Assembly: GCF_019024325.1 (NCBI RefSeq)
Contig: NZ_JAFNJS010000001.1
Location: 434,001-498,000, forward strand
Origin: Falsiroseomonas tokyonensis
GTDB lineage: Bacteria; Pseudomonadota; Alphaproteobacteria; Acetobacterales; Acetobacteraceae
DNA length: 64,000 nt
Direction of reading: 5' to 3'
The position numbers and the translations under genes were made by a program. A model generated the notes under the pieces. That model was given only the letters and a program-made list of their open reading frames with translations, was not told the origin of the DNA and searched no databases. The stretch's first letter is position 1; the number at the start of each line of letters is the position of its first letter. Shown piece by piece: positions 1-64,000 of this stretch.

Positions 1-343
1 CGCGCATGGCGCTTTCGAGGAAGCGGCCATGGTGGAGTAGGAGCGTTGGCTCCGACTTCACGAGATCGCTGAAGCGGGTCGATCGAACGGATAGCCAGGC
101 GACGACGTATTGCAGCCCAGCCAGCAGGGCGAAAGCGGCCAGGCCCTCGACTAGGGCCACCGACTTGCTCAGCAGCACGGTGGCCAGCGTGGAGCCGAGC
201 GCCACCGTGACGATAAGGTCGAAGGCGTTCAGCTTCGCAAGCGTCCGCTTGCCCGAGACGCGCAGCAGCAGCACTAGGGCGGCATAGGCAATTGTGCCGA
301 CCATCAAGACTCGAAGTAGGCCGAACCAGCTGTCGAAGAACAT
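1..343 (-). CDS. YetF/DUF421 family membrane protein (partial)
   Basis: The reverse strand reads open from an ATG at 343 off the left edge, giving 114 visible codons. The product has three predicted membrane segments (about residues 9-27, 41-62 and 64-82) and the family signature SGKRTLAKLNAFD at 30-42, followed by the start of the soluble domain with EPTLL near residue 98. This is the usual order in DUF421/YetF proteins, whose function is poorly known. A GGAAAG lies about 10 bases before the start. The C-terminal domain is outside the window, so completeness cannot be judged. Confidence 0.85.
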   Translation of the reverse strand, partial: MFFDSWFGLLRVLMVGTIAYAALVLLLRVSGKRTLAKLNAFDLIVTVALGSTLATVLLSKSVALVEGLAAFALLAGLQYVVAWLSVRSTRFSDLVKSEPTLLLHHGRFLESAMR

Positions 344-467
344 CGTCAAGGCTTTCCGTGCAGTTGTGTTGGGCCCGATGACCTCGTGAACCTAGACGTC
401 ATGTAGCCTCGCCAGGATCGCGCCGGCCATGACCATGCAGATGTCCAGCAGCATGTCGTGCTTGCGC

Positions 468-1574
468 TCAATCGTCGGCGCCAGCCTTCATACGCCGCAC
501 GACGCCGGCGAGCGTCGAGCCCTGTACCAGAATGCTGAACACCGCCACCGCGTAGGTCGCGGCCAGCAGCGCAGGCTTTTCCGGGATGTCGGGCAGCGAG
601 AGCGCGAGCGCCACCGAGATCCCGCCGCGCAGCCCGCCCCAGGTCAGGATGGCGACGGTGCCAGGCGCGAAGGGCACGAAGCGGCTGAGCAGCGCAACCG
701 CGCCCCCGACCGCGGCGAAGCGCCCCGCCAGCGCCAGCGGCACTGCCGCCATGGCGAGAGCGGCGAAGGCTGAGTCGAAACGTAGCAGCAGCACCTCGAG
801 GCCGATGAGAAGGAACAGCACCGCGTTCAGCCCCTGGTCCACCACGTCCCAGAAGCCAAAGACGTAGCGTCGCGTTCTTTCGCTCATGCCGCGCCGCGCC
901 CTGCGGTTACCGAGCAGAATGCCGGCGACGACGACCGCTTCCCGCAGGAAGAGCTCGGCGGCCTCGGCGGGTCAAGCCTCGCCGCCCGCGGCAAGAATGA
1001 CGAGGAGCGCAAACAGCACGACCCCGACGCCATCGTTGAAGAGCGACTCACCAGACATGTCGGTCTCAATGGAAGCCGGCACCTGCACCACCTTCAGCGT
1101 GCCGAGCACCGCGACGGGATCGGTTCGGCTGATCAGCCCACCGAAGACCAGCGCCCAGGGCAGCGGCAACGGATAGCCAAGCGGCGCCGAAGCCATCCCG
1201 AGCCCTAGGCCGATCACGAAGGTGGACAGGAGTGTGCCGCCGGTCGCCATCAGCGCAACCGGCCAGGCGCGACCGCGCAGCCGGCTGATATCGAGGTGCA
1301 GCGCGCCGGCGAAGAGCAGGAAGGCGAGCAGCCCGTCGAGCACGGCACTCTGGAAATCGATCGCGCCAACAGCCGCGATCAGGCTGCGGTTCAGTGGTTC
1401 ATCCGTCTCCAACATGTCGACCACAACCAGCAGCAGCGAAGAGACGAGACCCATCGACAGCAGCCCAATTGAGCCCGGCAGACCAAGAAAGCGCTGGTTC
1501 AGCCAGCCGAAGCCCGCCGAAAGCACCAGCAGCAGCGCCACGATGTCGAGAAACGATAGCACGCCCGCCGTCAT
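468..1574 (-). pseudogene. CPA1/NhaP-type Na+/H+ antiporter, disrupted
   Basis: Two reading frames that belong to one antiporter lie in the same frame on the minus strand. The N-terminal part (1574-972, 200 codons) carries SRTDPVAVLGTLK and the ion-site motif GESLFNDGVGVVLF. A TGA at 974-972 ends it. Translation past the TGA continues in frame through PAEAAELFLREA and VVVAGILLGN into the C-terminal part (887-468), which has NAVLFLLIGLEVL and a GGLRGGIS segment. In intact relatives about 50 residues, including two membrane helices, normally lie between the LFLREA-like and VVVAGLLIGN-like blocks; here the blocks are fused. With both a nonsense codon and an internal deletion the gene is almost certainly dead. 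A separate short protein starting at 887 is conceivable but lacks the core. Confidence 0.85.
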
Positions 1575-2020
1575 CGCCGCAGCTCATAGGCGATGACCCT
1601 GTCATTAGCTTTGGTGTCCGACGAGCCGGGTCTCCCGCTACGACCACGACCGCAGGCCGGCCGTCCGTGTTTTCATAGGTCATCGGCGTCGCGTTGTGCG
1701 GGCAAGATGCCAAGCGGCCGCCGCCGTCGCCGCACCAGGGAACGGTCAAGCGGGGCAGCATCCCTGCTCGCGCGAGCAGCGCCGCGTTTATCGCGGGTCT
1801 GGCGACGGGTGCGATCGGCCGCGCGAGTGGACTCACGTCCTTGTCGGTCTCAGTCTCCCGCAGAAGTTCAACGGGTGGATCTATCGTACGATCTGGCACT
1901 GGGTCGCAGCGCGCGACGCGCAGCGCAGTTCCAGGTCCGGTACTCGCGCATGGCAATTGCGGCCACGCTGGCAGAATGCGCGGGGGTAACAGCGGAAGCC
2001 AAGCGCTGAGTGGGCGCGCC
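1575..2020. other. Intergenic stretch without a convincing gene
   Basis: This 446-base stretch separates the dead antiporter from the PRC-barrel gene. Several open frames cross it on both strands, but none has a recognisable domain, a plausible ribosome binding site or protein-like composition. It may hold the antiporter promoter and decayed sequence; nothing specific could be identified. Confidence 0.5.
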
Positions 2021-2401
2021 TCAGTCATCCCATTCCGGCTGCGCTTCCAGCTGAGCCCGGCTCAGTAGGGTGACGATCCGGTCGCCCACCCGATGCACCT
2101 GGCTGAAGCGCAGCAGAACGTCGCGATCGCCGATGCCGAGGAATCCACCAACCTCCACGCCGAGGCCGGCCAGCAGCCCATCCTGCGTCACCAGCACCGC
2201 CTCGATCTCGCCGATCGCATCGCCCGTGTCGGTGTACAGCATGGCGCCGGCAATCTGTCCGGCCCGGAGGCCGAGGTCCGGCACCATCCGCCCTGCTTCG
2301 GCTTGCCCGTATTCCAGCTCCACCGCGGCCGCGGGCAGCGGTGCGGCGGCACCGGCCAGAAGCGCCACCAGCGCGGCGGCAATGAATCGTCCTGACGTCA
2401 T
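2021..2401 (-). CDS. Exported PRC-barrel domain protein
   Basis: The product is 126 residues with a cleavable signal peptide ending near AAA at about residue 26, then a single PRC-barrel fold. The barrel shows GDAIGEIEAVLV and the turn GGFLGIGDRDV, close to the GGFLGIGTRRA turn in the protein at 8853-9860. The start at 2401 is preceded by AGGAGGA at good distance, so a longer upstream frame is rejected. The gene is the last of a same-strand series that begins with the sensor kinase at 8579. PRC-barrels usually mediate binding or assembly; the partner here is unknown. Probably periplasmic. Confidence 0.8.
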   Translation of the reverse strand: MTSGRFIAAALVALLAGAAAPLPAAAVELEYGQAEAGRMVPDLGLRAGQIAGAMLYTDTGDAIGEIEAVLVTQDGLLAGLGVEVGGFLGIGDRDVLLRFSQVHRVGDRIVTLLSRAQLEAQPEWDD

Positions 2402-2570
2402 TCTGTCCTCCTGATCCTGGTCTGTCCTGCGGAAGCTGAGCGCCGGGAGTCCTTCGGCGCGTATCGGGGCAGGATCCGGTGCCACTGGGCGCCTCCAGCT
2501 GTGCGGCGGGTGCCGAGCCGATCGACGCCCGCGCCATCCGGGAGCGACGTCCCTTCGACCGGATTGTCCC

Positions 2571-3449
2571 CTAACGGGTGGAGGCGCCGGAGCCGGTGGT
2601 GCCGCTGCCCGAGGAGGTGCCCGACGAATTGCCGGAGGGCGTGTTCCCGGCCGCGCCCGATCCACCGCCGGAACCCGAGGTGTTACTGCTCGGCGATCCG
2701 GTCGAGGACCCGCTCGTCGAGGCGCTGGTCGAACCGCTGGCCGACCCGCCGGCCGAGGCGTTGCCCGATCCGCCACGCTCGTCGCCGGCGGTGCCGCCAG
2801 AATTGCTCCCCGAGTTGCCCCCGGAGTTGCCGCCCGAGCCCTGGCTGCCCGACGAGGACCCGCTGCTGCCGTCGCCGCGAAGCGCCTGCCGGGCCTGCTG
2901 CAGGGCCTGCCGTGCACCGCGGCGATCGCCCTGGTTCAGCGCCTCCTCGGCCTGCTCGATCGACATCTCGACCTGCTGGCGGCTGCGCATGGCGTTGTCC
3001 TGGCGCATCGCTTGGTCGGCCTGCTCCAGCGCCTGCTGCGCCGCCGCGGTATCGCCCTGCTGCAGGGCGCGCCGCGCCTCCCGCAGCGGCTCGCGCACGT
3101 CGCGCATCGCCTGCTGCATCCGCTCCCGCTCCACCAGCAGGATCAGCAGGCGGGTATCGCCCTCCGTGCCGCGGCTGGACGCCTGCGCGCCGCTGCCCAT
3201 CCGGTCGCCGCCCATCCGGCTTGAGGACGGGTCACGCCGACGTTCCTCCTCCCGGCCCATGCGATAGCCGGCCTCATAAGGGTCGTAGCGGTCGAGGATC
3301 GGGCCGGGCGAACGCTCCCGGCCCTGCGTCCACTGGTTGCTGCCCTGCGCGGCGGCCGGTGCCGCGGCGCCCATCGCCACCGCCAGCCCCAGCACCGGCA
3401 TGGCTGCCGCCATGCTGGCCGACATCGTCAAGGTCCGTTTCAGTTGCAT
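2571..3449 (-). CDS. Exported GYRxGREDER-family protein 1, Gly/Ser-rich tail
   Basis: This 292-residue protein has a signal peptide (cleavage near residue 35), the motif GYRMGREEER at 61-70, a long alanine/glutamine-rich helical region (about 100-190) made of TPR-like helices with the pattern ARRALQQGD and ARQALQQAR, and a C-terminal third of Gly, Ser, Thr and Asn repeats. The motif and overall layout are shared with the three genes upstream (4293, 5090 and 5658), so it is one of four tandem paralogues. No catalytic motif is visible. The helical part may form a coiled coil; the tail resembles flexible envelope linkers. I do not recognise the family. Confidence 0.75.
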   Translation of the reverse strand: MQLKRTLTMSASMAAAMPVLGLAVAMGAAAPAAAQGSNQWTQGRERSPGPILDRYDPYEAGYRMGREEERRRDPSSSRMGGDRMGSGAQASSRGTEGDTRLLILLVERERMQQAMRDVREPLREARRALQQGDTAAAQQALEQADQAMRQDNAMRSRQQVEMSIEQAEEALNQGDRRGARQALQQARQALRGDGSSGSSSGSQGSGGNSGGNSGSNSGGTAGDERGGSGNASAGGSASGSTSASTSGSSTGSPSSNTSGSGGGSGAAGNTPSGNSSGTSSGSGTTGSGASTR

Positions 3450-3482
3450 GTCTCTCTCCCGTCATCTGCCTCGTTGGCCGCT

Positions 3483-3517
3483 GGCCGGGACCGACCATCA
3501 TCGGGTCGGCCCCGGCC
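3483..3517 (-). terminator. Strong hairpin between exported-protein genes
   Basis: GGCCGGGACCGACC (3483-3496) and GGTCGGCCCCGGCC (3504-3517) pair over 13 of 14 positions around a 7-base loop. It lies in the 94-base gap between protein 2 and protein 1. No T-tract follows, so it could be a factor-dependent terminator, an mRNA stabiliser or an attenuating structure. Confidence 0.55.
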
Positions 3518-3543
3518 CTTACCGGTCTCAGTTGCTCCGGGTC

Positions 3544-4293
3544 TCAGTTGCTTCCGGTGTTCCAGTCGCGCGGCCGCAGGGGCTGGCCCTCGCCGCGCTG
3601 GCCGGCGCCCTCAAGCCGCCAGCCCGCGGTGTTGCGACCGACGATCTGGCCGCTCGATGCCAGTTCCATCGCCCGGGCGGTGCGCGACCGGGCGCGATCG
3701 ACCTCACGCTCCCGCAGCGCCTGGCGCGCCTCCCGGATCGCGCCGATGGCGGCGCCGGTGGCGGCCTCGCCGGAGCTTCCCTCGGGCAGGCTGCGCGTCA
3801 GCAGCCGGGTTTCCGCCTGGCCCAGCGCCACCCAAGCCTCGCGCAGATTGCCGCGGTTGATCTGCATGCGGGCATTGTCGAGGAACTCCATCGCGGCCCG
3901 CAGTTCGCGGTTGGAAGCCATGCCGGAGGAAAGCTGCCCGGCGTTGCGTTCATCCTCGCGCCCAGCGCGATAGCCGTAGTCATAGGCGTCGCGCGCGCCC
4001 TGCATGGTCCGGTCCTGGCTGGACTGGTCGCTGCCGAACAGGTTCCAGTCCGAAGAGCCGCGGCGGGTCTCGTTGCCCGACATCGGGTCGCGGCCGCGCC
4101 CAGCCCAGGGCTGCGTCAGCCGCTCATCCTCGCCGCGACGATAGAAGACCTCGCCGTCCGGCGTGGTCACCCAACGGCTGCGCTCGTCCCGGTTGACGCC
4201 CTGTGCCGAGGCGGGGGAGGGCGCCAAGGCGCCACCGCCCAGCAGGGCTGCGGCGAAGGTCAGGCTGATGGCCGCGTTGCGTGTGTTTCCCAT
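3544..4293 (-). CDS. Exported GYRxGREDER-family protein 2
   Basis: The product is 249 residues from the ATG at 4293, which has CAGGAGAAG in front and directly precedes a clear signal peptide (cleavage after Ala30, SPASA-Q). The mature part has GYRAGREDER at 107-116 and then a helical domain with AMEFLDNARMQINRGN and repeated ARQALRERE and ARSRTARAMEL heptad-like stretches. It shares the motif and export signal with its three neighbours but is more divergent in the helical part. It is probably periplasmic or surface-associated. No enzymatic residues are evident and the function is unknown. Confidence 0.75.
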   Translation of the reverse strand: MGNTRNAAISLTFAAALLGGGALAPSPASAQGVNRDERSRWVTTPDGEVFYRRGEDERLTQPWAGRGRDPMSGNETRRGSSDWNLFGSDQSSQDRTMQGARDAYDYGYRAGREDERNAGQLSSGMASNRELRAAMEFLDNARMQINRGNLREAWVALGQAETRLLTRSLPEGSSGEAATGAAIGAIREARQALREREVDRARSRTARAMELASSGQIVGRNTAGWRLEGAGQRGEGQPLRPRDWNTGSN

Positions 4294-4325
4294 GGGTCTT
4301 CTCCTGAATGTCTTGCGTGTGATCG

Positions 4326-4348
4326 GCATGCGCCCCTGCGGCGCATGC
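4326..4348 (-). repeat. Inverted repeat with partial direct copy downstream
   Basis: GCATGCGCC (4326-4334) and GGCGCATGC (4340-4348) form a perfect 9-bp stem with loop CCTGC. A second copy of GCATGCGCC starts at 4356 with a decayed right arm. Both lie in the 110-base gap between exported proteins 3 and 2, suggesting a duplicated RNA hairpin. Confidence 0.5.
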
Positions 4349-4403
4349 GCGGTTGGCATGCGCCCTGCGGTGCATGGGGTTCGGCTGAGAGTCTGGTCCT
4401 GAC

Positions 4404-5090
4404 TCAGCGCATGGCGGGCGGGATGCGCATCATCGCCTGCTGCGTCTCAAGCAGCGCGTCCTGCATCTCCGAGATCGCCCGGTCGCGGCGGTCGCCGGCG
4501 GGCTGCCGGGCCAGGTCCTGGATCGCCTCGCGCAGGCTTTGGGCGGCGACCAGCAGATGATCCATGGAGCGGGAGTAGTCCGGCACCACGGCGAACTGCT
4601 GGAACGGGGCGCTGTCCGGATAGACGTTCGGGATGACGTACATGCGTTCGCCACCCTGGCCCGATGCCTGGCCCGATCCCTGGCCCGATCCCTGCGAGGA
4701 CCGCCGGGACTGGTTCTGGCTGGACTGGTTCTGGCTGCCCTGGTCCTGGCCGCCCTGGCTGGACCGGGCCTCGCGCCGACGACGCTCCTCCTCCCGCCCG
4801 GCGCGGTAGCCCCGCAGGAACTGCTCCCGATCCGACTGCTGGGAATGAGACTGAGACTGAGACTGGCTCCCGCCACCGCCGTCCTGGCGCGAGGCGTGGT
4901 CGCGCATCAAGGCATCGTGCAGTTGGCGGAGATAGCGGTCATAGGCGCTGCCCGAGTTCTGGTTGCCCGCATTGCCGGGGCCGGCGTCGGACCCGTTCTG
5001 TGACTGGCTCTGCGCGAGAGCGGAGGCCGGTAGCGCGCCACCGGCAAAACCCATCGCGAGCAGGGCCGGGAAGATCAGGTTCTTTTTCAT
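4404..5090 (-). CDS. Exported GYRxGREDER-family protein 3
   Basis: This 228-residue protein has a signal peptide ending ASALA at residue 26, Ser/Gln-rich low-complexity segments (about 74-86 and 115-150), the motif GYRAGREEER at 94-103, and a C-terminal helical domain (about 172-228). That C-terminal domain aligns with the neighbouring protein at 5194-5658 over the pattern LRE-x4-L-x3-PAG-[DE]-RRD, followed by AL-x3-Q-x-AM and IP or LP, so the two are direct duplicates. The low-complexity blocks show repeated GQGS and SQNQS units. Function unknown; an envelope structural or stress role is only inferred. Confidence 0.75.
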   Translation of the reverse strand: MKKNLIFPALLAMGFAGGALPASALAQSQSQNGSDAGPGNAGNQNSGSAYDRYLRQLHDALMRDHASRQDGGGGSQSQSQSHSQQSDREQFLRGYRAGREEERRRREARSSQGGQDQGSQNQSSQNQSRRSSQGSGQGSGQASGQGGERMYVIPNVYPDSAPFQQFAVVPDYSRSMDHLLVAAQSLREAIQDLARQPAGDRRDRAISEMQDALLETQQAMMRIPPAMR

Positions 5091-5167
5091 CCTGGGTTTC
5101 CTTTGACTGTGAATTTCGCCCCCAGCCGGGTCCGGAAGGGGCGTTGGGCAACCGGTCAGCCCGGGCT

Positions 5168-5206
5168 TCAGCCCCGGAACTCAGCCCCGGAACTCAGCCC
5201 CGGGGG
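5168..5206. repeat. 13-bp tandem repeat, three units
   Basis: TCAGCCCCGGAAC occurs at 5168-5180 and 5181-5193, followed by TCAGCCCCGGGGG at 5194-5206. The last unit supplies the stop codon of the exported protein gene at 5194-5658, so the repeat spans the end of that gene and the gap to the next one. Confidence 0.7.
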
Positions 5207-5658
5207 CCGCCGGAGGCTCGCTCGCCCCATCCGTGCTCGAGCGGGATGCCGCGCTGGGCCCGGCGCTCCTCGCCCTCGCCACCACGCGGCAACCAGGTCA
5301 TGGCGTTCTGGGTGCGGATCAGCGCCTGGCGTGCCTGCTCCAGCGCGCTGTCGCGCCGCTCACCGGCGGGCAACTGCCGGAGCATCACCAGGACTTCCCG
5401 CAGGAGGATGCGGGCCCGATCCAGCCGTTCCATGGATTCGCGCTGCGAGGCGTCGTTCCACTGCGGACCGAAGCGCCGCTCATCGGCCACACCCGCGCGG
5501 AAGCCCGCGACGAAGGGCGTTTCGGAAACGCGGCCGGCATCACCACCGGCATGGCCACTGGCTGGGCCACCTTGGGCCACAGCGCCCGCCGCGCCGAACA
5601 TGGCGCCGGCCGCGAGTGCCAGGGCTGCGGCTTTTCTTGTCGGATAGAGAAGCTTCAT
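5194..5658 (-). CDS. Exported GYRxGREDER-family protein 4
   Basis: From the ATG at 5658 the product has 154 residues, with a signal peptide (AVA at 26-28), the variant motif GFRAGVADER at 52-61 and a helical domain at about 74-125 that closely matches the C-terminus of protein 3. A start nine bases upstream (5667) would add MWD; neither start has a strong ribosome binding site. It is the shortest and perhaps simplest form of the family: signal, motif, helical bundle. It follows the response regulator gene by 96 bases on the same strand, which suggests common control. Confidence 0.7.
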   Translation of the reverse strand: MKLLYPTRKAAALALAAGAMFGAAGAVAQGGPASGHAGGDAGRVSETPFVAGFRAGVADERRFGPQWNDASQRESMERLDRARILLREVLVMLRQLPAGERRDSALEQARQALIRTQNAMTWLPRGGEGEERRAQRGIPLEHGWGERASGGPRG

Positions 5659-5683
5659 GTCCCACATCCCGCCTGTTGCGCCG

Positions 5684-5710
5684 TGCCTGCTGGCGTCGAA
5701 GCAGCAGGCA
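5684..5710 (-). promoter_or_regulatory. Hairpin in the leader of exported protein 4
   Basis: TGCCTGCTG (5684-5692) and CAGCAGGCA (5702-5710) form a perfect 9-bp inverted repeat with a 9-base loop. It sits 26 bases upstream of the 5658 start and downstream of the response regulator gene. It could be an operator, a processing site or a terminator for the kinase-regulator transcript. Confidence 0.45.
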
Positions 5711-5754
5711 TGGAGGAGGTGGGGCGGCGGAACGCCTGAGGGGACTCCGGGTGG

Positions 5755-6381
5755 CTACGTAGGTTCGGCGGCCTCGGCGCCGCTGCCGGCCGCCAGCGCC
5801 ATGCGCACCGCCTCCGGCAGGCTGCGCACCTGCAGCTTGGCCATCAGGTTGGCGCGGTGGATTTCCACGGTGCGCGGGCTGATGCCGAGTTCGAGCGCGA
5901 TGACCTTGTTCTGCCGGCCCGCCACCATGCCCTGCAGCACCTCCGCCTCCCGCGGCGTCAGCGCCGCGATACGCTTCTGGGCATGCAATGCCGCCGTCGC
6001 CTCATCGCGCCGCGTCAGCGCGGCGGCGGCGGCGGCCAGCACGGCTTCACCGGTGAAGGGCTTCTGCAGCATGTCGCAGGCACCCGCCTTCATCATCCGC
6101 ACTGCCAGCGGCACGTCGCCATGCGCGGTGATGACCACGATCGGGTGCGGCAGGCCGCGCGCCAGCATCTCCCGCTGCACCGCCACGCCGTCGATGCCGG
6201 GCATGCGGACATCGAGCAGCACGCAGCCGAAGGGCAGGTCTGTCGTCGCCTGGCGGAGGAAGTCCTCGCCGCCCTCGAAGGTCTCCACCGCATATCCGGC
6301 GGATCCCAGCAGCAGCGCCAGCGAACGCCGCACTGCCGCCTCGTCGTCGACAATATAGCCTATGGCGATATCGGGGGGCAT
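5755..6381 (-). CDS. FixJ/NarL-type response regulator
   Basis: The 208-residue protein has a receiver domain (about 5-122) with acidic pocket residues Asp12/Asp13, phospho-acceptor Asp57 in CVLLDVRMPG, and Lys107 in LQKPF. A LuxR-type helix-turn-helix follows (about 143-200, LTPREAEVLQGMVAG then SPRTVEIHRANLMAKL). It overlaps the sensor kinase gene by 22 bases, so the two are translated together and very likely form a pair. Its likely targets are the adjacent exported-protein genes; that is inference from position. A receiver-only near copy lies at 10491-10913. Confidence 0.92.
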   Translation of the reverse strand: MPPDIAIGYIVDDEAAVRRSLALLLGSAGYAVETFEGGEDFLRQATTDLPFGCVLLDVRMPGIDGVAVQREMLARGLPHPIVVITAHGDVPLAVRMMKAGACDMLQKPFTGEAVLAAAAAALTRRDEATAALHAQKRIAALTPREAEVLQGMVAGRQNKVIALELGISPRTVEIHRANLMAKLQVRSLPEAVRMALAAGSGAEAAEPT

Positions 6382-8579
6382 GGCTTGGCCTCCTCCGGAG
6401 CAGGCGCTGCCGAGGCAGCACCGTCCGGTTCGAGCAGGGAGAGTGCGGGCAGGGAGAAGGTGAACACGGCTCCGCCCTGCGGGTTCGGTGCCCAGGCGAG
6501 ACGTCCTCCGTGCTCCTCGACGATGGCACGGCAGATGGACAGACCGACGCCCATGCCCTCGCGCTTGGTGGTGACGAAGGGCTCGAACAGGCGGCGCCCC
6601 ACCTCCTCCGGCAGACCGCCGCCGGTGTCGGCGATGGCGACGGCGCAGAAGCCCGCATCCTCGCGCCGTACCTCGACCCGAAGATCCCGGCGCGGGCTGT
6701 CCTCCATGGCCTCGATCGCGTTGCGCACCAGGTTGACCACCACCTGGCGGATCTGCACGGGGTCGGCCAGTACCGGAAGGGCCCGCGGCGAAACCTCCAG
6801 GCTCAGGGTCACGCCGCGCTGCCGTGCGCCACTGAGCGCCAGGCCGACCCCGTCCTGCACCAATCCGTTCAGGTCGACGATTCCGCGCTCGCCATCGGCG
6901 CCACCGATGAAGTCGCGCAGCCGCCGCACGATCGTGCCGGCATGCACGGCCTGGTCCGCCGCCTCCCGCATCGCATCGCGCGCCATGGCGGAGCGGCTTG
7001 GACCGGGCTCGCGCCGCTCCAGCATGTTCAGCGCCGCCTCGGTGAAGTTGGCCACGGCGGTCAGCGGCTGGCTGAGCTCATGTGCCAGCGCCGCGGCCAG
7101 GGCGCCCATGTCGTTCAGCCGCGCCATGTGCCGAAGCTCGGCCTGGGTATCACGCAGCCGTGCCTCCGCCTGGCGCAGCGCGGTGACATCGGTGCAGGCC
7201 TTCACCATCGCGAGCAGGCGGCCATCCGGGCCCAGGCGCGGCGACCAGTGGCTGGCAACCAGGATGGGCGTGCCGTCGCGGCGCCATTGGCGGATCTCGC
7301 CCTGCCAGGCGCCGTCCCGCCGCAGGCACTCGCGGATCGCAGCCAGCGGCTCCGGGAACTCGCTGCGCAGCAGGTCGTTCGCCACCTGGCCAATGGCCTC
7401 CTCCGCGCTCCAGCCGAGCAGCCGCTGCATGCCCGTCGTCCAGACCAGGATGCGTCCATCCGGTCCCACCACCTTTACCTGCGCCAGGTCGAGCGCGGCC
7501 AGAACCTCCTCCCGCTCGCGCAGCCTTTCCGCTGCCTCGTGCCGCGCCAGCAACAGCGCGCGGCCCACCTCATTCACCTCGCGCACCGCGGAATGCGGCG
7601 TGGCGCCGGCATCCGAGGGCGGCAGCTGGGAGGCCGCGGCCAGCGCCTGGATCGGCCGGGCGATGCGCCGGGTGAAGACCAGCGCCAGGGCCGCGGCAAG
7701 CGCGGCAAAGACCAGGGCACTGCCGGCGGCGATCCACAACTGGCGCCGCAGCGGTGCGGCGAAGGCCGTCTCCGGCATGAAGACCCAGGCGGTCCAGCCG
7801 GAGACCCGGGCCTCGGCATGCGCCACCACCACGGGCACGCCGAAGGCGTCCTGCGCGCGCCGCCAGCCCTCGCCGATGGGCGGCCCCTCCTCCGCGCCGA
7901 CGCGGCGCAGGCCGACGAGGCGTGACGCGCCTTCGCTCCGCGCCAACACGGTCCCGTCGCGATCGGTGATGGTGGCGATCACGCCCGCCGGCAGTCGCGC
8001 ATCGCGCAGGATGGCGTCGAGCTCGCTGACCGGGACGCGCAGGCTGAGCAGCCTGGGCCGGTCGGTCGGCGGTCCCGGAACCGGCGCCATCACCGCGAAT
8101 CCGGGTGCCCCCGCGTCCAGCCCGAGAAGGCCGCTGACCTGGGGCCGCAGCGTTTCCAGCGCCGCACGCTCGGCAATCGCATCATGGGCGCCGAGGGCGG
8201 CCGAGCCGAGCGTCAGCAACTGATGCGTCTCGCCTTCCTGCAGCACCAGGACGGCGTCCCGCGCCCGCGGCAATTGCCGGACGCGCTCCCGGAAGGCCTC
8301 GACGTCGCCGGAGATCAGGTGGTCCGAGGTGGCCAGCACCTCGACCATCGCCTGCAAGGTGGTGAGGCCGCGGTCCAGCGAGACCGCGATGTGGTGCGCT
8401 GCGTCGCGCGCCGCGTCCCGATGGCGCGCCCGCTCCGTTTCCGCGACGCGGACCAGCAGATAGACCTCCAGCGCCAGCATTGGCAGCAGCAGCGCGGCGC
8501 ACAGCAGGCCGAGGTGCCAGGCCAGCGGTCGCCCGGCGGGACCGGCTTCCACGGCCCGGTTCGTTCCGGCAGGTTCCAT
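6360..8579 (-). CDS. Membrane sensor histidine kinase (Cache-HAMP-PAS)
   Basis: The 739-residue protein has a first membrane helix at about 19-45, a large periplasmic sensor region (Cache-like, about 46-280), a second helix at about 281-303, a HAMP-like linker, one PAS domain (about 365-485) and a kinase core. His500 in ALAHELSQPLTA is the phosphorylated residue of a HisKA domain. The ATPase domain shows NLVRNAIEAM, DTGGGLP and GMGVGLSICRAIVEEHGG. The kinase core resembles the FixL/DctB group, but there is no evidence that the PAS domain binds haem. Because the sensor region faces the periplasm, it likely reports on the envelope or on an extracellular ligand. It overlaps its partner regulator by 22 bases. 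Confidence 0.92.
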   Translation of the reverse strand: MEPAGTNRAVEAGPAGRPLAWHLGLLCAALLLPMLALEVYLLVRVAETERARHRDAARDAAHHIAVSLDRGLTTLQAMVEVLATSDHLISGDVEAFRERVRQLPRARDAVLVLQEGETHQLLTLGSAALGAHDAIAERAALETLRPQVSGLLGLDAGAPGFAVMAPVPGPPTDRPRLLSLRVPVSELDAILRDARLPAGVIATITDRDGTVLARSEGASRLVGLRRVGAEEGPPIGEGWRRAQDAFGVPVVVAHAEARVSGWTAWVFMPETAFAAPLRRQLWIAAGSALVFAALAAALALVFTRRIARPIQALAAASQLPPSDAGATPHSAVREVNEVGRALLLARHEAAERLREREEVLAALDLAQVKVVGPDGRILVWTTGMQRLLGWSAEEAIGQVANDLLRSEFPEPLAAIRECLRRDGAWQGEIRQWRRDGTPILVASHWSPRLGPDGRLLAMVKACTDVTALRQAEARLRDTQAELRHMARLNDMGALAAALAHELSQPLTAVANFTEAALNMLERREPGPSRSAMARDAMREAADQAVHAGTIVRRLRDFIGGADGERGIVDLNGLVQDGVGLALSGARQRGVTLSLEVSPRALPVLADPVQIRQVVVNLVRNAIEAMEDSPRRDLRVEVRREDAGFCAVAIADTGGGLPEEVGRRLFEPFVTTKREGMGVGLSICRAIVEEHGGRLAWAPNPQGGAVFTFSLPALSLLEPDGAASAAPAPEEAKPCPPISP

Positions 8580-8852
8580 GGCTGCTTGTCGTTTCCTGTA
8601 GCGCGCAGCGGACAGAACCGGCGAGCGGGAGTGCGGTTCCCGGGCTTCATGCGGGAAGCCCCTAGGTAGCGGCCCTTAGATGCGGGCGCGCAAACGAAGG
8701 CCAAATTGCCGAACGAGGAGCGACGCCGGCCGCCACGCTTGGTTTGGCACGCCAGGTCCTGGCCCGGATACGAGGCCGCAACCCTGATGTCACCATGGTG
8801 CATCGAACCAGCCTGCCGCGCCGCTTCCACGAGGAAGGAAGGACACATCATC

Positions 8853-9860
8853 ATGCAAGAGCATCCGACGCACACAGCACAGCACCCGGCGCTTCGTGCA
8901 TCCTTGCTCACCACCGCTGCCGTCGTGGCGCTCGGCATCTCCGGCACCGCCGTGGCGCAGCAGCAGCAGGCGCAGCAAAACCAGGCCCAGCAGGGCAATA
9001 TCCAGACGCCATCGGGGAACCCCCTCGCGCCGCAGCTGCAGGCGGTGGAGCGTTCGCTGCGCCAGTCCCAGCAGCAGCTTTCGCAGCAGGGCGCCGATGC
9101 GCCGCAGCCGAACTGGGAACAGGCGCGTCGTGCGGTCAGCGCCGGCCAGGAAGCGCTCGGCCGCACCCCGTCGGAGCTGCAGGGGCAGGATGCCTTCGAC
9201 GCCGCGCGGACCCGCCTTTCCGATGCACGGGTTGCGCTCCAGGGCAGCAGCCCCGATCGCCAGCGTGCGGCGATGCAGCTGCGCGAGGCGGCCGATGCGA
9301 TGGCCGCGCTGCACGGCCGCCTGACCTCCGCTGAGAGTTCGGGGTCGCAGGGGGGGACCTCCAACTCCGGCCGCAGGCAGACCGCCGTGCAGCAGGCGCA
9401 GCCGCAGGTGAATGGGCAGCGCCCGGACCAGGCGCGGAGCGAGACGGCGCAGCGCGACCAGCGGACCGGCGCGACCACGGCCACCCCCGCGCCAGCGCAG
9501 TCGGGTGGTGCCCGGAGCGCCGCCGTATCGCCAGCGGCCGGCGTGCCGTTGCAGCGGGTCTCGAACCTGATCGGCACCAATGTCGTCGGCGCCAACGGGC
9601 GTGAGTCCGGCGAGGTGGAGAACCTGCTGCTCGACCGCCAGGGCAATGTCCGCGCCGCGCTGGTCGAATGGGGCGGCTTCCTCGGCATCGGCACGCGCCG
9701 TGCGATGGTGCCGATGGAGCGCATCGAACTGGGCAGCCAGCCGGCCCGCCTGAACATGACGCGCGAGGAGCTGGAGGCGCTGCCGCGCTACGACGAAGCC
9801 AATATCGCCGCCTATGGCCGCGAGCGCGGCTGGGGCGAGGGGATCCGCATGGCACGTTGA
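8853..9860 (+). CDS. Exported protein, helical region plus C-terminal PRC-barrel
   Basis: The start at 8853 is preceded by AGGAAGGA and begins a long signal peptide ending AVAQ near residue 36. The 335-residue product has a Gln-rich stretch, a helical region (about 60-155) with regularly spaced alanines, a low-complexity linker, and a PRC-barrel at about 235-315 with GESGEVENLLLD-like and GGFLGIGTRRA segments. The barrel resembles the one at 2021-2401. It is divergent from the sensor kinase (273-base shared upstream region), which suggests common regulation. Probably periplasmic; function unknown. Confidence 0.75.
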   Translation: MQEHPTHTAQHPALRASLLTTAAVVALGISGTAVAQQQQAQQNQAQQGNIQTPSGNPLAPQLQAVERSLRQSQQQLSQQGADAPQPNWEQARRAVSAGQEALGRTPSELQGQDAFDAARTRLSDARVALQGSSPDRQRAAMQLREAADAMAALHGRLTSAESSGSQGGTSNSGRRQTAVQQAQPQVNGQRPDQARSETAQRDQRTGATTATPAPAQSGGARSAAVSPAAGVPLQRVSNLIGTNVVGANGRESGEVENLLLDRQGNVRAALVEWGGFLGIGTRRAMVPMERIELGSQPARLNMTREELEALPRYDEANIAAYGRERGWGEGIRMAR

Positions 9861-9989
9861 ACCGGCCATGCGGCGGGCGGCGGCACGGCGCCGCTGCCCG
9901 ACCACGCGCGGGCTCGGCCGGCGCGGCCAGGACGTGCGGACGCAACACGCCGGTGCGCCCGCGCCGGCGACAACATCAGGAGAGACCTC

Positions 9990-10397
9990 ATGAACGCCAG
10001 GATCCTCGCCACCGCCTTGATCGGCCTCGCGCTGAGCGCGCCCGCCTTTGCCCAGGGCCAGAGCCAGAACCCGCAGAACCGTTCGGGCAGCGGGGCCTCC
10101 TCCAGTCAGGGTTCCTCCGGCTCGGCGCAGAGCCAGCAGCAGGCGGTGAGCCAGCAGCGGCTTCGCCAGCAGCTGACGCAGGCGGGATTCCAGGATGTGC
10201 GGATCATCGACGCCGCCTACCTTGTCGAGGCCAAGACGCAGGACGGCAACTCGGTTTTCCTGATGATCAACCCGCCCGCCTCGATGCCCTCCGCCAGCGC
10301 CACGCAGCCTGGCAGCGGCGCCAGCAGCAGCGGCTCCAGCGGCGGCAGCAGCCCGTCTTCCAGCGGCGGAAGCAGCAGCAGCGGCTCCCGCAACTGA
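9990..10397 (+). CDS. Small exported Ser/Gly-rich protein
   Basis: The 135-residue product has a signal peptide ending APAFAQ near residue 22, a Gln/Ser-rich segment, a short ordered core (about 53-95) with RLRQQLTQAGFQDVRIIDA and VEAKTQDGNSVFLMINP, and a Ser/Gly tail. The core looks like a small alpha/beta module of the kind often annotated as PepSY-like or hypothetical in related bacteria. A good AGGAGAG ribosome binding site precedes the ATG. It lies 129 bases after the PRC-barrel gene and ends at a strong hairpin terminator, so the two may share a transcript. Confidence 0.7.
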   Translation: MNARILATALIGLALSAPAFAQGQSQNPQNRSGSGASSSQGSSGSAQSQQQAVSQQRLRQQLTQAGFQDVRIIDAAYLVEAKTQDGNSVFLMINPPASMPSASATQPGSGASSSGSSGGSSPSSSGGSSSSGSRN

Positions 10398-10412
10398 AGC
10401 AGGTGGTCAGGA

Positions 10413-10436
10413 AGGGGGCGGCGCGAGCCGCCCCCT
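10413..10436 (+). terminator. Hairpin terminator with GCGA tetraloop
   Basis: AGGGGGCGGC (10413-10422) pairs perfectly with GCCGCCCCCT (10427-10436) around the loop GCGA. It lies 16 bases after the stop of the small exported protein. Only a short TGTTC follows, so it is GC-rich and without a clear T-tract. Confidence 0.7.
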
Positions 10437-10490
10437 GTTCGCATCATGCTGTCCCTGCGCACCTTCCCACTTCCAGCATTGGCGTAGCCG

Positions 10491-10913
10491 ATGCGCGCGG
10501 GTGAGGCGACGAACCGGTCGGGATGCGGCGGTGCCGCCTGCTACGTCGTGGACGACGACGCGGCGGTGCGCCGTTCGGTCGCGCTGCTGCTCGGCTCCGC
10601 CGGCTACAGGGTCGAAACCTTCGAGCACGGCGACGCCTTCCTGGACTTCGCCGACCAGGAGCTGCCCTTCGGCTGCGTGATCCTTGATGTCCACATGCCC
10701 GGCAGCGACGGCGCGACCGTTCAGCGGGAGCTGGTGGCGCGGGGACTGCCGCATCCCATCGTGGTCATCACCGGGCATGGCGACGTGTCGCTCGCGGTGC
10801 AGATGGTACGGGCGGGGGCGCGCAGCGTCCTGCAGAAGCCCTTCAGCGGCAACGCCTTGCTGCGGGCGACGCAGGAGGCCATGACCCTACGGGACGACAG
10901 CGGGCGTCACTGA
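10491..10913 (+). CDS. Receiver-only response regulator, near copy of the FixJ-type regulator
   Basis: This 140-residue protein is a lone receiver domain with Asp21-Asp22, phospho-acceptor Asp66 (CVILDVHMPG) and Lys116 (LQKPF). It matches the receiver at 5755-6381 almost residue for residue in several blocks, such as LPFGCV, ARGLPHPIVVIT and LLLGSAGY, but stops before any DNA-binding domain. It therefore looks like a duplicated and truncated copy that keeps phosphorylation chemistry, able to act as a phosphate sink or competitor for the kinase at 6360-8579. The upstream region has no clear Shine-Dalgarno sequence, and a stop codon lies just before the ATG in frame. Confidence 0.85.
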   Translation: MRAGEATNRSGCGGAACYVVDDDAAVRRSVALLLGSAGYRVETFEHGDAFLDFADQELPFGCVILDVHMPGSDGATVQRELVARGLPHPIVVITGHGDVSLAVQMVRAGARSVLQKPFSGNALLRATQEAMTLRDDSGRH

Positions 10914-11192
10914 GCCGGCCGGGTGCGCGTCTGCGCGGCATGCGAAGACGCCCGAGGCTCCAGGCAGCCGGACCACGCTGCGAAGCGTGCCTCGACGTCC
11001 GTACGACCACCTAGACCACGTCGGCAACCTCACCTTGGTCCCGCGACGGCGTTACCTTCATCGGCGTACAGGGGGAAGCACAGAAGGACGCGGCCCGGTT
11101 CGAACCTGGCTGCACCCGGATGAGCCGCCCTCCTTCGCCTTCGATCGCGATACAGCGCCGAGCAGCGAAACGACTTTACGAGGAAGCTGGCC
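10914..11192. other. Intergenic region before exported protein gene
   Basis: About 280 bases between the orphan receiver and the next exported-protein gene contain no open frame with protein-like features. It presumably holds the promoter of the gene at 11193; no consensus elements were convincing. Confidence 0.4.
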
Positions 11193-11726
11193 ATGAAAGT
11201 GCACCAGGAAGGCCACCCGGCCGTCACGTCCCGCCGATCGCACCTGCAATTCGTCTCCTTGCCGCTCACCCTGGCCTGCTGGCTAGCGGCTGGTCCGGCT
11301 GCCGCGCAGTGGCGCACCGGGAAGGTGGCGGAGCCAGCGCCGGTCCTGGAGTCGCGCCGCGGCAAGCTGGCCGGCTATGCCGCGATGCTCGACGCTGCCG
11401 CGGAGCGTCTGCACGCCTCCATGATGGCGCTCGTGGCCTACGGCACCCGGGATCCGCAGCGCGGATCCGTGCCGCCGCAGCAGCAGGCACTGGTCGACCA
11501 GGCGCAGCGGGCCTGGCTGGTGGTGAAGAACACGCCGGAGGATTTCGCCCTTAACGACATCTACACCGCCGTGGACCGGCAGTTCGCTGAATCGGTCGGG
11601 CGGATGCAGCGTGCCGCGACCGCACCTTCCGAGGCCGTGGCGGAAGCCCGCAGCATCCTCACGGCCATGGAGCGGCTGGAAGATGCCGCGGCCGCTGCGG
11701 CGATGGCGGCCGGCCCCGCGCCGTGA
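11193..11726 (+). CDS. Exported helical protein of unknown function
   Basis: The product has 177 residues with an extended N-terminus, a hydrophobic export signal (about 22-38, ending PAAAQ) and an alpha-helical mature part rich in Ala, Arg and Gln, with segments such as LVDQAQRAWLVVKNTPEDF and ARSILTAMERLED. A GAGGAAGC ribosome binding site precedes the ATG. It lacks the GYRxGREDER motif but resembles the other exported proteins of the island in size, export and helical content. It is the last gene before the convergent tamB gene. No function is recognised. Confidence 0.65.
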   Translation: MKVHQEGHPAVTSRRSHLQFVSLPLTLACWLAAGPAAAQWRTGKVAEPAPVLESRRGKLAGYAAMLDAAAERLHASMMALVAYGTRDPQRGSVPPQQQALVDQAQRAWLVVKNTPEDFALNDIYTAVDRQFAESVGRMQRAATAPSEAVAEARSILTAMERLEDAAAAAAMAAGPAP

Positions 11727-11741
11727 CGGCTGCCGCCGGGT

Positions 11742-11764
11742 GCCCGTCCCGAAGCCGGGCGGGC
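11742..11764. terminator. Bidirectional hairpin between convergent genes
   Basis: GCCCGTCCCG (11742-11751) pairs with CGGGCGGGC (11756-11764) around AAGC, with one bulged T. It sits in the 70-base gap between the exported protein gene and the end of tamB, so it can serve both directions. Confidence 0.5.
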
Positions 11765-11796
11765 GACCGGTGCGGCCGTCTCACGCGCCGCCGGGA

Positions 11797-14700
11797 TCAG
11801 TATTCGAATTCGTAAGTGAGGCCGAGGCGGTCGCCGGCCGGGCCGGTGGCGGTCTCGCCCTCCAGCTTCAGGCGCGGCGTGATCTCGACCTCCACCCCGA
11901 CGCCGGTCTGTCCGCTCTGGACGCCCTGGCGAAGCCCGAGATAGACGCCCGGCGCGACATAGCGCCCGGCTTCGGCGGTCGGCCCGGCGCCCGTCCCCTC
12001 CACGGCACCATCGCCGGCGACACCGAGCCGGTCGAGGCCGAGCGCGCCCCGCAGGCGGTCCAGCGCCTGGCTGCCGCCACCAACGCCGGTGAGCTGCGCG
12101 ATCGCCTCGGCGATCTGCAGGACCTCGAAGGGCGAGAGGCGGTCGGTGGATCGGTCGAACAGCAGCCGCGCCAGGATCTCGTCCTGCGGCAGTTCCGGCG
12201 AGGAGCTGAAGGTGATCTCCGGCGCCGCCGGCGTGCCCTGCACCGCGATGGTGATGCTGGTGCCGCCGGCCTCGCTGCGCGCCACCAGATCCAGCCGCGG
12301 GGTCAGGGTGCCGCCGGCGAAGTCGATGCGGCCGCGGTCGAAGGTCAGGCGGCGGGCCAGCACCTGGAGCGTGCCGCGGCGCAGCTCGAAGCCACCCTGC
12401 GGAACAGGGTCGGGCAGCGTGCCGCCGATGCGCAGCTCGCCACCCAGCTCGGCATCGACGCCCCGGCCGCGCACGAAGATCCGCCCGGGCGCGGAGATCG
12501 CGACATCGAGGCGGATGGCCGGCAGGCCTTGCGGCGTCGGCAGGCTGGCCTCGGCCGGCTGCGCCGCGGGCGGCAGGATGGCGCCGGGGGGCGGCCTGCC
12601 ACGCACCTGCACGCCGTCCAGCACGGGCAGGCTGGCGGGCAGGCTGCGGGGGATGCGGATCTCGGCGCGCTGGATGCGGACCTGGCCGGCCAGCAGCGCG
12701 TCGGCCAGCAGCGGCCCGTCGAGGCGCAGCTCGGCATCGACGACCGCGGTGATGAGGTCGGATACCGCCGGCCGCGCATCTCGGGCGGTAAGCCGCAGCT
12801 CGGCCGGCAGCCCGGCCGCGCCGAGATCCACCGCGCCCTGCAGCGCGATGCTGCCGCCCCCGGCCGTGCGCCCCCGCAGGCGCTGCACCACCAGGCGCGT
12901 GCCCGCGCCCACCACGCTTCCGGCGATGTCGCTGATCCGGATGCCATAGACGGGGTTGCGGTACTCGCCGCCGGACAGTGTCGCCCGCCCGCCCAGCCTG
13001 GGCTCGGCGAGCGTGCCCTCGGCCCGCAGCGCCAGTTGCAGCTGCCCGGTCACCCGGTCCGCGCCGGCGGCCAGGAAGGGGCCGGCCAGCGGCTGCAGGG
13101 CCAGGTTACCGTCCAGGCTGGCCTGCAGCGGGGCGGCCGGGCCGAAGCCCTGCGGCAAGGTCGCGGCCAGCGTCAGCCGCCCGGCCCTTCCGGCCTCGAT
13201 CTCCGCCCGCAGCCTTGCGGCGCCGGCGGCCCAGCGCGCCTCCGCCCGCAGGCCGAGCGCGGGCAGGCCCTGGGACCAGCTTGCACCCGGTCGCAGGCCG
13301 CTTCCGCGCAGCGTCGCCTCCACCACCGGCTCGGCCACGGGCCCGGTCACCCGGACGGTGCCGGACAGGCTGCCCTCCGGCGACAGCTCCGGCAGGAAGG
13401 GGCCGGTCAGGGCGGCGGGGATCGAGGACAGCGTGGCGCTCAGGTCGGCCCGCTGCGGACCCCAGCGGCCCGCAAGCTGCACGCGCCCGCCGTGCGGGAC
13501 GGTGAGGCCCAGGGGCGATGCCAGCCGGAGGCCGCCATCGGCGCCCAGCACGATCTGCGCCGGTGCCGCCAGGCCGATGGCCTGGCCCAGCGCCTCGGCC
13601 CGCAAGGCTGCCAGGTTCAACCGCCAGCCCTGTTCCACCGCCAGCAGCCGTCCATTGGCGGAGACGGCGCCCTGTTCGGCCTCCGCCTGCACCGACCAGG
13701 CCATCGCCTGCGGCGTCCCCTCCACCGTCGCCGCGATCCGACCCGCGCTGCCCGCATAGGCCAGGCGCGGGGCGTCCAGCCGCAGGTCGAAGCCCTGCAC
13801 GCCGTCCCGCGGCGCGAAGCTTCCCTGCGCCTGCAACCGCCCTTCCAGCCCGGCGAGCCCGGCGAGCCGCGCCAGTGGCGCCAATGCGCCGGCCTCCAGC
13901 CGCGCCGAGCCGTCGAACAGCAGCGCATCCGGGTCGATCAGCCCGGTCGCGGTCAGCACCGCGGGCCCAAGGCTGAGGCGGGCCTGGTCCAGTTGCAGCA
14001 GCGCCCCCTGCGGCTGGCCGCGCAGCGCCAGCTCCAGCGGCAGGCCCTCCAGCGTCGCCTGCAGCTGGGCCTGTGCACGCGGGGCGGTGGTCGGGTTCTC
14101 GATGCGGGCCTCCAGACCCAGCCCCTCCAGCACCCGCCCGGCGAGGGTGATGCGGTCGGAACTGGCGTTGAGGGTGATGGTCGGATCGGCCAGGGTGCCG
14201 CCGAGCCGCGCCACCGCCTCCAGCGCGCCGCTCGAAGCCGGGCCGAGGACCTCCAGCCGCGGCAGGCTGAGCCGCGCCGTGGCATCCAGCGGCGCCGCCA
14301 GCGATCCCGCCACGCCGAGCCGGCCGGCGGCGCCCTGCACCACCAGATCCACCCGGCGCGGTGCGGGTGCCGCCGTGCCGGACAGGGTCGGGCTGTCGCC
14401 GAGCACGGCATCCGCCTGTGCGATGCCGGTGGCGAGGCCCTGCGGGGTTGCCTCCAGCCGCAGCTGCGGGGCGGCGAAGGTGCCGGTGACGCGCATCTCG
14501 CCGCGCAGGGAATCCCAGGCCAGGCCCGGCGGCAGAAGCGCGCGAAGCGGTGCGGAATCCCCCAGGGCCAGTTGCAGCGTGAGCTCCGGAACCTCCTGCG
14601 CCAGGTCCAGCGTGCCGGCGGCACTGGCCTGCCCCACCGGGGTCTCGACTTGTAGCTGCGTGAGGGTCAGCAGGCCCTCGGCCGGCCGGTCCGCGTCCAG

Positions 14701-15609
14701 CGTGAAGCGAAGGGGGAAGAAGGCGCCCGCATCGGGCACCGGCAATAGCGGCGCCGCCTGCAGCTGGCCGCGAAGCTGCGCGCCGAAGGCCCCATCAGCC
14801 AGCGCGCGGATGGTGCCCTCGGCTTCCAGCGCGATGTCGGGACCGAGCCGCGCCGCCGCCGTCAGCGCCGCGCCGGCGGCCGGGCCATCCAGGCTCAGCG
14901 TCAGCGACAGGGGATGCTGCGGCAGCCCGAGAAGGCTGGGCACCAGGCCACCTTCCGGCTCCTGCACCGCAAGCTGCGCGTTCAGCCGGTCCTCGCCGGG
15001 GGCCAGGGACAGGTCGAGGGTGATGCTGCCTTCCCGGTCCAGCCGGCGCAGCGCCAGGTCGGCGGCCAGGCGTCCGGATTGCAGCGCGGCACTGCCGGTC
15101 AGGGAGAAGGCGGCGGCCTGGCCGAGCACCGCAGGATCGAGTTCCAGCCGCTGCACGACCAGGCGGTCCAGCGCCAGGTCCACCGGAAGGTCGGGCAGAC
15201 CCGGCAGCACGCCGCCCTGCCCTGGCGCCGGCTGTTCCCCCGCTTGGGTGGGGATGGCCGCGGGCGCCGCAACGGGCAGCCGGTCCACGCGCAGCAGCGC
15301 CGCCTCCAGCGCCTCCAGCCGCACCACGCCGCGCAGCAGCGCGGTGCGCGCGAGGTTGAGCCGGACATCCCGCAGGGTGAGCCAGACGCCCAGCTGGTCG
15401 GACAGGGTGATGCGGTCCGCCGTGGGGGCGCCGCGCAGCGCGCCTTCCAGCCCCTCCACGCGCAGGCCCGGGATCAGCGCTTCCAGACGCCGCTCCAGGA
15501 AGGACGGATCGCGCGCCGCATCGTCCTGCGCCGTCACCTTGCCGCCCGGCAGCAGCATGGCCGCCAGGAACAGGACGAGGAGGATACGGGGCAGTCGCCA
15601 GCGCTGCAT
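11797..15609 (-). CDS. tamB: TamB-family inner-membrane/periplasmic bridge protein
   Basis: The 1270-residue product begins with an N-terminal signal anchor (about 5-28) followed by a very long repetitive beta-rich region, the hydrophobic groove typical of AsmA/TamB proteins. The C-terminal third matches the DUF490 (TamB) domain and ends in the aromatic sequence GLTYEFEY. TamB partners with TamA to help insert outer-membrane proteins and is implicated in moving phospholipids to the outer membrane. Only three bases separate it from the tamA stop, so the genes are co-transcribed. Length agrees with family members (about 1250-1450). Confidence 0.93.
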   Translation of the reverse strand: MQRWRLPRILLVLFLAAMLLPGGKVTAQDDAARDPSFLERRLEALIPGLRVEGLEGALRGAPTADRITLSDQLGVWLTLRDVRLNLARTALLRGVVRLEALEAALLRVDRLPVAAPAAIPTQAGEQPAPGQGGVLPGLPDLPVDLALDRLVVQRLELDPAVLGQAAAFSLTGSAALQSGRLAADLALRRLDREGSITLDLSLAPGEDRLNAQLAVQEPEGGLVPSLLGLPQHPLSLTLSLDGPAAGAALTAAARLGPDIALEAEGTIRALADGAFGAQLRGQLQAAPLLPVPDAGAFFPLRFTLDADRPAEGLLTLTQLQVETPVGQASAAGTLDLAQEVPELTLQLALGDSAPLRALLPPGLAWDSLRGEMRVTGTFAAPQLRLEATPQGLATGIAQADAVLGDSPTLSGTAAPAPRRVDLVVQGAAGRLGVAGSLAAPLDATARLSLPRLEVLGPASSGALEAVARLGGTLADPTITLNASSDRITLAGRVLEGLGLEARIENPTTAPRAQAQLQATLEGLPLELALRGQPQGALLQLDQARLSLGPAVLTATGLIDPDALLFDGSARLEAGALAPLARLAGLAGLEGRLQAQGSFAPRDGVQGFDLRLDAPRLAYAGSAGRIAATVEGTPQAMAWSVQAEAEQGAVSANGRLLAVEQGWRLNLAALRAEALGQAIGLAAPAQIVLGADGGLRLASPLGLTVPHGGRVQLAGRWGPQRADLSATLSSIPAALTGPFLPELSPEGSLSGTVRVTGPVAEPVVEATLRGSGLRPGASWSQGLPALGLRAEARWAAGAARLRAEIEAGRAGRLTLAATLPQGFGPAAPLQASLDGNLALQPLAGPFLAAGADRVTGQLQLALRAEGTLAEPRLGGRATLSGGEYRNPVYGIRISDIAGSVVGAGTRLVVQRLRGRTAGGGSIALQGAVDLGAAGLPAELRLTARDARPAVSDLITAVVDAELRLDGPLLADALLAGQVRIQRAEIRIPRSLPASLPVLDGVQVRGRPPPGAILPPAAQPAEASLPTPQGLPAIRLDVAISAPGRIFVRGRGVDAELGGELRIGGTLPDPVPQGGFELRRGTLQVLARRLTFDRGRIDFAGGTLTPRLDLVARSEAGGTSITIAVQGTPAAPEITFSSSPELPQDEILARLLFDRSTDRLSPFEVLQIAEAIAQLTGVGGGSQALDRLRGALGLDRLGVAGDGAVEGTGAGPTAEAGRYVAPGVYLGLRQGVQSGQTGVGVEVEITPRLKLEGETATGPAGDRLGLTYEFEY

Positions 15610-15612
15610 GGT

Positions 15613-17559
15613 TCAGAACGCCTGCCCGATGCCAACATAAAGCCCGTAGCCGGAGGAGCCGTCCTGCCGCACCAGAGGCAGCGCGATATCGGCGCGGATC
15701 GGCCCGATGGCAGTGTGGTAGCGCAGCCCGACCCCGGCCCCGACGCGCCAGTCGGAGACGCTGGGGATGGAGTCCGACCCGACCGTGCCGGCATCGACGA
15801 AGACGACGCCGCCCCAGCTCTCGCCGATGCGCTGGCGCCATTCCACGCTGGCCTCGAGCAGGCTGGCGCCGCCGACCAGCCGTCCGGCCCCATCGCGCGG
15901 CCCGATCGACTGGTAGTCGTAGCCGCGCACCGACCCGCCGCCGCCGGCGAAGAAGCGCTGGTGGATTGGCGCGTCCATCCGATCCTGCGCCAGCAGCGAA
16001 CCCACGGTGCCACGCAGCGCAACGATGCTGCGCGCGCTGCCGAGCACGTCCCAGTAGGTGCTGGCCGTGACCCGCAAGGGCGCGAAGGCAGCGGATTCGT
16101 CCAGGCTGAAGCTCGGCGTGACGCTGCCGGTCAGGCGCCAGCCGCGGGTCGGGTTGAGCAGGCTGTCGGTCTCGTCCCATCGCCCGTTCAGGATGAAGCC
16201 GGCGATCTGGTAGGGGTCGAGCGGACCGCCGGAGGGCCCGGCCTCGCCGATATCGACGGACGGGCCCGCGCCGAGCGTCAGCTGGTCGGAGAAGCGCCGT
16301 TCCAGCAGGATGGAAGCGATGGCGGCGTCGCGGTCATAGGCATTCAACCTCTCCCGCAACACGCCGACGGTGCCGACCGCGGCCAGGTCGCGACCGAACA
16401 GGCCGGGCCGGCGCAGCGTGGCGAAGGCACGATAGGTGCTGTCTTCGACGCCGCCGCCATCGCTGCCGAGACGCGCCACCTCCGCCTCCAGCCGCAGCCT
16501 CTCGGCCTGGCCGAACAGGTTCCGATGTTCCCAGTAGACGAGGAAGGACGGACCGTAATTGGTCTCATAGGCCGCGGTGACGCCGATGGCGCGGCGCGGG
16601 CGTTCGGACACGATGAAGGTCACGGGCAGCCGGCCCTTGTCGTTCAGCGTCTCCGCCGTCTCGACCCGGACCGAGGAGAAGGCGCGCAGGCCCAGGATGC
16701 GCCGCCGGGCTTCCTCCAGCCGCGCCGGGCTGTAGGTCTCGCCGGCTATCTGGTTGGCGGCGAAGCGCACGAGGAAATCGGGGTTGATCCGCTCCGTCCC
16801 CGCCACGCGCGGTACGGCGAAGGCGGCGCGTGGCCCGGGGGCGAGGATCCAGGTGACTGCCATGCCACGCTCGTCGTAGTTCACCACCGTGCGGCGCCGC
16901 ACCACGCTGGAGAGCGGATAGCCGCCCGCGCGAAGCCGCGCGAGCAAGCGGGCCTCGGCATCCAGGACCGCGGCGGCGGTCGCCGGGTCGCCGGGGGCAA
17001 GGCCGACCGGCTGCTCCGTCACCTCGGCGACGGCGGCAATGCCCTGTTCGGTCGTGGCGCGGATGGCGACGTCGGAGATGGTGTAGCGCGGACCCGGTTC
17101 GGCCAGGATGCGCACCACGACAGGCCGTTCGTTGCTGGCTTCCAGCCGTTCTGCCAGATCCGGCGTATCCAGTGCCAGGCCGCCAATCAGGATGCGGATG
17201 GACCCGCCCCAGAAGCCTTCCGAGTGCAGCGCCCGTCCCAGCCGCTCGCGATCATCCGCGGCACGCGACGCGACACCGAAGGCGCTGGTCGGCGCTTCCT
17301 CCTGCAGCCGCAGCAGGCGGGAGACAGAGGCAAGTGCCGCGTCCAGCGATGCATCGTTTGTGGGAGCGAGCTCAGTCACATAAGGCAGGCTTCCGACCTC
17401 GTCGGGCCGCAGATCGGCCTGACCAGCCTGCTCCTGGGCGCGGCTGCTCGGAAGCGCGAGGGCGCTTGCCCCGAGCAGGGCAAGGGCGAGCGCGCATGCC
17501 AGGTGCCTGATGGCAGGGGAGCGAGGTGCCGCTGTCAGCCGGGGTGGTCGAGGTTTCAC
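15613..17559 (-). CDS. tamA: TamA, BamA-family outer-membrane assembly factor
   Basis: The 648-residue protein has a signal peptide (cleavage near SSRAQ, residue 41), POTRA-type domains up to about residue 300, and a C-terminal 16-strand barrel. The barrel carries the conserved lid-loop motif SVRGYDYQSIG at about 541-551 and ends with a terminal phenylalanine (GIGQAF), as expected for an outer-membrane protein recognised by the Bam machinery. It is upstream of and nearly touching tamB. An Acetobacteraceae TamA is often annotated simply as an autotransporter assembly or surface antigen (D15) protein. Confidence 0.93.
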   Translation of the reverse strand: MKPRPPRLTAAPRSPAIRHLACALALALLGASALALPSSRAQEQAGQADLRPDEVGSLPYVTELAPTNDASLDAALASVSRLLRLQEEAPTSAFGVASRAADDRERLGRALHSEGFWGGSIRILIGGLALDTPDLAERLEASNERPVVVRILAEPGPRYTISDVAIRATTEQGIAAVAEVTEQPVGLAPGDPATAAAVLDAEARLLARLRAGGYPLSSVVRRRTVVNYDERGMAVTWILAPGPRAAFAVPRVAGTERINPDFLVRFAANQIAGETYSPARLEEARRRILGLRAFSSVRVETAETLNDKGRLPVTFIVSERPRRAIGVTAAYETNYGPSFLVYWEHRNLFGQAERLRLEAEVARLGSDGGGVEDSTYRAFATLRRPGLFGRDLAAVGTVGVLRERLNAYDRDAAIASILLERRFSDQLTLGAGPSVDIGEAGPSGGPLDPYQIAGFILNGRWDETDSLLNPTRGWRLTGSVTPSFSLDESAAFAPLRVTASTYWDVLGSARSIVALRGTVGSLLAQDRMDAPIHQRFFAGGGGSVRGYDYQSIGPRDGAGRLVGGASLLEASVEWRQRIGESWGGVVFVDAGTVGSDSIPSVSDWRVGAGVGLRYHTAIGPIRADIALPLVRQDGSSGYGLYVGIGQAF

Positions 17560-17716
17560 ATGATCGCAAAGCCGGGCGCAGGCCGCGGTTCCGCATCGAG
17601 GCGAAACCTCGTAGCGCTACGTAGTTCGCGCTCGGTGAACTCCGCGAAGAACGATTTGCCGCGCGCGCACCGTGGTCATGGGCGGAGACCCACGGGCCGG
17701 TTGGCATGCGGCGCGG

Positions 17717-18730
17717 TCAGGCCTTCGAGACCAGCTTGGTGATCCACTCGGTTCCACGAAAATGGGCACAGGCGATGGCGAGGGCGGCGGTCAGCGGGAC
17801 CGCCAGCAACACGCCCGCAATGCCCCAGACCCATCCCCAGAAGGCAAGCGCCACCACGATGGCGACAGGTGACAGCGAAAGGCCGCGCCCCTGAAGCCAG
17901 GGGTAGATGAAATTGCTGATGCCGATCTGCATCACGGCATAGCCCAGGAACACGAAGAGCGGCATGGTCCAGTTCTGGAACTGGAGCAGGGCGTAGATCG
18001 TCGGCGGAATGATGCCGATGATGTTGCCCGCCACCGGGATGAAGTTGAGCAGGAAGTTCAGCACGCCCCAGGTCAGCGCCAGGTCGAGCCCCATGGCAGC
18101 CGCCCAGAGCGCGGAGGCGATGCCGGTCAGGAGGCTGGTGACGATCGTCACGCCGATATAGCTGCGGAACCTGCCGGCGGTCTCTTCGACGGCATCCAGC
18201 ACCTCGCGCCGGTCGGCCGCATCGAAATGGTCGCGGACCTTGCGCTGAAATGCCGGGACTTCCGGCAGGCCGAGGAAAACCAGGATGGCGATCGAGCCAA
18301 GGTAGGCCAGCACCGTGTAGGTGCTGGACAGCACCGTCTGCATCAGGGAAACGAGGCGGGTATAGCCACCCCCACTGCCGAGTATGACGGGCAGCCCATT
18401 CGCCTCCGCCCACCCCGCGTAGCTGTTGTAGAGCTGTTCGAACTGCGCCTGACGGGCGACGAGGGTCTGCACGACCTGGGCGGTGGAAAAGTACATCGCG
18501 AAGACAAAACCTGCGAAGACCAGGAGAAGAAGCACGATCGTTCCGCCATAGCTGAGCCACGACGGCAGGTGGCGGTCGAGGCGCAGCTTGATTGGCCAGA
18601 CGACGGCGACGACGAAGACAGCCGCCGCCAGCGGCATGGTGACCGAATAGCTCCACTTCAGCGCCGCGACCAAGAGCAGGCCGGCGATCACCGCCAGCAG
18701 CCTGTTGTTGAGCCTGTGATGATCCTGCAT
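17717..18730 (-). CDS. AI-2E family (TqsA/PerM-like) permease
   Basis: From the ATG at 18730, preceded by GGGGGCGAGG, the product has 337 residues with about eight membrane helices. Diagnostic stretches include LNFIPVAGNIIGIIPP and a final helical hairpin with WGWVWGIAGVLLAVPL. The family includes TqsA exporters of autoinducer-2 and also sodium/proton-linked permeases, so substrate cannot be assigned. A longer frame starting at 18838 adds an Arg/His-rich leader with no support. It is divergent from the CPBP gene. Confidence 0.88.
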   Translation of the reverse strand: MQDHHRLNNRLLAVIAGLLLVAALKWSYSVTMPLAAAVFVVAVVWPIKLRLDRHLPSWLSYGGTIVLLLLVFAGFVFAMYFSTAQVVQTLVARQAQFEQLYNSYAGWAEANGLPVILGSGGGYTRLVSLMQTVLSSTYTVLAYLGSIAILVFLGLPEVPAFQRKVRDHFDAADRREVLDAVEETAGRFRSYIGVTIVTSLLTGIASALWAAAMGLDLALTWGVLNFLLNFIPVAGNIIGIIPPTIYALLQFQNWTMPLFVFLGYAVMQIGISNFIYPWLQGRGLSLSPVAIVVALAFWGWVWGIAGVLLAVPLTAALAIACAHFRGTEWITKLVSKA

Positions 18731-18912
18731 TGCCGTGCCTCGCCCCCAGGTTGCCAATGCTGCACCGCCATGCCGGCAAGACCTGTGTAACGCCGCAGAC
18801 GGCAATTCGGCCGCGTCCATTAACTCGGTGCGTGTCACCAGGAAGGCCTTGGGCGGAAAGCCCCGTGAAAGTCCGTAGGGAACCCCGCGAGCACGCCCGC
18901 TTTCAGGGTCGC

Positions 18913-19734
18913 ATGCTCCAGCGCAACCCGACCCTGGCCTTCTTCACCATCACCTTTGGCATCAGCTGGGGGTTGGCCGCGATCTTCTGGATATTGAGTA
19001 GCCTTGGCCTCGAATTCCTGAACGGCGATCAGCCCGGGCTGTTCGCCCGTGGCCTCTTCCTGCTGGCTGTCTGGGGCCCGAATTTCTCGGCTGTGCTGGT
19101 AACCTGGAGAATTGGTGGCAGGGACGGGCTACGCGATCTCTTCTCGCGACTGTCGCCACGGCGGGCTGGCGCAGGCTGGTGGACGATTGCCGTGGTGCTG
19201 CCGATCGCCTTGCTGGCGATCAGCGTCCTGTTGGCAAAGCCATTCGCCGATGTCGGCTTTGCACGTCTTGCACCGGACAGCTGGACCGTTCTGTTGACCT
19301 TCCTCGGCCTCTCCCTGATTGGCGGCCCGCTGGGAGAAGAGCTGGGCTGGCGAGGTTTCGCGCTGCCTCGAATGGCCAAGCGGATGACGCCACTCGCCGC
19401 AACGCTGCTCATCGGACTGGCCTGGGGGGCCTGGCACCTTCCGGTGCTCGTCGTGCCGCAGATCCAGCAGGCCTTTCTGCCGCCAGGGTTTCCCATCCTC
19501 GCCTTTCCCCTCTACACCACTGCCGCATCCGTGCTGATCGGTTGGATCTACCTGCGCGGTGGACAATGCCTCTGGCTGGCCGTGTTGTTCCATCTGGTCC
19601 TGCTGTGGGGTGTGCACGCGCTGAGCCGGGATCCGCTTCCGGCGCTGGTGTGGGGCGGTGTCGCAGCCTATTTTGCCGCTGCCATTCTGGCTGCCCTCGC
19701 TCCCATGATGCGCAAACGAGGTCTGGGCGCTTAG
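18913..19734 (+). CDS. CPBP family intramembrane metalloprotease
   Basis: The product from 18913 has 273 residues and about eight membrane segments. The zinc-protease motif EExxxR appears as GEELGWRGF at about residue 143, and downstream WGAWHLP and LFHLVLL supply the histidines usual in the CAAX-protease/bacteriocin-processing family. Substrates of such bacterial proteins are mostly unknown. No strong ribosome binding site precedes this start, and an in-frame GTG about 48 bases upstream is an alternative. It shares an upstream region with the divergent AI-2E-family permease gene. Confidence 0.85.
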   Translation: MLQRNPTLAFFTITFGISWGLAAIFWILSSLGLEFLNGDQPGLFARGLFLLAVWGPNFSAVLVTWRIGGRDGLRDLFSRLSPRRAGAGWWTIAVVLPIALLAISVLLAKPFADVGFARLAPDSWTVLLTFLGLSLIGGPLGEELGWRGFALPRMAKRMTPLAATLLIGLAWGAWHLPVLVVPQIQQAFLPPGFPILAFPLYTTAASVLIGWIYLRGGQCLWLAVLFHLVLLWGVHALSRDPLPALVWGGVAAYFAAAILAALAPMMRKRGLGA

Positions 19735-19787
19735 ATGGTCGTCTGGCTTAGGGTCGCCGAACAACCAAGCTGACGCTGCTGGAGCGA

Positions 19788-20648
19788 GTGACACGAGCGG
19801 CTGGAGGACAACCGATCCGCTTCGTCTACCACCGCTTGGATCTACTCCCCCTCATCGCCCGAGCCGGCTATGCGGCGCGGGGGGCGGTCTATCTCATCGT
19901 AGGGGCGATCTCGGTTCTTGCGGCGTTCGAACTGCGCGAAAGGCCAATCGGTGCGCGGGGCTCGCTCGAGGTGCTGGCGACTTGGCCGGGCGGCCCCCTG
20001 CTCTTGCTGGTCCTCGGCACCGGTCTGTCCGGCTTCGCGATCTGGCGCGTGGTACAGGCGCTGCTCGACACGGAAGACCTCGGCCGCTCAGCCATCGGGC
20101 TGGTGCACCGGCTGGGTCTCACGGGAAGCGGCACACTCTACGGCCTCATGGGCTGGTCCGCCTTGGAAGGCGCGGACAGCCTGGAGGATCTGGTCCCGCG
20201 CAATCTTGGCGCTGAGGCTTTGCAGGGTGTCCTGGAGTCCTGGATCGCGGAGGAACTGCTGCTCGGGGTCGCGGCCTTCGCGGCGCTCGCCGGTCTCGGC
20301 AATGCCCTGAAGGCGCTCTCACGGCATCTCATGACGGACCTCTCCTGTCCACGATCGATGCAGCCCTGGGTCGCGATGTGCGGGCGGGTCGGCTACGGGA
20401 CGCGCGCGGCACTTCTGTTGCTCCTTGCCGAACGTCTGGGTGTCACGGCGCTGGATGATTCAAGGGCGCTGCACTTGGTCACTCTTGGCGAGGTGCTCGC
20501 AGTGTTGGAGCCAGCACCCGAATCCTTGCTGCTGCTTGCAGGAGCGGGGGCCGGGCTGTTCTGCTTCGGTGCCTTCGGCATGGCCGAAGCCCTGTGGCGC
20601 GGTTTCCGCGAGCGGCCGGTCGAGGACCGGGATCCGCATTCAGACTGA
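19788..20648 (+). CDS. DUF1206 membrane protein
   Basis: The protein (286 residues, GTG start) contains three copies of a two-helix unit, each opening with a pattern of the type R-x-G-x3-RG-x2-Y: ARAGYAARGAVYLIVG at 24-39, VHRLGLTGSGTLYGLMGW near 105-122 and CGRVGYGTRAALLLLLA near 197-213. This three-repeat arrangement is typical of DUF1206. Its role is not established. It follows the CPBP gene by 53 bases and may be co-transcribed. Confidence 0.82.
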   Translation: MTRAAGGQPIRFVYHRLDLLPLIARAGYAARGAVYLIVGAISVLAAFELRERPIGARGSLEVLATWPGGPLLLLVLGTGLSGFAIWRVVQALLDTEDLGRSAIGLVHRLGLTGSGTLYGLMGWSALEGADSLEDLVPRNLGAEALQGVLESWIAEELLLGVAAFAALAGLGNALKALSRHLMTDLSCPRSMQPWVAMCGRVGYGTRAALLLLLAERLGVTALDDSRALHLVTLGEVLAVLEPAPESLLLLAGAGAGLFCFGAFGMAEALWRGFRERPVEDRDPHSD

Positions 20649-20817
20649 TGACAGGCCCTCAATCCTGCCAGGGTCGCCTTCGCTGCCGAGCCAGATTGCG
20701 AAGCCAGGGTCCGCGACCTGCCATCTCAATGACAAACAAACGGGCCGAAGGGCCGTGCGGGATATTGTCCTGGCGCAACACCAACTCGAGCGGCCAAAGG
20801 AATTGCCGGGCTGCAGC

Positions 20818-21933
20818 CTATCCTTTCCGGCCGGCGTGGTCGGAACCAGGTCGGAAAATGTCGGCCTGCACCGTCCGGGTGGTGGCGTCCCGGCGTTCTG
20901 GCCCAGGCGCGTCATAGACCACGACGAAGGCGCCATCCCCCGCCTCCGGCCAGAGTTCCAGTCCCTCGGGATGGTCCGACTGGCGGCGATAGGGCAGGTC
21001 TGCCATCCGTTCCAGCCGGCTCGTCGGCACCATGCCCTCGGCCTCATCCTGCACGCCACCATGCCACTTGAGCACCTGGGCCGTTCCCTCCAACGCCATC
21101 GTCGGCCCAACCAGCAACAGCAGATCCTTGCCGCTGCGGCGTAGATCGCGAATACCCAGCCCACCTGTGTCCAGGAGATGCTTGCGGTAGCGTCGTCCAT
21201 TCGGCCCGATCTTCCGCGGTTTGAGCCGACCCGGCTTGGGCTGTTTGAGCATCAGCTCGAGCACCACCGCATACCCGACGAGCACCGGCCCACGCAGGCC
21301 GAGCCACACCCGATCGCCCTGGATCGCGATCCCCTCGATATCGAGACCGTTCTCCTTCGACGGGACCTTCAGGAACCGCGCGAGGTGCGGGTCCTTGCGC
21401 AGCCAACGCGCCAATCCGCACCCGAGGCCCATGTCGAGGCACGCAGCCTCCCGTTCGCCGACCTTGGCCCGGAGCGCAAAGACGCCGGGTGTTTCCTCCT
21501 CCATCGGCACCCGGCCCAGAAAATAGCGATTGGCCTCCCGTTCGATTTCCTCCATTCGCGCGAGAGCTTCGACGCCTTCGCCATCATCCCCTTTGGGCTT
21601 CTTCCGCTTCAGCGAATGTGACCCGACAATCCACAAGTAGCCATCCACCGCTGCGAGGCCCTCGATGTCCATCTCCTCGTCAGGGCCGCCGGGAAGGTCG
21701 AAGAAGTCGCTCAGCAGGATGTGCTGGTGGTCGCCATAGCAATCAGCGCCGGTCCTGCGCAGTCGTTCGAGCCCTGCCGCTTCATCGCAGGCGAGGAAAA
21801 GACAATCTCCGGCGCGCGCGACGGCCGAGAGGTCCTTGGCCACCGGATCGTCGAGACGCGGAAGCGCCTGCGCTGCCGAGAAGGCGAGCCGGACCTGTTC
21901 GACACGAGGGGCAGACGGCACTGATCTGTGCAT
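20818..21933 (-). CDS. DUF3616 domain protein
   Basis: From the ATG at 21933, with AAGGTGA in front, the 371-residue product is a predicted beta-propeller-like protein. Recurrent segments DIEGLAAVDGYLWIVGSH, DIEGIAIQGDRVWLGLRG and HPEGLELWPEAGDGAFVVV resemble the repeated EG-x-A units of DUF3616 and SdiA-regulated/esterase-like phytase proteins. No signal peptide is visible with this start. Function is unknown. A longer frame (to 22263) is composed of non-protein-like sequence and is rejected. Confidence 0.82.
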   Translation of the reverse strand: MHRSVPSAPRVEQVRLAFSAAQALPRLDDPVAKDLSAVARAGDCLFLACDEAAGLERLRRTGADCYGDHQHILLSDFFDLPGGPDEEMDIEGLAAVDGYLWIVGSHSLKRKKPKGDDGEGVEALARMEEIEREANRYFLGRVPMEEETPGVFALRAKVGEREAACLDMGLGCGLARWLRKDPHLARFLKVPSKENGLDIEGIAIQGDRVWLGLRGPVLVGYAVVLELMLKQPKPGRLKPRKIGPNGRRYRKHLLDTGGLGIRDLRRSGKDLLLLVGPTMALEGTAQVLKWHGGVQDEAEGMVPTSRLERMADLPYRRQSDHPEGLELWPEAGDGAFVVVYDAPGPERRDATTRTVQADIFRPGSDHAGRKG

Positions 21934-22442
21934 GGCTTCACCTTGCGATCCTGAAGCCCCTAGATGGCACGACCCAGCGGTCAGGTCCTCTGCCTCCACC
22001 AATCGTGTCTGCCCGCAGACCACATCGTGCGGAACGTGACCTGCTGCAGCAACCCGTGATCCTCGGTCAAGGAACGTCGAGTAGGCTCCTCGCGAGGTAC
22101 GTGCAACGACCGGGCCGGTGAACCATGCGGAGGCTTTTCCGTCGGTCCAATTCAGGCTACTGATTGAGCAGGTCACGTGAAATCGCAGGCAGGCGGCAAG
22201 TCGACACGGGGGCGACGTTGAAGACGTTGAAGCGCCTGACGTGCTCGCGTCGACGGAATCCACCGGGCTTGCTGGTCGCCGTCACCGCGGCGCTGGAGCG
22301 CAACACGCATCCGAAGGATGCGGCGACGGCAGCCGGCGCGTGGTGAGTCCCTCCGGCTCCATCTTCCGCGGCTGGGTGACGCTGGCGACGCTCTGGGTGC
22401 TGGGGCACCTTCCTCGGCGCGCCCGGGTGATGGTGCCGGCCG
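21934..22442. other. Intergenic region, possibly decayed
   Basis: This 509-base region lies between the DUF3616 start and the end of the MocR-type regulator gene. Short frames such as the 60-codon one at 22164-22346 have no recognisable domain or ribosome binding site. It must hold the DUF3616 promoter; otherwise I see no gene, repeat or clear site. Confidence 0.5.
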
Positions 22443-23873
22443 TCAGGGCGCCCGATCGCGCGCCCAGCTCCGCGATTCCGCCAGGAAGGCGAGGAAGCGC
22501 GGGTCGCTGGCATAGGCGACGTTCACCCGCATCATGGCGGGGTGCTGCCGCGGCCCGGGCTCGGGGCGGAAGATCGCGCCAGGAGCCAGGAAGATGCCCT
22601 CCGCCGAGGCGCGGTGGCAGATCTGCGCCTCGTCCAGCCCCGCGGGAAAGGGCACCCAGAGATAGAGGCCGCCGCCTGGCGGCCGCGCCACCGGCCAGCC
22701 GGCCTCGGCCAGTTTTTGCACCGCCAGGCTGGTCGCCGCCTCCACCCGCTGCCGCAGGCGGCGCAGGTGGCGCAGGTAATGGCCGCCCTGGATGAGGTGG
22801 GCGACGAAGCCCTCGGCATAGGTGGAGGTGGAGACCACCGTCAGCATCTTCACGTCGTTCAGCGCCGCCACCATGGCGGGCGAGGCCGCCAGGTAGCCGA
22901 CGCGCAGCGAGGCCGAGAGAGTCTTGGAAAACGTGCCGATGCTGATCACGCGCCGCAGCCCGTCCAGCGCGGCCAGCCGCGGGCTGGCGGCGGGCAGGAT
23001 ATCGGCGAAGGGATCGCATTCCACGATGGTGGTGCCGAAGCGCTCCACCGCGCCCAGCACGCGATGCGCCACGGCGGCGGAGAGCGTGCCGCCGGTGGGA
23101 TTATGCGCTAGCGACTGGGTGAAGAAGGCCTTGGGCCTGTGGCGCGCCAGCAGGGCCTGCAGCGCGTCCGGGTCCGGCCCGTCCGGCAGGCGCGGCACGC
23201 CTACGGCGCGCAGCCGCGCCAGCTGCAGCTTGCCGAACAGCGGGTAGTAGCCGGGGTCGTCCACCAGCACCGTGTCGCCCGGCTCCGCGATGTGGCGGAT
23301 GACCAGGTCGAACGCGTGGTTCGCGCCCATCGTCGTCAGCACCTGCTCGGGCGCGCAGGAAATGCCGCGCTCCACCAGCGACAAAGCGATGCGTTCGCGC
23401 AGCGGCAGGAAGCCCCAGGAACTGCCATAGCCGTGCTCCATTCTGCCGCCCGGCCGCCACTTGCCGCCGGCGAACTGGGCCGAGAGCTCCGACCCCTCCA
23501 TCCAGCCCGGTGGGGGCCGGCCATCGCCAGGGCGCACCTTGTGCTGCACCTCCAGCTGTTCGCGGAGCAGGGAGACGGTGTCGATCGCCTCCGCCAGGTG
23601 CTGCGGCACGCGGGCGCGGGCGGCGCGGCTGGTGGTCGCGGCGAAGGTGCCGGCGCCGCGCCGCGCCTCCAGATGGCCGGAGGCGACCAGGCGGTCATAG
23701 GCCTCCGCCATGGTGTTCTTGGAGACGCCGTGATCCTCCGCCGCGCGGCGGACGGAGGCGAGCTTCTCGCCCGGCTTCAGCAGGCCACGCGCGATGGCAT
23801 CCGCGACACGCTCGACGATTTCCTCGACGCGCGTCGCGGGGCGTTCCCTGTCCTGCACGCGTACCTCTGCCAC
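22443..23873 (-). CDS. MocR/PdxR-type GntR regulator with aminotransferase domain
   Basis: The 476-residue product has an N-terminal GntR winged helix (about 12-85, with KLASVRRAAEDHGVSKNTM) fused to a fold-type I aminotransferase domain. The PLP-site residues are visible: the Schiff-base lysine near residue 316 in GTFSKTLSASLRVGY, Asn in AHNPTGG and Asp in VECDPFAD. MocR regulators sense PLP or PLP adducts and usually control a neighbouring operon. Here it ends an operon of Bug receptor and HMG-CoA reductase, 18 bases after the latter, so it probably regulates it. Confidence 0.9.
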   Translation of the reverse strand: MAEVRVQDRERPATRVEEIVERVADAIARGLLKPGEKLASVRRAAEDHGVSKNTMAEAYDRLVASGHLEARRGAGTFAATTSRAARARVPQHLAEAIDTVSLLREQLEVQHKVRPGDGRPPPGWMEGSELSAQFAGGKWRPGGRMEHGYGSSWGFLPLRERIALSLVERGISCAPEQVLTTMGANHAFDLVIRHIAEPGDTVLVDDPGYYPLFGKLQLARLRAVGVPRLPDGPDPDALQALLARHRPKAFFTQSLAHNPTGGTLSAAVAHRVLGAVERFGTTIVECDPFADILPAASPRLAALDGLRRVISIGTFSKTLSASLRVGYLAASPAMVAALNDVKMLTVVSTSTYAEGFVAHLIQGGHYLRHLRRLRQRVEAATSLAVQKLAEAGWPVARPPGGGLYLWVPFPAGLDEAQICHRASAEGIFLAPGAIFRPEPGPRQHPAMMRVNVAYASDPRFLAFLAESRSWARDRAP

Positions 23874-23891
23874 CCGGCTGTGGCGGGGAAA

Positions 23892-25172
23892 CTAGGCCGT
23901 TCCGCGCAGCTTCGCGAGTTCCTCCGCCGCCACGTCCGGCCGCACCTGCCGGCGGGCGACCAGGATGGCGGCCAGCTTCTCCACCTCCACCCCCGTGGCA
24001 CCGGCCGCGATGGCAACGTTGTGCGCATGCAGCGCCATGTGCCCCTGCTGGATGCCCACCGTGGCCAGCGCCTTGATGGCCCCGAAATTCTGGGCGAGGC
24101 CGACCGCGGCTATGATGCGCGCGAGTTCGGCGGCGGAGCTGACGCCCAGGATCTTCAGGCAGGCCTGCGCCGTGGGATGGATTTTCGTTGCGCCGCCGAC
24201 CAGGCCCACGGGCATCGGCATTTCCAGCATGCCGGCGAGCGAGCCATCCGCCGTCACCTCCCAGGTGGTGAGGCTCGTGTAGCGGCCGTCGCGCGCGGCA
24301 TAGGCATGGGCGCCGGCCTCCACTGCGCGGGTGTCGTTGCCGGTGGCCAGCACCACGGCGGAGACGCCGTTCATGATGCCCTTGTTGTGCGTGGCGGCGC
24401 GATAGGGATCGGCTTCGGCGAAGTGATAGGCGGCGATCATGCCGTCCCGCACCGCGGCGCCGCCGATCGCCTCCACCGGCCAGACCGCGCGGGCACGCGC
24501 CAGGCGGCGATCCGCCAGGTTCGACAGGATACGGAGAAAAACCTTGCCGCCCGTCCATTGCTCGATCGAGGGCGCGAGCGTTTCCGCCATGGTGTTCACG
24601 GTATTGGCGCCCATCGCATCGCGCGTGTCGATGATGAGATGCGTCACCACCATCGTCCCGCCCTTGGAGGGCACAAGCCGCACTTCGACGTCCCGGAAGC
24701 CGCCGCCGAGCTTCACCAGCATGGGATCGCAGCCGTCGCAGATCGCCGCGATCTCCGCCCGGTGCTCCAGGATCTTCAGCCGCGCATTGCCGGGATCGCT
24801 GATGCCCACAAGCTGCACCTGCGCGATCATCAGATTGCCCGAGAGCGAGGTGACGAAGCCGCCGCTGTCGTAGCATTGCCGCGCGGAATTGCAGACGGCG
24901 GCGACGACGGAGGATTCCTCCGTCGCCATCGGCACCAGCACGTCCCGCCCATCCACCTTCATGTTGGTCGCCACGCCGACCGGGATGGCGATGGTGGCGA
25001 CCGCATTCTCGATCATGTGGTCGGCGAGATGCGCGTCGATATTGCCGGCGCGGCGCAGCTGCTGCGTCGCCGTGTCCTCCAGCCCCGCGAAGGCCGCGAC
25101 CGCCGCCAGGCGTTCCTCCATCGTCATGCGGTGGAAGCCGGAAATGCGGGAGGTCAGGTTGCTCAGGGACAT
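23892..25172 (-). CDS. mvaA: Class II (degradative) hydroxymethylglutaryl-CoA reductase
   Basis: The 426-residue product fits class II HMG-CoA reductase in length. All four catalytic positions known from the Pseudomonas mevalonii enzyme can be found: Glu85 in MATEESSVVAA, Lys near 264 in THNKGIMNG, Asp near 280 in ATGNDTRAVE, and His near 377 in ALHAHNVAIAAG. In mevalonate users this enzyme oxidises mevalonate to HMG-CoA, which a lyase then cleaves. Alphaproteobacteria generally make isoprenoids by the MEP pathway, so a catabolic role is favoured. No HMG-CoA lyase is in the window. The start at 25172 matches the family N-terminus; CAGGAC lies upstream. Confidence 0.92.
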   Translation of the reverse strand: MSLSNLTSRISGFHRMTMEERLAAVAAFAGLEDTATQQLRRAGNIDAHLADHMIENAVATIAIPVGVATNMKVDGRDVLVPMATEESSVVAAVCNSARQCYDSGGFVTSLSGNLMIAQVQLVGISDPGNARLKILEHRAEIAAICDGCDPMLVKLGGGFRDVEVRLVPSKGGTMVVTHLIIDTRDAMGANTVNTMAETLAPSIEQWTGGKVFLRILSNLADRRLARARAVWPVEAIGGAAVRDGMIAAYHFAEADPYRAATHNKGIMNGVSAVVLATGNDTRAVEAGAHAYAARDGRYTSLTTWEVTADGSLAGMLEMPMPVGLVGGATKIHPTAQACLKILGVSSAAELARIIAAVGLAQNFGAIKALATVGIQQGHMALHAHNVAIAAGATGVEVEKLAAILVARRQVRPDVAAEELAKLRGTA

Positions 25173-25216
25173 GGTCCGGTCCTGTGGGAGGTAAGGGGAC
25201 GAGGAAGGCGCGGACC

Positions 25217-26206
25217 TCACTCCAGGCGAATGCCCGCCTCGCGGATCAGGTTGCCCCAGCGGGTCGTGTCCTCCGCCAGCGTCCGGCGCAGCGTCTCGGC
25301 ATCGCCGGAGAGCAGCTCCACGCCCTGCTCCGCCAGCCGGGCGCGATTTGCGGCATCATTGGTCGCGGCCCGCAGCGCCGCGCCGGCGCGCTCGATCACC
25401 GCGGCCGGCGTGCCGGCGGGGGCAAACAGGCCCTGCCAGAAGAAGACCTCGAAGCCCGAAATCGTCTCGTTGATCGGCGGCAGGTTCGGATAGTCCGCCA
25501 GCCGCGTCGGCGCGGTGACGGACAGGCCGCGCGTGACCCCGTCGCGCAGCGTCGGCGCGGCTTCCTGCGGCGCCTGAAACATGGCGTGGACGCGGCCCGC
25601 TCGCAGGTCCAGCGCCGCCGGCGCGCCGCCGCGATAGGGCACGTGCACAATATCGATGCCCGTGCGGGCCTTGAACAGCTCCAGGCACAGATGGCTGACG
25701 GCGCCGGTGCCCGGGGAGGCGAAGAGCACCTTGCCCGGATTGGCCTTGGCATAGTCGATCAGCTCCGCCGTGGTCCGCACCGGCAGCGACTCATGCACAT
25801 GCAGGATGAAGGGCGTGCGGAAGACCATGCCGATGGGGTCGAGCTCGCGGCCCGGGTCACGCGGCGTCAGGGTCGGCTGCAGCGTGTTGTTGATGGCGAG
25901 AGTCGTGGTGCCCATCACCAGCGTGTAGCCATCCGGCCGGGCGCGGGCGACATAGGTGGCGGCGACGGAGGTGGCCGCACCCGGCCGGTTCTCCACCACC
26001 ACCGGAACGCCGAATTCGCGCGCCATGCGGTCCGCCACGGCGCGGGAGGCGAGGTCCGTGACGCCGCCGGGGGGATAGCCCTCCACCACCGTCACCGCGC
26101 GGTTCGGCCAGGCGCCGGACTGCGCCTGGGCGCGGTGCGCGGCGGCAAGCGCCGGCAGACCGAGGCCGGCGGCGAGAATGGTGCGGCGGTGCATGGTGCC
26201 TTGCAT
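25217..26206 (-). CDS. Bug/TctC family solute receptor (HMG-CoA reductase operon)
   Basis: From 26206, with GGAGGG seven bases upstream, the product has 329 residues and a signal peptide ending AHRAQAQ near residue 25. It shows the family landmarks: WPNRAVTVVEGYPPGG near the mature N-terminus, VVENRPGAATSVAA, RARPDGYTLVMG and IVHVPYRGGAPA. These periplasmic proteins bind carboxylates for tripartite (TTT) transporters or sensing. It is first in the operon with the reductase and MocR regulator, so its ligand may be mevalonate or a related acid (inference). No TctA/TctB subunit is near. Confidence 0.9.
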   Translation of the reverse strand: MQGTMHRRTILAAGLGLPALAAAHRAQAQSGAWPNRAVTVVEGYPPGGVTDLASRAVADRMAREFGVPVVVENRPGAATSVAATYVARARPDGYTLVMGTTTLAINNTLQPTLTPRDPGRELDPIGMVFRTPFILHVHESLPVRTTAELIDYAKANPGKVLFASPGTGAVSHLCLELFKARTGIDIVHVPYRGGAPAALDLRAGRVHAMFQAPQEAAPTLRDGVTRGLSVTAPTRLADYPNLPPINETISGFEVFFWQGLFAPAGTPAAVIERAGAALRAATNDAANRARLAEQGVELLSGDAETLRRTLAEDTTRWGNLIREAGIRLE

Positions 26207-26234
26207 GGCGGCGTCCCTCCGGAGACTTTGTGGT

Positions 26235-26300
26235 TGTCCCATGAGTGTCCCAATCCGCCGCTGCGCAGAAGGGACACTCCGCGCGAATCTTGCTGGGACA
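26235..26300 (-). promoter_or_regulatory. Cluster of four TGTCCC/GGGACA hexamers, including a perfect palindrome
   Basis: TGTCCC occurs at 26235 and 26246, and its complement GGGACA at 26271 and 26295. The inner pair expands into the perfect inverted repeat GAGTGTCCC (26243-26251) and GGGACACTC (26271-26279). The cluster lies 29-94 bases upstream of the Bug receptor start, where operators for the operon's MocR regulator would be expected. Confidence 0.55.
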
Positions 26301-26321
26301 GTAGGCCGGGCTTCGGCACGT

Positions 26322-26349
26322 TTGGCCGGATGCCCTGGTATCCGGCCAA
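26322..26349 (-). terminator. 10-bp perfect hairpin downstream of the SDR gene
   Basis: TTGGCCGGAT (26322-26331) and ATCCGGCCAA (26340-26349) form a perfect stem with an 8-base loop about 80 bases after the SDR stop on the minus strand. No T-tract is present. It probably separates the SDR transcript from the HMG-CoA reductase operon. Confidence 0.5.
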
Positions 26350-26428
26350 GGCGGGGATGCACCTGGGCCTGATCCGCGCCGCCCAGGCCCGCACCAGGGC
26401 GCGGCTGGCCCGCCGAGGCGGGGCGGGT

Positions 26429-27310
26429 TCATGCGCCGGCGTAGTAGCCTGGATGCGCAATATCGGCGAGCAGACCGGGCCCGCCCGGCGCCCAGCCCAG
26501 GGCTTCCCGCGTGGCGGCCGCCTCCGCCACCATGTCCTCCGCCGCGAAGCCGGCGAGAAAGCCGAAATGCGCGGCCTCCCGCGGCGCGACCGGAAGGCCG
26601 AGCTTGCGGCCGATGGCCTCCGCAATCTGGCGGAAGGCCACGCCCGCCTCCCCCGCCGCGTGGCAGGCGGGCTGCCGCGCGCCGCCTTCCAGCGCCAGGC
26701 GATAGAGGCGCGCGGCGTCGCTGACATGCACCGCGGGCCAGCGGTTCGCGCCCTCCCCGATATAGGCGGAGACACCGCTGCGCCGCGCCAGGTCGATCAG
26801 CATCGGCACGAAGCCATGCGTCTCGCCGACGCCATGCACCGAATGCGGCAGGCGGATGCAGGCCACGCGCACATCCTGCAAGGCGCGGGCTGCGATCTCG
26901 GACCGGCGCGGCAAGGCGGGATCGGCCACGGGCAGATCGGCTTCCGTCGCGGCGCGCCCATGAACCTTCAAGGCGGAGAGCGTGCCCGTCACCACCAGCG
27001 GCTTGTCGGTTCCGCGCAGCGCCGCGCCCAGCGCGCCGATTACCCGCTGGTCCTGCGCGGCATTCTCCGCATAGCGCGTGAAATCGTGGTTGAAGCCGAT
27101 ATGCGCCACGGCATCGGCCTGCCGCGCAGCCTCCTGCAGCGCATCGAGGTCCTCCAGCGTGCCATGCAGCACCTCGGCCCCCATCGCCGCCAGCGCCTGG
27201 CCCTTCTCCGCCGCGCGCGACAGGCCCAGCACCCGATGCCCCTGCGCCAGCAGATCCGCCACCACCGCGCGGCCGATCCAACCCGTCGCGCCCGTTACGA
27301 AAACTTGCAT
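26429..27310 (-). CDS. NAD(P)-dependent epimerase/dehydratase-like SDR
   Basis: This 293-residue protein is an extended/atypical short-chain dehydrogenase. The nucleotide-binding motif VTGATGWIGRAVV lies at about 5-17, and the downstream YRLALEGGARQPACHAAGE-type segment is typical of the SDR subgroup annotated as NAD-dependent epimerase or 3-beta-hydroxysteroid-like. The usual YxxxK pair is not obvious (the middle region reads HGVGETHGFVP), so activity is uncertain. It is divergent from the XRE regulator at 27362, which may control it. Confidence 0.85.
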   Translation of the reverse strand: MQVFVTGATGWIGRAVVADLLAQGHRVLGLSRAAEKGQALAAMGAEVLHGTLEDLDALQEAARQADAVAHIGFNHDFTRYAENAAQDQRVIGALGAALRGTDKPLVVTGTLSALKVHGRAATEADLPVADPALPRRSEIAARALQDVRVACIRLPHSVHGVGETHGFVPMLIDLARRSGVSAYIGEGANRWPAVHVSDAARLYRLALEGGARQPACHAAGEAGVAFRQIAEAIGRKLGLPVAPREAAHFGFLAGFAAEDMVAEAAATREALGWAPGGPGLLADIAHPGYYAGA

Positions 27311-27361
27311 CTTCCCAATTCCTCATGCTGAAGAGGCGGAGATGCGCGAGGCCTTGGCGCG

Positions 27362-28225
27362 ATGAAAGACGAGAGCTTATCCCGGTATAGCGACCAACAG
27401 GATCGCGCCATGCCCAAGCCGGCGCTGGGGGCCTATCTGCGGGACCGCCGCGAAAGGCTGGATCCGGCCGCCTTCGGCCTGGCCGGCGGAAGGCGTCGCA
27501 CGCCCGGCCTGCGGCGGGAGGAAGTGGCCCAGCGGGCCGGGATCAGCGCGACCTGGTACATCTGGCTGGAACAGGGCCGCGGCGGCGCACCCTCGGCCGC
27601 CGTGCTGGACCGCGTGGCGCGCGCCCTGACGCTGACGGATGCGGAGCGCGACCACCTGTTCCTGCTCGGCCTCGGGCGGCTGCCCGCGGTGCAGGCTCGC
27701 CCGATGGGGGAGATCCCGTCGCGGCTGCAGCGCGTGCTGGATGCGCTGGGGCCGAGCCCGGCGCTGATCGCCACCATGCGCTGGGATGTGGTGGCCTGGA
27801 ACGCGGCCGCCTCCCTCGTACTCACCGACTACGCCGCGCTGCCGGCCGAGGAGCGCAATGTGCTGCGCCGCGTCTTCCTCGACGAGAAGTCACGCCGGAT
27901 GAACCTGGACTGGGAGGGTGTTGCGCGCATGGTTGTCGCGGTGCTGCGCGCCGGCCTGGCGCGCACTGGGGCAGGCGAGGCGAACGAGGCGCTGGTGCGG
28001 GAGATGCGCCAGGCGAGCGCGGATTTCGCGCGCATCTGGGACGAGGGCGATGTCTGCGCCATGGGCCAGGGGCTGAAGCGGCTGCGTCATCCGATCTTGG
28101 GCGAGATCGCGCTGGAGTATTCGGCCTTCGCCGTCGACGGCCAGCCGGAGCTGACCATGCTGGTCTTCACCCCCGCGGAGGCGGCGGATGCGGCGCGGAT
28201 CAGGACCCTGCTTCCGTCCACCTGA
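27362..28225 (+). CDS. XRE-family regulator with MmyB-like ligand domain
   Basis: The 287-residue product has an N-terminal helix-turn-helix (RRTPGLRREEVAQRAGISATWYIWLEQGR region) and a C-terminal PAS-like MmyB domain with MRWDVVAWNAAASLV. Such regulators typically control one adjacent oxidoreductase gene; the divergent SDR, 51 bases away, is the natural target. The start could instead be the in-frame ATG at 27410. The last 26 bases overlap the end of the convergent LysR gene. Confidence 0.88.
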   Translation: MKDESLSRYSDQQDRAMPKPALGAYLRDRRERLDPAAFGLAGGRRRTPGLRREEVAQRAGISATWYIWLEQGRGGAPSAAVLDRVARALTLTDAERDHLFLLGLGRLPAVQARPMGEIPSRLQRVLDALGPSPALIATMRWDVVAWNAAASLVLTDYAALPAEERNVLRRVFLDEKSRRMNLDWEGVARMVVAVLRAGLARTGAGEANEALVREMRQASADFARIWDEGDVCAMGQGLKRLRHPILGEIALEYSAFAVDGQPELTMLVFTPAEAADAARIRTLLPST

Positions 28226-29099
28226 CATGATCGATCAGCGCGCGCAGCTTCGGCGCCAGGTTCCGCCGATTGGGGAAGTACAGGTAGAAGCCCGCGAAGG
28301 GCGGGAAGAAGTCCTGCAGCAGCGGCACCAGCTGGCCGGATGAGACGAAGGGCCGAAATGTCTCCTCCATGCCGAAGGTGATTCCGCCGCCGGCGAGGGC
28401 GGTGCGGATCATCAGCTGCATGTCGTTCGTCGTGACCTGCGGATCGACGGCCACATCGTATTCGCGCCCCTCCTCGCCGAATTCCCAGCGATAGGGCGCG
28501 GTATGCGGCGCCGGGCGCCAGCCGATGCAGCGGTGCCGCGCCAGATCGGCCGGATGCGCGGGTCTGCCGAAGCGCGCGATGTAGGACGGCGCGGCGACGG
28601 CAGTCTGGCGCTGCGGGCCGGAGACGGGGATGGCGATCATGTCCTGGTCGATCACCTCGCCCAGCCGCACGCCAGCGTCGAAACCCTCCGCCACGATGTC
28701 GAATTCCGCATCCGTCACCGTCACGTCGAGCGTGACGGCGGGATGCGCCAGGGCGAATTGCGCCAGCAGCGGGCCGGAGAGGAAGCGCTCCGCGATCGAG
28801 GAAACCGCGAGCCGCAGCAGCCCGCTCGGCGCCGCATCGCGATCCGCCGTGGCATCCAGCGCCGCGCCGATTTCCGCGATGGCCGGCGCCATGCGCTGAT
28901 GCAGCTGCTGCCCCGCCTCGGTCAGGCTGACGCTCCGCGTGGTGCGATGGAACAGCGCCACGCCCAGCCGATCCTCCAGCCGGCGGATCGCCAGGCTCAC
29001 CGCCGGCCGCGTGATGCCGAGATGCTGCGCCGCCACGCGGAAGCTGCGCGCCTCCGCCACCGCGAGGAAGACGGGGATGCCGGTCAGGTCCAGGCCCAT
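28200..29099 (-). CDS. LysR-type transcriptional regulator
   Basis: The 299-residue protein has the LysR winged helix (1-60, with SFRVAAQHLGITRPAVSLAIRRLE) and a substrate-binding effector domain ending in HPADLARHRCIGW and LVPLLQDFFPP. That pattern fits the subgroup next to oxidoreductase genes in many proteobacteria. It is divergent from the aldo/keto reductase at 29199 (99-base gap) and probably regulates it. Its 3-prime end overlaps the XRE gene tail to tail by 26 bases. Confidence 0.92.
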   Translation of the reverse strand: MGLDLTGIPVFLAVAEARSFRVAAQHLGITRPAVSLAIRRLEDRLGVALFHRTTRSVSLTEAGQQLHQRMAPAIAEIGAALDATADRDAAPSGLLRLAVSSIAERFLSGPLLAQFALAHPAVTLDVTVTDAEFDIVAEGFDAGVRLGEVIDQDMIAIPVSGPQRQTAVAAPSYIARFGRPAHPADLARHRCIGWRPAPHTAPYRWEFGEEGREYDVAVDPQVTTNDMQLMIRTALAGGGITFGMEETFRPFVSSGQLVPLLQDFFPPFAGFYLYFPNRRNLAPKLRALIDHVRWTEAGS

Positions 29100-29198
29100 T
29101 GGTCAGTCCAAGTTACCACCCTGGGCAGCATTCAGCGAATTCTCCGCCCGTTCAACCGCCCCTAGATCGGCGTCCGTGGAACGGAAAGGAGCGACACC

Positions 29199-30257
29199 AT
29201 GATGCTCGACAGCTACAGGCTTCTGGGATCGTCCGGGCTGCGCGTCTCCCCGCTCAGCCTCGGCACCATGACCTTCGGATCGGACTGGGGCTGGGGCGCC
29301 GATGGCGGCGAGGCCCGGCGCATCTTCGATCTCTACCTCGACCGTGGCGGCAACTTCGTCGACACCGCGGTGAACTACACCAATGGCGCGGCGGAGCGGC
29401 TGCTTGGCGAATTCATCGGCGAGAAGCGCGAGCGGATCGTGCTGGCCACGAAGTTCACCATGGCGCGCGATCCGGGCAATCCGAATTCGGGCGGCAACCA
29501 TCGCCTGAACCTGGTCCGCTCCGTGGAGCAGAGCCTGCGCCAGCTCGGCACGGATCGCATCGACCTGCTGTATCTACATGCCTGGGACATGACGACGCGG
29601 CCGGAGGAGGTGATGCGCGGCCTGGATGACCTCGTCCGCGCCGGCAAGATCCTCTACCCCGGCATCTGCAACACGCCGGCCTGGCGCGTGGCGGAGATGC
29701 AGACGCTGGCCGGGCTGCGCGGCTGGAGCCCCTTCGTCGCGCTGCAGATCGAGTACAGCCTGGTCGAGCGCAGCGTGGAGCATGAGCTGATGCCGATGGC
29801 GCAAGCGCTCGGCCTCGGCGTGCTGCCCTGGTCGCCGCTGGGCGGCGGGCTGCTGACGGGCAAGTACAGCGCGGCGGATCTGGAGGATTCGCGGGAGGCG
29901 GCGGTCTCCTCGAGCCGCCGCGGCGTCATCGCCGCCTCGGGCCATCTCAATGCGCGGGCCATCGCCATCGCCGCGGAGGTGCGCGCGGTGGCGGAGGAGG
30001 TGGGCGCCCTGCCCGCCCAGGTCGCGCTGGCCTGGACGCTGGCGAACCCCGCCGTCGTCTCGCCCATCATGGGCGCCCGCACCCTGGCCCAGGCGGAGCA
30101 GAACCTGGCGGCGCTGGCGGTGGATCTTTCGGCGGAGCAGCTGGACCGGCTGGACCGGATCAGCGCGCCGGAGCCGATTTTCCCGGCCCGCTTCGTCCAG
30201 CGCCCGCTGGTGCAGCAGCTGATCCATGGCGGGGCGAGCGTGCCATGCCGCGGCTGA
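29199..30257 (+). CDS. Aldo/keto reductase
   Basis: The 352-residue enzyme carries the complete AKR tetrad: Asp55 and Tyr60 in FVDTAVNYTNG, Lys85 in LATKF, and His127 in LLYLHAWD. The NADPH-site segment LPWSPLGGGLLTGKY and a C-terminal IMGARTLAQAEQNL are also typical. It reduces aldehydes or ketones with NADPH; the substrate is unknown. AAAGGAG precedes the start. It overlaps the next gene by 13 bases and is divergent from the LysR regulator. Confidence 0.92.
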   Translation: MMLDSYRLLGSSGLRVSPLSLGTMTFGSDWGWGADGGEARRIFDLYLDRGGNFVDTAVNYTNGAAERLLGEFIGEKRERIVLATKFTMARDPGNPNSGGNHRLNLVRSVEQSLRQLGTDRIDLLYLHAWDMTTRPEEVMRGLDDLVRAGKILYPGICNTPAWRVAEMQTLAGLRGWSPFVALQIEYSLVERSVEHELMPMAQALGLGVLPWSPLGGGLLTGKYSAADLEDSREAAVSSSRRGVIAASGHLNARAIAIAAEVRAVAEEVGALPAQVALAWTLANPAVVSPIMGARTLAQAEQNLAALAVDLSAEQLDRLDRISAPEPIFPARFVQRPLVQQLIHGGASVPCRG

Positions 30258-30601
30258 ACCCGGGCAGGCGTGCCCTCGCCCTTCTGATGACCCTGGCCCT
30301 TCTGGGCCCATCCCTTCATGCCGAGGAGACCAGCATGCAACCGAATCATCCCTATGTCGGCCTCTGGGTGACCGATGACGGCCATGTGCGCCACGAACTG
30401 CTGCCCAATGGCCGCTATGTCGAGGCGCGTGGCCGGCGGGAGCGTGCCTATCTCGGCCGCTACGAGGTGACCGGCACCCACATCGAATACTGGGACGATA
30501 CCGGCTTCACCGCCGATGGCGACTTCGTCGACCCGGACACGCTGCATCACGGCGGCATGGTCCTGCGGCGCCAGCCCGGGGACTCGACCAGCGGGCGGTG
30601 A
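30245..30601 (+). CDS. Atu4866-domain protein, exported
   Basis: The 118-residue product has a hydrophobic leader (about 8-25, ending SLHAEE) and a small beta-barrel-like domain with YVGLWVTDDGHVRHELLPNG and YLGRYEVTGTHIEYWDDTGF, which I recognise as the Atu4866 domain. Proteins of this type are common beside aldo/keto reductases or SDRs, and some are fused to them. It starts inside the end of the reductase gene, so translation is coupled. An internal ATG (30335) would give a leaderless form. Function unknown. Confidence 0.82.
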   Translation: MPRLNPGRRALALLMTLALLGPSLHAEETSMQPNHPYVGLWVTDDGHVRHELLPNGRYVEARGRRERAYLGRYEVTGTHIEYWDDTGFTADGDFVDPDTLHHGGMVLRRQPGDSTSGR

Positions 30602-30610
30602 GGCAGGGGT

Positions 30611-31204
30611 TCACGGCGCCGGCGGATCGCCGCGCCGCAGCCCGTCCAGGAAGACGTCGAGCAGCCGCAGCGCCCGCTGCTGCCAGTCCGGCCCTTCCTG
30701 CAGGTAGCAGAGGCCGACCACCGTGCGCAGCACATCCTCGGCGGTGATATCGGCCCGGGCCTCGCCGGCCTCCGCCGCCGGATGCAGCAGCAGGCCGATC
30801 GCCTCCTGCAGCCGGCGCGTTGTGAAGGCCATCAGCTCCGGCGGCTTATGCGCCGCCATGGCCAGGGCGGCGCCCATGCCCTTCTTGGTGGCCACCAGCT
30901 GGACCAGCGCCTGCATGAGCCGGCGCAGGCCCTCCAGCCGGTCCTGTTCCGCCGCCAGGCGGGTGGCGAGCTCGGCCAGCTGCTCCACCTCGCGGCGATA
31001 GACCGCCTCGTACAGCGCCTCCCGCGTCGGGAAGTGGCGATAGAGGGTGCCGATGCCGACGCCGGCCTGTCGTGCCACCGCGGCCAGGCCCACCTCCGTC
31101 CCGCCCTGGCTGAACACGGTCTTCGCCGCTTCCAGCACCCGCTCCCGGTTGCGGATGGAATCGGCGCGCGGCTTGCGCGCGGCGCTGGCGGCATCCTCGG
31201 TCAT
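30611..31204 (-). CDS. TetR/AcrR-family regulator
   Basis: From the ATG at 31204 the product has 197 residues with a classical TetR helix-turn-helix (about 15-60, LAAVARQAGVGIGTLYRHF) and an all-helical ligand domain. It lies opposite the molybdenum oxidoreductase operon and ends nine bases from the Atu4866 gene. A perfect palindrome at 31229-31249 sits 25 bases before its start, arguing for autoregulation and control of the divergent operon. A longer frame up to 31291 would run through that palindrome and is rejected. Confidence 0.9.
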   Translation of the reverse strand: MTEDAASAARKPRADSIRNRERVLEAAKTVFSQGGTEVGLAAVARQAGVGIGTLYRHFPTREALYEAVYRREVEQLAELATRLAAEQDRLEGLRRLMQALVQLVATKKGMGAALAMAAHKPPELMAFTTRRLQEAIGLLLHPAAEAGEARADITAEDVLRTVVGLCYLQEGPDWQQRALRLLDVFLDGLRRGDPPAP

Positions 31205-31228
31205 CGGCGGACAGGCTCTCCCTTCACG

Positions 31229-31249
31229 AAACGGAGCATCGCTCCGTTT
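31229..31249. promoter_or_regulatory. Perfect TetR-type operator palindrome
   Basis: AAACGGAGC (31229-31237), spacer ATC, then GCTCCGTTT (31241-31249): nine perfectly matched bases on each side. It lies between the TetR gene and the divergent oxidoreductase operon, the expected place for an autoregulatory operator. Confidence 0.8.
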
Positions 31250-31254
31250 TCTAC

Positions 31255-31282
31255 TTGCAAGCGGAGGGCCCCTCCGCATATG
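31255..31282 (+). promoter_or_regulatory. Candidate promoter with second CGGAG palindrome for the oxidoreductase operon
   Basis: TTGCAA (31255-31260) and CATATG (31277-31282) are separated by 16 bases, a reasonable -35/-10 pair. The spacer contains GCGGAG and CTCCGC (31261-31266 and 31272-31277), an inverted repeat with the same CGGAG half-site as the adjacent operator. A regulator bound there would block RNA polymerase. Confidence 0.5.
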
Positions 31283-31398
31283 ACGCCGCAACGGCGGTGG
31301 AAGGCAAGCCCAATGCAGCCGCCCACCGCCCGCCCCGGCAAACTAGGGATCCCCCGCCGGCCGGCCTACCCCCGTATCCCCTGCATCGGAGGCTCCGC

Positions 31399-31887
31399 AT
31401 GAGCTTGTCGGTCACTCTTACCGTGAACCGTGTCCAGCACCGGGTCCTGCTGGACGATCCGCGCGTCACCCTGCTCGACCTGCTGCGCGAAAGGCTGCAG
31501 CTCACCGGCACCAAGAAGGGCTGCGACCGCGGCCAGTGCGGCGCCTGCACCATCCTGCTGAACGGCCGCCGCGTGAATGCCTGCTTGGCGCTGGCCCTCA
31601 GCCATGACGGGGCGGAGATCCTGACCATCGAGGGCCTGGCGGATGGCGCGGCGCTGCACCCGGTGCAGGCCGCCTTCATCGCCCATGACGCCTTCCAATG
31701 CGGCTTCTGCACGCCCGGCCAGATCATGAGCGCCATCGGCCTGATCAGTGAAGGCCAGGCCGGCAGCGATGCCGAAAGGGTGCGGGAGGGCATGAGCGGC
31801 AATCTCTGCCGCTGCGGCGCCTATCGCGGAATCACGGAGGCGGTGGTCGCCGCCACGCGCAGCATGACCAAGGAGAAGGCGGCATGA
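31399..31887 (+). CDS. [2Fe-2S] subunit of a PaoA-like aldehyde oxidoreductase
   Basis: The 162-residue protein binds two [2Fe-2S] clusters. Cys42, Cys47, Cys50 and Cys62 (GCDRGQCGAC then NAC) hold the plant-type cluster, and Cys101, Cys104, Cys137 and Cys139 (CGFCTPGQ and CRCGAY) the second. It passes electrons between the molybdenum and FAD subunits. The start has GGAGG in front. Unlike E. coli PaoA, no twin-arginine leader is present, so this complex appears cytoplasmic. The stop overlaps the next start as ATGA. Confidence 0.93.
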   Translation: MSLSVTLTVNRVQHRVLLDDPRVTLLDLLRERLQLTGTKKGCDRGQCGACTILLNGRRVNACLALALSHDGAEILTIEGLADGAALHPVQAAFIAHDAFQCGFCTPGQIMSAIGLISEGQAGSDAERVREGMSGNLCRCGAYRGITEAVVAATRSMTKEKAA

Positions 31888-32939
31888 ATCGCTTCGAATA
31901 TCTGCGCCCGCAAAGCGTGGCGGAGGCGGTGGCGGCCGCCGCGGTGCCCGGCAGCGCCTTCCTCGCCGCCGGCACCAATCTGCTCGACCTGATGAAGATC
32001 GGCGTCGCCCGGCCGCAGCGGCTGATCGACCTGAAGGACCTGCCGGATCTCGACATCATCGAGCAACTGCCGGATGGCGCCGTGCGCATCGGCGCGCAGC
32101 TGCGCAATGCCGAGTTGGCGCACGACCCGGATTTCCGCCAGCGCTTCCCGATCGTGGCGGAGGCGCTGCTCTCCGGTGCCTCCGCCCAGCTGCGCAACGT
32201 GGCGACCGTGGGCGGCAACCTGATACAGCGCACGCGCTGCGCCTATTTTCAGGACCCCGCCAGCGCCTGCAATCGGCGGGCGCCGGGCAGCGGCTGCGAT
32301 GCGCGCGGCGGCGACACCCGCCAGCATGCCGTGCTGGGCTGGAGCGAGGATTGCATCGCGACGCACCCCTCCGACTTCTGCGTGCCGCTCGCAGCCCTCG
32401 GCGCCATGGTGGAGATCGAGGGCCCGGCGGGGCGGCGGGAGGTGGCGCTGACGGACTTCCACCTGCTGCCCGGCAACACGCCCGAACGTGAGACGGCGCT
32501 GGGCCAGGGGGAGCTGGTGACGGCGCTGCGCCTGCCGCCAGCCGCCGCTGGCTTCGCGCGCCATGCGCGCTACGTGAAGCTGCGCGAGCGCACCTCCTTC
32601 GCCTTCGCCGTGGTCTCCGCCGCCGCGGCGCTGCGCATCGTCGATGGCCGGATCCAGGAGGCGCGGCTGGCGCTGGGCGGCGTCGCCGCCCGACCCTGGC
32701 GCGCGGAGGAAGCGGAGGCCTCGCTGCGCGGCGCGACGCCCGGTGCCGAGGCCTTCCACCGCGCCGCGGCGCTGGCGCTGGAGGGGGCGCGCCCCTCCGG
32801 CGACAACGAATTCAAGATCGAGCTGGCGCGGCGCATCGCGCTGCGCGCGCTGACGCTGGCCGCCGCCGGCACGCCGGACCGGCTGCCGGCCCTGCCGGCC
32901 TCTCCCTTCGCCCCCCTCCCCGGAGGTCTGCATGTCTGA
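31884..32939 (+). CDS. FAD-binding subunit of a PaoB-like aldehyde oxidoreductase
   Basis: The 351-residue subunit has the FAD-binding N-terminal domain (FLAAGTNLLDLMK near 28-40) and, diagnostic for the PaoB/YagS group, an inserted cysteine-rich segment with CAYFQDPASACNRRAPGSGC at about 119-138, which in the E. coli enzyme contributes an extra [4Fe-4S] cluster. It overlaps the small subunit by four bases and the large subunit by eight. Together the three form an alpha-beta-gamma enzyme that oxidises aldehydes to acids. Confidence 0.92.
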   Translation: MNRFEYLRPQSVAEAVAAAAVPGSAFLAAGTNLLDLMKIGVARPQRLIDLKDLPDLDIIEQLPDGAVRIGAQLRNAELAHDPDFRQRFPIVAEALLSGASAQLRNVATVGGNLIQRTRCAYFQDPASACNRRAPGSGCDARGGDTRQHAVLGWSEDCIATHPSDFCVPLAALGAMVEIEGPAGRREVALTDFHLLPGNTPERETALGQGELVTALRLPPAAAGFARHARYVKLRERTSFAFAVVSAAAALRIVDGRIQEARLALGGVAARPWRAEEAEASLRGATPGAEAFHRAAALALEGARPSGDNEFKIELARRIALRALTLAAAGTPDRLPALPASPFAPLPGGLHV

Positions 32940-35187
32940 AACCCAACGCATCCGGCATGGCTCCAGCATCGGCCAGCCGATCACCCGCCGCGACGGCCCG
33001 CTGAAGGTCACCGGCCAGGCGCGCTTCGCCGCGGACAACCACCCGCAGGGCCTGCTGCATGCGGTGCTCGCCACCAGCAGCATCGCCCGCGGCCGCGTCA
33101 CCTTCCTGGACGAGGCCGCGGCGCGTGCGCATCCCGGCGTGGTGCAGGTGATGCTGCCCGGCAACCGGCCGGCGCTGGCGCAGCACCCGGACGACAAGTC
33201 CGCACCCTTCTCCTTCAATATGGATCTGCTGCAGGACGACCGCGTGCGCTACGCCGGCCAGCCCATCGCGGTGGTGATCGCCGAGACGCTGGAGGCCGCG
33301 ACCGAAGGCGCCGCCCTGCTCGCCCCGCGCTATGCGGCGGAGCCGGTGGAGGTGACGCTGGACGCAACCAGCAGCTATGTGCCGGAGGCCATCGGTGTGG
33401 GCGGACCGGCCGAGCTGCGGCACGGCGATGCCGAGGCCGGGCTGCAAGGCGCGGCGCACCGGATCGAGGCGGTCTATGAAACGCCGCAGCAGTTCCACAA
33501 TGCGATGGAGCCGCATGCGGTGGTGGCCGCGTGGGATGGCGACAGGCTCTCGCTCGACATGCCGACCCAGGGCTTCGCGCTGACCCAGATGCGGCTGGCC
33601 GGGCTGTTCGGCATTCCGGTGGAAAACATCGTCATCCGCAGCCCCTTCATCGGCGGCGGCTTCGGCTCCAAGCTGCTGGCCGGGCCGCAGGTGCTGGGCA
33701 TCCTCGCCGCACGGCTGGTCGGGCGGCCGGTGAAGCTGGTGCTGACGCGGGCGCAGATGTACGGCCCCGTGACGCATCGCGCGCCGACGCGGCAGAGGCT
33801 GCGGCTGGGCGCCGCGCCGGATGGCGCGCTGCTGGCCCTGCATCACCATGCGCGCACGGCGACCAGCCGCTTCGATGACTTCATCGAACCGGCCGCCAAT
33901 GCCTCCCATACCCTCTATGCCGCGCCGGCCATCGTCACCACCACCGATGCGGTGCGGCTGGATACGGGCACGCCCGGCTTCATGCGTGCGCCGGGCGAGG
34001 CCAGCGGCAGCCTCGCCCTGGAATGCGCGATCGATGAGATGGCGGAGGCCTGCGGCATGGATCCGCTGGCCTTCCGCCTGCGCAACTACGCCGAAGTCGA
34101 GCCAATCTCGGGCAAACCCTTCTCCTCCAAGGCGCTGCGTGAATGCTATGCGGAAGGTGCCGCGCGCTTCGGCTGGGAAGGCCGGAAGCTGGCGCCGCGC
34201 CAGATGCGGGATGCGGACGGGCTGCTGCTGGGCTGGGGCATGGGCACCGCCACCTTCCCGGCGCTGATGTTCCAGGCGGAGGCGCGCGCCGTGCTGCGCC
34301 GCGACGGCAGCGGGCTGATGGAAGCCGGCACGCATGAGATGGGCCAGGGCGCCTGGACCGCCTTCGCCCAGATCGCGGCGGAGAGCCTCGGCCTCGATCT
34401 GGAAAGGCTGGAGCTGCGTGCCGGCCGGTCCGACCTGCCCAATGCCGGCATCGCCGGCGGCTCCGCCCATACCGCGACGGCGGGCAGCGCCATGCAGGCG
34501 GCGGGGGAGGCGGCGATCGCGCGGCTGACGGAGCTGGCGGTGACGGATCCGCGATCCCCGCTGTTCGGCGCTGGCAATATTGGCGTGGTGCCGCGCGGTG
34601 GCCGGCTGGTGCGCTGGGACGATCCCAGCCGCGGCGAGGACTATGCCGAGATCCTGGCCCGCGCCGGGCTGGAGCAGGTGGAGGGGCGCGGCAGCGCCGC
34701 GCCCGATCCCGCGGCGGCGGAACGCTACGCCATGCATTCCCATGGCGCGGTCTTCGCCGAGGTGAAGGTGGACCCCGATCTCGGCCAGGTTCGCGTCACC
34801 CGCCTGGTCGGCGCCTTCGCCGCCGGCCGGATCATCAATCCGCGCCTGGTGCAGAGCCAGTACCAGGGCGGCATGATCTGGGGCCTGTCCTTCGCCCTGC
34901 AGGAGGGCGCGGTGATGGATCCGCGCAGCGGCCGGGTGATGAATGCCGATCTGGCCGGCTATCATGTGCCCGTGAATGCGGACATTCCCTCGGTCGAGGC
35001 GATCCTGGTCGAGGAAGAGGATCGCCATGTGAATGCGCTGGGCGTGAAGGGCGTGGGCGAGATCGGCATCACCGGCACCGCCGGCGCCATCGCCAATGCG
35101 GTCTGGCATGCCACCGGCGCCCGGGTCCGGCAGTTCCCGATCACGCCGGAGGCCATCCTCCGCGCCATGGCGGCGCAGCCCGGCTAA
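32932..35187 (+). CDS. Molybdopterin-binding large subunit of a PaoC-like aldehyde oxidoreductase
   Basis: The 751-residue subunit belongs to the xanthine oxidase family and closely follows PaoC/YagR in size. Visible features are GGGFGSKL (cofactor contact), [13 protein letters not shown], and the catalytic glutamate motif [20 protein letters not shown] near the C-terminus. It should bind a cytosine-dinucleotide molybdopterin and oxidise aldehydes. No PaoD/XdhC-like maturation factor is encoded next to it in this window. The gene ends before a hairpin at 35190. Confidence 0.93.
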
Positions 35188-35189
35188 GG

Positions 35190-35212
35190 GGGGCTGCGCC
35201 TCGGCGCGCCCC
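35190..35212 (+). terminator. GC-rich hairpin just after the large-subunit stop
   Basis: GGGGC-T-GCGCC (35190-35200) pairs with GGCGCGCCCC (35203-35212) with one bulged T and a tight loop. It starts three bases after the stop codon. There is no T-tract, and the next gene has its own ribosome binding site, so partial termination is possible. Confidence 0.4.
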
Positions 35213-35246
35213 GGTGCAGGATGCGGGGCCAGAGGGAGGCCACCGC

Positions 35247-36293
35247 ATGCTCGACCGCCTGGGCGTTACCATCCCGATCATCCAGGCGCCGATGGCCGGC
35301 GTCTCCACCCCGGAACTCGCCGCGGCGGTCTCGAATGCCGGCGGGCTGGGCTCGCTCGGCCTCGGCGCCACCGACGCCGCCGGCGCCCGCGCAATGATCC
35401 AGTCGACGCGCGACCGCACGCGGCGCGCCTTCAACGTCAATCTCTTCGTCCATGCCCCGGCCAGGCCCGACCCGGCGCGGGAGGCCGCCTGGCTGGCGGC
35501 GCTGCGGCCGCTTTTTGCCGAGCAGGGGGCGGAGCCGCCCGCCGCGCTCCGCACCATCTACCGGAGCTTCGCCGAGGACGAGGACATGCTGGCCGTGCTG
35601 CTGGAGGCGCCGCCGCCGGTGGTCAGCTTCCATTTCGGCCTGCCTTCGACGGACCGGATCGCGGCGCTGCGGCAGGCCGGGTGCGTCCTGCTGGCCACCG
35701 CGACCAGCCTGGCCGAGGCGCGCGCGATCGAGGCCGCGGGGATCGATGCCGTGGTCGCCCAGGGCTGGGAGGCCGGCGGGCATCGCGGTGTCTTCGACCC
35801 GGGAGCGCCGGACGACCGGCTCGGCACGCTGGCGCTGGTCCGCCTGCTGGCAGCACGGGGCCGCGCGCCGGTGATCGCGGCCGGCGGCATCATGGACGGG
35901 GCCGGCATCCGCGCCGCCCTGGCCCTGGGGGCGATGGCGGCCCAGCTCGGCACCGCCTTCATCGCCTGCCCGGAAAGCAGCGCCGATCTCGCGCATCGGG
36001 AGGGGCTGCGGGGCCCGGGCGGGGCGCATACCGTGATGACCCCGGCGATCTCCGGCCGCCCCGCCCGCTGCCTGGCCAACCGCTTCACCGCCTGGGGCGC
36101 CACCGCCCCGCCGGCCGTGCCCGACTATCCCATTGCCTATGACGCCGGAAAGGCGCTGGCCGCCGCGGCCAAGGCCCGCGGCGAGGCCGGCTTCGGCGCG
36201 CATTGGGCCGGCCAGGGCGCGCCGCTGAGCCGCGCCCTGCCGGCCGCGGCGCTGACGGAACTGCTGTGGCAGGAGGCACAGGCGGCGCCCTGA
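35247..36293 (+). CDS. Nitronate monooxygenase (2-nitropropane dioxygenase-like)
   Basis: The 348-residue flavoprotein is a TIM barrel of the NMO family. It has [22 protein letters not shown] at the N-terminus (shown as separate motifs APMAG and [10 protein letters not shown]), the FMN/active-site segment [10 protein letters not shown] with the catalytic histidine, and [15 protein letters not shown] then [11 protein letters not shown] for phosphate binding. It oxidises alkyl nitronates using FMN and oxygen. GGGAGGCC precedes the start at 35247; the longer frame from 35214 is unlikely. Confidence 0.9.
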
Positions 36294-36405
36294 AGCCCCG
36301 CGCCAGGCCGCGGGAGCAACCAATCTGAACGAAACTTGTTCGGTGACGTCCGGAAAGCCGGCGACGCCGTGCCACCAATCGCAACGATCGGCGTTAGCCT
36401 CTGCC

Positions 36406-36552
36406 ATGACCAGCAGAAGATCCATGCGCCGCCTGATCCTGCCATTGCGCGCGGATGCGGAGCGGCTTCCCACCCGCCGGCAGCCATCGCCCCAGGGTGC
36501 GCCCCAGGGCGCGGCCCAGGGCGCCCCCCAGGGCGTGCGAGGTGGCCGATGA
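36406..36552 (+). CDS. Possible 48-residue ORF overlapping kaiC
   Basis: A 48-codon frame with many Arg residues and a PQGA-repeat tail ends in an ATGA overlap with the kaiC-like start at 36549. The overlap is the type used for coupled translation, but no Shine-Dalgarno precedes its ATG and the tail comes from a 12-bp DNA repeat. It may be a leader peptide or chance. Confidence 0.3.
   Translation: MTSRRSMRRLILPLRADAERLPTRRQPSPQGAPQGAAQGAPQGVRGGR
36491..36538. repeat. 12-bp tandem repeat, four units
   Basis: Four consecutive units of consensus CCCAGGGCGCNN start at 36491, 36503, 36515 and 36527, immediately upstream of the kaiC-like start at 36549. They encode PQGA-type repeats in one frame. 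Length variation here could affect expression of the gene. Confidence 0.75.
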
Positions 36553-38048
36553 CCACCCCGTCGCGCGTCCCGACGGGTGTACTGGGCCTGGATGAGGTGC
36601 TGGATGGCGGGCTGACGCCGAACCGGCTCTATCTGATCGAGGGTGCGCCAGGCTCCGGCAAGACCACCCTCGCGCTGCGCTTCCTGCTGGAGGGACAGCG
36701 GCTGGGGGAGCCCGGCCTCTACATCACCCTCTCCGAGACGACGGAGGAGCTTCACGCCGTCGCCGCCTCACATGGCTGGGACCTCGGCGGCATCGCGCTG
36801 TTCGAGCTGGTGGCCGCCGAGGCGGCGCTGGGACAGGAGCGCGAGACCACCCTGCTGCATCCCTGGGAGATCGAGCTGGGCGAGACGGTCGGGCTGATCA
36901 CCGCGGAGGTCCAGCGCACCGGCGCCATGCGCGTGGTCTTCGACAGCCTGTCGGAGATGCGGCTGCTGGCGCAGGACGGGCTGCGCTTCCGGCGGCAGGT
37001 GCTGGCGCTGAAGCAGTTCTTCGCGCAGCGCGGCGTGACCGTGCTGCTGGTGGACGACATGGCCGGCAGCAGCGGCGTGCCGGACCGGCAGCTGCACAGC
37101 CTGTGCCACGGCGTCATCACGCTGGAGCGGCGGACGCTGGACTACGGCGGCACCCGCCGCCGCCTGGAAGTCGCGAAGATGCGCGGCGCGCGCTACCGCG
37201 AGGGCTGGCACGACTACGTCATCCGCCGCGGCGGCCTCGAGATCTTTCCACGCCTGGTCGCCGCCGAGCATCACGCGGCCTTCCTGGGCGAGGTGGTGCC
37301 GAGCGGCGTCGAGGAGCTGGACCAGCTGCTCGGCGGCGGCCCCCTGCGGGGCACCTGCCTGCTGCTGAGCGGGCCAGCCGGCTCCGGCAAGTCCACGCTC
37401 GCCATGCAGTGGGTCCATGCCGCGGCGCTGCGCGGCGAGCGCTGCGCCATCTACCAGTTCGACGAGCGCGCCGGCACGCTGCTGACGCGCCTCGCCCGGC
37501 TGGGCCTGGACATGGAGGCGCATATCGCCGACGGCCGCGTGACGCTGCGGCAATTCGACCCGGTGGAGGTCTCGCCGGGCGAATTCACCAGCATGCTGCG
37601 CGCGGATGCGGCGACGGACGGCGTTCGCGTCGTGGTGATCGACAGCCTGAGCGGCTACCTGGCCGCCATGCCGGAGGAGAACCAGGTGCTGCTGCAGCTG
37701 CATGAGCTGCTGTCCTTCCTGAACCAGCGCGGCGTGCTGACGCTGCTGACCAATCCGCAGAGCGGGCTGCTCGGCAGCATGCAGAGCCACATCGATGTCA
37801 GCTACCTGTCGGACGCCATCCTGCTGCTGCGGTTCTTCGAGGCCGGCGGGCGCGTGCGCAAGGCGGTCTCCGTCATCAAGAACCGCGGCGGCCCGCATGA
37901 GGACAGTATCCGGGAGCTGCGCATCTCGGCCGATGGCCTGCAGGTGGGTGAGACGCTGACCTCCTTCCACGGCGTGCTCAGCGGCACGCCCACCTATTCC
38001 GGCCAGGTGGCGCCGCTGCTGTCCGAGCGTTCGGCGACGGATGGCTGA
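36549..38048 (+). CDS. KaiC-like double-domain RecA-type ATPase
   Basis: The 499-residue product has two KaiC domains, each with a P-loop: GAPGSGKTT at 32-40 and GPAGSGKST near 274-282, plus the paired catalytic acidic motifs SETTEEL and YQFDERAGTL. It has the length of cyanobacterial KaiC. By eye-alignment, the dual phosphosite region (HISTITD in the clock protein) reads SYLSD here, so Ser is kept but Thr is replaced by Tyr. No kaiA or kaiB is nearby. It overlaps an HWE histidine kinase gene by eight bases, indicating a signalling role outside a canonical clock. Confidence 0.9.
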   Translation: MTTPSRVPTGVLGLDEVLDGGLTPNRLYLIEGAPGSGKTTLALRFLLEGQRLGEPGLYITLSETTEELHAVAASHGWDLGGIALFELVAAEAALGQERETTLLHPWEIELGETVGLITAEVQRTGAMRVVFDSLSEMRLLAQDGLRFRRQVLALKQFFAQRGVTVLLVDDMAGSSGVPDRQLHSLCHGVITLERRTLDYGGTRRRLEVAKMRGARYREGWHDYVIRRGGLEIFPRLVAAEHHAAFLGEVVPSGVEELDQLLGGGPLRGTCLLLSGPAGSGKSTLAMQWVHAAALRGERCAIYQFDERAGTLLTRLARLGLDMEAHIADGRVTLRQFDPVEVSPGEFTSMLRADAATDGVRVVVIDSLSGYLAAMPEENQVLLQLHELLSFLNQRGVLTLLTNPQSGLLGSMQSHIDVSYLSDAILLLRFFEAGGRVRKAVSVIKNRGGPHEDSIRELRISADGLQVGETLTSFHGVLSGTPTYSGQVAPLLSERSATDG

Positions 38049-39480
38049 CACGCTGTCGGAGCATGTCGGCCCGCTGCTGATCCTTGCGCCCTCCGGCAGG
38101 GATGCCGTGACGGCGGCGGCGCTGCTGCGGCGCGACGGCATCGACTGCCGCGCGGTGCCCGATATCGCCGGGCTGCGCAGGGCCATGGACGAGACGGCGG
38201 GCGCGGTGCTGGTGGCCGACGAGGCGCTGTCGCATCCGGCGCTGGAGGCGCTGGGCGCCGATCTCGCGGCGCAGCCGCCCTGGTCGGACCTGCCCTTCAT
38301 CGTCCTGACCCGGGGCGGCATCGCCGGCCGCACCGCGATAGCGGCCCTGCGCCTGCCCGAGAGGCTGGGCAACGCTGTCTTCATCGAAAGGCCGCTGAAC
38401 GCGCTGTCCCTGGTCGGCGCCGTGCGATCCGCCCTGCGGGCCCGGCTGCGCCAGCGCCAGCTGCGCACCCATCTGCTGGGGCGGGAGGCGGATGCGGCGG
38501 CAGCGCGGGCCAGCGAGGCGCATTGGCGCGGCCTGTTCGAGCGGATGCATGAGGGTTTTGCGCTTTGCGAGGTGGTGCGCGACGCCGAGGGCCGGGCCTG
38601 GGACTACCGCCTGGTCGAGCTCAACCCGGCCTTCGAGCGGCTGACCGGGATCTCCCGGGCCAAGGCGCTCGGGAAGACCGCGCGCGCCGTGCTGCCGGGG
38701 GTGGAGCCGCCCTGGCTCGCCATCTGCGCCGGCGTGGTGGAGAGCGGCCAGCCGGCGCGGGTGCTGGACCATGCGACGCGGCCGGGCCGCTGGTTCGAAC
38801 TGCATGTCTACCGCCCGGAGCCCGGGCGCTTCGCCCTGCTGGTCATGGACGTAACCGAGCGCCGGCAGACGGAGGAGCGCCAGATCCTGCTGACGCGGGA
38901 GGTGGACCACCGGGCGAAGAATGTGCTGGCGGTGGTGCAGGCGGCGCTGCGCCTGACGCCACGGCACGATCCGGGCGCCTATGTGAAGGCCATCGAGGGC
39001 CGCATCGCCGCGCTGGCCCGCGCCCATACGCTGCTGGCCGCCGAGCATTGGTCCGGCGCCGACCTGCGCGCCCTGCTGCGGCACGAGCTGGCCGCCTTCC
39101 TGGAGGAGCCCGGCGCCGCGCCGCGGGTGAAGCTGGAAGGGCAGGACCTGATGCTGCCGCCGACCCAGGCGCAGCCGCTCGCCATGGCACTGCATGAACT
39201 GACCACCAACGCCGCCAAATACGGCGCGCTGTCCCGTCCCGGCGGGCGGCTGACGATCCGCTGGCAGTTGGAGCCGGGGCCGCGGCTGCATCTGTGCTGG
39301 ATGGAGACGGGCGGGCCACCGGTGACCGGGCCGCCGCGCCGCAACGGCTTCGGGTCTCGCGTGCTGGCCGGCACGCTGCGCGGCCAGCTGCAGGGCCAAG
39401 TCGCGCTGGACTGGCAGCCCGGCGGCCTGGTCTGCGAGATGCAGGTGCCGCTGGACGACCAGGCGCAGCCGCCGGACTAA
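38041..39480 (+). CDS. HWE-family histidine kinase with pseudo-receiver and PAS domains
   Basis: The 479-residue soluble kinase has an N-terminal receiver-like domain (about 8-135) that lacks the usual Asp/Lys set, a PAS domain (about 160-280) and an HWE kinase core. The core has the phosphorylated histidine near residue 290 in REVDHRAKNVLAVVQA, the N-box HELTTNAAKYGAL, and the W-x-E signature in CWMETGGPP. No membrane segment is present. The start lies inside the end of the kaiC-like gene, so the pair is translationally coupled. HWE kinases often feed the general stress response of Alphaproteobacteria; no phyR/ecfG gene is in the window. Confidence 0.9.
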   Translation: MADTLSEHVGPLLILAPSGRDAVTAAALLRRDGIDCRAVPDIAGLRRAMDETAGAVLVADEALSHPALEALGADLAAQPPWSDLPFIVLTRGGIAGRTAIAALRLPERLGNAVFIERPLNALSLVGAVRSALRARLRQRQLRTHLLGREADAAAARASEAHWRGLFERMHEGFALCEVVRDAEGRAWDYRLVELNPAFERLTGISRAKALGKTARAVLPGVEPPWLAICAGVVESGQPARVLDHATRPGRWFELHVYRPEPGRFALLVMDVTERRQTEERQILLTREVDHRAKNVLAVVQAALRLTPRHDPGAYVKAIEGRIAALARAHTLLAAEHWSGADLRALLRHELAAFLEEPGAAPRVKLEGQDLMLPPTQAQPLAMALHELTTNAAKYGALSRPGGRLTIRWQLEPGPRLHLCWMETGGPPVTGPPRRNGFGSRVLAGTLRGQLQGQVALDWQPGGLVCEMQVPLDDQAQPPD

Positions 39481-40331
39481 TCCGCGGTGGCGGGGAAGTC
39501 GTAGAGCCGCGCCGGCGTCTCCGTGAGGATGCGGCGCCGCAGCGCCGGCTCGGGCGTCCAGTCCAGGAAGACCTGCAGCAGCCGCGCCGCATCGGGGCGG
39601 CCGCCATCCGGGCGCGGGTGCGGCCAGTCCGTGCCCCAGACCAGCGCATCCGGATTGGCGGCGACCAGCGCATCGTGGAAGGGTTTTGCCTCGGCGTAGT
39701 CGGGGCCGAGCGCGCCGAGGCGGTAGGTACCGGAGAGCTTGGCCAGGTAGCGGCCCTCCGCCACGCCACGGCGCAGCGCCTGGAAGCCGGGATCGGCCAC
39801 GCCGTGGCTGTGATGCATGCGGCCCATATGGTCGACCACGATGGGCACCGGCAGCTCGGCCAGGCGCGGCTCCAGCTCCGGCAGGTGGCGGGCGTCGATC
39901 CACAGCTGCAGGTGCCAGCCGAGTTCCGCCATCACCGGCATCAGCGGCTCGATCTCCGCCAGCCGCACGCCGCCGTGGTAGGCGGCGGCACCGTCGCGGC
40001 GGTACTCATTGGCGCGCAGGCCGCGGATGCCGTCGCGATGCATGGCGCGCAGCGTGGCGGGCGTCGCCTCCGCCCCCACCACGGCGACGCCGCGCAGACG
40101 GTCCGGCGCGCGCTTCAGCGCATCCAGCGTGCATTCATTGTCGCGATCATAGGCGGAGGGCTGCACGATGACGCCGCGCGCCAGGCCCAGCCGGTCGAGC
40201 AGCGCCAGGTAGTCCTCCAGCGTCTCGTCCTCGGGCGTGTAGGAGCGCGGCTCGGCATAGGGGAAGCGCGCGGCGGGGCCGAAGATGTGGCAGTGGCAGT
40301 CGGTGGCGCCGGCCGGGATTTCCTCCCTCAT
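39477..40331 (-). CDS. Amidohydrolase family (2-pyrone-4,6-dicarboxylate lactonase-like)
   Basis: From 40331 the product has 284 residues and the TIM-barrel layout of the amidohydrolase 2 family: TDCHCHIFGP at the N-terminus supplies the metal-binding histidines, VVDHMGRMH gives another, and WGTDWPHPR near residue 232 the catalytic Asp. These enzymes hydrolyse lactones or decarboxylate aromatic acids. The start overlaps the upstream Bug receptor stop as ATGA, so the receptor probably binds the enzyme's substrate or precursor. Its stop codon overlaps that of the convergent HWE kinase gene (CTAA). Confidence 0.88.
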   Translation of the reverse strand: MREEIPAGATDCHCHIFGPAARFPYAEPRSYTPEDETLEDYLALLDRLGLARGVIVQPSAYDRDNECTLDALKRAPDRLRGVAVVGAEATPATLRAMHRDGIRGLRANEYRRDGAAAYHGGVRLAEIEPLMPVMAELGWHLQLWIDARHLPELEPRLAELPVPIVVDHMGRMHHSHGVADPGFQALRRGVAEGRYLAKLSGTYRLGALGPDYAEAKPFHDALVAANPDALVWGTDWPHPRPDGGRPDAARLLQVFLDWTPEPALRRRILTETPARLYDFPATAD

Positions 40332-41308
40332 TCCGGCTTGATCCCCGCCACCTGCGCTGCTTCCCGCGATCGCGCCAGGTCCTGCGCGATATAGGCGGCG
40401 AAGCCGGCGGGGGTGGCCAGCGCGCCGCTCGCGGTCTCGCCGCCCATGCCCGTCATCCGCGCCTGGAAGTCCGGCTCCTGCACGATGGCGGCCATGGCGG
40501 CGCCGAGCTTGTCCATCGCCTCGGCCGGGGCGCCGCCGGTGGCGAGCAGCCCGACATAGGACCCGGCGGTGAAGCCGCGCACGCCCTGCTCGTCCATCGT
40601 CGGCACCTCCGGCAGCGCCGCCAGTCGGGCGGCGGCGGCGACGGCGAGGATGCGTCCCTGATTGGCGCGGTGCAGCGGCAGGGCGGTGGAGAATTCGGTG
40701 AAAAGCAGCGGGATATTGCCGGCGATGAAATCCGGTACCGCCGCGCCGCCGCCGCGATACGGCACATGCAGCAGCTTCGCGCCGCTGGCGGCGATGAAGG
40801 CCTCGAGCGACAGATGCGTGGCGCTGGCGACGCCGGCGGTGCCGACGCCCAGCGCATCCGGCCGGGCGCGGGAGGCAGCGACAAGTTCCGCCACGCTGCG
40901 ATAGGGCGCGTTGGGCTGCACCACCAGGCAATGCGGCACCTGCATCGCCATGGCGACCGGCGCGAAATCCTTCGCCGCGTCATAGGGCAGCCGCGCCTGC
41001 ACGACGGGGTTCACGCTGAGCGGGCCGTTGGAGCCGATCAGCAGCGTATAGCCATCCGGCTGCGCGCGGGCGACGGCGGTGGCGCCGACGCTGCCGCCGG
41101 CGCCCGGGCGATTCTCCACCACCACGGGCTGGCCAAGCCTTTCCTGCAGCCGCGGCTGCAACAGGCGCGCGATGGTATCGGCATTGCCGCCGGCGGCAAA
41201 AGGCACGATGACGCGGATGGGACGATCCGGCCAGGCGGCCAGGGCGGGCACGACGCGCAGCGCGGCGCCGGCGGCGACGGCGCCCAGCAGGGTGCGGCGG
41301 CGGATCAT
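40328..41308 (-). CDS. Bug/TctC family solute receptor (amidohydrolase operon)
   Basis: The 326-residue product from 41308 (GAGGAA upstream) has a signal peptide with an RRRTLLGAV start, twin-arginine-like, and cleavage near ALAAW. Family landmarks are WPDRPIRVIVPFAAGG, VVENRPGAGGSVGA, RAQPDGYTLLIG and LLHVPYRGGGAA. It is one of five such receptors in the window and is coupled by ATGA to the amidohydrolase. The IclR gene lies 55 bases upstream on the same strand and may be co-transcribed. Confidence 0.9.
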   Translation of the reverse strand: MIRRRTLLGAVAAGAALRVVPALAAWPDRPIRVIVPFAAGGNADTIARLLQPRLQERLGQPVVVENRPGAGGSVGATAVARAQPDGYTLLIGSNGPLSVNPVVQARLPYDAAKDFAPVAMAMQVPHCLVVQPNAPYRSVAELVAASRARPDALGVGTAGVASATHLSLEAFIAASGAKLLHVPYRGGGAAVPDFIAGNIPLLFTEFSTALPLHRANQGRILAVAAAARLAALPEVPTMDEQGVRGFTAGSYVGLLATGGAPAEAMDKLGAAMAAIVQEPDFQARMTGMGGETASGALATPAGFAAYIAQDLARSREAAQVAGIKPE

Positions 41309-41363
41309 GGGCGGTTCCTCGGTCTTTGTCGTTGCGCGCATCATGGCAGCGCGAAGGGCATGG

Positions 41364-42140
41364 TCAACCGCGCCGGCGCGGCGGGGGCGGCGCCGCTTCC
41401 CGCGCCAGTGCCGCCTGCACCTCCCGCAACGCCGCCACCAGGCTGTCGCGGCGCCGGTCCACTTCCGCGGCGGTGGTGCCGAGGCCGAGGGCGAGCGGCG
41501 GATGCTCCGCCAGTGGCGGCAGGGGCACGGCGATGACATTCTGGCCCGGCACCACGGCGCCACCGCTTTCCAGCCAGCCGCGCTGCCGGGCGGCGCGCAG
41601 ATCCGCCATCACCGCGGCGATATCGACACGGCGGGCGGGCTCCGCCTCCTCCGCATTGGCGCGGCGCAAGATGCGCTGCGCCTCGGCATCGGTCTTCAGC
41701 ATCAGCAGCGCCTTGCCCACCGCGGCGCGGCCGATGGCGCGCGTCATGCCGGCGCGCATATGCAGCCCGGCGGCGGGGCGGCGCAGGGTCAGGATGTAGC
41801 GCACCCGCGCGCCAGCCTGCATGCCGATCAGCACCGTCACGTCATGCCGCGCGCGCAGCCGCTCCATCCGCCGCAGCAGGCTGCCCTCCCCCAGCAGCCG
41901 GTCCTGCATCCAGCCGCCGAGCAGCATGACGCGCAGCGTCGGCCGATAGGCGCGGCTTTCGGAATCCTGTTCCAGGTAGCCGAGGCGGGCGAGGTCGGCG
42001 AGCAGGATGGAGGTGCTGGATTGCGGATAGCCGAGGTCGCGCGCCACCTCCGCCACCGTCGCGGCGCGATGCGTGCCGGCAAAAAGCTCCAGCACCTCCA
42101 GCGTGCGCTGGGCGGATTTCACGAAGCCTTCGCGCGGCAC
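41364..42140 (-). CDS. IclR-family regulator
   Basis: The 258-residue protein has an N-terminal winged helix (about 8-60: SAQRTLEVLELFAG, then VAEVARDLGYPQSSTSILLADLARLGYLE) and a GAF-like effector domain with AIGRAAVGKALLML. IclR proteins bind small carboxylic acids. Its position between two receptor-enzyme operons, with a near-perfect palindrome in the 87-base gap to the divergent operon, suggests it controls the itaconate-like operon and itself. Confidence 0.92.
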   Translation of the reverse strand: MPREGFVKSAQRTLEVLELFAGTHRAATVAEVARDLGYPQSSTSILLADLARLGYLEQDSESRAYRPTLRVMLLGGWMQDRLLGEGSLLRRMERLRARHDVTVLIGMQAGARVRYILTLRRPAAGLHMRAGMTRAIGRAAVGKALLMLKTDAEAQRILRRANAEEAEPARRVDIAAVMADLRAARQRGWLESGGAVVPGQNVIAVPLPPLAEHPPLALGLGTTAAEVDRRRDSLVAALREVQAALAREAAPPPPRRRG

Positions 42141-42156
42141 GGCGACCTCCCGACAA

Positions 42157-42172
42157 CATCACATATGCGATG
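42157..42172. promoter_or_regulatory. Candidate IclR operator palindrome
   Basis: CATCACATATGCGATG is symmetric at 14 of 16 positions (CATC-x-CATATG-x-GATG). It lies 17 bases upstream of the IclR start and 55 bases upstream of the divergent receptor start, in the shared promoter region. Confidence 0.6.
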
Positions 42173-42227
42173 CACCACGCGGCGCGCGGCGCGTCTAGAC
42201 TGCGGCAAAACGGGATGGAGGAAACCG

Positions 42228-43196
42228 ATGCTGCAACGCCGCACCCTGATGGGCGCCGCCGCCGGCCTGCTGGCGGCCCCGCGCCTGGCCCGCGCCGCCT
42301 GGCCGGACCGGCCGATCCGGCTGATGATCCCCTATGGCGGCGGCGGGCAGACCGATGTGGTGGCGCGGCTGGTGGCCGATGCCATGTCGCGCAACCTCGG
42401 CCAGGCGGTGACGCCGGACAACCGCCCGGGTGCCGCGGGCGTGGTGGCGGCGGAGGCGGTGGTGCGGTCGCCGCCCGATGGCTATACGCTGCTGGTCGGC
42501 ACGCGGAACACCCAGGCGATCAACGAGGCGCTGCGCCCCAACCTGCCCTTCGCCCATGCGCGGGACCTGGTGACCATCGGCCTCTATGCCACCACGCCGA
42601 ACATCCTGCTGGTGCATTCCAGCGTGCCGGCGCGCAACCTTGCGGAATTCATCGCCTATGCGAAGGCGAATCCCGGCCGGCTGAACTACGCCTCCTCCGG
42701 CATTGGCGCGACGACGCATCTGTCGATGGAGCTGCTCAGCGAGAAGGCGGGGATCGAGCTGATCCACGTGCCCTATCGGCAGAGCACCCAGGGCATGACG
42801 GACCTGCTGGCCGGCCGTGTGCAGGCGCGGCTGGTGGGGCTGCCTGAGGCGGAGCCGGTGAAGGCGGACCCCGCGATCCGCGCGCTCGGCGTCACCAGCC
42901 CGCGGCGGTCGCCGAACTGGCCCGAGGTGCAGGCGATCGGCGAGGTGGTGCCGGGCTACGAGGCGCTGAACCTCTTCGGCCTGATGGCGCATGCGCAGAC
43001 GCCGCGCGAGGTGGTGCTGCGGTTGAACGAGTCGCTGAACCAGGCCCTGGCCACGCGCGAATTGCAGGAGGCCTTCGCCCGCGTCGGCGCCGACCCCGCG
43101 CCGCCCAATACGCCGGAACAGGCGGAAGATCGGGCGCTGGCGCAGGCGAACCTCTGGGTGCCGATGATCCGGCGCCTGAATCTTTCCGCGCAATGA
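42228..43196 (+). CDS. Bug/TctC family solute receptor (itaconate-like operon)
   Basis: The 322-residue product from 42228 (GGATGGAGG upstream) has a signal peptide ending LARAAW near residue 23, then WPDRPIRLMIPYGGGG, DNRPGAAGVVAA, SPPDGYTLLVG and LIHVPYRQSTQGM. It is the first gene of an operon in which every junction is a four-base ATGA overlap, so ligand capture and degradation of the same acid are probably linked. Ligand is unknown; a C5 dicarboxylate is inferred from the downstream enzymes. Confidence 0.9.
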   Translation: MLQRRTLMGAAAGLLAAPRLARAAWPDRPIRLMIPYGGGGQTDVVARLVADAMSRNLGQAVTPDNRPGAAGVVAAEAVVRSPPDGYTLLVGTRNTQAINEALRPNLPFAHARDLVTIGLYATTPNILLVHSSVPARNLAEFIAYAKANPGRLNYASSGIGATTHLSMELLSEKAGIELIHVPYRQSTQGMTDLLAGRVQARLVGLPEAEPVKADPAIRALGVTSPRRSPNWPEVQAIGEVVPGYEALNLFGLMAHAQTPREVVLRLNESLNQALATRELQEAFARVGADPAPPNTPEQAEDRALAQANLWVPMIRRLNLSAQ

Positions 43197-44062
43197 GCGA
43201 CGCCGTCGCCGCCGCCATGCCAGAGCTGCGCGGCTGGATCGGCCGGTCGCGCGTGGTGGCAGAAGAAATCACCCTGCCCGCGGTGCGCCGCATCGCCGGC
43301 ATGCTGGACCTCGATCCCGACGGTTTCGGGCCCGGCAGCGAATTGCCGCCGCACTGGTTCGGGATGTTCTTCGCGGATATCGCGCGGCAGAGCGAGATCG
43401 GGCCGGATGGCCACCCCCGCAAGGGCGCCTTCCTGCCGCCGATCCCCCTGCCCCGCCGCATGGGCGCGGGCCGCCGCACGCGTCTGCACGGCGCCTTGCG
43501 GGTGGGCGACGCCGCGACCAAGACCATCGAGGTGGCGGCGATCGAGCCGAAGCAGGCGCGCACCGGGCAGATCGTGGTGCTGACCATGCGCCAGACCATT
43601 GCGGCACGGGGCCAGACACTGGCGGTGGACGAGTTCGACGCGGTGTACCGCGAGGCCGTGCCGCCCGGCGCGAAAAGCGCGGCGACGCCGCCGGTTCCGG
43701 CGCCCACGGAGGTCGCCTGGTCCGATGCGATGGAATTGGATCCCGTGCTGGTCTTCCGCTACTCCGCCGTCACCTGGAACAGCCACCGCATCCACTACGA
43801 CGCGGATTACGCGCGCGATGCGGAAGGCTATCCCGCCACCGTGCAGAATGGCGGGCTCACCATGCACCTGATCGTCGATGCCGCGCTGAAGCGCGCGCCC
43901 GGCCCGCTGCTGGGCTATACCGCACGGCTGCGGCGGCCGCTGTTTGTCGGCCAGACCGTAACGTTGGCCGGCGCCGCGCCGGTGGGCAGAAAAATGGCGG
44001 CCTGGGCGGCGGCGCCGGACGGCACGCTGGCGGCCGAGATGGAACTGGACTTCGGCACATGA
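43193..44062 (+). CDS. MaoC/HTD2-like hotdog-fold acyl-CoA hydratase
   Basis: The 289-residue product is a double hotdog protein of the HTD2/mesaconyl-CoA hydratase type: an N-terminal FAS1-like dehydratase half and a C-terminal MaoC half carrying the active-site segment TWNSHRIHYDADYA near 200-213. Enzymes of this architecture hydrate itaconyl-CoA (Ich) or mesaconyl-CoA to citramalyl-CoA or methylmalyl-CoA. The neighbours (CoA-transferase and CitE-type lyase) supply the steps before and after. Confidence 0.88.
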   Translation: MSDAVAAAMPELRGWIGRSRVVAEEITLPAVRRIAGMLDLDPDGFGPGSELPPHWFGMFFADIARQSEIGPDGHPRKGAFLPPIPLPRRMGAGRRTRLHGALRVGDAATKTIEVAAIEPKQARTGQIVVLTMRQTIAARGQTLAVDEFDAVYREAVPPGAKSAATPPVPAPTEVAWSDAMELDPVLVFRYSAVTWNSHRIHYDADYARDAEGYPATVQNGGLTMHLIVDAALKRAPGPLLGYTARLRRPLFVGQTVTLAGAAPVGRKMAAWAAAPDGTLAAEMELDFGT

Positions 44063-45273
44063 GCGGCGGTCCGCTGGAGGGCCTGCGGGTGGTGGACCTC
44101 ACCTCCGTCGTGGTCGGCCCGATCTGCTCCCGCACCCTGGCCGACCAGGGGGCGGAGGTCATCAAGGTGGAATCGCCCGGCGGCGGCGACCTGCTGCGCA
44201 GCATGGCGCAGGGCAGCCGCAATCCCGGCATGTCCGGCAAGTTCATCCAGTTCAACCGCAACAAGCGCTCCCTCTGCCTCGACATCAAGGACCCCGAGGG
44301 CCATGCCGCACTTCTGGCACTGATCCGCACCGCGGATGTCTTCGTCAGCAATATCCGCCCGAATGCGCTGGACCGCGCGGGGCTGGGCTGGGAGGCTCTG
44401 CGGGCCGTCAATCCGCGCCTGATCCACTGCTCGATCCTCGCCTTCGGCCGCGGTGGCCCCTATTTCAACCGGCCCGCCTACGACCCGATCATCCAGAGCC
44501 TGTCCGGCGTCGCCGGCACCTTCCATCGCGCCACCGGCGAGCCGCGCTTCGTGCCGATGGTGATGACGGACCACATCACCGGGCTGATCGCCGCGCAATG
44601 CATCGGCTTCGCCCTGTTCCGCCGCGAACGCAGCGGTGTGGGCGAGGCAATAGAGGTGCCGATGTTCGAGAACATGGCCTCCTTCGTCATGAGCGAGCAT
44701 CTCGGCGCTGGCACCTTCGATCCACCGGTGGGGCCCCTGGGCGACGGGCGGCTGCTGAGCCCGGATTATCGGCCGGTGCCGACCAGCGACGGCTACATCA
44801 CGGTGGGGCCGAACACCAACGCCCAGGCCTTCGCCTTCTTCGACGCGATCGGGCGCCCCGAGCTGAAGACCGATCCGCGCTTTCTCTCCGCCGCCGCGCG
44901 CACGGCGAATGCGGCCGAGTACCTCAAGATCCGCGCCGCCGCGATGCGCCAGAAGACGACGGCGGAATGGCTGGTGATCCTTGGCGCGGCGGATGTGCCG
45001 GCCGCTGCCTATAACAGCCTGGACGACCTGCTGGAGGATCCGCACCTCGCCGCCACCGGCTTCTTCGTGCCGGAGGATCATCCGAGCGAGGGCCGCATCC
45101 GCCGCACCGCCACGCCCAACCGCTTCAGCGGCGGCATGCGACAGGATGCGCTGCCGGCGCCGCGCCTAGGCGAAAGCTCCCGCGCCATCCTGCGCGAGCT
45201 CGGCGTGGCGGAGGAGGCGATCGACGGCATGATCGCGGCGGGGATCGTCACCACGGCGGAGGACCGCGCATGA
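44059..45273 (+). CDS. CaiB/BaiF (family III) CoA-transferase
   Basis: The 404-residue enzyme shows the family N-terminus GLRVVDLTSVVVGP, the CoA-contact segment NRNKRSLCLDIKD and the catalytic aspartate near residue 142 in YDPIIQSLSG. It transfers CoA from a donor thioester to a carboxylate. Within this operon the acceptor would be the acid later hydrated by the MaoC protein and cleaved by the lyase, for example itaconate or mesaconate. Overlaps by four bases on both sides. Confidence 0.92.
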   Translation: MSGGPLEGLRVVDLTSVVVGPICSRTLADQGAEVIKVESPGGGDLLRSMAQGSRNPGMSGKFIQFNRNKRSLCLDIKDPEGHAALLALIRTADVFVSNIRPNALDRAGLGWEALRAVNPRLIHCSILAFGRGGPYFNRPAYDPIIQSLSGVAGTFHRATGEPRFVPMVMTDHITGLIAAQCIGFALFRRERSGVGEAIEVPMFENMASFVMSEHLGAGTFDPPVGPLGDGRLLSPDYRPVPTSDGYITVGPNTNAQAFAFFDAIGRPELKTDPRFLSAAARTANAAEYLKIRAAAMRQKTTAEWLVILGAADVPAAAYNSLDDLLEDPHLAATGFFVPEDHPSEGRIRRTATPNRFSGGMRQDALPAPRLGESSRAILRELGVAEEAIDGMIAAGIVTTAEDRA

Positions 45274-46130
45274 CCGACCATCCCGCGCGCTGGCGCTCGC
45301 TGCTCTTCGTGCCGGTGCTGGCGGAGCGTTTCGTCGCCAAGGCGCATACCCGCGGCGCGGATGTGGTGATTTTGGACCTCGAGGATTCCATCCTGCCCGC
45401 GCGCAAGGCGGAGGCGCGCGCGGCGCTGGGGGCCGCGGCGGCGCAGGTGGGCCAGGGCGGCGCCACCGTCTGCGTGCGCGTCAACCGCCCGCTGGACCTC
45501 GCTGTGCCGGATATCGAAGCCGCCATCGCCGCCGGCGCCACCGCGCTGATGCTGCCCAAGGTCATGGGGCCGGAGCATGTGCGCCTGCTGGCGGAAGTCG
45601 CCGCCGCCGACGAGGCCCGGCACGGCCGCGCACCCACGCGCTTCCTCGCCATCGTCGAGACGGCGGAGGCGCTGCCCCGCCTGCCGGACATCGCCCGCGC
45701 CGATCCGCGCGTGGTGGCGCTCGGCGTGGGCGGCGAGGACCTGGCGACGGAGATGGAGGCGGTGCCCTCCGCCGACAGCCTGTACCTGCCGGCGATGCTG
45801 GCGCTGCTGGCGGCGCGCGGGGCGGGGATCGTGCCGATGGGCTCACTGGGTGCCTTCGCCGCCTTCGACGATCCTGACGCCTATCGCACCGCGCTGCGGC
45901 GGTCCCGCGCGCTGGGCTTCGGCTGCGCCGCCTGCATCCACCCGGCCCAGGTGCCGATCATCAACGAGATCTACGGGCCGAGCCCGGAGGCCGTGGACCG
46001 CGCCCGCCGCCTGATCGCCTGTTTCGCGCAGGCGGTCGCGGAAGGACAGGGCGCGGTGGCCTTCGAAGGGGCGATGATCGACCTGCCGGTGGTGGACCGC
46101 GCGAAGCGGCTTATCGCCCGGGCGCGCTGA
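45270..46130 (+). CDS. CitE-like (HpcH/HpaI family) acyl-CoA lyase
   Basis: The 286-residue TIM-barrel enzyme has RSLLFVPVLAERFVAKA, the metal-site region VILDLEDSI with VRVNRP, IVETAEALPR and GVGGEDLA. Stand-alone CitE-like proteins cleave malyl-CoA, methylmalyl-CoA or citramalyl-CoA. The last gives acetyl-CoA and pyruvate and would complete the itaconate pathway encoded by this operon. The stop is three bases from the convergent thioredoxin-like gene. Confidence 0.92.
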   Translation: MTDHPARWRSLLFVPVLAERFVAKAHTRGADVVILDLEDSILPARKAEARAALGAAAAQVGQGGATVCVRVNRPLDLAVPDIEAAIAAGATALMLPKVMGPEHVRLLAEVAAADEARHGRAPTRFLAIVETAEALPRLPDIARADPRVVALGVGGEDLATEMEAVPSADSLYLPAMLALLAARGAGIVPMGSLGAFAAFDDPDAYRTALRRSRALGFGCAACIHPAQVPIINEIYGPSPEAVDRARRLIACFAQAVAEGQGAVAFEGAMIDLPVVDRAKRLIARAR

Positions 46131-46133
46131 CCC

Positions 46134-46370
46134 TCAGCCCGCCAGCCAGCGCGCCAGATCGGCGGGCTTCGGCAGCCCGCCCGCATGCACCACCTTGCCA
46201 TCCACCACGATGCCAGGGGTGGCGGCGATGCCATAGCCGGCGATCGCCGCGTAATCCGTGACCTTGGAGACGGTGACCGGCACCCCGGCCTGCGCCGCGG
46301 CATCCTGCACCATCTGCACCGCCGCATCGCAGCGCCTGCAGCCCGGGCCGAGCACCTTCACGTCCTTCAT
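46134..46370 (-). CDS. Small thioredoxin-family protein (MTH895 type)
   Basis: The 78-residue protein is a minimal thioredoxin fold with active-site Cys11-Arg-Arg-Cys14 (GPGCRRCDAA) and the cis-proline segment ATPGIVVDGKVVHAG. This size and form match the redox-active disulphide protein 2 (MTH895) group, frequently encoded next to DUF318 permeases, as here (11 bases downstream). It may reduce a substrate or a cysteine pair of the permease. Confidence 0.88.
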   Translation of the reverse strand: MKDVKVLGPGCRRCDAAVQMVQDAAAQAGVPVTVSKVTDYAAIAGYGIAATPGIVVDGKVVHAGGLPKPADLARWLAG

Positions 46371-46381
46371 GGCGAATCCCC

Positions 46382-47434
46382 TCAAGCGAACAGCAGGTTG
46401 AACAGGAAGCCCACGGCCAGGATGCCGGCACCGACCACCGCGACGAAGACCGCGATCAGCCGGGGCGACAGCACCTTGCGCAGGATGATGAGTTCCGGCA
46501 GCGACAGCGCGATGACGCTCATCATGAAGGCCAGCACGGTGCCGAGCGCCGCGCCCTTGCCCAGCAGCGCCTCCACCACCGGGATGATGCCGGCGGCGTT
46601 GGAATACATCGGGATGCCGACGAGCACGGCGGCCGGCACGGACCACCAGGCCTCCTTGCCCATGATCGAGGCGAGCAATGCCTCCGGCGCGTAGCCGTGG
46701 ATCAGCGCACCCATCGCGATGCCGGCGATGATCCAGTGCCAGACCCGGCCGACGATCTCCCGCACCGACTCCAGCCCGGCGCGGATGCGGTCCGGCCAGC
46801 TCGGCGCCGCTTCCTCCAGGCTGGCAGGGCCGGCATGGATCTGCAGAACCCAGGGCTCCAGCCAGGATTCCAGGTGCAGGCGCCCAATCACCCAGCCGGC
46901 GGTGATGGCGATGGCGAGACCGAAGCCCAGGTAGGTCAGCGCCACCTGCCAGCCCAGCAGCGCGAACAGCAGCCCCAGCGCCACCTCATTCACCATCGGC
47001 GCGGCGATGAGGAAGGAGAAGGTGACGCCGAGCGGCACCCCGGCGGAGACGAAGCCGATGAACAGCGGCACGGCGGAGCAGGAGCAGAAGGGCGTCAGCA
47101 CGCCGAGCCCCGCCGCCAGCACATTGCCCACCCCCACCCGCCGCCCGGCCAGCAGCGCCCGCGTGCGCTGCGGCGAGAAGAAGCTGCGTACCACCCCCAT
47201 GGCGAAGACCACCAGCAGCAGAAGCAGCAGCACCTTCGGCACGTCGTACAGGAAGAAGGCGATCGCCTCGCCCAGCCGGCTGTGCCGGTCCAGCGGCAGC
47301 AGGGAGACCAGCCAGTCCGAGACCGGGATGAGCTGGCTATACGCCAGCGCCCAGGCCGCGAGCCCGGCGGCGCAGCCCGCCAGCCAGGGCAGCGCCGTGG
47401 CCGGGCCAGGATGGGAACCGGCCGAAAGGCTCAT
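46382..47434 (-). CDS. DUF318/ArsP-type permease
   Basis: The 350-residue product from the ATG at 47434 has about eight to ten membrane helices and the hallmark TPFCSCSAVPLFIGFVSAG near residue 110, which contains the cysteine pair that in ArsP binds methylated arsenicals. Later NAAGIIPVVEALLGKGAAL repeats the half-site. It is paired with the thioredoxin-like gene, but no ArsR regulator is near, so an arsenic role is not shown. A TTG at 47491 would lengthen it by 19 residues; the ATG is preferred. Confidence 0.85.
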   Translation of the reverse strand: MSLSAGSHPGPATALPWLAGCAAGLAAWALAYSQLIPVSDWLVSLLPLDRHSRLGEAIAFFLYDVPKVLLLLLLVVFAMGVVRSFFSPQRTRALLAGRRVGVGNVLAAGLGVLTPFCSCSAVPLFIGFVSAGVPLGVTFSFLIAAPMVNEVALGLLFALLGWQVALTYLGFGLAIAITAGWVIGRLHLESWLEPWVLQIHAGPASLEEAAPSWPDRIRAGLESVREIVGRVWHWIIAGIAMGALIHGYAPEALLASIMGKEAWWSVPAAVLVGIPMYSNAAGIIPVVEALLGKGAALGTVLAFMMSVIALSLPELIILRKVLSPRLIAVFVAVVGAGILAVGFLFNLLFA

Positions 47435-47553
47435 GCGCGGGGTCGCCCGTCTGTCAGCATCACCCTCGATCCTCGCTGCCTGAGGCGCCAATCTGCCAGC
47501 CTGGTGCGGCGGGCGCCTTGCGGCGCATCAATCCCGGGGGGATTCGGCGGGGC

Positions 47554-48741
47554 TCAGGCCGGGCGGCCCAGCCGGCGCAGGACCAGCAGGCCCAGCAGCG
47601 TCACCACCGCCACATGGCCGAAGGCGAGGCCCCAGGCGGAAAGCGCCTCCGGCCCCGCCCAGTCCAGCGCCACGCCGACGCCGAGCGGGCCGAGGAAACC
47701 GCCCGCATAGCCGCACATGCTGTGCAGCCCCATGGTCGCGCCGCGCAGGCCGGGCTCCGCCGCCTGCACCGTGCCGGCTGTCAGCGCCGAGCTGTCGAGG
47801 TAGATCGCCGCATTCCAGGCCAGCACGCAGGCCACGGCGAGCGGCGCGGAGACCAGGGCGGAGACGCCGGTGAGCACCGCCAGCAGCGCCGCCGTGCCCA
47901 TCGCCGCGGCCACCACGCGGCCGCGGCCGAAGCGCTGCGCCGTCTCGTTGCCCAGGATGGAGACGGCGATGCCGAGCAGGCCCGCCAGGGTGAAGAGCAC
48001 ATTGGGCCCCGGCAGCCAGGCGGGCGCGCCCTGCTGCGCGATGACCAGCGCCAGGAAGGTCACGGCCCAGGCGCGCAGCGCGGCGAGTTCCCAGGTGTGC
48101 ACGGTATAGCCGGCGATCCAGGCCATGGCGGCGCGGTTGCGCAGCACCGGCCGGAAATCCAGCAGCGCGCCCGGCCGCGGGGTAGGGCGCAGATCCGGCA
48201 GCACGGCGGCGCCGATGCCGAAGGCGACCAGCGCGGCGACGCCGCCGAAAAGGAAGGCCGCCCCCGGCCCCGCATGGGAGTCCAGCGTACCGGCGACGAG
48301 GAAGGAGGCGGCGCCGGCGATGCCCACGCCCGCCGCGTGCCAGGACACGGCGCGGGACTGCGCCGCGCCCTCCAGCCGATCCGCCAGCGCCTTCAGCCCC
48401 GGCATGTAGCAGCCCGCCCAGCCGATGCCGGCCAGCGCCCGCAAGGCCAGCGCGGACCAGAAGCCCTCCGCCCATAGCGCGAAGCCGAGATGGGACAGCG
48501 CGGTGCAGGCGGCGCCCAGCAAATAGATGCGCCGCGCCGGCACCCGGTCCGTCAGCGCCACCAGCACCGGCACGGCGGCGACATAGGCGGCGAAGAAGGC
48601 GCCGATCAGCCAGCCGGCCTCGGTCGCGGAAAGCTGCCAGCGCGCGAGGTAGCCCGGCAGCAGCGCAGGCAGGGTGAAGGCGCCGATCTGCGCCAGCACC
48701 TGCGCCAGGACGATGGAAGCGACGAAGCGCGAAGCCGGCAT
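47554..48741 (-). CDS. Major facilitator superfamily transporter
   Basis: The 395-residue product has about twelve membrane helices with MFS features: VALTDRVPARRIYLLGA in the loop between helices 2 and 3, and a second half beginning near RAAMAWIAGYTVHTWELAALRAW. It is 18 bases beyond the ATPase gene and likely the last gene of that operon. An exporter or a second importer of the operon substrate are both possible. A GTG at 48756 is an alternative start; neither has a clear ribosome binding site. Confidence 0.85.
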   Translation of the reverse strand: MPASRFVASIVLAQVLAQIGAFTLPALLPGYLARWQLSATEAGWLIGAFFAAYVAAVPVLVALTDRVPARRIYLLGAACTALSHLGFALWAEGFWSALALRALAGIGWAGCYMPGLKALADRLEGAAQSRAVSWHAAGVGIAGAASFLVAGTLDSHAGPGAAFLFGGVAALVAFGIGAAVLPDLRPTPRPGALLDFRPVLRNRAAMAWIAGYTVHTWELAALRAWAVTFLALVIAQQGAPAWLPGPNVLFTLAGLLGIAVSILGNETAQRFGRGRVVAAAMGTAALLAVLTGVSALVSAPLAVACVLAWNAAIYLDSSALTAGTVQAAEPGLRGATMGLHSMCGYAGGFLGPLGVGVALDWAGPEALSAWGLAFGHVAVVTLLGLLVLRRLGRPA

Positions 48742-48759
48742 GACAGCCGGCAACACGCG

Positions 48760-49827
48760 CTACACCACCATCGCCATCTGCTGCGGGTCGAACTCCATCC
48801 AGACCCGCTCGCCCACATAATGGATCTGCAGCGGCGGAGCGGTGGCGCGCAGCCGCAGCTCGCTGCCCTGGGCGCGCACCACATAGTCCCAGGTCTCGCC
48901 CAGGAAGGTGCGCTGCGCGACCACACCCTCCAGCACCGGGCTGCTGCCGCCGGGCGGGGCGCGATGCAGGCCGATGCTCTGCGGCCGGACCGAGACCAGG
49001 ATCTCGCCGCCCGCCGCACCCTCCGCGCCCGGCACCTGCCCGGCCTGCATGGCGATGCCACCGAAGCCGATCTCGCCGTTGCGGAGCTGCGCCGGCAGCA
49101 GGTTGGTGCGGCCGATGAAGCCGGCGACGAAGCGCGTGCGCGGCCGGGTGTAGAGCATATGCGGCGCATCCACCTGCTCGATCCGCCCGGCATTCATCAC
49201 CGCGATGCGGTCCGAGGTGGCCATCGCCTCCGACTGGTCGTGGGTAACGTAGACGGTGGTGATGCGAAACTCGTCGTGCAGGCGGCGGATCTCGAAGCGC
49301 ATTTCCTCGCGGAGGTTGGCATCGAGGTTCGACAGCGGCTCGTCCAGCAGCAGCACCGCGGGCTTCACCACGATGGCGCGGGCGAGAGCCACGCGCTGCT
49401 GCTGGCCGCCCGAAAGCTCCGCCGGATAGCGCGCGGCCAGATGGCCCATCTGCACCACCTCAAGGATTTCCTGGACCCGCTTTCGGATCTCGTCGGACGG
49501 CAACTTCCGCAGCTTCAGGCCGAAGCCGACATTCTCGGCCACCGTCATGTTCGGCCAGATGGCGTAGCTCTGGAAGATCATGGACATGCCGCGCTTCTCC
49601 GGCGGTAGCACCGCGCCGGGGGCGGAGATCACCTGGCCGTCGAGGGAGATGCTGCCCTCATTCGGATCGACGAAGCCCGCGATCATGCGCAGCGTTGTGG
49701 TCTTGCCACAGCCGGAGGGGCCAAGCAGGGAGACGAACTCCCCCTCCTGCAGCGTCAGGTCGATGGAGTCCACCACGCGGATGGGGCCATAGGCCTTGGT
49801 CAGACCCTGGATCTGCAGACGCGACAT
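48760..49827 (-). CDS. ABC transporter ATP-binding protein (PotA/FbpC type)
   Basis: The 355-residue ATPase has a Walker A GPSGCGKTT near residue 38, signature LSGGQQQR near 134, Walker B VLLLDEPLSNLD near 154 and a switch histidine in VYVTHDQSEAM. The C-terminal extension (from about 240) is a TOBE-type regulatory domain. It powers the fused permease immediately upstream in the operon (two-base gap). Annotation programs would call it ferric iron or spermidine transport, but see the binding proteins for doubts. Confidence 0.93.
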   Translation of the reverse strand: MSRLQIQGLTKAYGPIRVVDSIDLTLQEGEFVSLLGPSGCGKTTTLRMIAGFVDPNEGSISLDGQVISAPGAVLPPEKRGMSMIFQSYAIWPNMTVAENVGFGLKLRKLPSDEIRKRVQEILEVVQMGHLAARYPAELSGGQQQRVALARAIVVKPAVLLLDEPLSNLDANLREEMRFEIRRLHDEFRITTVYVTHDQSEAMATSDRIAVMNAGRIEQVDAPHMLYTRPRTRFVAGFIGRTNLLPAQLRNGEIGFGGIAMQAGQVPGAEGAAGGEILVSVRPQSIGLHRAPPGGSSPVLEGVVAQRTFLGETWDYVVRAQGSELRLRATAPPLQIHYVGERVWMEFDPQQMAMVV

Positions 49828-49829
49828 CC

Positions 49830-51572
49830 TCAGTTTCTCCGCAGCATGAAGTCACGCCCGACCAGCTTCATGCCGATGCCGACGAAGACCATGGTGACCA
49901 CCAGCAGCAGCCCGCCGAAGGCGGCCAGCACCTCGAAATTGCCGGCCTCGCTGAGGTCGTAGAGCAGCACGGACATGGTCCGCGTGCGCGGCCCGACCAG
50001 GAAGATCGCCGCCGACAATTCGCGGGAGGCGACGATGAAGACGATGAGCCAGCCGCCGAGCAGCGATTTCCGCACCAGCGGCGCGGTGATCATCCAGATC
50101 GCATGCAGCCGCCCGCTGCCCAGGATGCGCGCCGCCTCCTCCATCTCCGGATGCACCGCCCGGATGGCGGAGGAGGAGTTGGCATAGGCGATGGGCAGGA
50201 AGCGCGCCGCGAAGGCCAGGATGATGATCGCCGCGGTGCCGTAGAGTGCGAAGGGCGGGGAGGCATAGGCGGCGTAGAAGCCGATCGCCATGACGATGCC
50301 GGGGATGACGAAGGGCGCCATGGCCAGGAAGCCCAGCGCCTCCCCGAAGGGCACCAGCTTGCGGTTGACGATATAGGCGACCATCAGCGCCAGCAGAACC
50401 GCAATGGTGGCGGCCGTGGCGGAGAACCAGATGGTGTTCCAGATGGAGGTCATCGCCATATCGTGTTCGAAGATCAGCAGCCGATAGTTGGCCAACGTCA
50501 GGTTGTCCCAGGCGAGCCCCCGCCCCCAGGCCTTGGCGAAGCTGGCCTGCAGCAGCACGAAGAGCGGCGCGATCACCGCCATCAGCCCCACCGCCGCGCA
50601 CCAGCCGAAGGCCACCCAGCGCCAGGGGCCCAGCTTGATCGGCCGCCTTTCGCCACCCTTGCCGGTCTGCGAGACATAGCCCTTGCGCGCCAGCATCAGC
50701 TTCTGCACCACGATCATGCCGGCGGTGATCAGCAGCAGGGGCATGGCGTAGGCGGCGGCGACCTCGACCCGCACCGGATATTCGAAGAACTGCCAGAGCT
50801 GCGTCGTCACCACGTTGATGCGCGCGGGGATGCCGATGATGGCGGGCGTGCCGAACAGCGCGATGGCTTCCAGGAAGACGATGATGAAGCCCGCCATGAT
50901 GGCCGGCCAGACCAGCGGCAGCGACACCTTGCGCATCGCCGTCCAGGTGCCGGCGCCAAGGATGTTCGCGGCGTCCTCCATCTCCGAGGAGACGAGGTCC
51001 AGCGCCGACTTCACGAAGATGAAGACCAGCGGGAAGGCGTTCAGCGCGATGACCAGCGCCATGCCGGAGAAGCTGTAGATATTGACCAGCGCGCCGTCGG
51101 CGCCCGTCGCCCAGCGCCAGAACAGGTTGATGAAGCCGGAATTCGGCCCCGCCAGCAGGATCCAGCCGACCGCGCTGAGATAGGGCGGCAGGATGAAGGC
51201 GCCGAGCACCACCGCCCAGGTCAGCCCCTTGAAGGGCATATCGGTGCGCGACACCGCCCAGGCCATCGGCACCGCCATGACCACCGCGATGGTGGCAGAG
51301 GTGAGGCCGAGCCGCAGCGAATTCACCAGCGCATCGACATAGCGCGAACGGCCATAGGCCGAGACGTAGTTCATCAGCGTGAATTCGCCGGTGCCCCGCG
51401 TCTCGAAGCTCACCACCAGCAGCTTGCCCAGCGGGAAGGCCACCAGGAAGAGCAGGATGGCGATCAGCGCGACCCAGAGCAGCGTCACCGGCTCGAAGCG
51501 CGCGAGCCGACCGCTGCGCCGGGCCTGGATCGGCGCGGCCTGGGCGCGGGGCAGTGCGGGGGCCTCGCTCAT
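49830..51572 (-). CDS. Fused ABC permease (FbpB type)
   Basis: The 580-residue protein contains two binding-protein-dependent permease domains in one chain, about twelve helices. Each half has an EAA-type coupling loop: LGAGTWTAMRKVSLPLVWP near 215 and LGSGRLHAIWMITAPLVRK near 490. This is the FbpB/SfuB arrangement. It lies three bases after the second binding protein and before the ATPase gene. Confidence 0.92.
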   Translation of the reverse strand: MSEAPALPRAQAAPIQARRSGRLARFEPVTLLWVALIAILLFLVAFPLGKLLVVSFETRGTGEFTLMNYVSAYGRSRYVDALVNSLRLGLTSATIAVVMAVPMAWAVSRTDMPFKGLTWAVVLGAFILPPYLSAVGWILLAGPNSGFINLFWRWATGADGALVNIYSFSGMALVIALNAFPLVFIFVKSALDLVSSEMEDAANILGAGTWTAMRKVSLPLVWPAIMAGFIIVFLEAIALFGTPAIIGIPARINVVTTQLWQFFEYPVRVEVAAAYAMPLLLITAGMIVVQKLMLARKGYVSQTGKGGERRPIKLGPWRWVAFGWCAAVGLMAVIAPLFVLLQASFAKAWGRGLAWDNLTLANYRLLIFEHDMAMTSIWNTIWFSATAATIAVLLALMVAYIVNRKLVPFGEALGFLAMAPFVIPGIVMAIGFYAAYASPPFALYGTAAIIILAFAARFLPIAYANSSSAIRAVHPEMEEAARILGSGRLHAIWMITAPLVRKSLLGGWLIVFIVASRELSAAIFLVGPRTRTMSVLLYDLSEAGNFEVLAAFGGLLLVVTMVFVGIGMKLVGRDFMLRRN

Positions 51573-51575
51573 CGG

Positions 51576-52640
51576 TCAAACGCCGAAGATGTCACGCCAC
51601 AGCTCCTTCACCTCGGTCATCTCGTTCTGGACCTGGGCCGGGGTCGGCGTGATGGTCTTGATCTCATCCAGCGGGCGCGAGCCTTCCGGCGGCGGCACTT
51701 CCGGCCGCAGCGATTCGGCGGAGAATTCGCGCACGGCGCGCGAATAGGCGGAGCCGCAGGCGAATTCCATGAACAGCTTGGCTGCATTGGGCTTCGGCGC
51801 ATTGGCGATGGCCGCACTCGGCGCCGGTACCAGCAGCGTGCCGTCGGTGGGATAGATCAGCGCCAGCGGATTGCCGCGGGAGATGCTGAACAGCGTGGCG
51901 GCAGAGGGGATGCCCACGCCCACGATGCGCTCGCCCGCATTCAGCGTGGTCACCGGATCGCCGGCGGAGCGGCCGATCTGCGGCTTGTTGCGCTCGAACT
52001 CGCGGAAATAGCGCTCGCCATACATGGACTTCATCATGATGGCCCAATTGCCGATCGCGCCGCTGAAGCCCGGATGGCCAACGGCCATCTTGTCGCGCCA
52101 CTTGGCATCCGTCAGCTCGCGCCAGCTTTTGGGCGCTTCCGCCTCGCTCAGCCGGTCGGTGCGGCGCGCGAGCATGTAAAGCGCCAGGTAGGTGACCTGG
52201 AAATGCCCGTCCGGATCGGCCGCCTCCCGCGCCGCCTTCACCATCCCCGCCGCGTTCTGCGGCTTGTAGGCCATCAACCGGCCTTCGCGCTTCAGGAAGG
52301 TGAAGTGGCTGTAGTCGGTGGAGCTGAAGACATCGCATTGCGCGACGCGCGCCCGCGCATCCTGCGACAGCCGCTGAAAGGCGACCTGGGAGGTCGTGCG
52401 CACCACATTGCAGCGCACGCCCGGATAGCGTTCCGTGAAGGCCCGGCCCACCGCTTCCGAGGGTTCGGCCTGCAGCTGGCCCGTGTACCAGGTCAGCTCC
52501 CCTTCCCGCTGCGCGGCTTCATAAAGCTGCCGTTCATGCGCCGGCATATCCTGCGCCGCGGCGCGGCGCGCAGGCAGGATGGCGGCTGCCGCCAGGGCGG
52601 TGGTGGTGCCGAGCAGGCCCCGCTTGGTGATACCGGTCAT
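51576..52640 (-). CDS. Periplasmic ABC binding protein 2 (FbpA/AfuA-like)
   Basis: The 354-residue protein has a signal peptide with KRGLLGTTTAL and cleavage near AAAQD (30). The mature part resembles iron-type binding proteins (ELTWYTGQ, QCDVFSSTD, GHPGFSGAIGNWA, NAAKLFMEF). It is roughly 60 percent identical by eye to the next gene, so they arose by tandem duplication. The pair of adjacent tyrosines that binds Fe3+ in FbpA/FutA is not seen in the expected region (AGERIVGVGIPSAATLF), so the ligand is probably not ferric iron. Confidence 0.88.
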   Translation of the reverse strand: MTGITKRGLLGTTTALAAAAILPARRAAAQDMPAHERQLYEAAQREGELTWYTGQLQAEPSEAVGRAFTERYPGVRCNVVRTTSQVAFQRLSQDARARVAQCDVFSSTDYSHFTFLKREGRLMAYKPQNAAGMVKAAREAADPDGHFQVTYLALYMLARRTDRLSEAEAPKSWRELTDAKWRDKMAVGHPGFSGAIGNWAIMMKSMYGERYFREFERNKPQIGRSAGDPVTTLNAGERIVGVGIPSAATLFSISRGNPLALIYPTDGTLLVPAPSAAIANAPKPNAAKLFMEFACGSAYSRAVREFSAESLRPEVPPPEGSRPLDEIKTITPTPAQVQNEMTEVKELWRDIFGV

Positions 52641-52670
52641 GTTCCTCGTTCCCTCATTCTTCTTGCGGCG

Positions 52671-53729
52671 TCAGACGCCGAAAGTGTCGCGCCAGGCCTC
52701 GCGGACCTCGGGCACGCCCTTTTCCTGTTCCTCCAGGCTCGGCGCCAGCAGGGTGATATCGGCCAGCGGCCTTCCGCCCTCGGGCGGTCGCACGTCGCCA
52801 CGCAGGGGCTCGTTGAAGGTCAGCCGCACCGTCTCCGACATCGCCTGGCTGGCCTGGAATTCCATGAAGAGCTTCGCGGCATTCGGATGCGGCGCATTGC
52901 GCAGGATGGCGGAAGGCGAGATGGCGGCCAGGACGCCTTCCGTCGGATAGATCAGCTTCAGCGGATTGCCGCGGGAGATGGCGAGCTGCGTCGTGCCGGT
53001 CGGCACGCAGAGCCCGACGGAGCGTTCCCCCGCGTTCAGCGTGGTCACCGGGTCCTGACTGGATCGGCCGATCTGCGGATTGTTGCGTTCCAGTCGGCGG
53101 AAGTAGTCCCAGCCATACATCTTGCGCATCTGCACGGCCCAGACGCCGATGGCGCCGCTGAAGCCGGGATGGCCGACCGCCAGCTTGTCCTTCCACTTCG
53201 GGTCCAGGGCATCCTGCCAGCCGCGCGGCGCATCCGCCTCACTGACCAAGCGCGTATTGTGCGTCATCAGGAACAGGCCGAGGAAGCTGGTGTGGAAGAA
53301 GTTGTCCGGATCCGCATTCTGGATCGCCGGCAGCAGACCCGCGACATTCTCCGGCTTGAACTGCAGCAGCCGGCCTTCCCGCTTCAGCTGCACGAAGTGT
53401 CCGGAATTGGTCGAGCTGAAGACGTCGCATTGCGCCACCCCCGCGCGCGCATCCTGCGACAGCCGCTGGAAGGCGACCTGCGAGGTGCTGCGCACCACGT
53501 TGCAGCGCACGCCGGGGAAACGCTCGTTGAAAGCGCGGCCAACCGCCTCCGAGGTCTCGGCATTGTACTGGCCGGAATACCAGGTGATCTCGCCTTCGCG
53601 CCGCGCCGCGTCATACAGCTGGCGCTCATGCGCGGGCAGGCTTTGGGCCACGGCACGGAAGGCCGGGCCGGCGCCGAGCGCGACGCCGGTGCTGAGGGAT
53701 AGGATCTGGCGCCTGTTGAAGCCGCTCAT
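52671..53729 (-). CDS. Periplasmic ABC binding protein 1 (FbpA/AfuA-like)
   Basis: From 53729 (GGAGGAA seven bases upstream) the 352-residue product has a twin-arginine-like leader (NRRQILSLSTG) and cleavage near AVAQS. It parallels the adjacent protein throughout: EITWYSGQ, QCDVFSSTN, GHPGFSGAIGVWA, NAAKLFMEF. The ferric tyrosine pair is absent here too (AGERSVGLCVPTGTTQL). Two binding proteins for one permease suggest two related ligands or affinities, in keeping with the CoA-transferase and hydratase genes just upstream. Confidence 0.88.
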   Translation of the reverse strand: MSGFNRRQILSLSTGVALGAGPAFRAVAQSLPAHERQLYDAARREGEITWYSGQYNAETSEAVGRAFNERFPGVRCNVVRSTSQVAFQRLSQDARAGVAQCDVFSSTNSGHFVQLKREGRLLQFKPENVAGLLPAIQNADPDNFFHTSFLGLFLMTHNTRLVSEADAPRGWQDALDPKWKDKLAVGHPGFSGAIGVWAVQMRKMYGWDYFRRLERNNPQIGRSSQDPVTTLNAGERSVGLCVPTGTTQLAISRGNPLKLIYPTEGVLAAISPSAILRNAPHPNAAKLFMEFQASQAMSETVRLTFNEPLRGDVRPPEGGRPLADITLLAPSLEEQEKGVPEVREAWRDTFGV

Positions 53730-53774
53730 TCTTGGTTCCTCCCTGGGTGCGGCACGCACTGCGTGCCGGTTCAG

Positions 53775-54584
53775 TCAGCCTCCACGGAATGTCGGGGGGC
53801 GCTTCGCCATGAAGGCGGCGCGTCCCTCGGCGTAGTCGGCACTGTCGAAGCAGGCGCGGTACAGCGCCTCGAAGCGCGCCTGGTCGATCTTCGCAGGCTC
53901 GCCCGCGATCTGGTCGATCCCCTCCTTCGAGGCACGGATGGACAGCGGCGCATTGCGTGCGATGGTCATCGCCATCTCCCGCACCGTGGCCTCCAGCTGC
54001 TCCACCGGGACCACGCGGTTCACCAGGCCGACTCGAAGCGCCTCCTCCGCATCCAGGAAGCGGCCGGTGAACATGATCTCCTTCGCCATGGCCGGCCCGA
54101 CCAGCGAGACCAGCCGGCGCAGGCTGTGCCAGGCATAGGCGACGCCGAGCTTGGCGGCGGGAATGCCGAAGCGGCCATCGGTCGCCGTGATGCGGATATC
54201 CGCCACCATCGCCGTCGCGCAGCCGCCACCGATGCAGAAGCCGTTGATCATGGCGATCAGCGGCTTGCCGAGCTGCTCCAGCCGCTGCCGTGCGGCGGCG
54301 GAAACGGCGGAATACTTCGCCTCGGCCTCCGCGCTGTTGCGCTGCTGCTCGAACTGGCTGATGTCCGCACCGGAGGCGAAGGCCTTGCCGCCGGCGCCGT
54401 GCATGACGACGACGCGCACCGCGGGATCCTCGGCGAAGCGCTGCGCCGCTTCCGCCACCGCCTGCCACATCTCCAGCGAGATGGCGTTGCGCTTCTCGGG
54501 CTGGTTGAAGGTGAGCCAACCGATCCCGTCCTCGATCCTGGCAAGGATCTTGGGCGTGGGAAGGGTGATCTGCATGCCGTCCAT
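53775..54584 (-). CDS. Enoyl-CoA hydratase/isomerase-family protein
   Basis: The 269-residue crotonase-fold protein has the oxyanion-hole segments GKAFASGADISQF and GFCIGGGCATAM. Of the two catalytic glutamates of classical hydratases, the second is retained (AKEIMFTG), but the first position reads Ala in GIPAAKLGVAYA where PE is usual. It may therefore catalyse another crotonase reaction (thioester hydrolysis, decarboxylation or isomerisation). AGGAG precedes the start. The CoA-transferase gene ends 11 bases upstream. Confidence 0.88.
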   Translation of the reverse strand: MDGMQITLPTPKILARIEDGIGWLTFNQPEKRNAISLEMWQAVAEAAQRFAEDPAVRVVVMHGAGGKAFASGADISQFEQQRNSAEAEAKYSAVSAAARQRLEQLGKPLIAMINGFCIGGGCATAMVADIRITATDGRFGIPAAKLGVAYAWHSLRRLVSLVGPAMAKEIMFTGRFLDAEEALRVGLVNRVVPVEQLEATVREMAMTIARNAPLSIRASKEGIDQIAGEPAKIDQARFEALYRACFDSADYAEGRAAFMAKRPPTFRGG

Positions 54585-54595
54585 GCGCGCTGCTC

Positions 54596-55792
54596 CTAGG
54601 AGATCACGCGCGCGGCGCGCAGCCGAGCGATCTCATCTGCCGAATGTCCCAGCTCCGCCAGCACGGCATCCGTATGCGCCCCGGCATCCGGGGTCGGCGT
54701 GCGGATATCCCAGGCGAGGTCGCTCATATTGATCGGGTTGCGCACCAGCTTCTGGTCGCCCAGCCGCGGATGCGCGATGGGCTTGGCCATTTGCAGATGC
54801 TGCACCTGCGGATCCGCAAAAGTCTGGTCGATGGTATTGATCGGACCGCAGGGAATGCCCGCGGGGTCCAGCACCTCGATCCAGTGCAGGCTGGGCTTGG
54901 TGCGCGTCACCTCGCTGATCGCGGCATTGATCGCGGCGCGATCGTCGGACCGGCCGTCCCGGGTGTTCCAGCCCGGCCGCGTCTTCCATTCCGGCTTTTC
55001 CAGCGCATCGCAGAAGCGTTCCCACATGCGGGGCGAGGATGCGGCGAGCGCGATGGGGCGATCTGCGGTGGGATAGACGCCTGTGGGGATGGAGGTCGGA
55101 TGGTCGTTGCCCGCCTGCCCCGCCACCTCACCTGCCAGCAGCCAGCGGCTGGCCTGGAAATCCAGCATGAAGACCATGACTTCCAGCAGGCTGGTATGCA
55201 CCCATCGGCCATGCCCCGTTCGGGTGCGGTCGAACAGCGCCATCATAACCGCCAGCGCCAGCAGATTTCCGGCGGTGAGGTCCGCGACCGGAATGCCCAC
55301 GCGCACCAGCCCTGCCCCGGGAATGCCGGTGATGCTCATCAGCCCGCCCATGCCCTGCGCGATCTGGTCGACGCCGGCGCGATGGCCATAGGGCCCGTCC
55401 TGGCCGAAGCCGCTGATCGAGCCATAAACAATGCGCGGATTCACCGCGCTGACGCTGGCATAGTCGACACCGAGGCGGAATTTCACGGCAGCGCGCATAT
55501 TCTCGACCACCACATCGGCGGTCTTCGCCAGCTGGAAAAAGATGGCCTTGCCCTGCTCAGTCTTCAGGTCGATCTGCATGGCGCGCTTGTTGCGGTGCAG
55601 ATTCTGGTAGTCGAAGCCGTCCTGGTCGCCCGCAATGTCCGCACCTTCCGCACCCGGCGGCGCGATGCGGATGACTTCCGCGCCCCAATCGGCCAAGTGC
55701 CGCACGCAGGTGGGCCCGGCCCGCGCCACGGTCAGGTCGAGGACTCGCAGACCCGACAGGGGCAGGGCATTGGCGGGTGTTGCATCGCTCAT
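54596..55792 (-). CDS. CaiB/BaiF (family III) CoA-transferase
   Basis: From 55792 the enzyme has 398 residues, with GLRVLDLTVARAGPTCV, the CoA-binding segment LHRNKRAMQIDLKTEQG and a catalytic Asp in HRAGVDQIAQGMGG near residue 145. It is the first gene of a minus-strand operon that continues with the crotonase-family gene and an ABC importer, so the imported acid is presumably activated by this enzyme. It is divergent from the GntR regulator. It differs from the CoA-transferase at 44059 and is not a recent copy. Confidence 0.92.
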   Translation of the reverse strand: MSDATPANALPLSGLRVLDLTVARAGPTCVRHLADWGAEVIRIAPPGAEGADIAGDQDGFDYQNLHRNKRAMQIDLKTEQGKAIFFQLAKTADVVVENMRAAVKFRLGVDYASVSAVNPRIVYGSISGFGQDGPYGHRAGVDQIAQGMGGLMSITGIPGAGLVRVGIPVADLTAGNLLALAVMMALFDRTRTGHGRWVHTSLLEVMVFMLDFQASRWLLAGEVAGQAGNDHPTSIPTGVYPTADRPIALAASSPRMWERFCDALEKPEWKTRPGWNTRDGRSDDRAAINAAISEVTRTKPSLHWIEVLDPAGIPCGPINTIDQTFADPQVQHLQMAKPIAHPRLGDQKLVRNPINMSDLAWDIRTPTPDAGAHTDAVLAELGHSADEIARLRAARVIS

Positions 55793-55887
55793 GCGCGCCG
55801 CAGCCCTGCCCGACGCGTGCGGCACCGCGCGGCGGTGATCACCATCGACGTCCTCCCGAACGTGGCTTTTTGTCTCTGTGTCTCAGC

Positions 55888-55915
55888 TTGTCAGGCCGCG
55901 GCGGAACTGTAAACA
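55888..55915 (+). promoter_or_regulatory. Weak candidate promoter before the GntR gene
   Basis: TTGTCA (55888-55893) and TAAACA (55910-55915) are 16 bases apart. The -10 match is poor and lies 10 bases before the annotated ATG, which would give a nearly leaderless mRNA. The 132-base region also serves the divergent CoA-transferase. Confidence 0.3.
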
Positions 55916-55924
55916 CTTTATCCC

Positions 55925-56713
55925 ATGGCAGATGCACCAGCGTCTTTCCCGCTGCCCCTCACCCCAGTCGAGGCATTGCCGCATGCTGCGGTGCACCGCG
56001 AAGCGGCACAGCGCGGCCCGCGGCGCGGCCGCATGCGCCGGCCCCAGGCACTGGGCATCGACGTGGCGCGGCGGATCGAGGCGCTGATCCTGGATGGCAC
56101 CCTGCGCGCTGGCGAAAGGTTGAACGAGGTGGCCCTGGCGCGCAGCCTCGGCGTCAGTCGCGGCCCGGTGCGGGAAGCGGCGCGCGCGCTGGAAAAGACC
56201 GGCCTAGTCACCGTGATCATGAATCGCGGGGCTTTCGTCCGGACCCTGACCCTGGATGAGGCGATGGACATTTACGAGATCAACGCCGCGCTTTTCGGCC
56301 TTGCCGCCGCGCGCCTCGCAACCCTGCTCGTGCCCGCACAGGCCGCGGCGCTGCGCATGATGGTGCAGGCGATGGAAGGCGCCATCGCGCGCGGTTGCCG
56401 CGACAGCTTCTTCCAGATCAACTCGGAATTCCACGCCTTCATCATGACGTCCAGCCGCAACCGGGAGGCTGCGATGCTGTACCAGCAGTTGACCCGCAAG
56501 CTGATGCTGCTGCGCCGGAGATCCTTCGAACAGCCGGGCCATATGGCGCTGGCGAACCGGGAGCACAGGGCGCTGATGCAGGCCATCCTGTCCGGCGACG
56601 CAGCGCGGGCGCGAGGGCTGGCGGAGGCGCATGCACGGCGCGGCCGCAGCCGCTTCCTCGACGCCATCGGACACGCCGCGCCAGACGGCGCCAACAGGGA
56701 GGAGAGGCCATGA
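55925..56713 (+). CDS. GntR/FadR-family (FCD) regulator
   Basis: The 262-residue protein has a winged helix (about 45-105, with LNEVALARSLGVSRGPVREAARAL) and a C-terminal helical FCD domain with FFQINSEFHAFIM and NREHRALMQAI, whose histidines bind metal and a carboxylate ligand. No Shine-Dalgarno precedes the 55925 ATG, so the true start may be further in, for instance near 56033. It heads the plus-strand operon, joined by ATGA to the isomerase gene, and probably controls both divergent operons. Confidence 0.88.
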   Translation: MADAPASFPLPLTPVEALPHAAVHREAAQRGPRRGRMRRPQALGIDVARRIEALILDGTLRAGERLNEVALARSLGVSRGPVREAARALEKTGLVTVIMNRGAFVRTLTLDEAMDIYEINAALFGLAAARLATLLVPAQAAALRMMVQAMEGAIARGCRDSFFQINSEFHAFIMTSSRNREAAMLYQQLTRKLMLLRRRSFEQPGHMALANREHRALMQAILSGDAARARGLAEAHARRGRSRFLDAIGHAAPDGANREERP

Positions 56714-57540
56714 CCCTTTTCGAGCGCATCAGCGTCGATATCGGCCGCCGCCTGAAGCTGGAGGACGCGATCGCCTGGGCCGGCGCGCACAAGGTGCGCC
56801 ATATCGACATCCAGCTGGACACGGGTGCGAATGCCGTGACCAGTTTCGACGCGACGCGCGCCAAGGGCATCCGCGCCCTGCTGGAAAAGCATGAGGTGCA
56901 TCTGGGCCTGCACACCCTTTCCGCCGTGAATGTCGCGGAGTATTCGCCCTTCCTGTCGGAGGCCGTGGATTCCTACATGCGCGCCTATATCGAGGCGATG
57001 CCGCTGCTGGGCGCTGGCTCCATCGTGGTGCATGCCAGCTACCATTTCACGGCGGATGTCGAGATGCGGATGCAGGCAGGGCTGGACCGGCTGAAGCGCA
57101 TGGTGGAGCACGCGGAAAAGCACAAGGCGCTGCTGCTGCTGGAGAATCTCAACAAGGAACCGGCGGATGCCGAGGTGCACTATCTGGCGCATACGATGGA
57201 GGAATGGGCCTACTACTACGACGCCATCGACAGCCCCGCCTTCGCGCTGAGCTTCACCGCCAACCACGCGCATCTCATGCCCGATGGCGTGGAGGGTTTT
57301 CTCGCGCGCATCCCGATGCAGCGGGTGGTGGAAGTGCGCCTGGCGGATTGCTGGCGCAACGGGCACGAGCAGCACCTGGTCCCCGGCGAGGGCGACTTCG
57401 ACTTCGGCGACATGTTCCGCCGCATCGAGGCGATGGGCTTCCGTGGCCACTACATGAATGCCTTCGGCACGCTTGAGAACATGGACCAGGCGCGCCACCG
57501 GCAGGTCAGGGCGGCCCGCGCGGCCGGCGTCGCGGCATGA
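56710..57540 (+). CDS. Xylose-isomerase-like TIM-barrel protein
   Basis: The 276-residue product belongs to the sugar phosphate isomerase/epimerase (AP endonuclease 2) superfamily, with ERISVDIGRRLKLEDAI, LHTLSAVNVAEYSP, the metal-site region LLLENLNKEPAD (a glutamate) and ADCWRNGHEQHLVPGEGDFDF (Asp, His and Glu). Members isomerise keto sugars or 2-keto acids using a divalent metal. The start at 56710 overlaps the GntR stop, and the end overlaps the next start (ATGA), indicating one transcript. Confidence 0.85.
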   Translation: MTLFERISVDIGRRLKLEDAIAWAGAHKVRHIDIQLDTGANAVTSFDATRAKGIRALLEKHEVHLGLHTLSAVNVAEYSPFLSEAVDSYMRAYIEAMPLLGAGSIVVHASYHFTADVEMRMQAGLDRLKRMVEHAEKHKALLLLENLNKEPADAEVHYLAHTMEEWAYYYDAIDSPAFALSFTANHAHLMPDGVEGFLARIPMQRVVEVRLADCWRNGHEQHLVPGEGDFDFGDMFRRIEAMGFRGHYMNAFGTLENMDQARHRQVRAARAAGVAA

Positions 57541-58631
57541 GCCGCATCCGCAGCATCACCGCGGCCGTGGAGCGCCTGGCACCCGTCGCGGCCGCGAAGG
57601 GCTATGCGGGGCTGGACACGCCCGCCTTCGTCCGCTGCCGTGTCACGACGGAGGACGAGCTGGTCGGCACCGGCGTCACCGGCCGCTTCCTGGCGGAGGA
57701 GGTGGTGGCGCTGCTGGCCCGCATGGCGGAGCCGCTGCGGGGCGAGGATGCGCGGTGCATCGAGGCCATCCGCGCCAAACTTACCGCGCGCTTCAATCCC
57801 CGCAGCGCGACCGGCGCCTTCGTCTCCGCGCTCTCGGCGCTGGACATGGCGCTTTGGGATTTGCGCGCGCGGGCGTTGGGGGAGCCGCTGTGGCGGCTGC
57901 TGGGCGGCGCGCGCCAGGCCGTGCCCTGCTACGCCACCGTGGGCCTGCCGGGCTATGCGGAGGATGAGCTCGCTGCCGTCTGCCAGCGCAGCATCGCGGC
58001 CGGCTTCGTCGGCGTGAAGATGCTGGTGGCCGCCGGCGGCCGTGGCGTGGCGGAGGATGCGCGCCGCGTGCGCGCCGTCCGCAGCGCCATCGGCCCCAAG
58101 GCACTGCTGATGCTGGACGCGAATTGCGGCATGGACGTCGCCACCGCGCGCCGCTTGGCGCTGATGGTGGAGGAGTGCGACGTCGCCTGGTTCGAGGAGC
58201 CGGTGCTGGGCAACGACCTGGAGATGCTGGCCAGCCTGCGCCGCGCGATCCGTATCCCCATCGGCGCCGGGCAGATGGTGCAGTCCATGGCCTGGTTCCG
58301 CGAGGCGCTGACTCGTGGCGCGGTGGACTGGCTGCAGCCCAATGCCGCCTTCTGCGGCGGCATCAGCGCGGCGCTACGCATCCTTTCGCTGGCCGAGGCG
58401 CATGGCACGCCGGTGGCGCATGCCGGCGGCTGGGACATCGCCAATGCCGCGCTGATGGCCGGCCATGCCCAGGGCGGCCTGCTGGAGATGCATGGCGCAC
58501 AGCTGGCGCTGCGCCAGCGCCTGGTGGAGGACCTGGTGCCGGAGGCTGGCGTGATGCATCTGCCCGACCGCCCCGGCATCGGCTTCGCCTTCCGCGAGGA
58601 AGCGCTTTCCGAGGCGCCGCCAGCCGGCTAA
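57537..58631 (+). CDS. Mandelate racemase/muconate lactonizing (enolase-superfamily) enzyme
   Basis: The 364-residue enzyme shows enolase-superfamily metal ligands: Asp in LLMLDANCGMD near 195, Glu in VAWFEEPVLG near 220 and a later Glu/Gln in IGAGQMVQS. It also has the base region FVGVKMLVAAGG and a His in AHAGGWDIANAAL near 302. It most likely dehydrates or racemises a hydroxy or sugar acid. Together with the isomerase-like protein and reductase it suggests catabolism of an acidic sugar, but the substrate cannot be read from the sequence. Confidence 0.88.
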   Translation: MSRIRSITAAVERLAPVAAAKGYAGLDTPAFVRCRVTTEDELVGTGVTGRFLAEEVVALLARMAEPLRGEDARCIEAIRAKLTARFNPRSATGAFVSALSALDMALWDLRARALGEPLWRLLGGARQAVPCYATVGLPGYAEDELAAVCQRSIAAGFVGVKMLVAAGGRGVAEDARRVRAVRSAIGPKALLMLDANCGMDVATARRLALMVEECDVAWFEEPVLGNDLEMLASLRRAIRIPIGAGQMVQSMAWFREALTRGAVDWLQPNAAFCGGISAALRILSLAEAHGTPVAHAGGWDIANAALMAGHAQGGLLEMHGAQLALRQRLVEDLVPEAGVMHLPDRPGIGFAFREEALSEAPPAG

Positions 58632-58660
58632 AGCGGCAAGCTTCCGAGGAGGATCCCGCC

Positions 58661-59638
58661 ATGCCGCAGATCACGCGCCGCGCCGCCCTTGCCACCACCC
58701 TCGTCCTGGCCGCACAGGCCGCCGGGGCGCAGGAGCGCTATCCGAGCCGTCCGGTGAGCATCATCGTGCCCTGGGCCGCTGGCGGCACCACGGATATCCT
58801 GGCCCGCGTGCTGGCGGAGCCTCTGCGCCGCGCCATGGGCCAGCCCTTCGTCGTGGAAAATCGCTCCGGCGCCTCCGGCAATATCGGCTCCAACGCCGTG
58901 GCGCGGGCGCGGCCCGATGGCTATGCGCTGCTCTTCGGCTCGATGAGCACGCATGCGATGAACGATGCGCTGTTCAACAATATGCCCTTCAACGGCGTGG
59001 AGGATTTCACGCCGATCGCGCTGCTGGCCTTCGTGCTGAACACCATGGTGATCCATCCCTCGGTGCCGGCGAATTCGGTCGCGGAGTTCATCGCCTATTG
59101 CAAGGCGAATCCGGGCAAGGTGGCCTATGCCTCCGCCGGGCCGGGTTCCACCAACCACCTCTGCGCCGCGATGTTTGCGCGCATGGCGGGGATCGAGATG
59201 GTGCATGTGCCCTACCGCGGCGGTGCGCCGGCGGTGCAGGACACGGTGGCGGGCCAGACGCAGCTTCTGTTCAGCGCCGGCACGCAGACGCTGAGCCATG
59301 TGCGCGACGGCCGGCTGAAGCTGCTGGCCGTGACGGAGGGCCGCCGCTCCAGCCTGCTACCGGATGTGCCGACAGTGGCGGAGACGGTGCCGGGCTATGA
59401 GATGGCCGTGTGGTACGGCGTGCTCGGCCCCAAGGGAATGCCGCAGGACCTGGTGGCGCAGCTGAACACCGAGATCAATAAGGCGATGCTGCTGCCGGAG
59501 GTGAAGGACCGCATGGCGGCGATCGGGGTCGAGGTGGTGAACGAAACCCCCGTCGCCTTCGCCACCACGTTGCGCGCCGATGCGGAGAAGTGGAGCCGCG
59601 CGATCCGCGAGCTGGGCATCGGCATGACCGATGCCTGA
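58661..59638 (+). CDS. Bug/TctC family solute receptor (enolase-superfamily operon)
   Basis: The 325-residue product (CGAGGAGG upstream) has a leader with TRRAALATTLVL and cleavage near AGAQE (24). Landmarks are YPSRPVSIIVPWAAGG, VVENRSGASGNIGS, RARPDGYALLFG and MVHVPYRGGAPA. It follows the enolase-superfamily gene by 29 bases and its end overlaps the GAF protein start by eight. It is the fourth of five such receptors in the window. Confidence 0.9.
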   Translation: MPQITRRAALATTLVLAAQAAGAQERYPSRPVSIIVPWAAGGTTDILARVLAEPLRRAMGQPFVVENRSGASGNIGSNAVARARPDGYALLFGSMSTHAMNDALFNNMPFNGVEDFTPIALLAFVLNTMVIHPSVPANSVAEFIAYCKANPGKVAYASAGPGSTNHLCAAMFARMAGIEMVHVPYRGGAPAVQDTVAGQTQLLFSAGTQTLSHVRDGRLKLLAVTEGRRSSLLPDVPTVAETVPGYEMAVWYGVLGPKGMPQDLVAQLNTEINKAMLLPEVKDRMAAIGVEVVNETPVAFATTLRADAEKWSRAIRELGIGMTDA

Positions 59639-60119
59639 TGCGGTGCTGACCGCCGCCCAGCTTTCCCGGATGGCGGAGGCCGCGCGGGAGGCGCGGCCGC
59701 TCGCCCTGCTGCGGGCGGCGGATGAGATCGGGCGGCAGGCGATGGGGCATCGCCTCTGCACCGCCATGCGTTTCGATGCCGCGGCGATGACGGTCCGCCG
59801 GCTCTACAGCTCGGACCCTGAAAGCTATCCGGTCGGCGGCACTAAACCGAAACGGGACACCGCCTGGGGCCGGCATGTGCTGCTGGAACGGCGCGTCTTC
59901 GTCGGCGAGGGCGCTGACGCGATCACGGAATTCTTCGACGACCACGCGCTGATCCTCGGCCTCGGCCTCCGCAGCATCGTCAATGTGCCGATCCTGCATG
60001 GCGGCGTCTGCCTCGGCACGGTGAATTTCCTCTGGGCGGAGGAACGGGTGCGGCCCGAATGGCGGGCGCTGGCGGAACTTCTGGGCCTGGTGGTGGCGCC
60101 GGACTGGATCGCCGCCTAA
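59631..60119 (+). CDS. GAF-domain protein
   Basis: The 162-residue cytoplasmic protein is a single GAF domain: LCTAMRFDAAAMTVRRLYSS, WGRHVLLERRVFVGEG and LRSIVNVPILHGGVCLGTVNF. It has no output domain. GAF proteins bind small ligands, and one inside a receptor-enzyme operon is unusual. It could sense the substrate or a metabolite, or work as an enzyme subunit. Translation is coupled to the receptor gene by an 8-base overlap. Confidence 0.85.
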   Translation: MPDAVLTAAQLSRMAEAAREARPLALLRAADEIGRQAMGHRLCTAMRFDAAAMTVRRLYSSDPESYPVGGTKPKRDTAWGRHVLLERRVFVGEGADAITEFFDDHALILGLGLRSIVNVPILHGGVCLGTVNFLWAEERVRPEWRALAELLGLVVAPDWIAA

Positions 60120-60150
60120 CCTGCCGCGCCAATCGAGGAGGACGCCGTTC

Positions 60151-61215
60151 ATGTCGCAACGCATCGCCATCATCGGCGCCGGCGCCGTCGGTGCCTATGC
60201 CGGCGCCTATATGGTCCAGGCCGGCGAGGATGTGACCTTCGTCGACATGTGGCCCGAGAATGTCGAGGCGATCCGCAACGCGGGGCTGCGCGTCACGCAT
60301 CTGAAGGACGTGCCGGAGTTCAGCGTGCAGGCCCGCGCCTTGCACCTGACGGAATTGCAGCAGGTCGCCCGCGAGAAGCCTTTCGACATCGCCTTCATCT
60401 GCGTCAAATCCTATGACACGGCCTGGGCAACGCAGATGGTGGCGCAGTATCTCGCCCCCACCGGCTTCTGCGTCAGCCTGCAGAACTGCATGAACGAGGC
60501 GACCATCGCCGGCATCGTCGGCTGGGGCCGCACGCTGGGCGCGGTGGCCAGTTCCATCACCGTGGAGCTCGCGGCGCCCGGCCATGTGAAGCGCGCCTCC
60601 GGCAAGGGCGGCGCCGCGCATACCGTCTATCGGGTGGGGGAGGTGCATGGCCGCGCAACGCCGCGCGCGCAGGAAGTGGCGCGGCTGACCGCACTGTCCG
60701 ACAGCACGCTGCTGACGCCGAATTTGTGGGGGGAGCGCTGGACCAAGCTGGTGGCGAATGTGATGCAGAATGGCATTTCGGCGGCCACCGGCCTGATCAG
60801 CCGCGACGTGCTGCTGGACGACCGGCTTCGCCACTTTACCGCGCGGCTGGGCAGCGAGGCGATCCGCACCGGCCAGGCGCTGGGCTATGCGTTGGAGGAG
60901 GTGCTGCATATCGATCCCGAGACCATCGCCCGCGCCGGGGAAGGCGATGCGGCGGCACTGGCGGAATACGACCGGCATCGCCTGGCGGGGGCGAACAAGC
61001 CCGGCGGCGGTGCGCATCGTCCCTCCATGGGCCAGGACATGATGAAGGGCCGCCGCACGGAGATCGAGGCGATGAACGGCTATGTGGTGCAGCAGGCGGA
61101 ACCCCTCGGCATCGCGACGCCGGCCAATGCGGCGCTGACCGCCTTGGTGCAGCGGGTGGAGCGCGGCGAGATCGCGGCCGATCCGCGCCACATCCACGAC
61201 CTGGGGTTGAACTGA
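60151..61215 (+). CDS. Ketopantoate-reductase-family dehydrogenase
   Basis: The 354-residue protein has the NAD(P)-binding motif IIGAGAVGAYAGAYM at 6-20 and the C-terminal domain with the catalytic lysine in WTKLVANVMQNGISAATG and the substrate-site GRRTEIEAMNGYVVQQA near 310. It is longer than PanE (about 300), with an insertion near 260-300. In this operon a role in reducing or oxidising a 2-keto/2-hydroxy acid of the pathway is more likely than pantothenate synthesis. AGGAGG precedes the start. Confidence 0.88.
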   Translation: MSQRIAIIGAGAVGAYAGAYMVQAGEDVTFVDMWPENVEAIRNAGLRVTHLKDVPEFSVQARALHLTELQQVAREKPFDIAFICVKSYDTAWATQMVAQYLAPTGFCVSLQNCMNEATIAGIVGWGRTLGAVASSITVELAAPGHVKRASGKGGAAHTVYRVGEVHGRATPRAQEVARLTALSDSTLLTPNLWGERWTKLVANVMQNGISAATGLISRDVLLDDRLRHFTARLGSEAIRTGQALGYALEEVLHIDPETIARAGEGDAAALAEYDRHRLAGANKPGGGAHRPSMGQDMMKGRRTEIEAMNGYVVQQAEPLGIATPANAALTALVQRVERGEIAADPRHIHDLGLN

Positions 61216-61274
61216 GGCAACCCGGACGGGTGGACCAGCGTTTTCCTCTCGCCGACATCCGAAGGGAGGGACGC

Positions 61275-61475
61275 ATGTATGTGAACGACTTGCAGCGGCG
61301 AATCGGCGCCGCATCCCGCGGCGCCGCCACCCGCGCCGCGCTGCGCGCCTTGTGGCACCGGCAGCAACCGCAGACACGCGGAACGGCGGAGGAATGCCTG
61401 CGCGTGGCGCAGGAGCCGGAGTGGCGGCTGGAGCCGCTGCGCCGGCAGCAGGGCGCGCCGCCAACGAGGCCCTGA
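61275..61475 (+). CDS. Small Arg-rich hypothetical protein
   Basis: A 66-codon ORF has a strong GGGAGGGA ribosome binding site and follows the dehydrogenase by 59 bases. The product is basic and helical (MYVNDLQRRIGAASRGAATR at the start), with no recognised domain. The stop lies one base from the convergent gamma-glutamyltransferase gene. The ribosome binding site is the best evidence that it is real. Confidence 0.5.
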   Translation: MYVNDLQRRIGAASRGAATRAALRALWHRQQPQTRGTAEECLRVAQEPEWRLEPLRRQQGAPPTRP

Positions 61476-61476
61476 G

Positions 61477-63090
61477 CTACCAGGCGACGGCGACGCCGCC
61501 ACCGCCGCGCGGGTCGGCGCCGCCGGCGGGCCTGCCGTCGCGCAGCAGGATGGCATGGGCGCGACTCATCCCCGGGTCGTAGGACAGCGGCGAATGCCGC
61601 ACCTCATGGCCCAGCTTGCGCAGCGCCTGCACCACATCCTCCTGCACCCGCGCCTCACAGAAAATGGGCCCGCCCTCGCAGTGGATGCGTGGGAAGGACA
61701 CGGCCTCCACCGCGCCCATGCCGAAGTCGATGGCATTGACGATGGTGGTGAGCACGGCGGAGATGATGACACTGCCGCCCGGCGCGCCGACGATCATCCA
61801 GGGCGCGCCATCCTTCATCACGATGGTGGGCACCATGCCGGTGGTGCGCGCCTTGCCCGGTGCCATGCTGTTCGGCCGGCCAGGCCGCATGTCGAAGAGC
61901 TTCATGGCATTGTTCCAGTTGAAGCCCAGCCCGGGCGTCACCACGCCGGCGCCGGTGCCCAGCGTATGCGTCAGAGAGACGCAGTTCCCCGCCGCATCCC
62001 AGGCCGAGACATGCGTGGTGCAGGAGGGTGGCGAGGCGCGGTGGCCGCCCGGCATCCAGCCATCGCGGATGCGCGCCGCCCAGTCGGCGGCGCGGGGCTT
62101 GGAGATCATCTCCGCCACCGGAACCTCGACGAAATCCGGGTCCGCCAGCCAGGTCTCGCGATCCTCATGCGCCGCGGCCATGGCGCGCGCGACGAGGTCC
62201 AGGTGTCGCACGCTGCCCGGCTGGACGCCGGCGAGATCGAACTGCTCCAGGATGTTCAGCATGGCGATCAGCACGGCGCCGGAGCCTGGCGGCGGATTGC
62301 TGGCGATGCCATAGCCACGATAGCTGCCGATCACCGGTGGCGCTTCCCGCACCGCATAGCCGGCCAGGTCCTCGGCGGTGACGAAGGCGCCGTTATACGC
62401 GAAATCCTCGGCGATGCGGGCGGCGATCTCGCCGCGGTAGAAGTCGGCCGCACCATGCCGCGCAAGGCGTTCCAGGCTGTCTGCCATCTCAGGCTGGCGC
62501 AGCGTGTCGCCCACCTTGTGCGGCGTGCCCTGGGCGTCGAGGTACAGGGCCGCGCAGGCCGGCGTGGTGGAGAGGCGGCGCAGGCCGCTTGGCAGGCCGG
62601 GCTGCGGGGTTCGGGTCAGGAAGTCGTGGTGGAAGGGCGCCACCACCACACCCTCCCGCGCCATGCGGATGGCGGGCGCCAGCAGCGTGGCCCAATCCAT
62701 GCTGCACAGCATCGCATGGAAGCGGGCGAGGCCGGCCACGGTGCCCGGCGTCATGATGGCCTGGTAGCCGAGCTCCGCGCGAAAATCCTCGAACAGTGCA
62801 TAGCCGGAAATCTCGGAACGTCCCTGGCTGTCCGCCGCCCACATGTCCGGCGTCACCTTCGCCCCGGCACGCGCATGGAAATCGATCATGCCGTGGCGGC
62901 CGCTGCGCGCATCGAGGAACTGCAGCGTGCCCATGCCGCCCAGCCCGCACATGAAGGGATCCTGCACCATCTGGCAAAAGGCGGTTGCCAATGCGGCATC
63001 GAAGGCATTGCCGCCACGCCGCAGCACTGCGGCGCCGGCATCCGCCGCGCGCGGCTGCGGACAGACCACCAGGCCCCTGATCGCGTCCAT
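61477..63090 (-). CDS. Gamma-glutamyltransferase family protein
   Basis: From 63090 (CAGGGAGG upstream) the product has 537 residues and the GGT fold. The nucleophile region is SCTTHVSAWDAAGN near residue 357, with the autocleavage threonine, followed by LGTGAGVVTPGLGFNWNN. The N-terminal half has AADAGAAVLRRGGNAFDAA and GMGTLQFLDAR. No signal peptide is present from this start, unlike classical periplasmic GGT, so it may be a cytoplasmic acylase-like member. It is divergent from the last Bug receptor. Confidence 0.9.
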   Translation of the reverse strand: MDAIRGLVVCPQPRAADAGAAVLRRGGNAFDAALATAFCQMVQDPFMCGLGGMGTLQFLDARSGRHGMIDFHARAGAKVTPDMWAADSQGRSEISGYALFEDFRAELGYQAIMTPGTVAGLARFHAMLCSMDWATLLAPAIRMAREGVVVAPFHHDFLTRTPQPGLPSGLRRLSTTPACAALYLDAQGTPHKVGDTLRQPEMADSLERLARHGAADFYRGEIAARIAEDFAYNGAFVTAEDLAGYAVREAPPVIGSYRGYGIASNPPPGSGAVLIAMLNILEQFDLAGVQPGSVRHLDLVARAMAAAHEDRETWLADPDFVEVPVAEMISKPRAADWAARIRDGWMPGGHRASPPSCTTHVSAWDAAGNCVSLTHTLGTGAGVVTPGLGFNWNNAMKLFDMRPGRPNSMAPGKARTTGMVPTIVMKDGAPWMIVGAPGGSVIISAVLTTIVNAIDFGMGAVEAVSFPRIHCEGGPIFCEARVQEDVVQALRKLGHEVRHSPLSYDPGMSRAHAILLRDGRPAGGADPRGGGGVAVAW

Positions 63091-63195
63091 GCCGTGCCTC
63101 CCTGACCGGATCGCAGGCTGCACCCGCGCGGCAGTCTTTGACAGCCCCGTCGGGGGCTGGTTTCATCAGGACAATTCGACGCGAAGGACGCAGCC

Positions 63196-64000
63196 ATGCC
63201 GACCAGCCGCCGAGCCCTTCTTGCCGCCGCCGCCGCCTTGCCTCTCGCTGCACCCGCCGCCCTGCGCGCGCAACCACGCTATCCGGACCGGCCGGTGCGC
63301 GTCATCGTGCCCTTCGCCGCCGGCGGCATCATCGATGTGGTGGCGCGCCTGGTGAACGAGCCGCTGGCCCGCGAGCTCGGCCAGCCCTTCGTCATCGAGA
63401 ACCAGCCCGGCGCCGGCTCCACCATCGGCGCGCGCACCGTCGCGCGGGCGCGGCCGGATGGCTATACGCTGATGATCAACGGCGCCGCGCAATCGGTGAT
63501 CCCGGCGCTTTACAAGGATGCGGGCTTCGACAGCGTGGCGGATTTCATCCCCGTCGGGCTGGTCGGCGACCAGACCTTCCTGGCCTGCGTGCATCCCTCC
63601 GTCCCGGTGCGGGACGTGCCGACGCTGCTGTCCTGGCTGCGGGAGAAGCGCGGCCAGGCCACCTTCGCCACCACCGGCATCGGCGCCGCCTCGCACCTCG
63701 CAGGGGAATTGCTGAAGAGCCTCGCGGGGGTGGATTTCACCGTGGTGACCTATCGCGGCACGCCGGCGGCGGTGACGGATTTCATCGCCGGGCGCATCGA
63801 CATGATGATCGACAGCCAGACGCTGCTCGCGCCCTTCGTCGCGGATGGCAAGGCGCGCGCCGTCGCCGTCACCACCACCCGCCGCTCCAAGCTGCTGCCC
63901 GATCTGCCGACCTTCGCGGAAGCGGGCGTCGCCGACTATCGCGCTTCCTCCTTCCAGGCCATGTATGCGCCAGCCGGCACGCCGGCGCCGATCGTGCAGA
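63196..64000 (+). CDS. Bug/TctC family solute receptor (partial, runs off right edge)
   Basis: The open frame starts at 63196 and runs to the window end (268 codons visible). It has a signal peptide (TSRRALLAAAAALPLAAPAA) and the family landmarks YPDRPVRVIVPFAAGGI, VIENQPGAGSTIGA and RARPDGYTLMIN. It is divergent from the gamma-glutamyltransferase gene. This is the fifth family member in 64 kb. Confidence 0.9.
   Translation, partial: MPTSRRALLAAAAALPLAAPAALRAQPRYPDRPVRVIVPFAAGGIIDVVARLVNEPLARELGQPFVIENQPGAGSTIGARTVARARPDGYTLMINGAAQSVIPALYKDAGFDSVADFIPVGLVGDQTFLACVHPSVPVRDVPTLLSWLREKRGQATFATTGIGAASHLAGELLKSLAGVDFTVVTYRGTPAAVTDFIAGRIDMMIDSQTLLAPFVADGKARAVAVTTTRRSKLLPDLPTFAEAGVADYRASSFQAMYAPAGTPAPIVQ

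Follow-up and report, generated by a model that had tools for sequence, protein, structure and literature searches.

A predicted FixJ-like operator may connect a two-component system with exported proteins and an extra TAM operon in Falsiroseomonas tokyonensis

The locus described here raises the question of whether the genes for several small exported proteins, which surround those of a membrane sensor kinase and its FixJ-type regulator, are controlled by these two proteins. The sequence analysed, hereafter called the window, is a 64,000-nt stretch of Falsiroseomonas tokyonensis (GCF_019024325.1, NZ_JAFNJS010000001.1, positions 434,001-498,000, forward strand). All eleven genes listed in a preliminary description of window positions 2021-11726, the kinase and the FixJ-type regulator included, are present there as open frames (Table 1). 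The gene caller was a simple codon-position model, so the gene starts are approximate, and the export signals of all proteins called exported were judged by eye from their N-termini. The names FixK, LexA, HflX, DUF1194, universal-stress, DUF421 and CtaG, as well as oxidase, dehydrogenase, efflux, IS transposase and 2-isopropylmalate synthase, were read from the sequences and not assigned by family search.

Table 1. Features of the locus in window coordinates, with the basis of each assignment.
Feature	Position	Strand	Basis or remark
HK, membrane sensor histidine kinase	8579-6360	-	Pfam PAS/HisKA/HATPase_c; extracytoplasmic region by inspection
RR, FixJ-type response regulator	6381-5755	-	Pfam Response_reg + GerE (receiver + LuxR-type HTH)
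Predicted operator CTACGTAGCCACCCGGA before E1	5746..5762	-	core overlaps RR stop codon
E1, exported (by eye)	5667-5194	-	box + C-terminal helical hairpin
E2, exported (by eye)	5090-4404	-	box + same C-terminal hairpin as E1
E3, exported (by eye)	4293-3544	-	box + different helical part
E4, exported (by eye)	3449-2571	-	box + helical part + Ser/Gly-rich tail
Small exported (by eye) PRC-barrel protein	2401-2021	-	Pfam PRC 1.4e-09
Predicted operator core CTAGGTAG between HK and PRC_D	8662..8669	+	motif match
PRC_D, exported (by eye), C-terminal PRC barrel	8853-9860	+	Pfam PRC 1.5e-08
S, small exported (by eye) PepSY_2 protein	9990-10397	+	Pfam PepSY_2 marginally above cut-off
REC, receiver-only duplicate of RR receiver	10491-10913	+	Response_reg alone (Pfam)
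H, exported (by eye), family not recognised	11193-11726	+	open frame; by eye
tamB, extra TAM copy	11797..15609	-	Pfam TamB 3.2e-58
tamA, extra TAM copy, second diverged copy in genome	15613..17559	-	Omp85 + POTRA
Predicted operator core CTACGTAG, 58 bp before tamA frame	17617..17624	-	motif match

The regulator RR combines a receiver with a LuxR/GerE domain and has FixJ as its best NCBIfam match (227.9 bits over the whole length, below the equivalog cut-off of 255), which places it among the FixJ-type response regulators. The PAS and kinase part of HK (residues 369-712) scored 260 bits against the NCBIfam FixL model, whose equivalog cut-off is 850. No haem ligand was recognised by eye in the PAS domain, and a search of solved structures with the N-terminal part of the kinase (window 7700-8579) gave no sequence match at E<=1. 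Among the matches listed, the relative of HK in genome G007 is 63% identical, and that in G009 falls into two pieces (48 and 52%) which leave out residues 357-466, with one stop listed. The regulator gene of G008 has a further kinase gene at a distance of about 5 kb. REC, previously described as a receiver-only copy of the regulator, is indeed 69% identical to the RR receiver at the amino acid level and 75% at the nucleotide level over 116 codons, with a dN/dS of 0.41; it keeps the phosphorylation residues D, T and K and contains three cysteines. No remnant HTH was seen by eye in the three frames 3' of REC, and the matches listed for the other 14 genomes of the genus include no receiver-only protein at E<=1e-40.

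The proteins E1-E4 had been regarded as four exported paralogues. Pairwise comparisons, which covered five of the six pairs (E1/E3 was left out), showed that E1 and E2 have in common a C-terminal helical hairpin of 54 columns (hhalign E 1.3e-14) as well as a box, G[YF]RxGRxDER, of about 20 residues. The match of E3 and E4 to the others is confined to this box, and the E2/E3 comparison adds the signal region. Judged from these alignments, E1 and E2 are true paralogues, and E3 and E4 are proteins with a common box, so that the earlier grouping holds for the first pair and not for the second. None of E1-E3 exceeds any Pfam or NCBIfam cut-off; for Pfam YfdX, E3 reaches 13.4 bits and no match is listed for E1 and E2. 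E4 weakly passes Pfam YfdX (28.1 vs a cut-off of 26.6 bits, with a best stretch of only 35 residues), and its helical part is also marginally above the Pfam SbsC-spectrin cut-off. The structure models are of low overall confidence (mean pLDDT 53 for E4 and 60 for E3), with better values in the helical parts; PDB fold searches with both models gave no match at E<=0.001, and the E3 search returned, above that threshold, mostly weak resemblance to MIT three-helix domains. Both PRC proteins are above the Pfam PRC cut-off, and S scored 24.9 bits with PepSY_2 (cut-off 24.3). H, whose helical nature is an impression only, has no Pfam match above cut-off, the best being LprI, below it. The earlier description, which did not recognise the exported families, had not named PepSY_2 for S.

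The motif CTASGTAG was defined from the sites before E1/E2 in G007, G008 and G006, together with the HK site of the window. In the window it forms three distinct sites, at HK/PRC_D, E1 and tamA, with five strand-counted matches vs 0.27 expected and none of 100 shuffles as high. The whole 6.16-Mb genome contains 15 distinct sites, of which at most about half precede genes that fit. E1 and HK are where the motif was first noticed, so these two sites are not independent evidence. In held-out promoters of related kinase/regulator genes, the exact site is present in three of six (G007, G008 and G190), with a chance of about 3e-9, a slightly conservative figure because 21 sites were used for G009 and a recount gave 18. 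The corresponding promoter of G006 has only GTAGGTAG and no exact site, and those of G009 and G194 have no site within 20 kb. Site and start codon are separated by roughly 60-185 bp at the targets. No exact site of their own was found for S, REC and H in the window, none at the PRC_D-like locus of G007, and none in about 20 kb at the E2-like loci of G190, G118, Ramlibacter and Xanthobacteraceae. In the control genomes G001 and G002, which are without the regulator, the best PRC_D-like locus has the site in neither case (0/2). Two motif matches before lexA-like genes (G006 and G008) read GAAC-N7-GAAC, which we take to be the SOS box consensus, and were excluded because they are probably SOS boxes.

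An extended 17-bp form, CTASGTAGNNRCNCGGA, oriented toward the gene, occurs at 7 of 62 core sites from seven genomes, and all seven face E1, E2, PRC_D or OmpA-family genes. The 62 are all core sites of the window genome (G000), G006, G007, G008, G190 and G194 and part of those of G009 (10 of 18 distinct sites, the perfect palindromes, were read), and what is said here of the extended form on a genome scale derives from the core sites read. The form was derived from six of these seven sites, so that only the seventh, at PRC_D of G008, and the absence from the other 55 count as new. The FixJ consensus given in the excerpt of PMC4999443 is GTAMGTAG, from which the window sites differ at the first base and by S in place of M; GTACGTAG lies in the FixJ-bound fixK promoter of R. 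palustris, according to the portion of PMC13327599 available.

The site is accompanied by a pattern of joint inheritance. E2 is present in 4 of the 15 genomes of the genus, all among the five that carry the regulator (p 0.0037, ignoring kinship), and the box pattern is found in the same four. In G194, which belongs to another genus, the kinase and regulator genes face homologues of S and PRC_D, and the S homologue adjoins the kinase gene. PRC_D homologues are divergent to the kinase or the regulator in G194, G008 and G006 and exist also in genomes without the regulator. On the basis of the shared DNA site and the joint inheritance, the exported genes are predicted to be under the control of this kinase and regulator.

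The predicted regulon likely extends beyond window positions 2021-11726 to the extra tamA-tamB operon (17559-11797). The two genes are adjacent and pass the Omp85, POTRA and TamB models, as expected of a TAM, and the encoded TamA is about 52% identical to the other TamA of the genome (contig C56). Among 16 tamA loci in the 15 genus genomes, the operator core is found at the window copy and at none of the 15 others. In the tamA tree, neither the E2 carriers nor the regulator carriers form one clade.

The same sites might be used by another FixJ-type circuit, perhaps a canonical oxygen-type FixJ/FixK, with the two-component system merely lying near its targets. Further FixJ-type regulators are encoded in the window genome (C4:29307, C1:613146 and C1:1251759), and CTACGTAG also stands before a FixK-like gene, next to a FixL-like kinase, on contig C4, so a paralogue could use the sites; G007 likewise has two further full-length FixJ-type matches. 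However, the RR orthologue is the sole FixJ-model match at E<=1e-25 in G006 and G008, yet the E1/E2 sites are kept there, and the presence of E2 tracks this regulator within the genus. We consider this explanation unlikely.

Another explanation is a chance neighbourhood, in which the exported genes and the two-component system lie on an island of mixed origin and are not regulated together. The island also contains genes that read as IS transposase, oxidase and dehydrogenase, and in the three other genus genomes with the E cluster (G007, G008 and G006) the cluster and the regulator are on different contigs. Because of this, inheritance as one 10-kb block is ruled out, and the expectation that the exported genes stay next to the kinase and regulator failed in these genomes; literally, the cluster is there usually far from the two-component system, a situation named in advance as speaking against a common module. 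However, the rare operator common to unlinked loci and the co-occurrence of E2 and regulator restore the link despite the separate contigs, and in another genus (G194) S and PRC_D accompany the kinase and regulator, which makes mere chance improbable. The single envelope-response module proposed earlier therefore survives as a predicted regulatory link, and not as one inherited block. That the genes belong to the alphaproteobacterial general stress (EcfG) regulon, and not to a FixJ-type regulon, is very improbable: with what we take to be the EcfG promoter consensus, there is a match to GGAAC-N16-GGTT that ends some 36 bp upstream of the HK start codon, and a loose match occurs in two of four kinase/regulator promoters scanned (G000 and G006), but the numbers found in the window are close to those expected by chance (2 vs 0.65 expected for the strict and 3 vs 1.24 for the looser pattern, 10 of 100 shuffles being as high in each case), both strict matches lie inside the coding sequence of E2 and HK, and such promoters were rejected.

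We regard it as probable that a FixL/FixJ-class two-component system became the switch of an envelope regulon. Judging by its domains, the kinase would sense an envelope or respiratory cue and phosphorylate the FixJ-type regulator, which, by analogy with the published FixJ site, would bind CTASGTAG and, at some targets, the extended form. It would act on its own kinase/PRC_D promoter, on the E1-E2-E3-E4-PRC operon and on the extra TamA/TamB outer-membrane assembly pair. As the predicted targets comprise exported proteins of helical and PRC-barrel type, the TAM and, in a relative, an OmpA-family protein, the output would most likely be envelope protection or repair, which is the weakest step of the scheme. 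REC would probably divert phosphate or damp the kinase by binding to it.

In F. bella and Roseomonas sp. AR75, this regulator is the only FixJ-type regulator found, and its phosphorylation site shows an Asp to Asn exchange. From these sequences, it seems to have kept its targets after losing the neighbouring sensor and the phosphate-accepting residue, and the lost Asp suggests that the switch would be independent of phosphorylation in both. We tentatively propose, as a reading that may well prove wrong, that a FixJ-class regulator was recruited for an envelope regulon of G[YF]RxGRxDER-box exported proteins and a spare TAM, that one lineage turned it into a phosphorylation-independent one-component regulator, with no kinase beside it and Asn for Asp, keeping operator and target cluster, and that the box is a new targeting or assembly signal used across different domain make-ups.

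The system would provide a natural before-and-after pair for how a two-component regulator persists, with its targets retained, once kinase and phosphorylation site are gone. The FixJ operator class would no longer be confined to oxygen and nitrogen genes but would take in exported envelope proteins, E1-E3 would obtain their first, predicted, regulatory context, and the extra operon would point to a second, possibly conditional TAM system. In the open-licence PMC literature, nothing was found that joins PRC-barrel, Roseomonas and response regulator, and one paper was found in which PRC-barrel, two-component, periplasmic and FixJ occur together.

The closest known system is FixL/FixJ of rhizobia, Rhodopseudomonas and Caulobacter, which the window regulator resembles throughout, as does the PAS-kinase part in its FixL-like sequence; the core of the predicted operator may be related (TASGTAG vs GTAMGTAG). 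Unlike FixL, the window kinase is far below the FixL cut-off and has, by inspection, an extracytoplasmic region; no FixK-like gene is among the window genes beside it, and the predicted targets are exported proteins. Like FixT, the feedback inhibitor of FixL (PMC7078487, in excerpt), REC consists of a receiver alone and is encoded next to a FixL/FixJ-type system. It differs in keeping Asp, Thr and Lys and in copying the RR receiver, and its three cysteines do not make up the 4-Cys motif by which Caulobacter FixT binds an Fe-S cluster, as stated in the same excerpt. The EvgS/EvgA system of E. coli is comparable in that E4 marginally passes the YfdX cut-off; the excerpt of PMC4941729 describes E. 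coli YfdX as co-expressed with EvgA and states of a YfdX protein that it is predicted to be periplasmic and shows chaperone-like activity in vitro. In contrast, E1-E3 fail this cut-off, and the window kinase and regulator are FixL/FixJ-like. Finally, tamA and tamB of the window agree with the known TamA/TamB module in the models that they pass; whereas the other tamA loci of the genus are without the operator core, the window copy, extra and diverged, carries it in front.

The eleven genes of the preliminary description were all found to be present in the GC-rich genome of Falsiroseomonas tokyonensis (Acetobacterales, Roseomonadaceae in the NCBI taxonomy), based on reading frames and Pfam; the window covers C1:434001-498000 of that genome. 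The PAS-kinase part of the sensor kinase (HK) is FixL-like and the response regulator (RR) is FixJ-like, both below the cut-offs of the corresponding NCBIfam equivalog models. The related kinase of genome G009 (locus L032), among the matches listed, aligned in two pieces with one stop; the PAS part, residues 357-466, is missing from this alignment, so the kinase is possibly shortened or broken.

The comparative evidence is good for a predicted FixJ-type envelope regulon; the regulatory unit of the preliminary description stood, but its compactness and its four paralogues did not. The predicted operator of the regulator, CTASGTAG (the core), occurs at 15 distinct sites in the whole genome of F. 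tokyonensis, where the reversed pattern, used as a control, gave 324 strand-counted matches. The contexts of sites are given in the table; the remaining F. tokyonensis sites outside the window lie in coding sequence or are without clear context. The exact core was present in three of six held-out kinase/regulator promoters (350 bp), the chance of which is about 3e-9, and no core was found in the 20 kb read around the kinase and regulator genes of G194, a genome of another genus (9 sites), or of G009 (18 sites). The locus L079 is possibly the canonical FixLJ/FixK locus, with the same operator class.

Core sites and other located features
Genome or locus	Position or number of sites	Strand	Feature or context
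F. tokyonensis, window	3 distinct places		HK-PRC_D gap; before E1, overlapping RR stop codon; 58 bp before tamA frame
F. tokyonensis, outside window	12 sites		1 before FixK-like gene (L079, next row); 1 before DUF1194-like exported gene; 1 at start of small exported gene; 1 ~220 bp before hflX-like gene
F. tokyonensis, L079 (contig C4)	5159-5166		CTACGTAG before FixK-like gene, beside FixL-like kinase
F. selenitidurans BU-1	5 distinct sites		E1; HK; OmpA-family gene; near universal-stress-like gene; 1 in coding sequence
F. bella CQN31	10 sites		2 at E1/E2; 1 between RR and PRC_D
Roseomonas sp. AR75	9 sites		1 at E1/E2
G190	4 sites		1 before HK
F. tokyonensis, window	468-1574	-	Antiporter gene (Na+/H+), first part matching Pfam Na_H_Exchanger; interrupted by one in-frame stop at 972-974
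F. tokyonensis, L059	7300-10099		~20 kb left of window: second set of exported-looking genes, including PRC-like proteins
F. tokyonensis, L059	10309-10700		Fragments of H and both tamB ends side by side, 82-95% identical to window

A longer, 17-bp form, CTASGTAGNNRCNCGGA, was found at seven of the 62 core sites read, each time oriented toward the gene: at E1 in F. tokyonensis, F. selenitidurans, Roseomonas sp. AR75 and F. bella, at E2 and PRC_D in F. bella and at the OmpA-family gene of F. selenitidurans (assigned by Pfam OmpA, with an efflux-type gene after it). As it was derived from six of these places, its presence there is by construction, which does not apply to its occurrence at the seventh or its absence from the other 55 core sites read. 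CTAGGTAGCCGCCCGGAGT is common to the F. selenitidurans promoters of E1 and the OmpA-family gene, which are unrelated genes. Among 16 tamA loci found in 15 genomes, the core is present only at the copy of the window's island, whose product is about 52% identical to the other TamA of the same genome; the latter and the G002 copy share 84% identity. G001 and G002, both without a regulator at E ≤ 1e-40, have no site at their best PRC_D-like locus, and neither has F. selenitidurans, a genome with the regulator.

Five of the 15 genus genomes have the regulator (E ≤ 1e-40), and the four in which the E2 profile matched are all among those five (p 0.0037, if genomes were independent). In the tamA tree neither set forms one clade; the regulator and E2 sets require 4 and 3 changes, 2 being forced by well-supported branches. 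Their clustering does not exceed that of randomly shuffled labels, since 236 and 141 of 500 shuffles, respectively, needed as few changes. Among the matches listed for a 200-genome family sample, E2 occurs in five genomes, all with a regulator match at E ≤ 1e-40 versus 73/200 overall; two of the five, G118 and G190, match E2 by its hairpin only among those listed, and their E2-matching loci have no core site.

The genes are not inherited as the block first described, since the E cluster lies apart from the regulator contig in three genomes. In F. selenitidurans the E1-E2-E3-E4 run is found on contig C55 but the kinase and regulator genes are on C66; in F. bella and Roseomonas sp. AR75 the E1, E2, E4 and PRC genes adjoin a gene reading as 2-isopropylmalate synthase, on a different contig from the regulator. 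PRC_D is divergent to the regulator in both, and in G194 S, PRC_D and a further PRC gene are transcribed away from the kinase/regulator pair. The signal may be a respiratory one, as genes reading as a cytochrome-oxidase operon (CtaG, cytochrome c, oxidase subunits) stand directly 3' of the regulator in F. bella (L135) and Roseomonas sp. AR75 (L194), and oxidase-, dehydrogenase- and CtaG-like genes of similar look lie within 30 kb to the left in the window genome. The fragments of H and tamB at L059 are probably the remains of a duplicated H-tamB segment.

The role of the exported proteins is the weakest part of the case. Profile comparisons, which covered the pairs E1/E2, E1/E4, E2/E3, E2/E4 and E3/E4, showed that E1 and E2 have in common a G[YF]RxGRxDER box and a helical hairpin at the C-terminus, which aligned over 54 columns at 41% identity (E 1.3e-14). 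For E3 and E4 the similarity to the others was confined to the box, plus the signal region in one comparison, so that four paralogues is too broad a description. E4 is barely above the Pfam cut-offs for YfdX and SbsC-spectrin-like. The DNA pattern of the box occurs in four of the 15 genus genomes, at three places in F. tokyonensis, five in Roseomonas sp. AR75, one in F. selenitidurans and five in F. bella; the control pattern gave a single match across all 15. Proteins from Ramlibacter aurantiacus and from a Xanthobacteraceae genome carry the E2 hairpin as a tandem pair, and its fusion to a PRC barrel in G190 (L137) ties hairpin and PRC proteins together. Like the window with its antiporter gene, the Xanthobacteraceae locus L220 has antiporter-like and DUF421-like genes near the E2-hairpin gene. 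In the second gene set at L059, near a gene reading as an IS transposase, one small protein has a GYQQGRMDERR box, and a different protein has an E1-like hairpin.

In F. bella and Roseomonas sp. AR75 the regulator has no kinase gene next to it, and the window-kinase matches listed there cover the PAS-kinase part only; in F. bella another kinase gene, with its own OmpR-like regulator, is about 5 kb away. In both receivers the phospho-acceptor Asp is replaced by Asn (Roseomonas sp. AR75 also lacks the conserved Thr), and this regulator is the sole FixJ-model match at E ≤ 1e-25 in each genome. A distant kinase may act on a residue other than the lost Asp. The E1/E2 sites are kept, and binding without phosphorylation has a precedent in the Rhodopseudomonas palustris FixJ D53A variant, which still binds nif promoters (PMC13327599).

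The core resembles both the SELEX FixJ consensus GTAMGTAG (PMC4999443), from which it differs in the first base and by S in place of M, and GTACGTAG in the FixJ-bound fixK promoter of R. palustris (PMC13327599). The receiver-only copy shares 69% protein identity with the receiver of RR and retains D, T and K, and its dN/dS of 0.41 suggests that it has been kept under some constraint. Its likeliest role would be that of a phosphate sink or kinase damper, for which FixT, a receiver-only inhibitor of FixL (PMC7078487), is an analogue and not a match.
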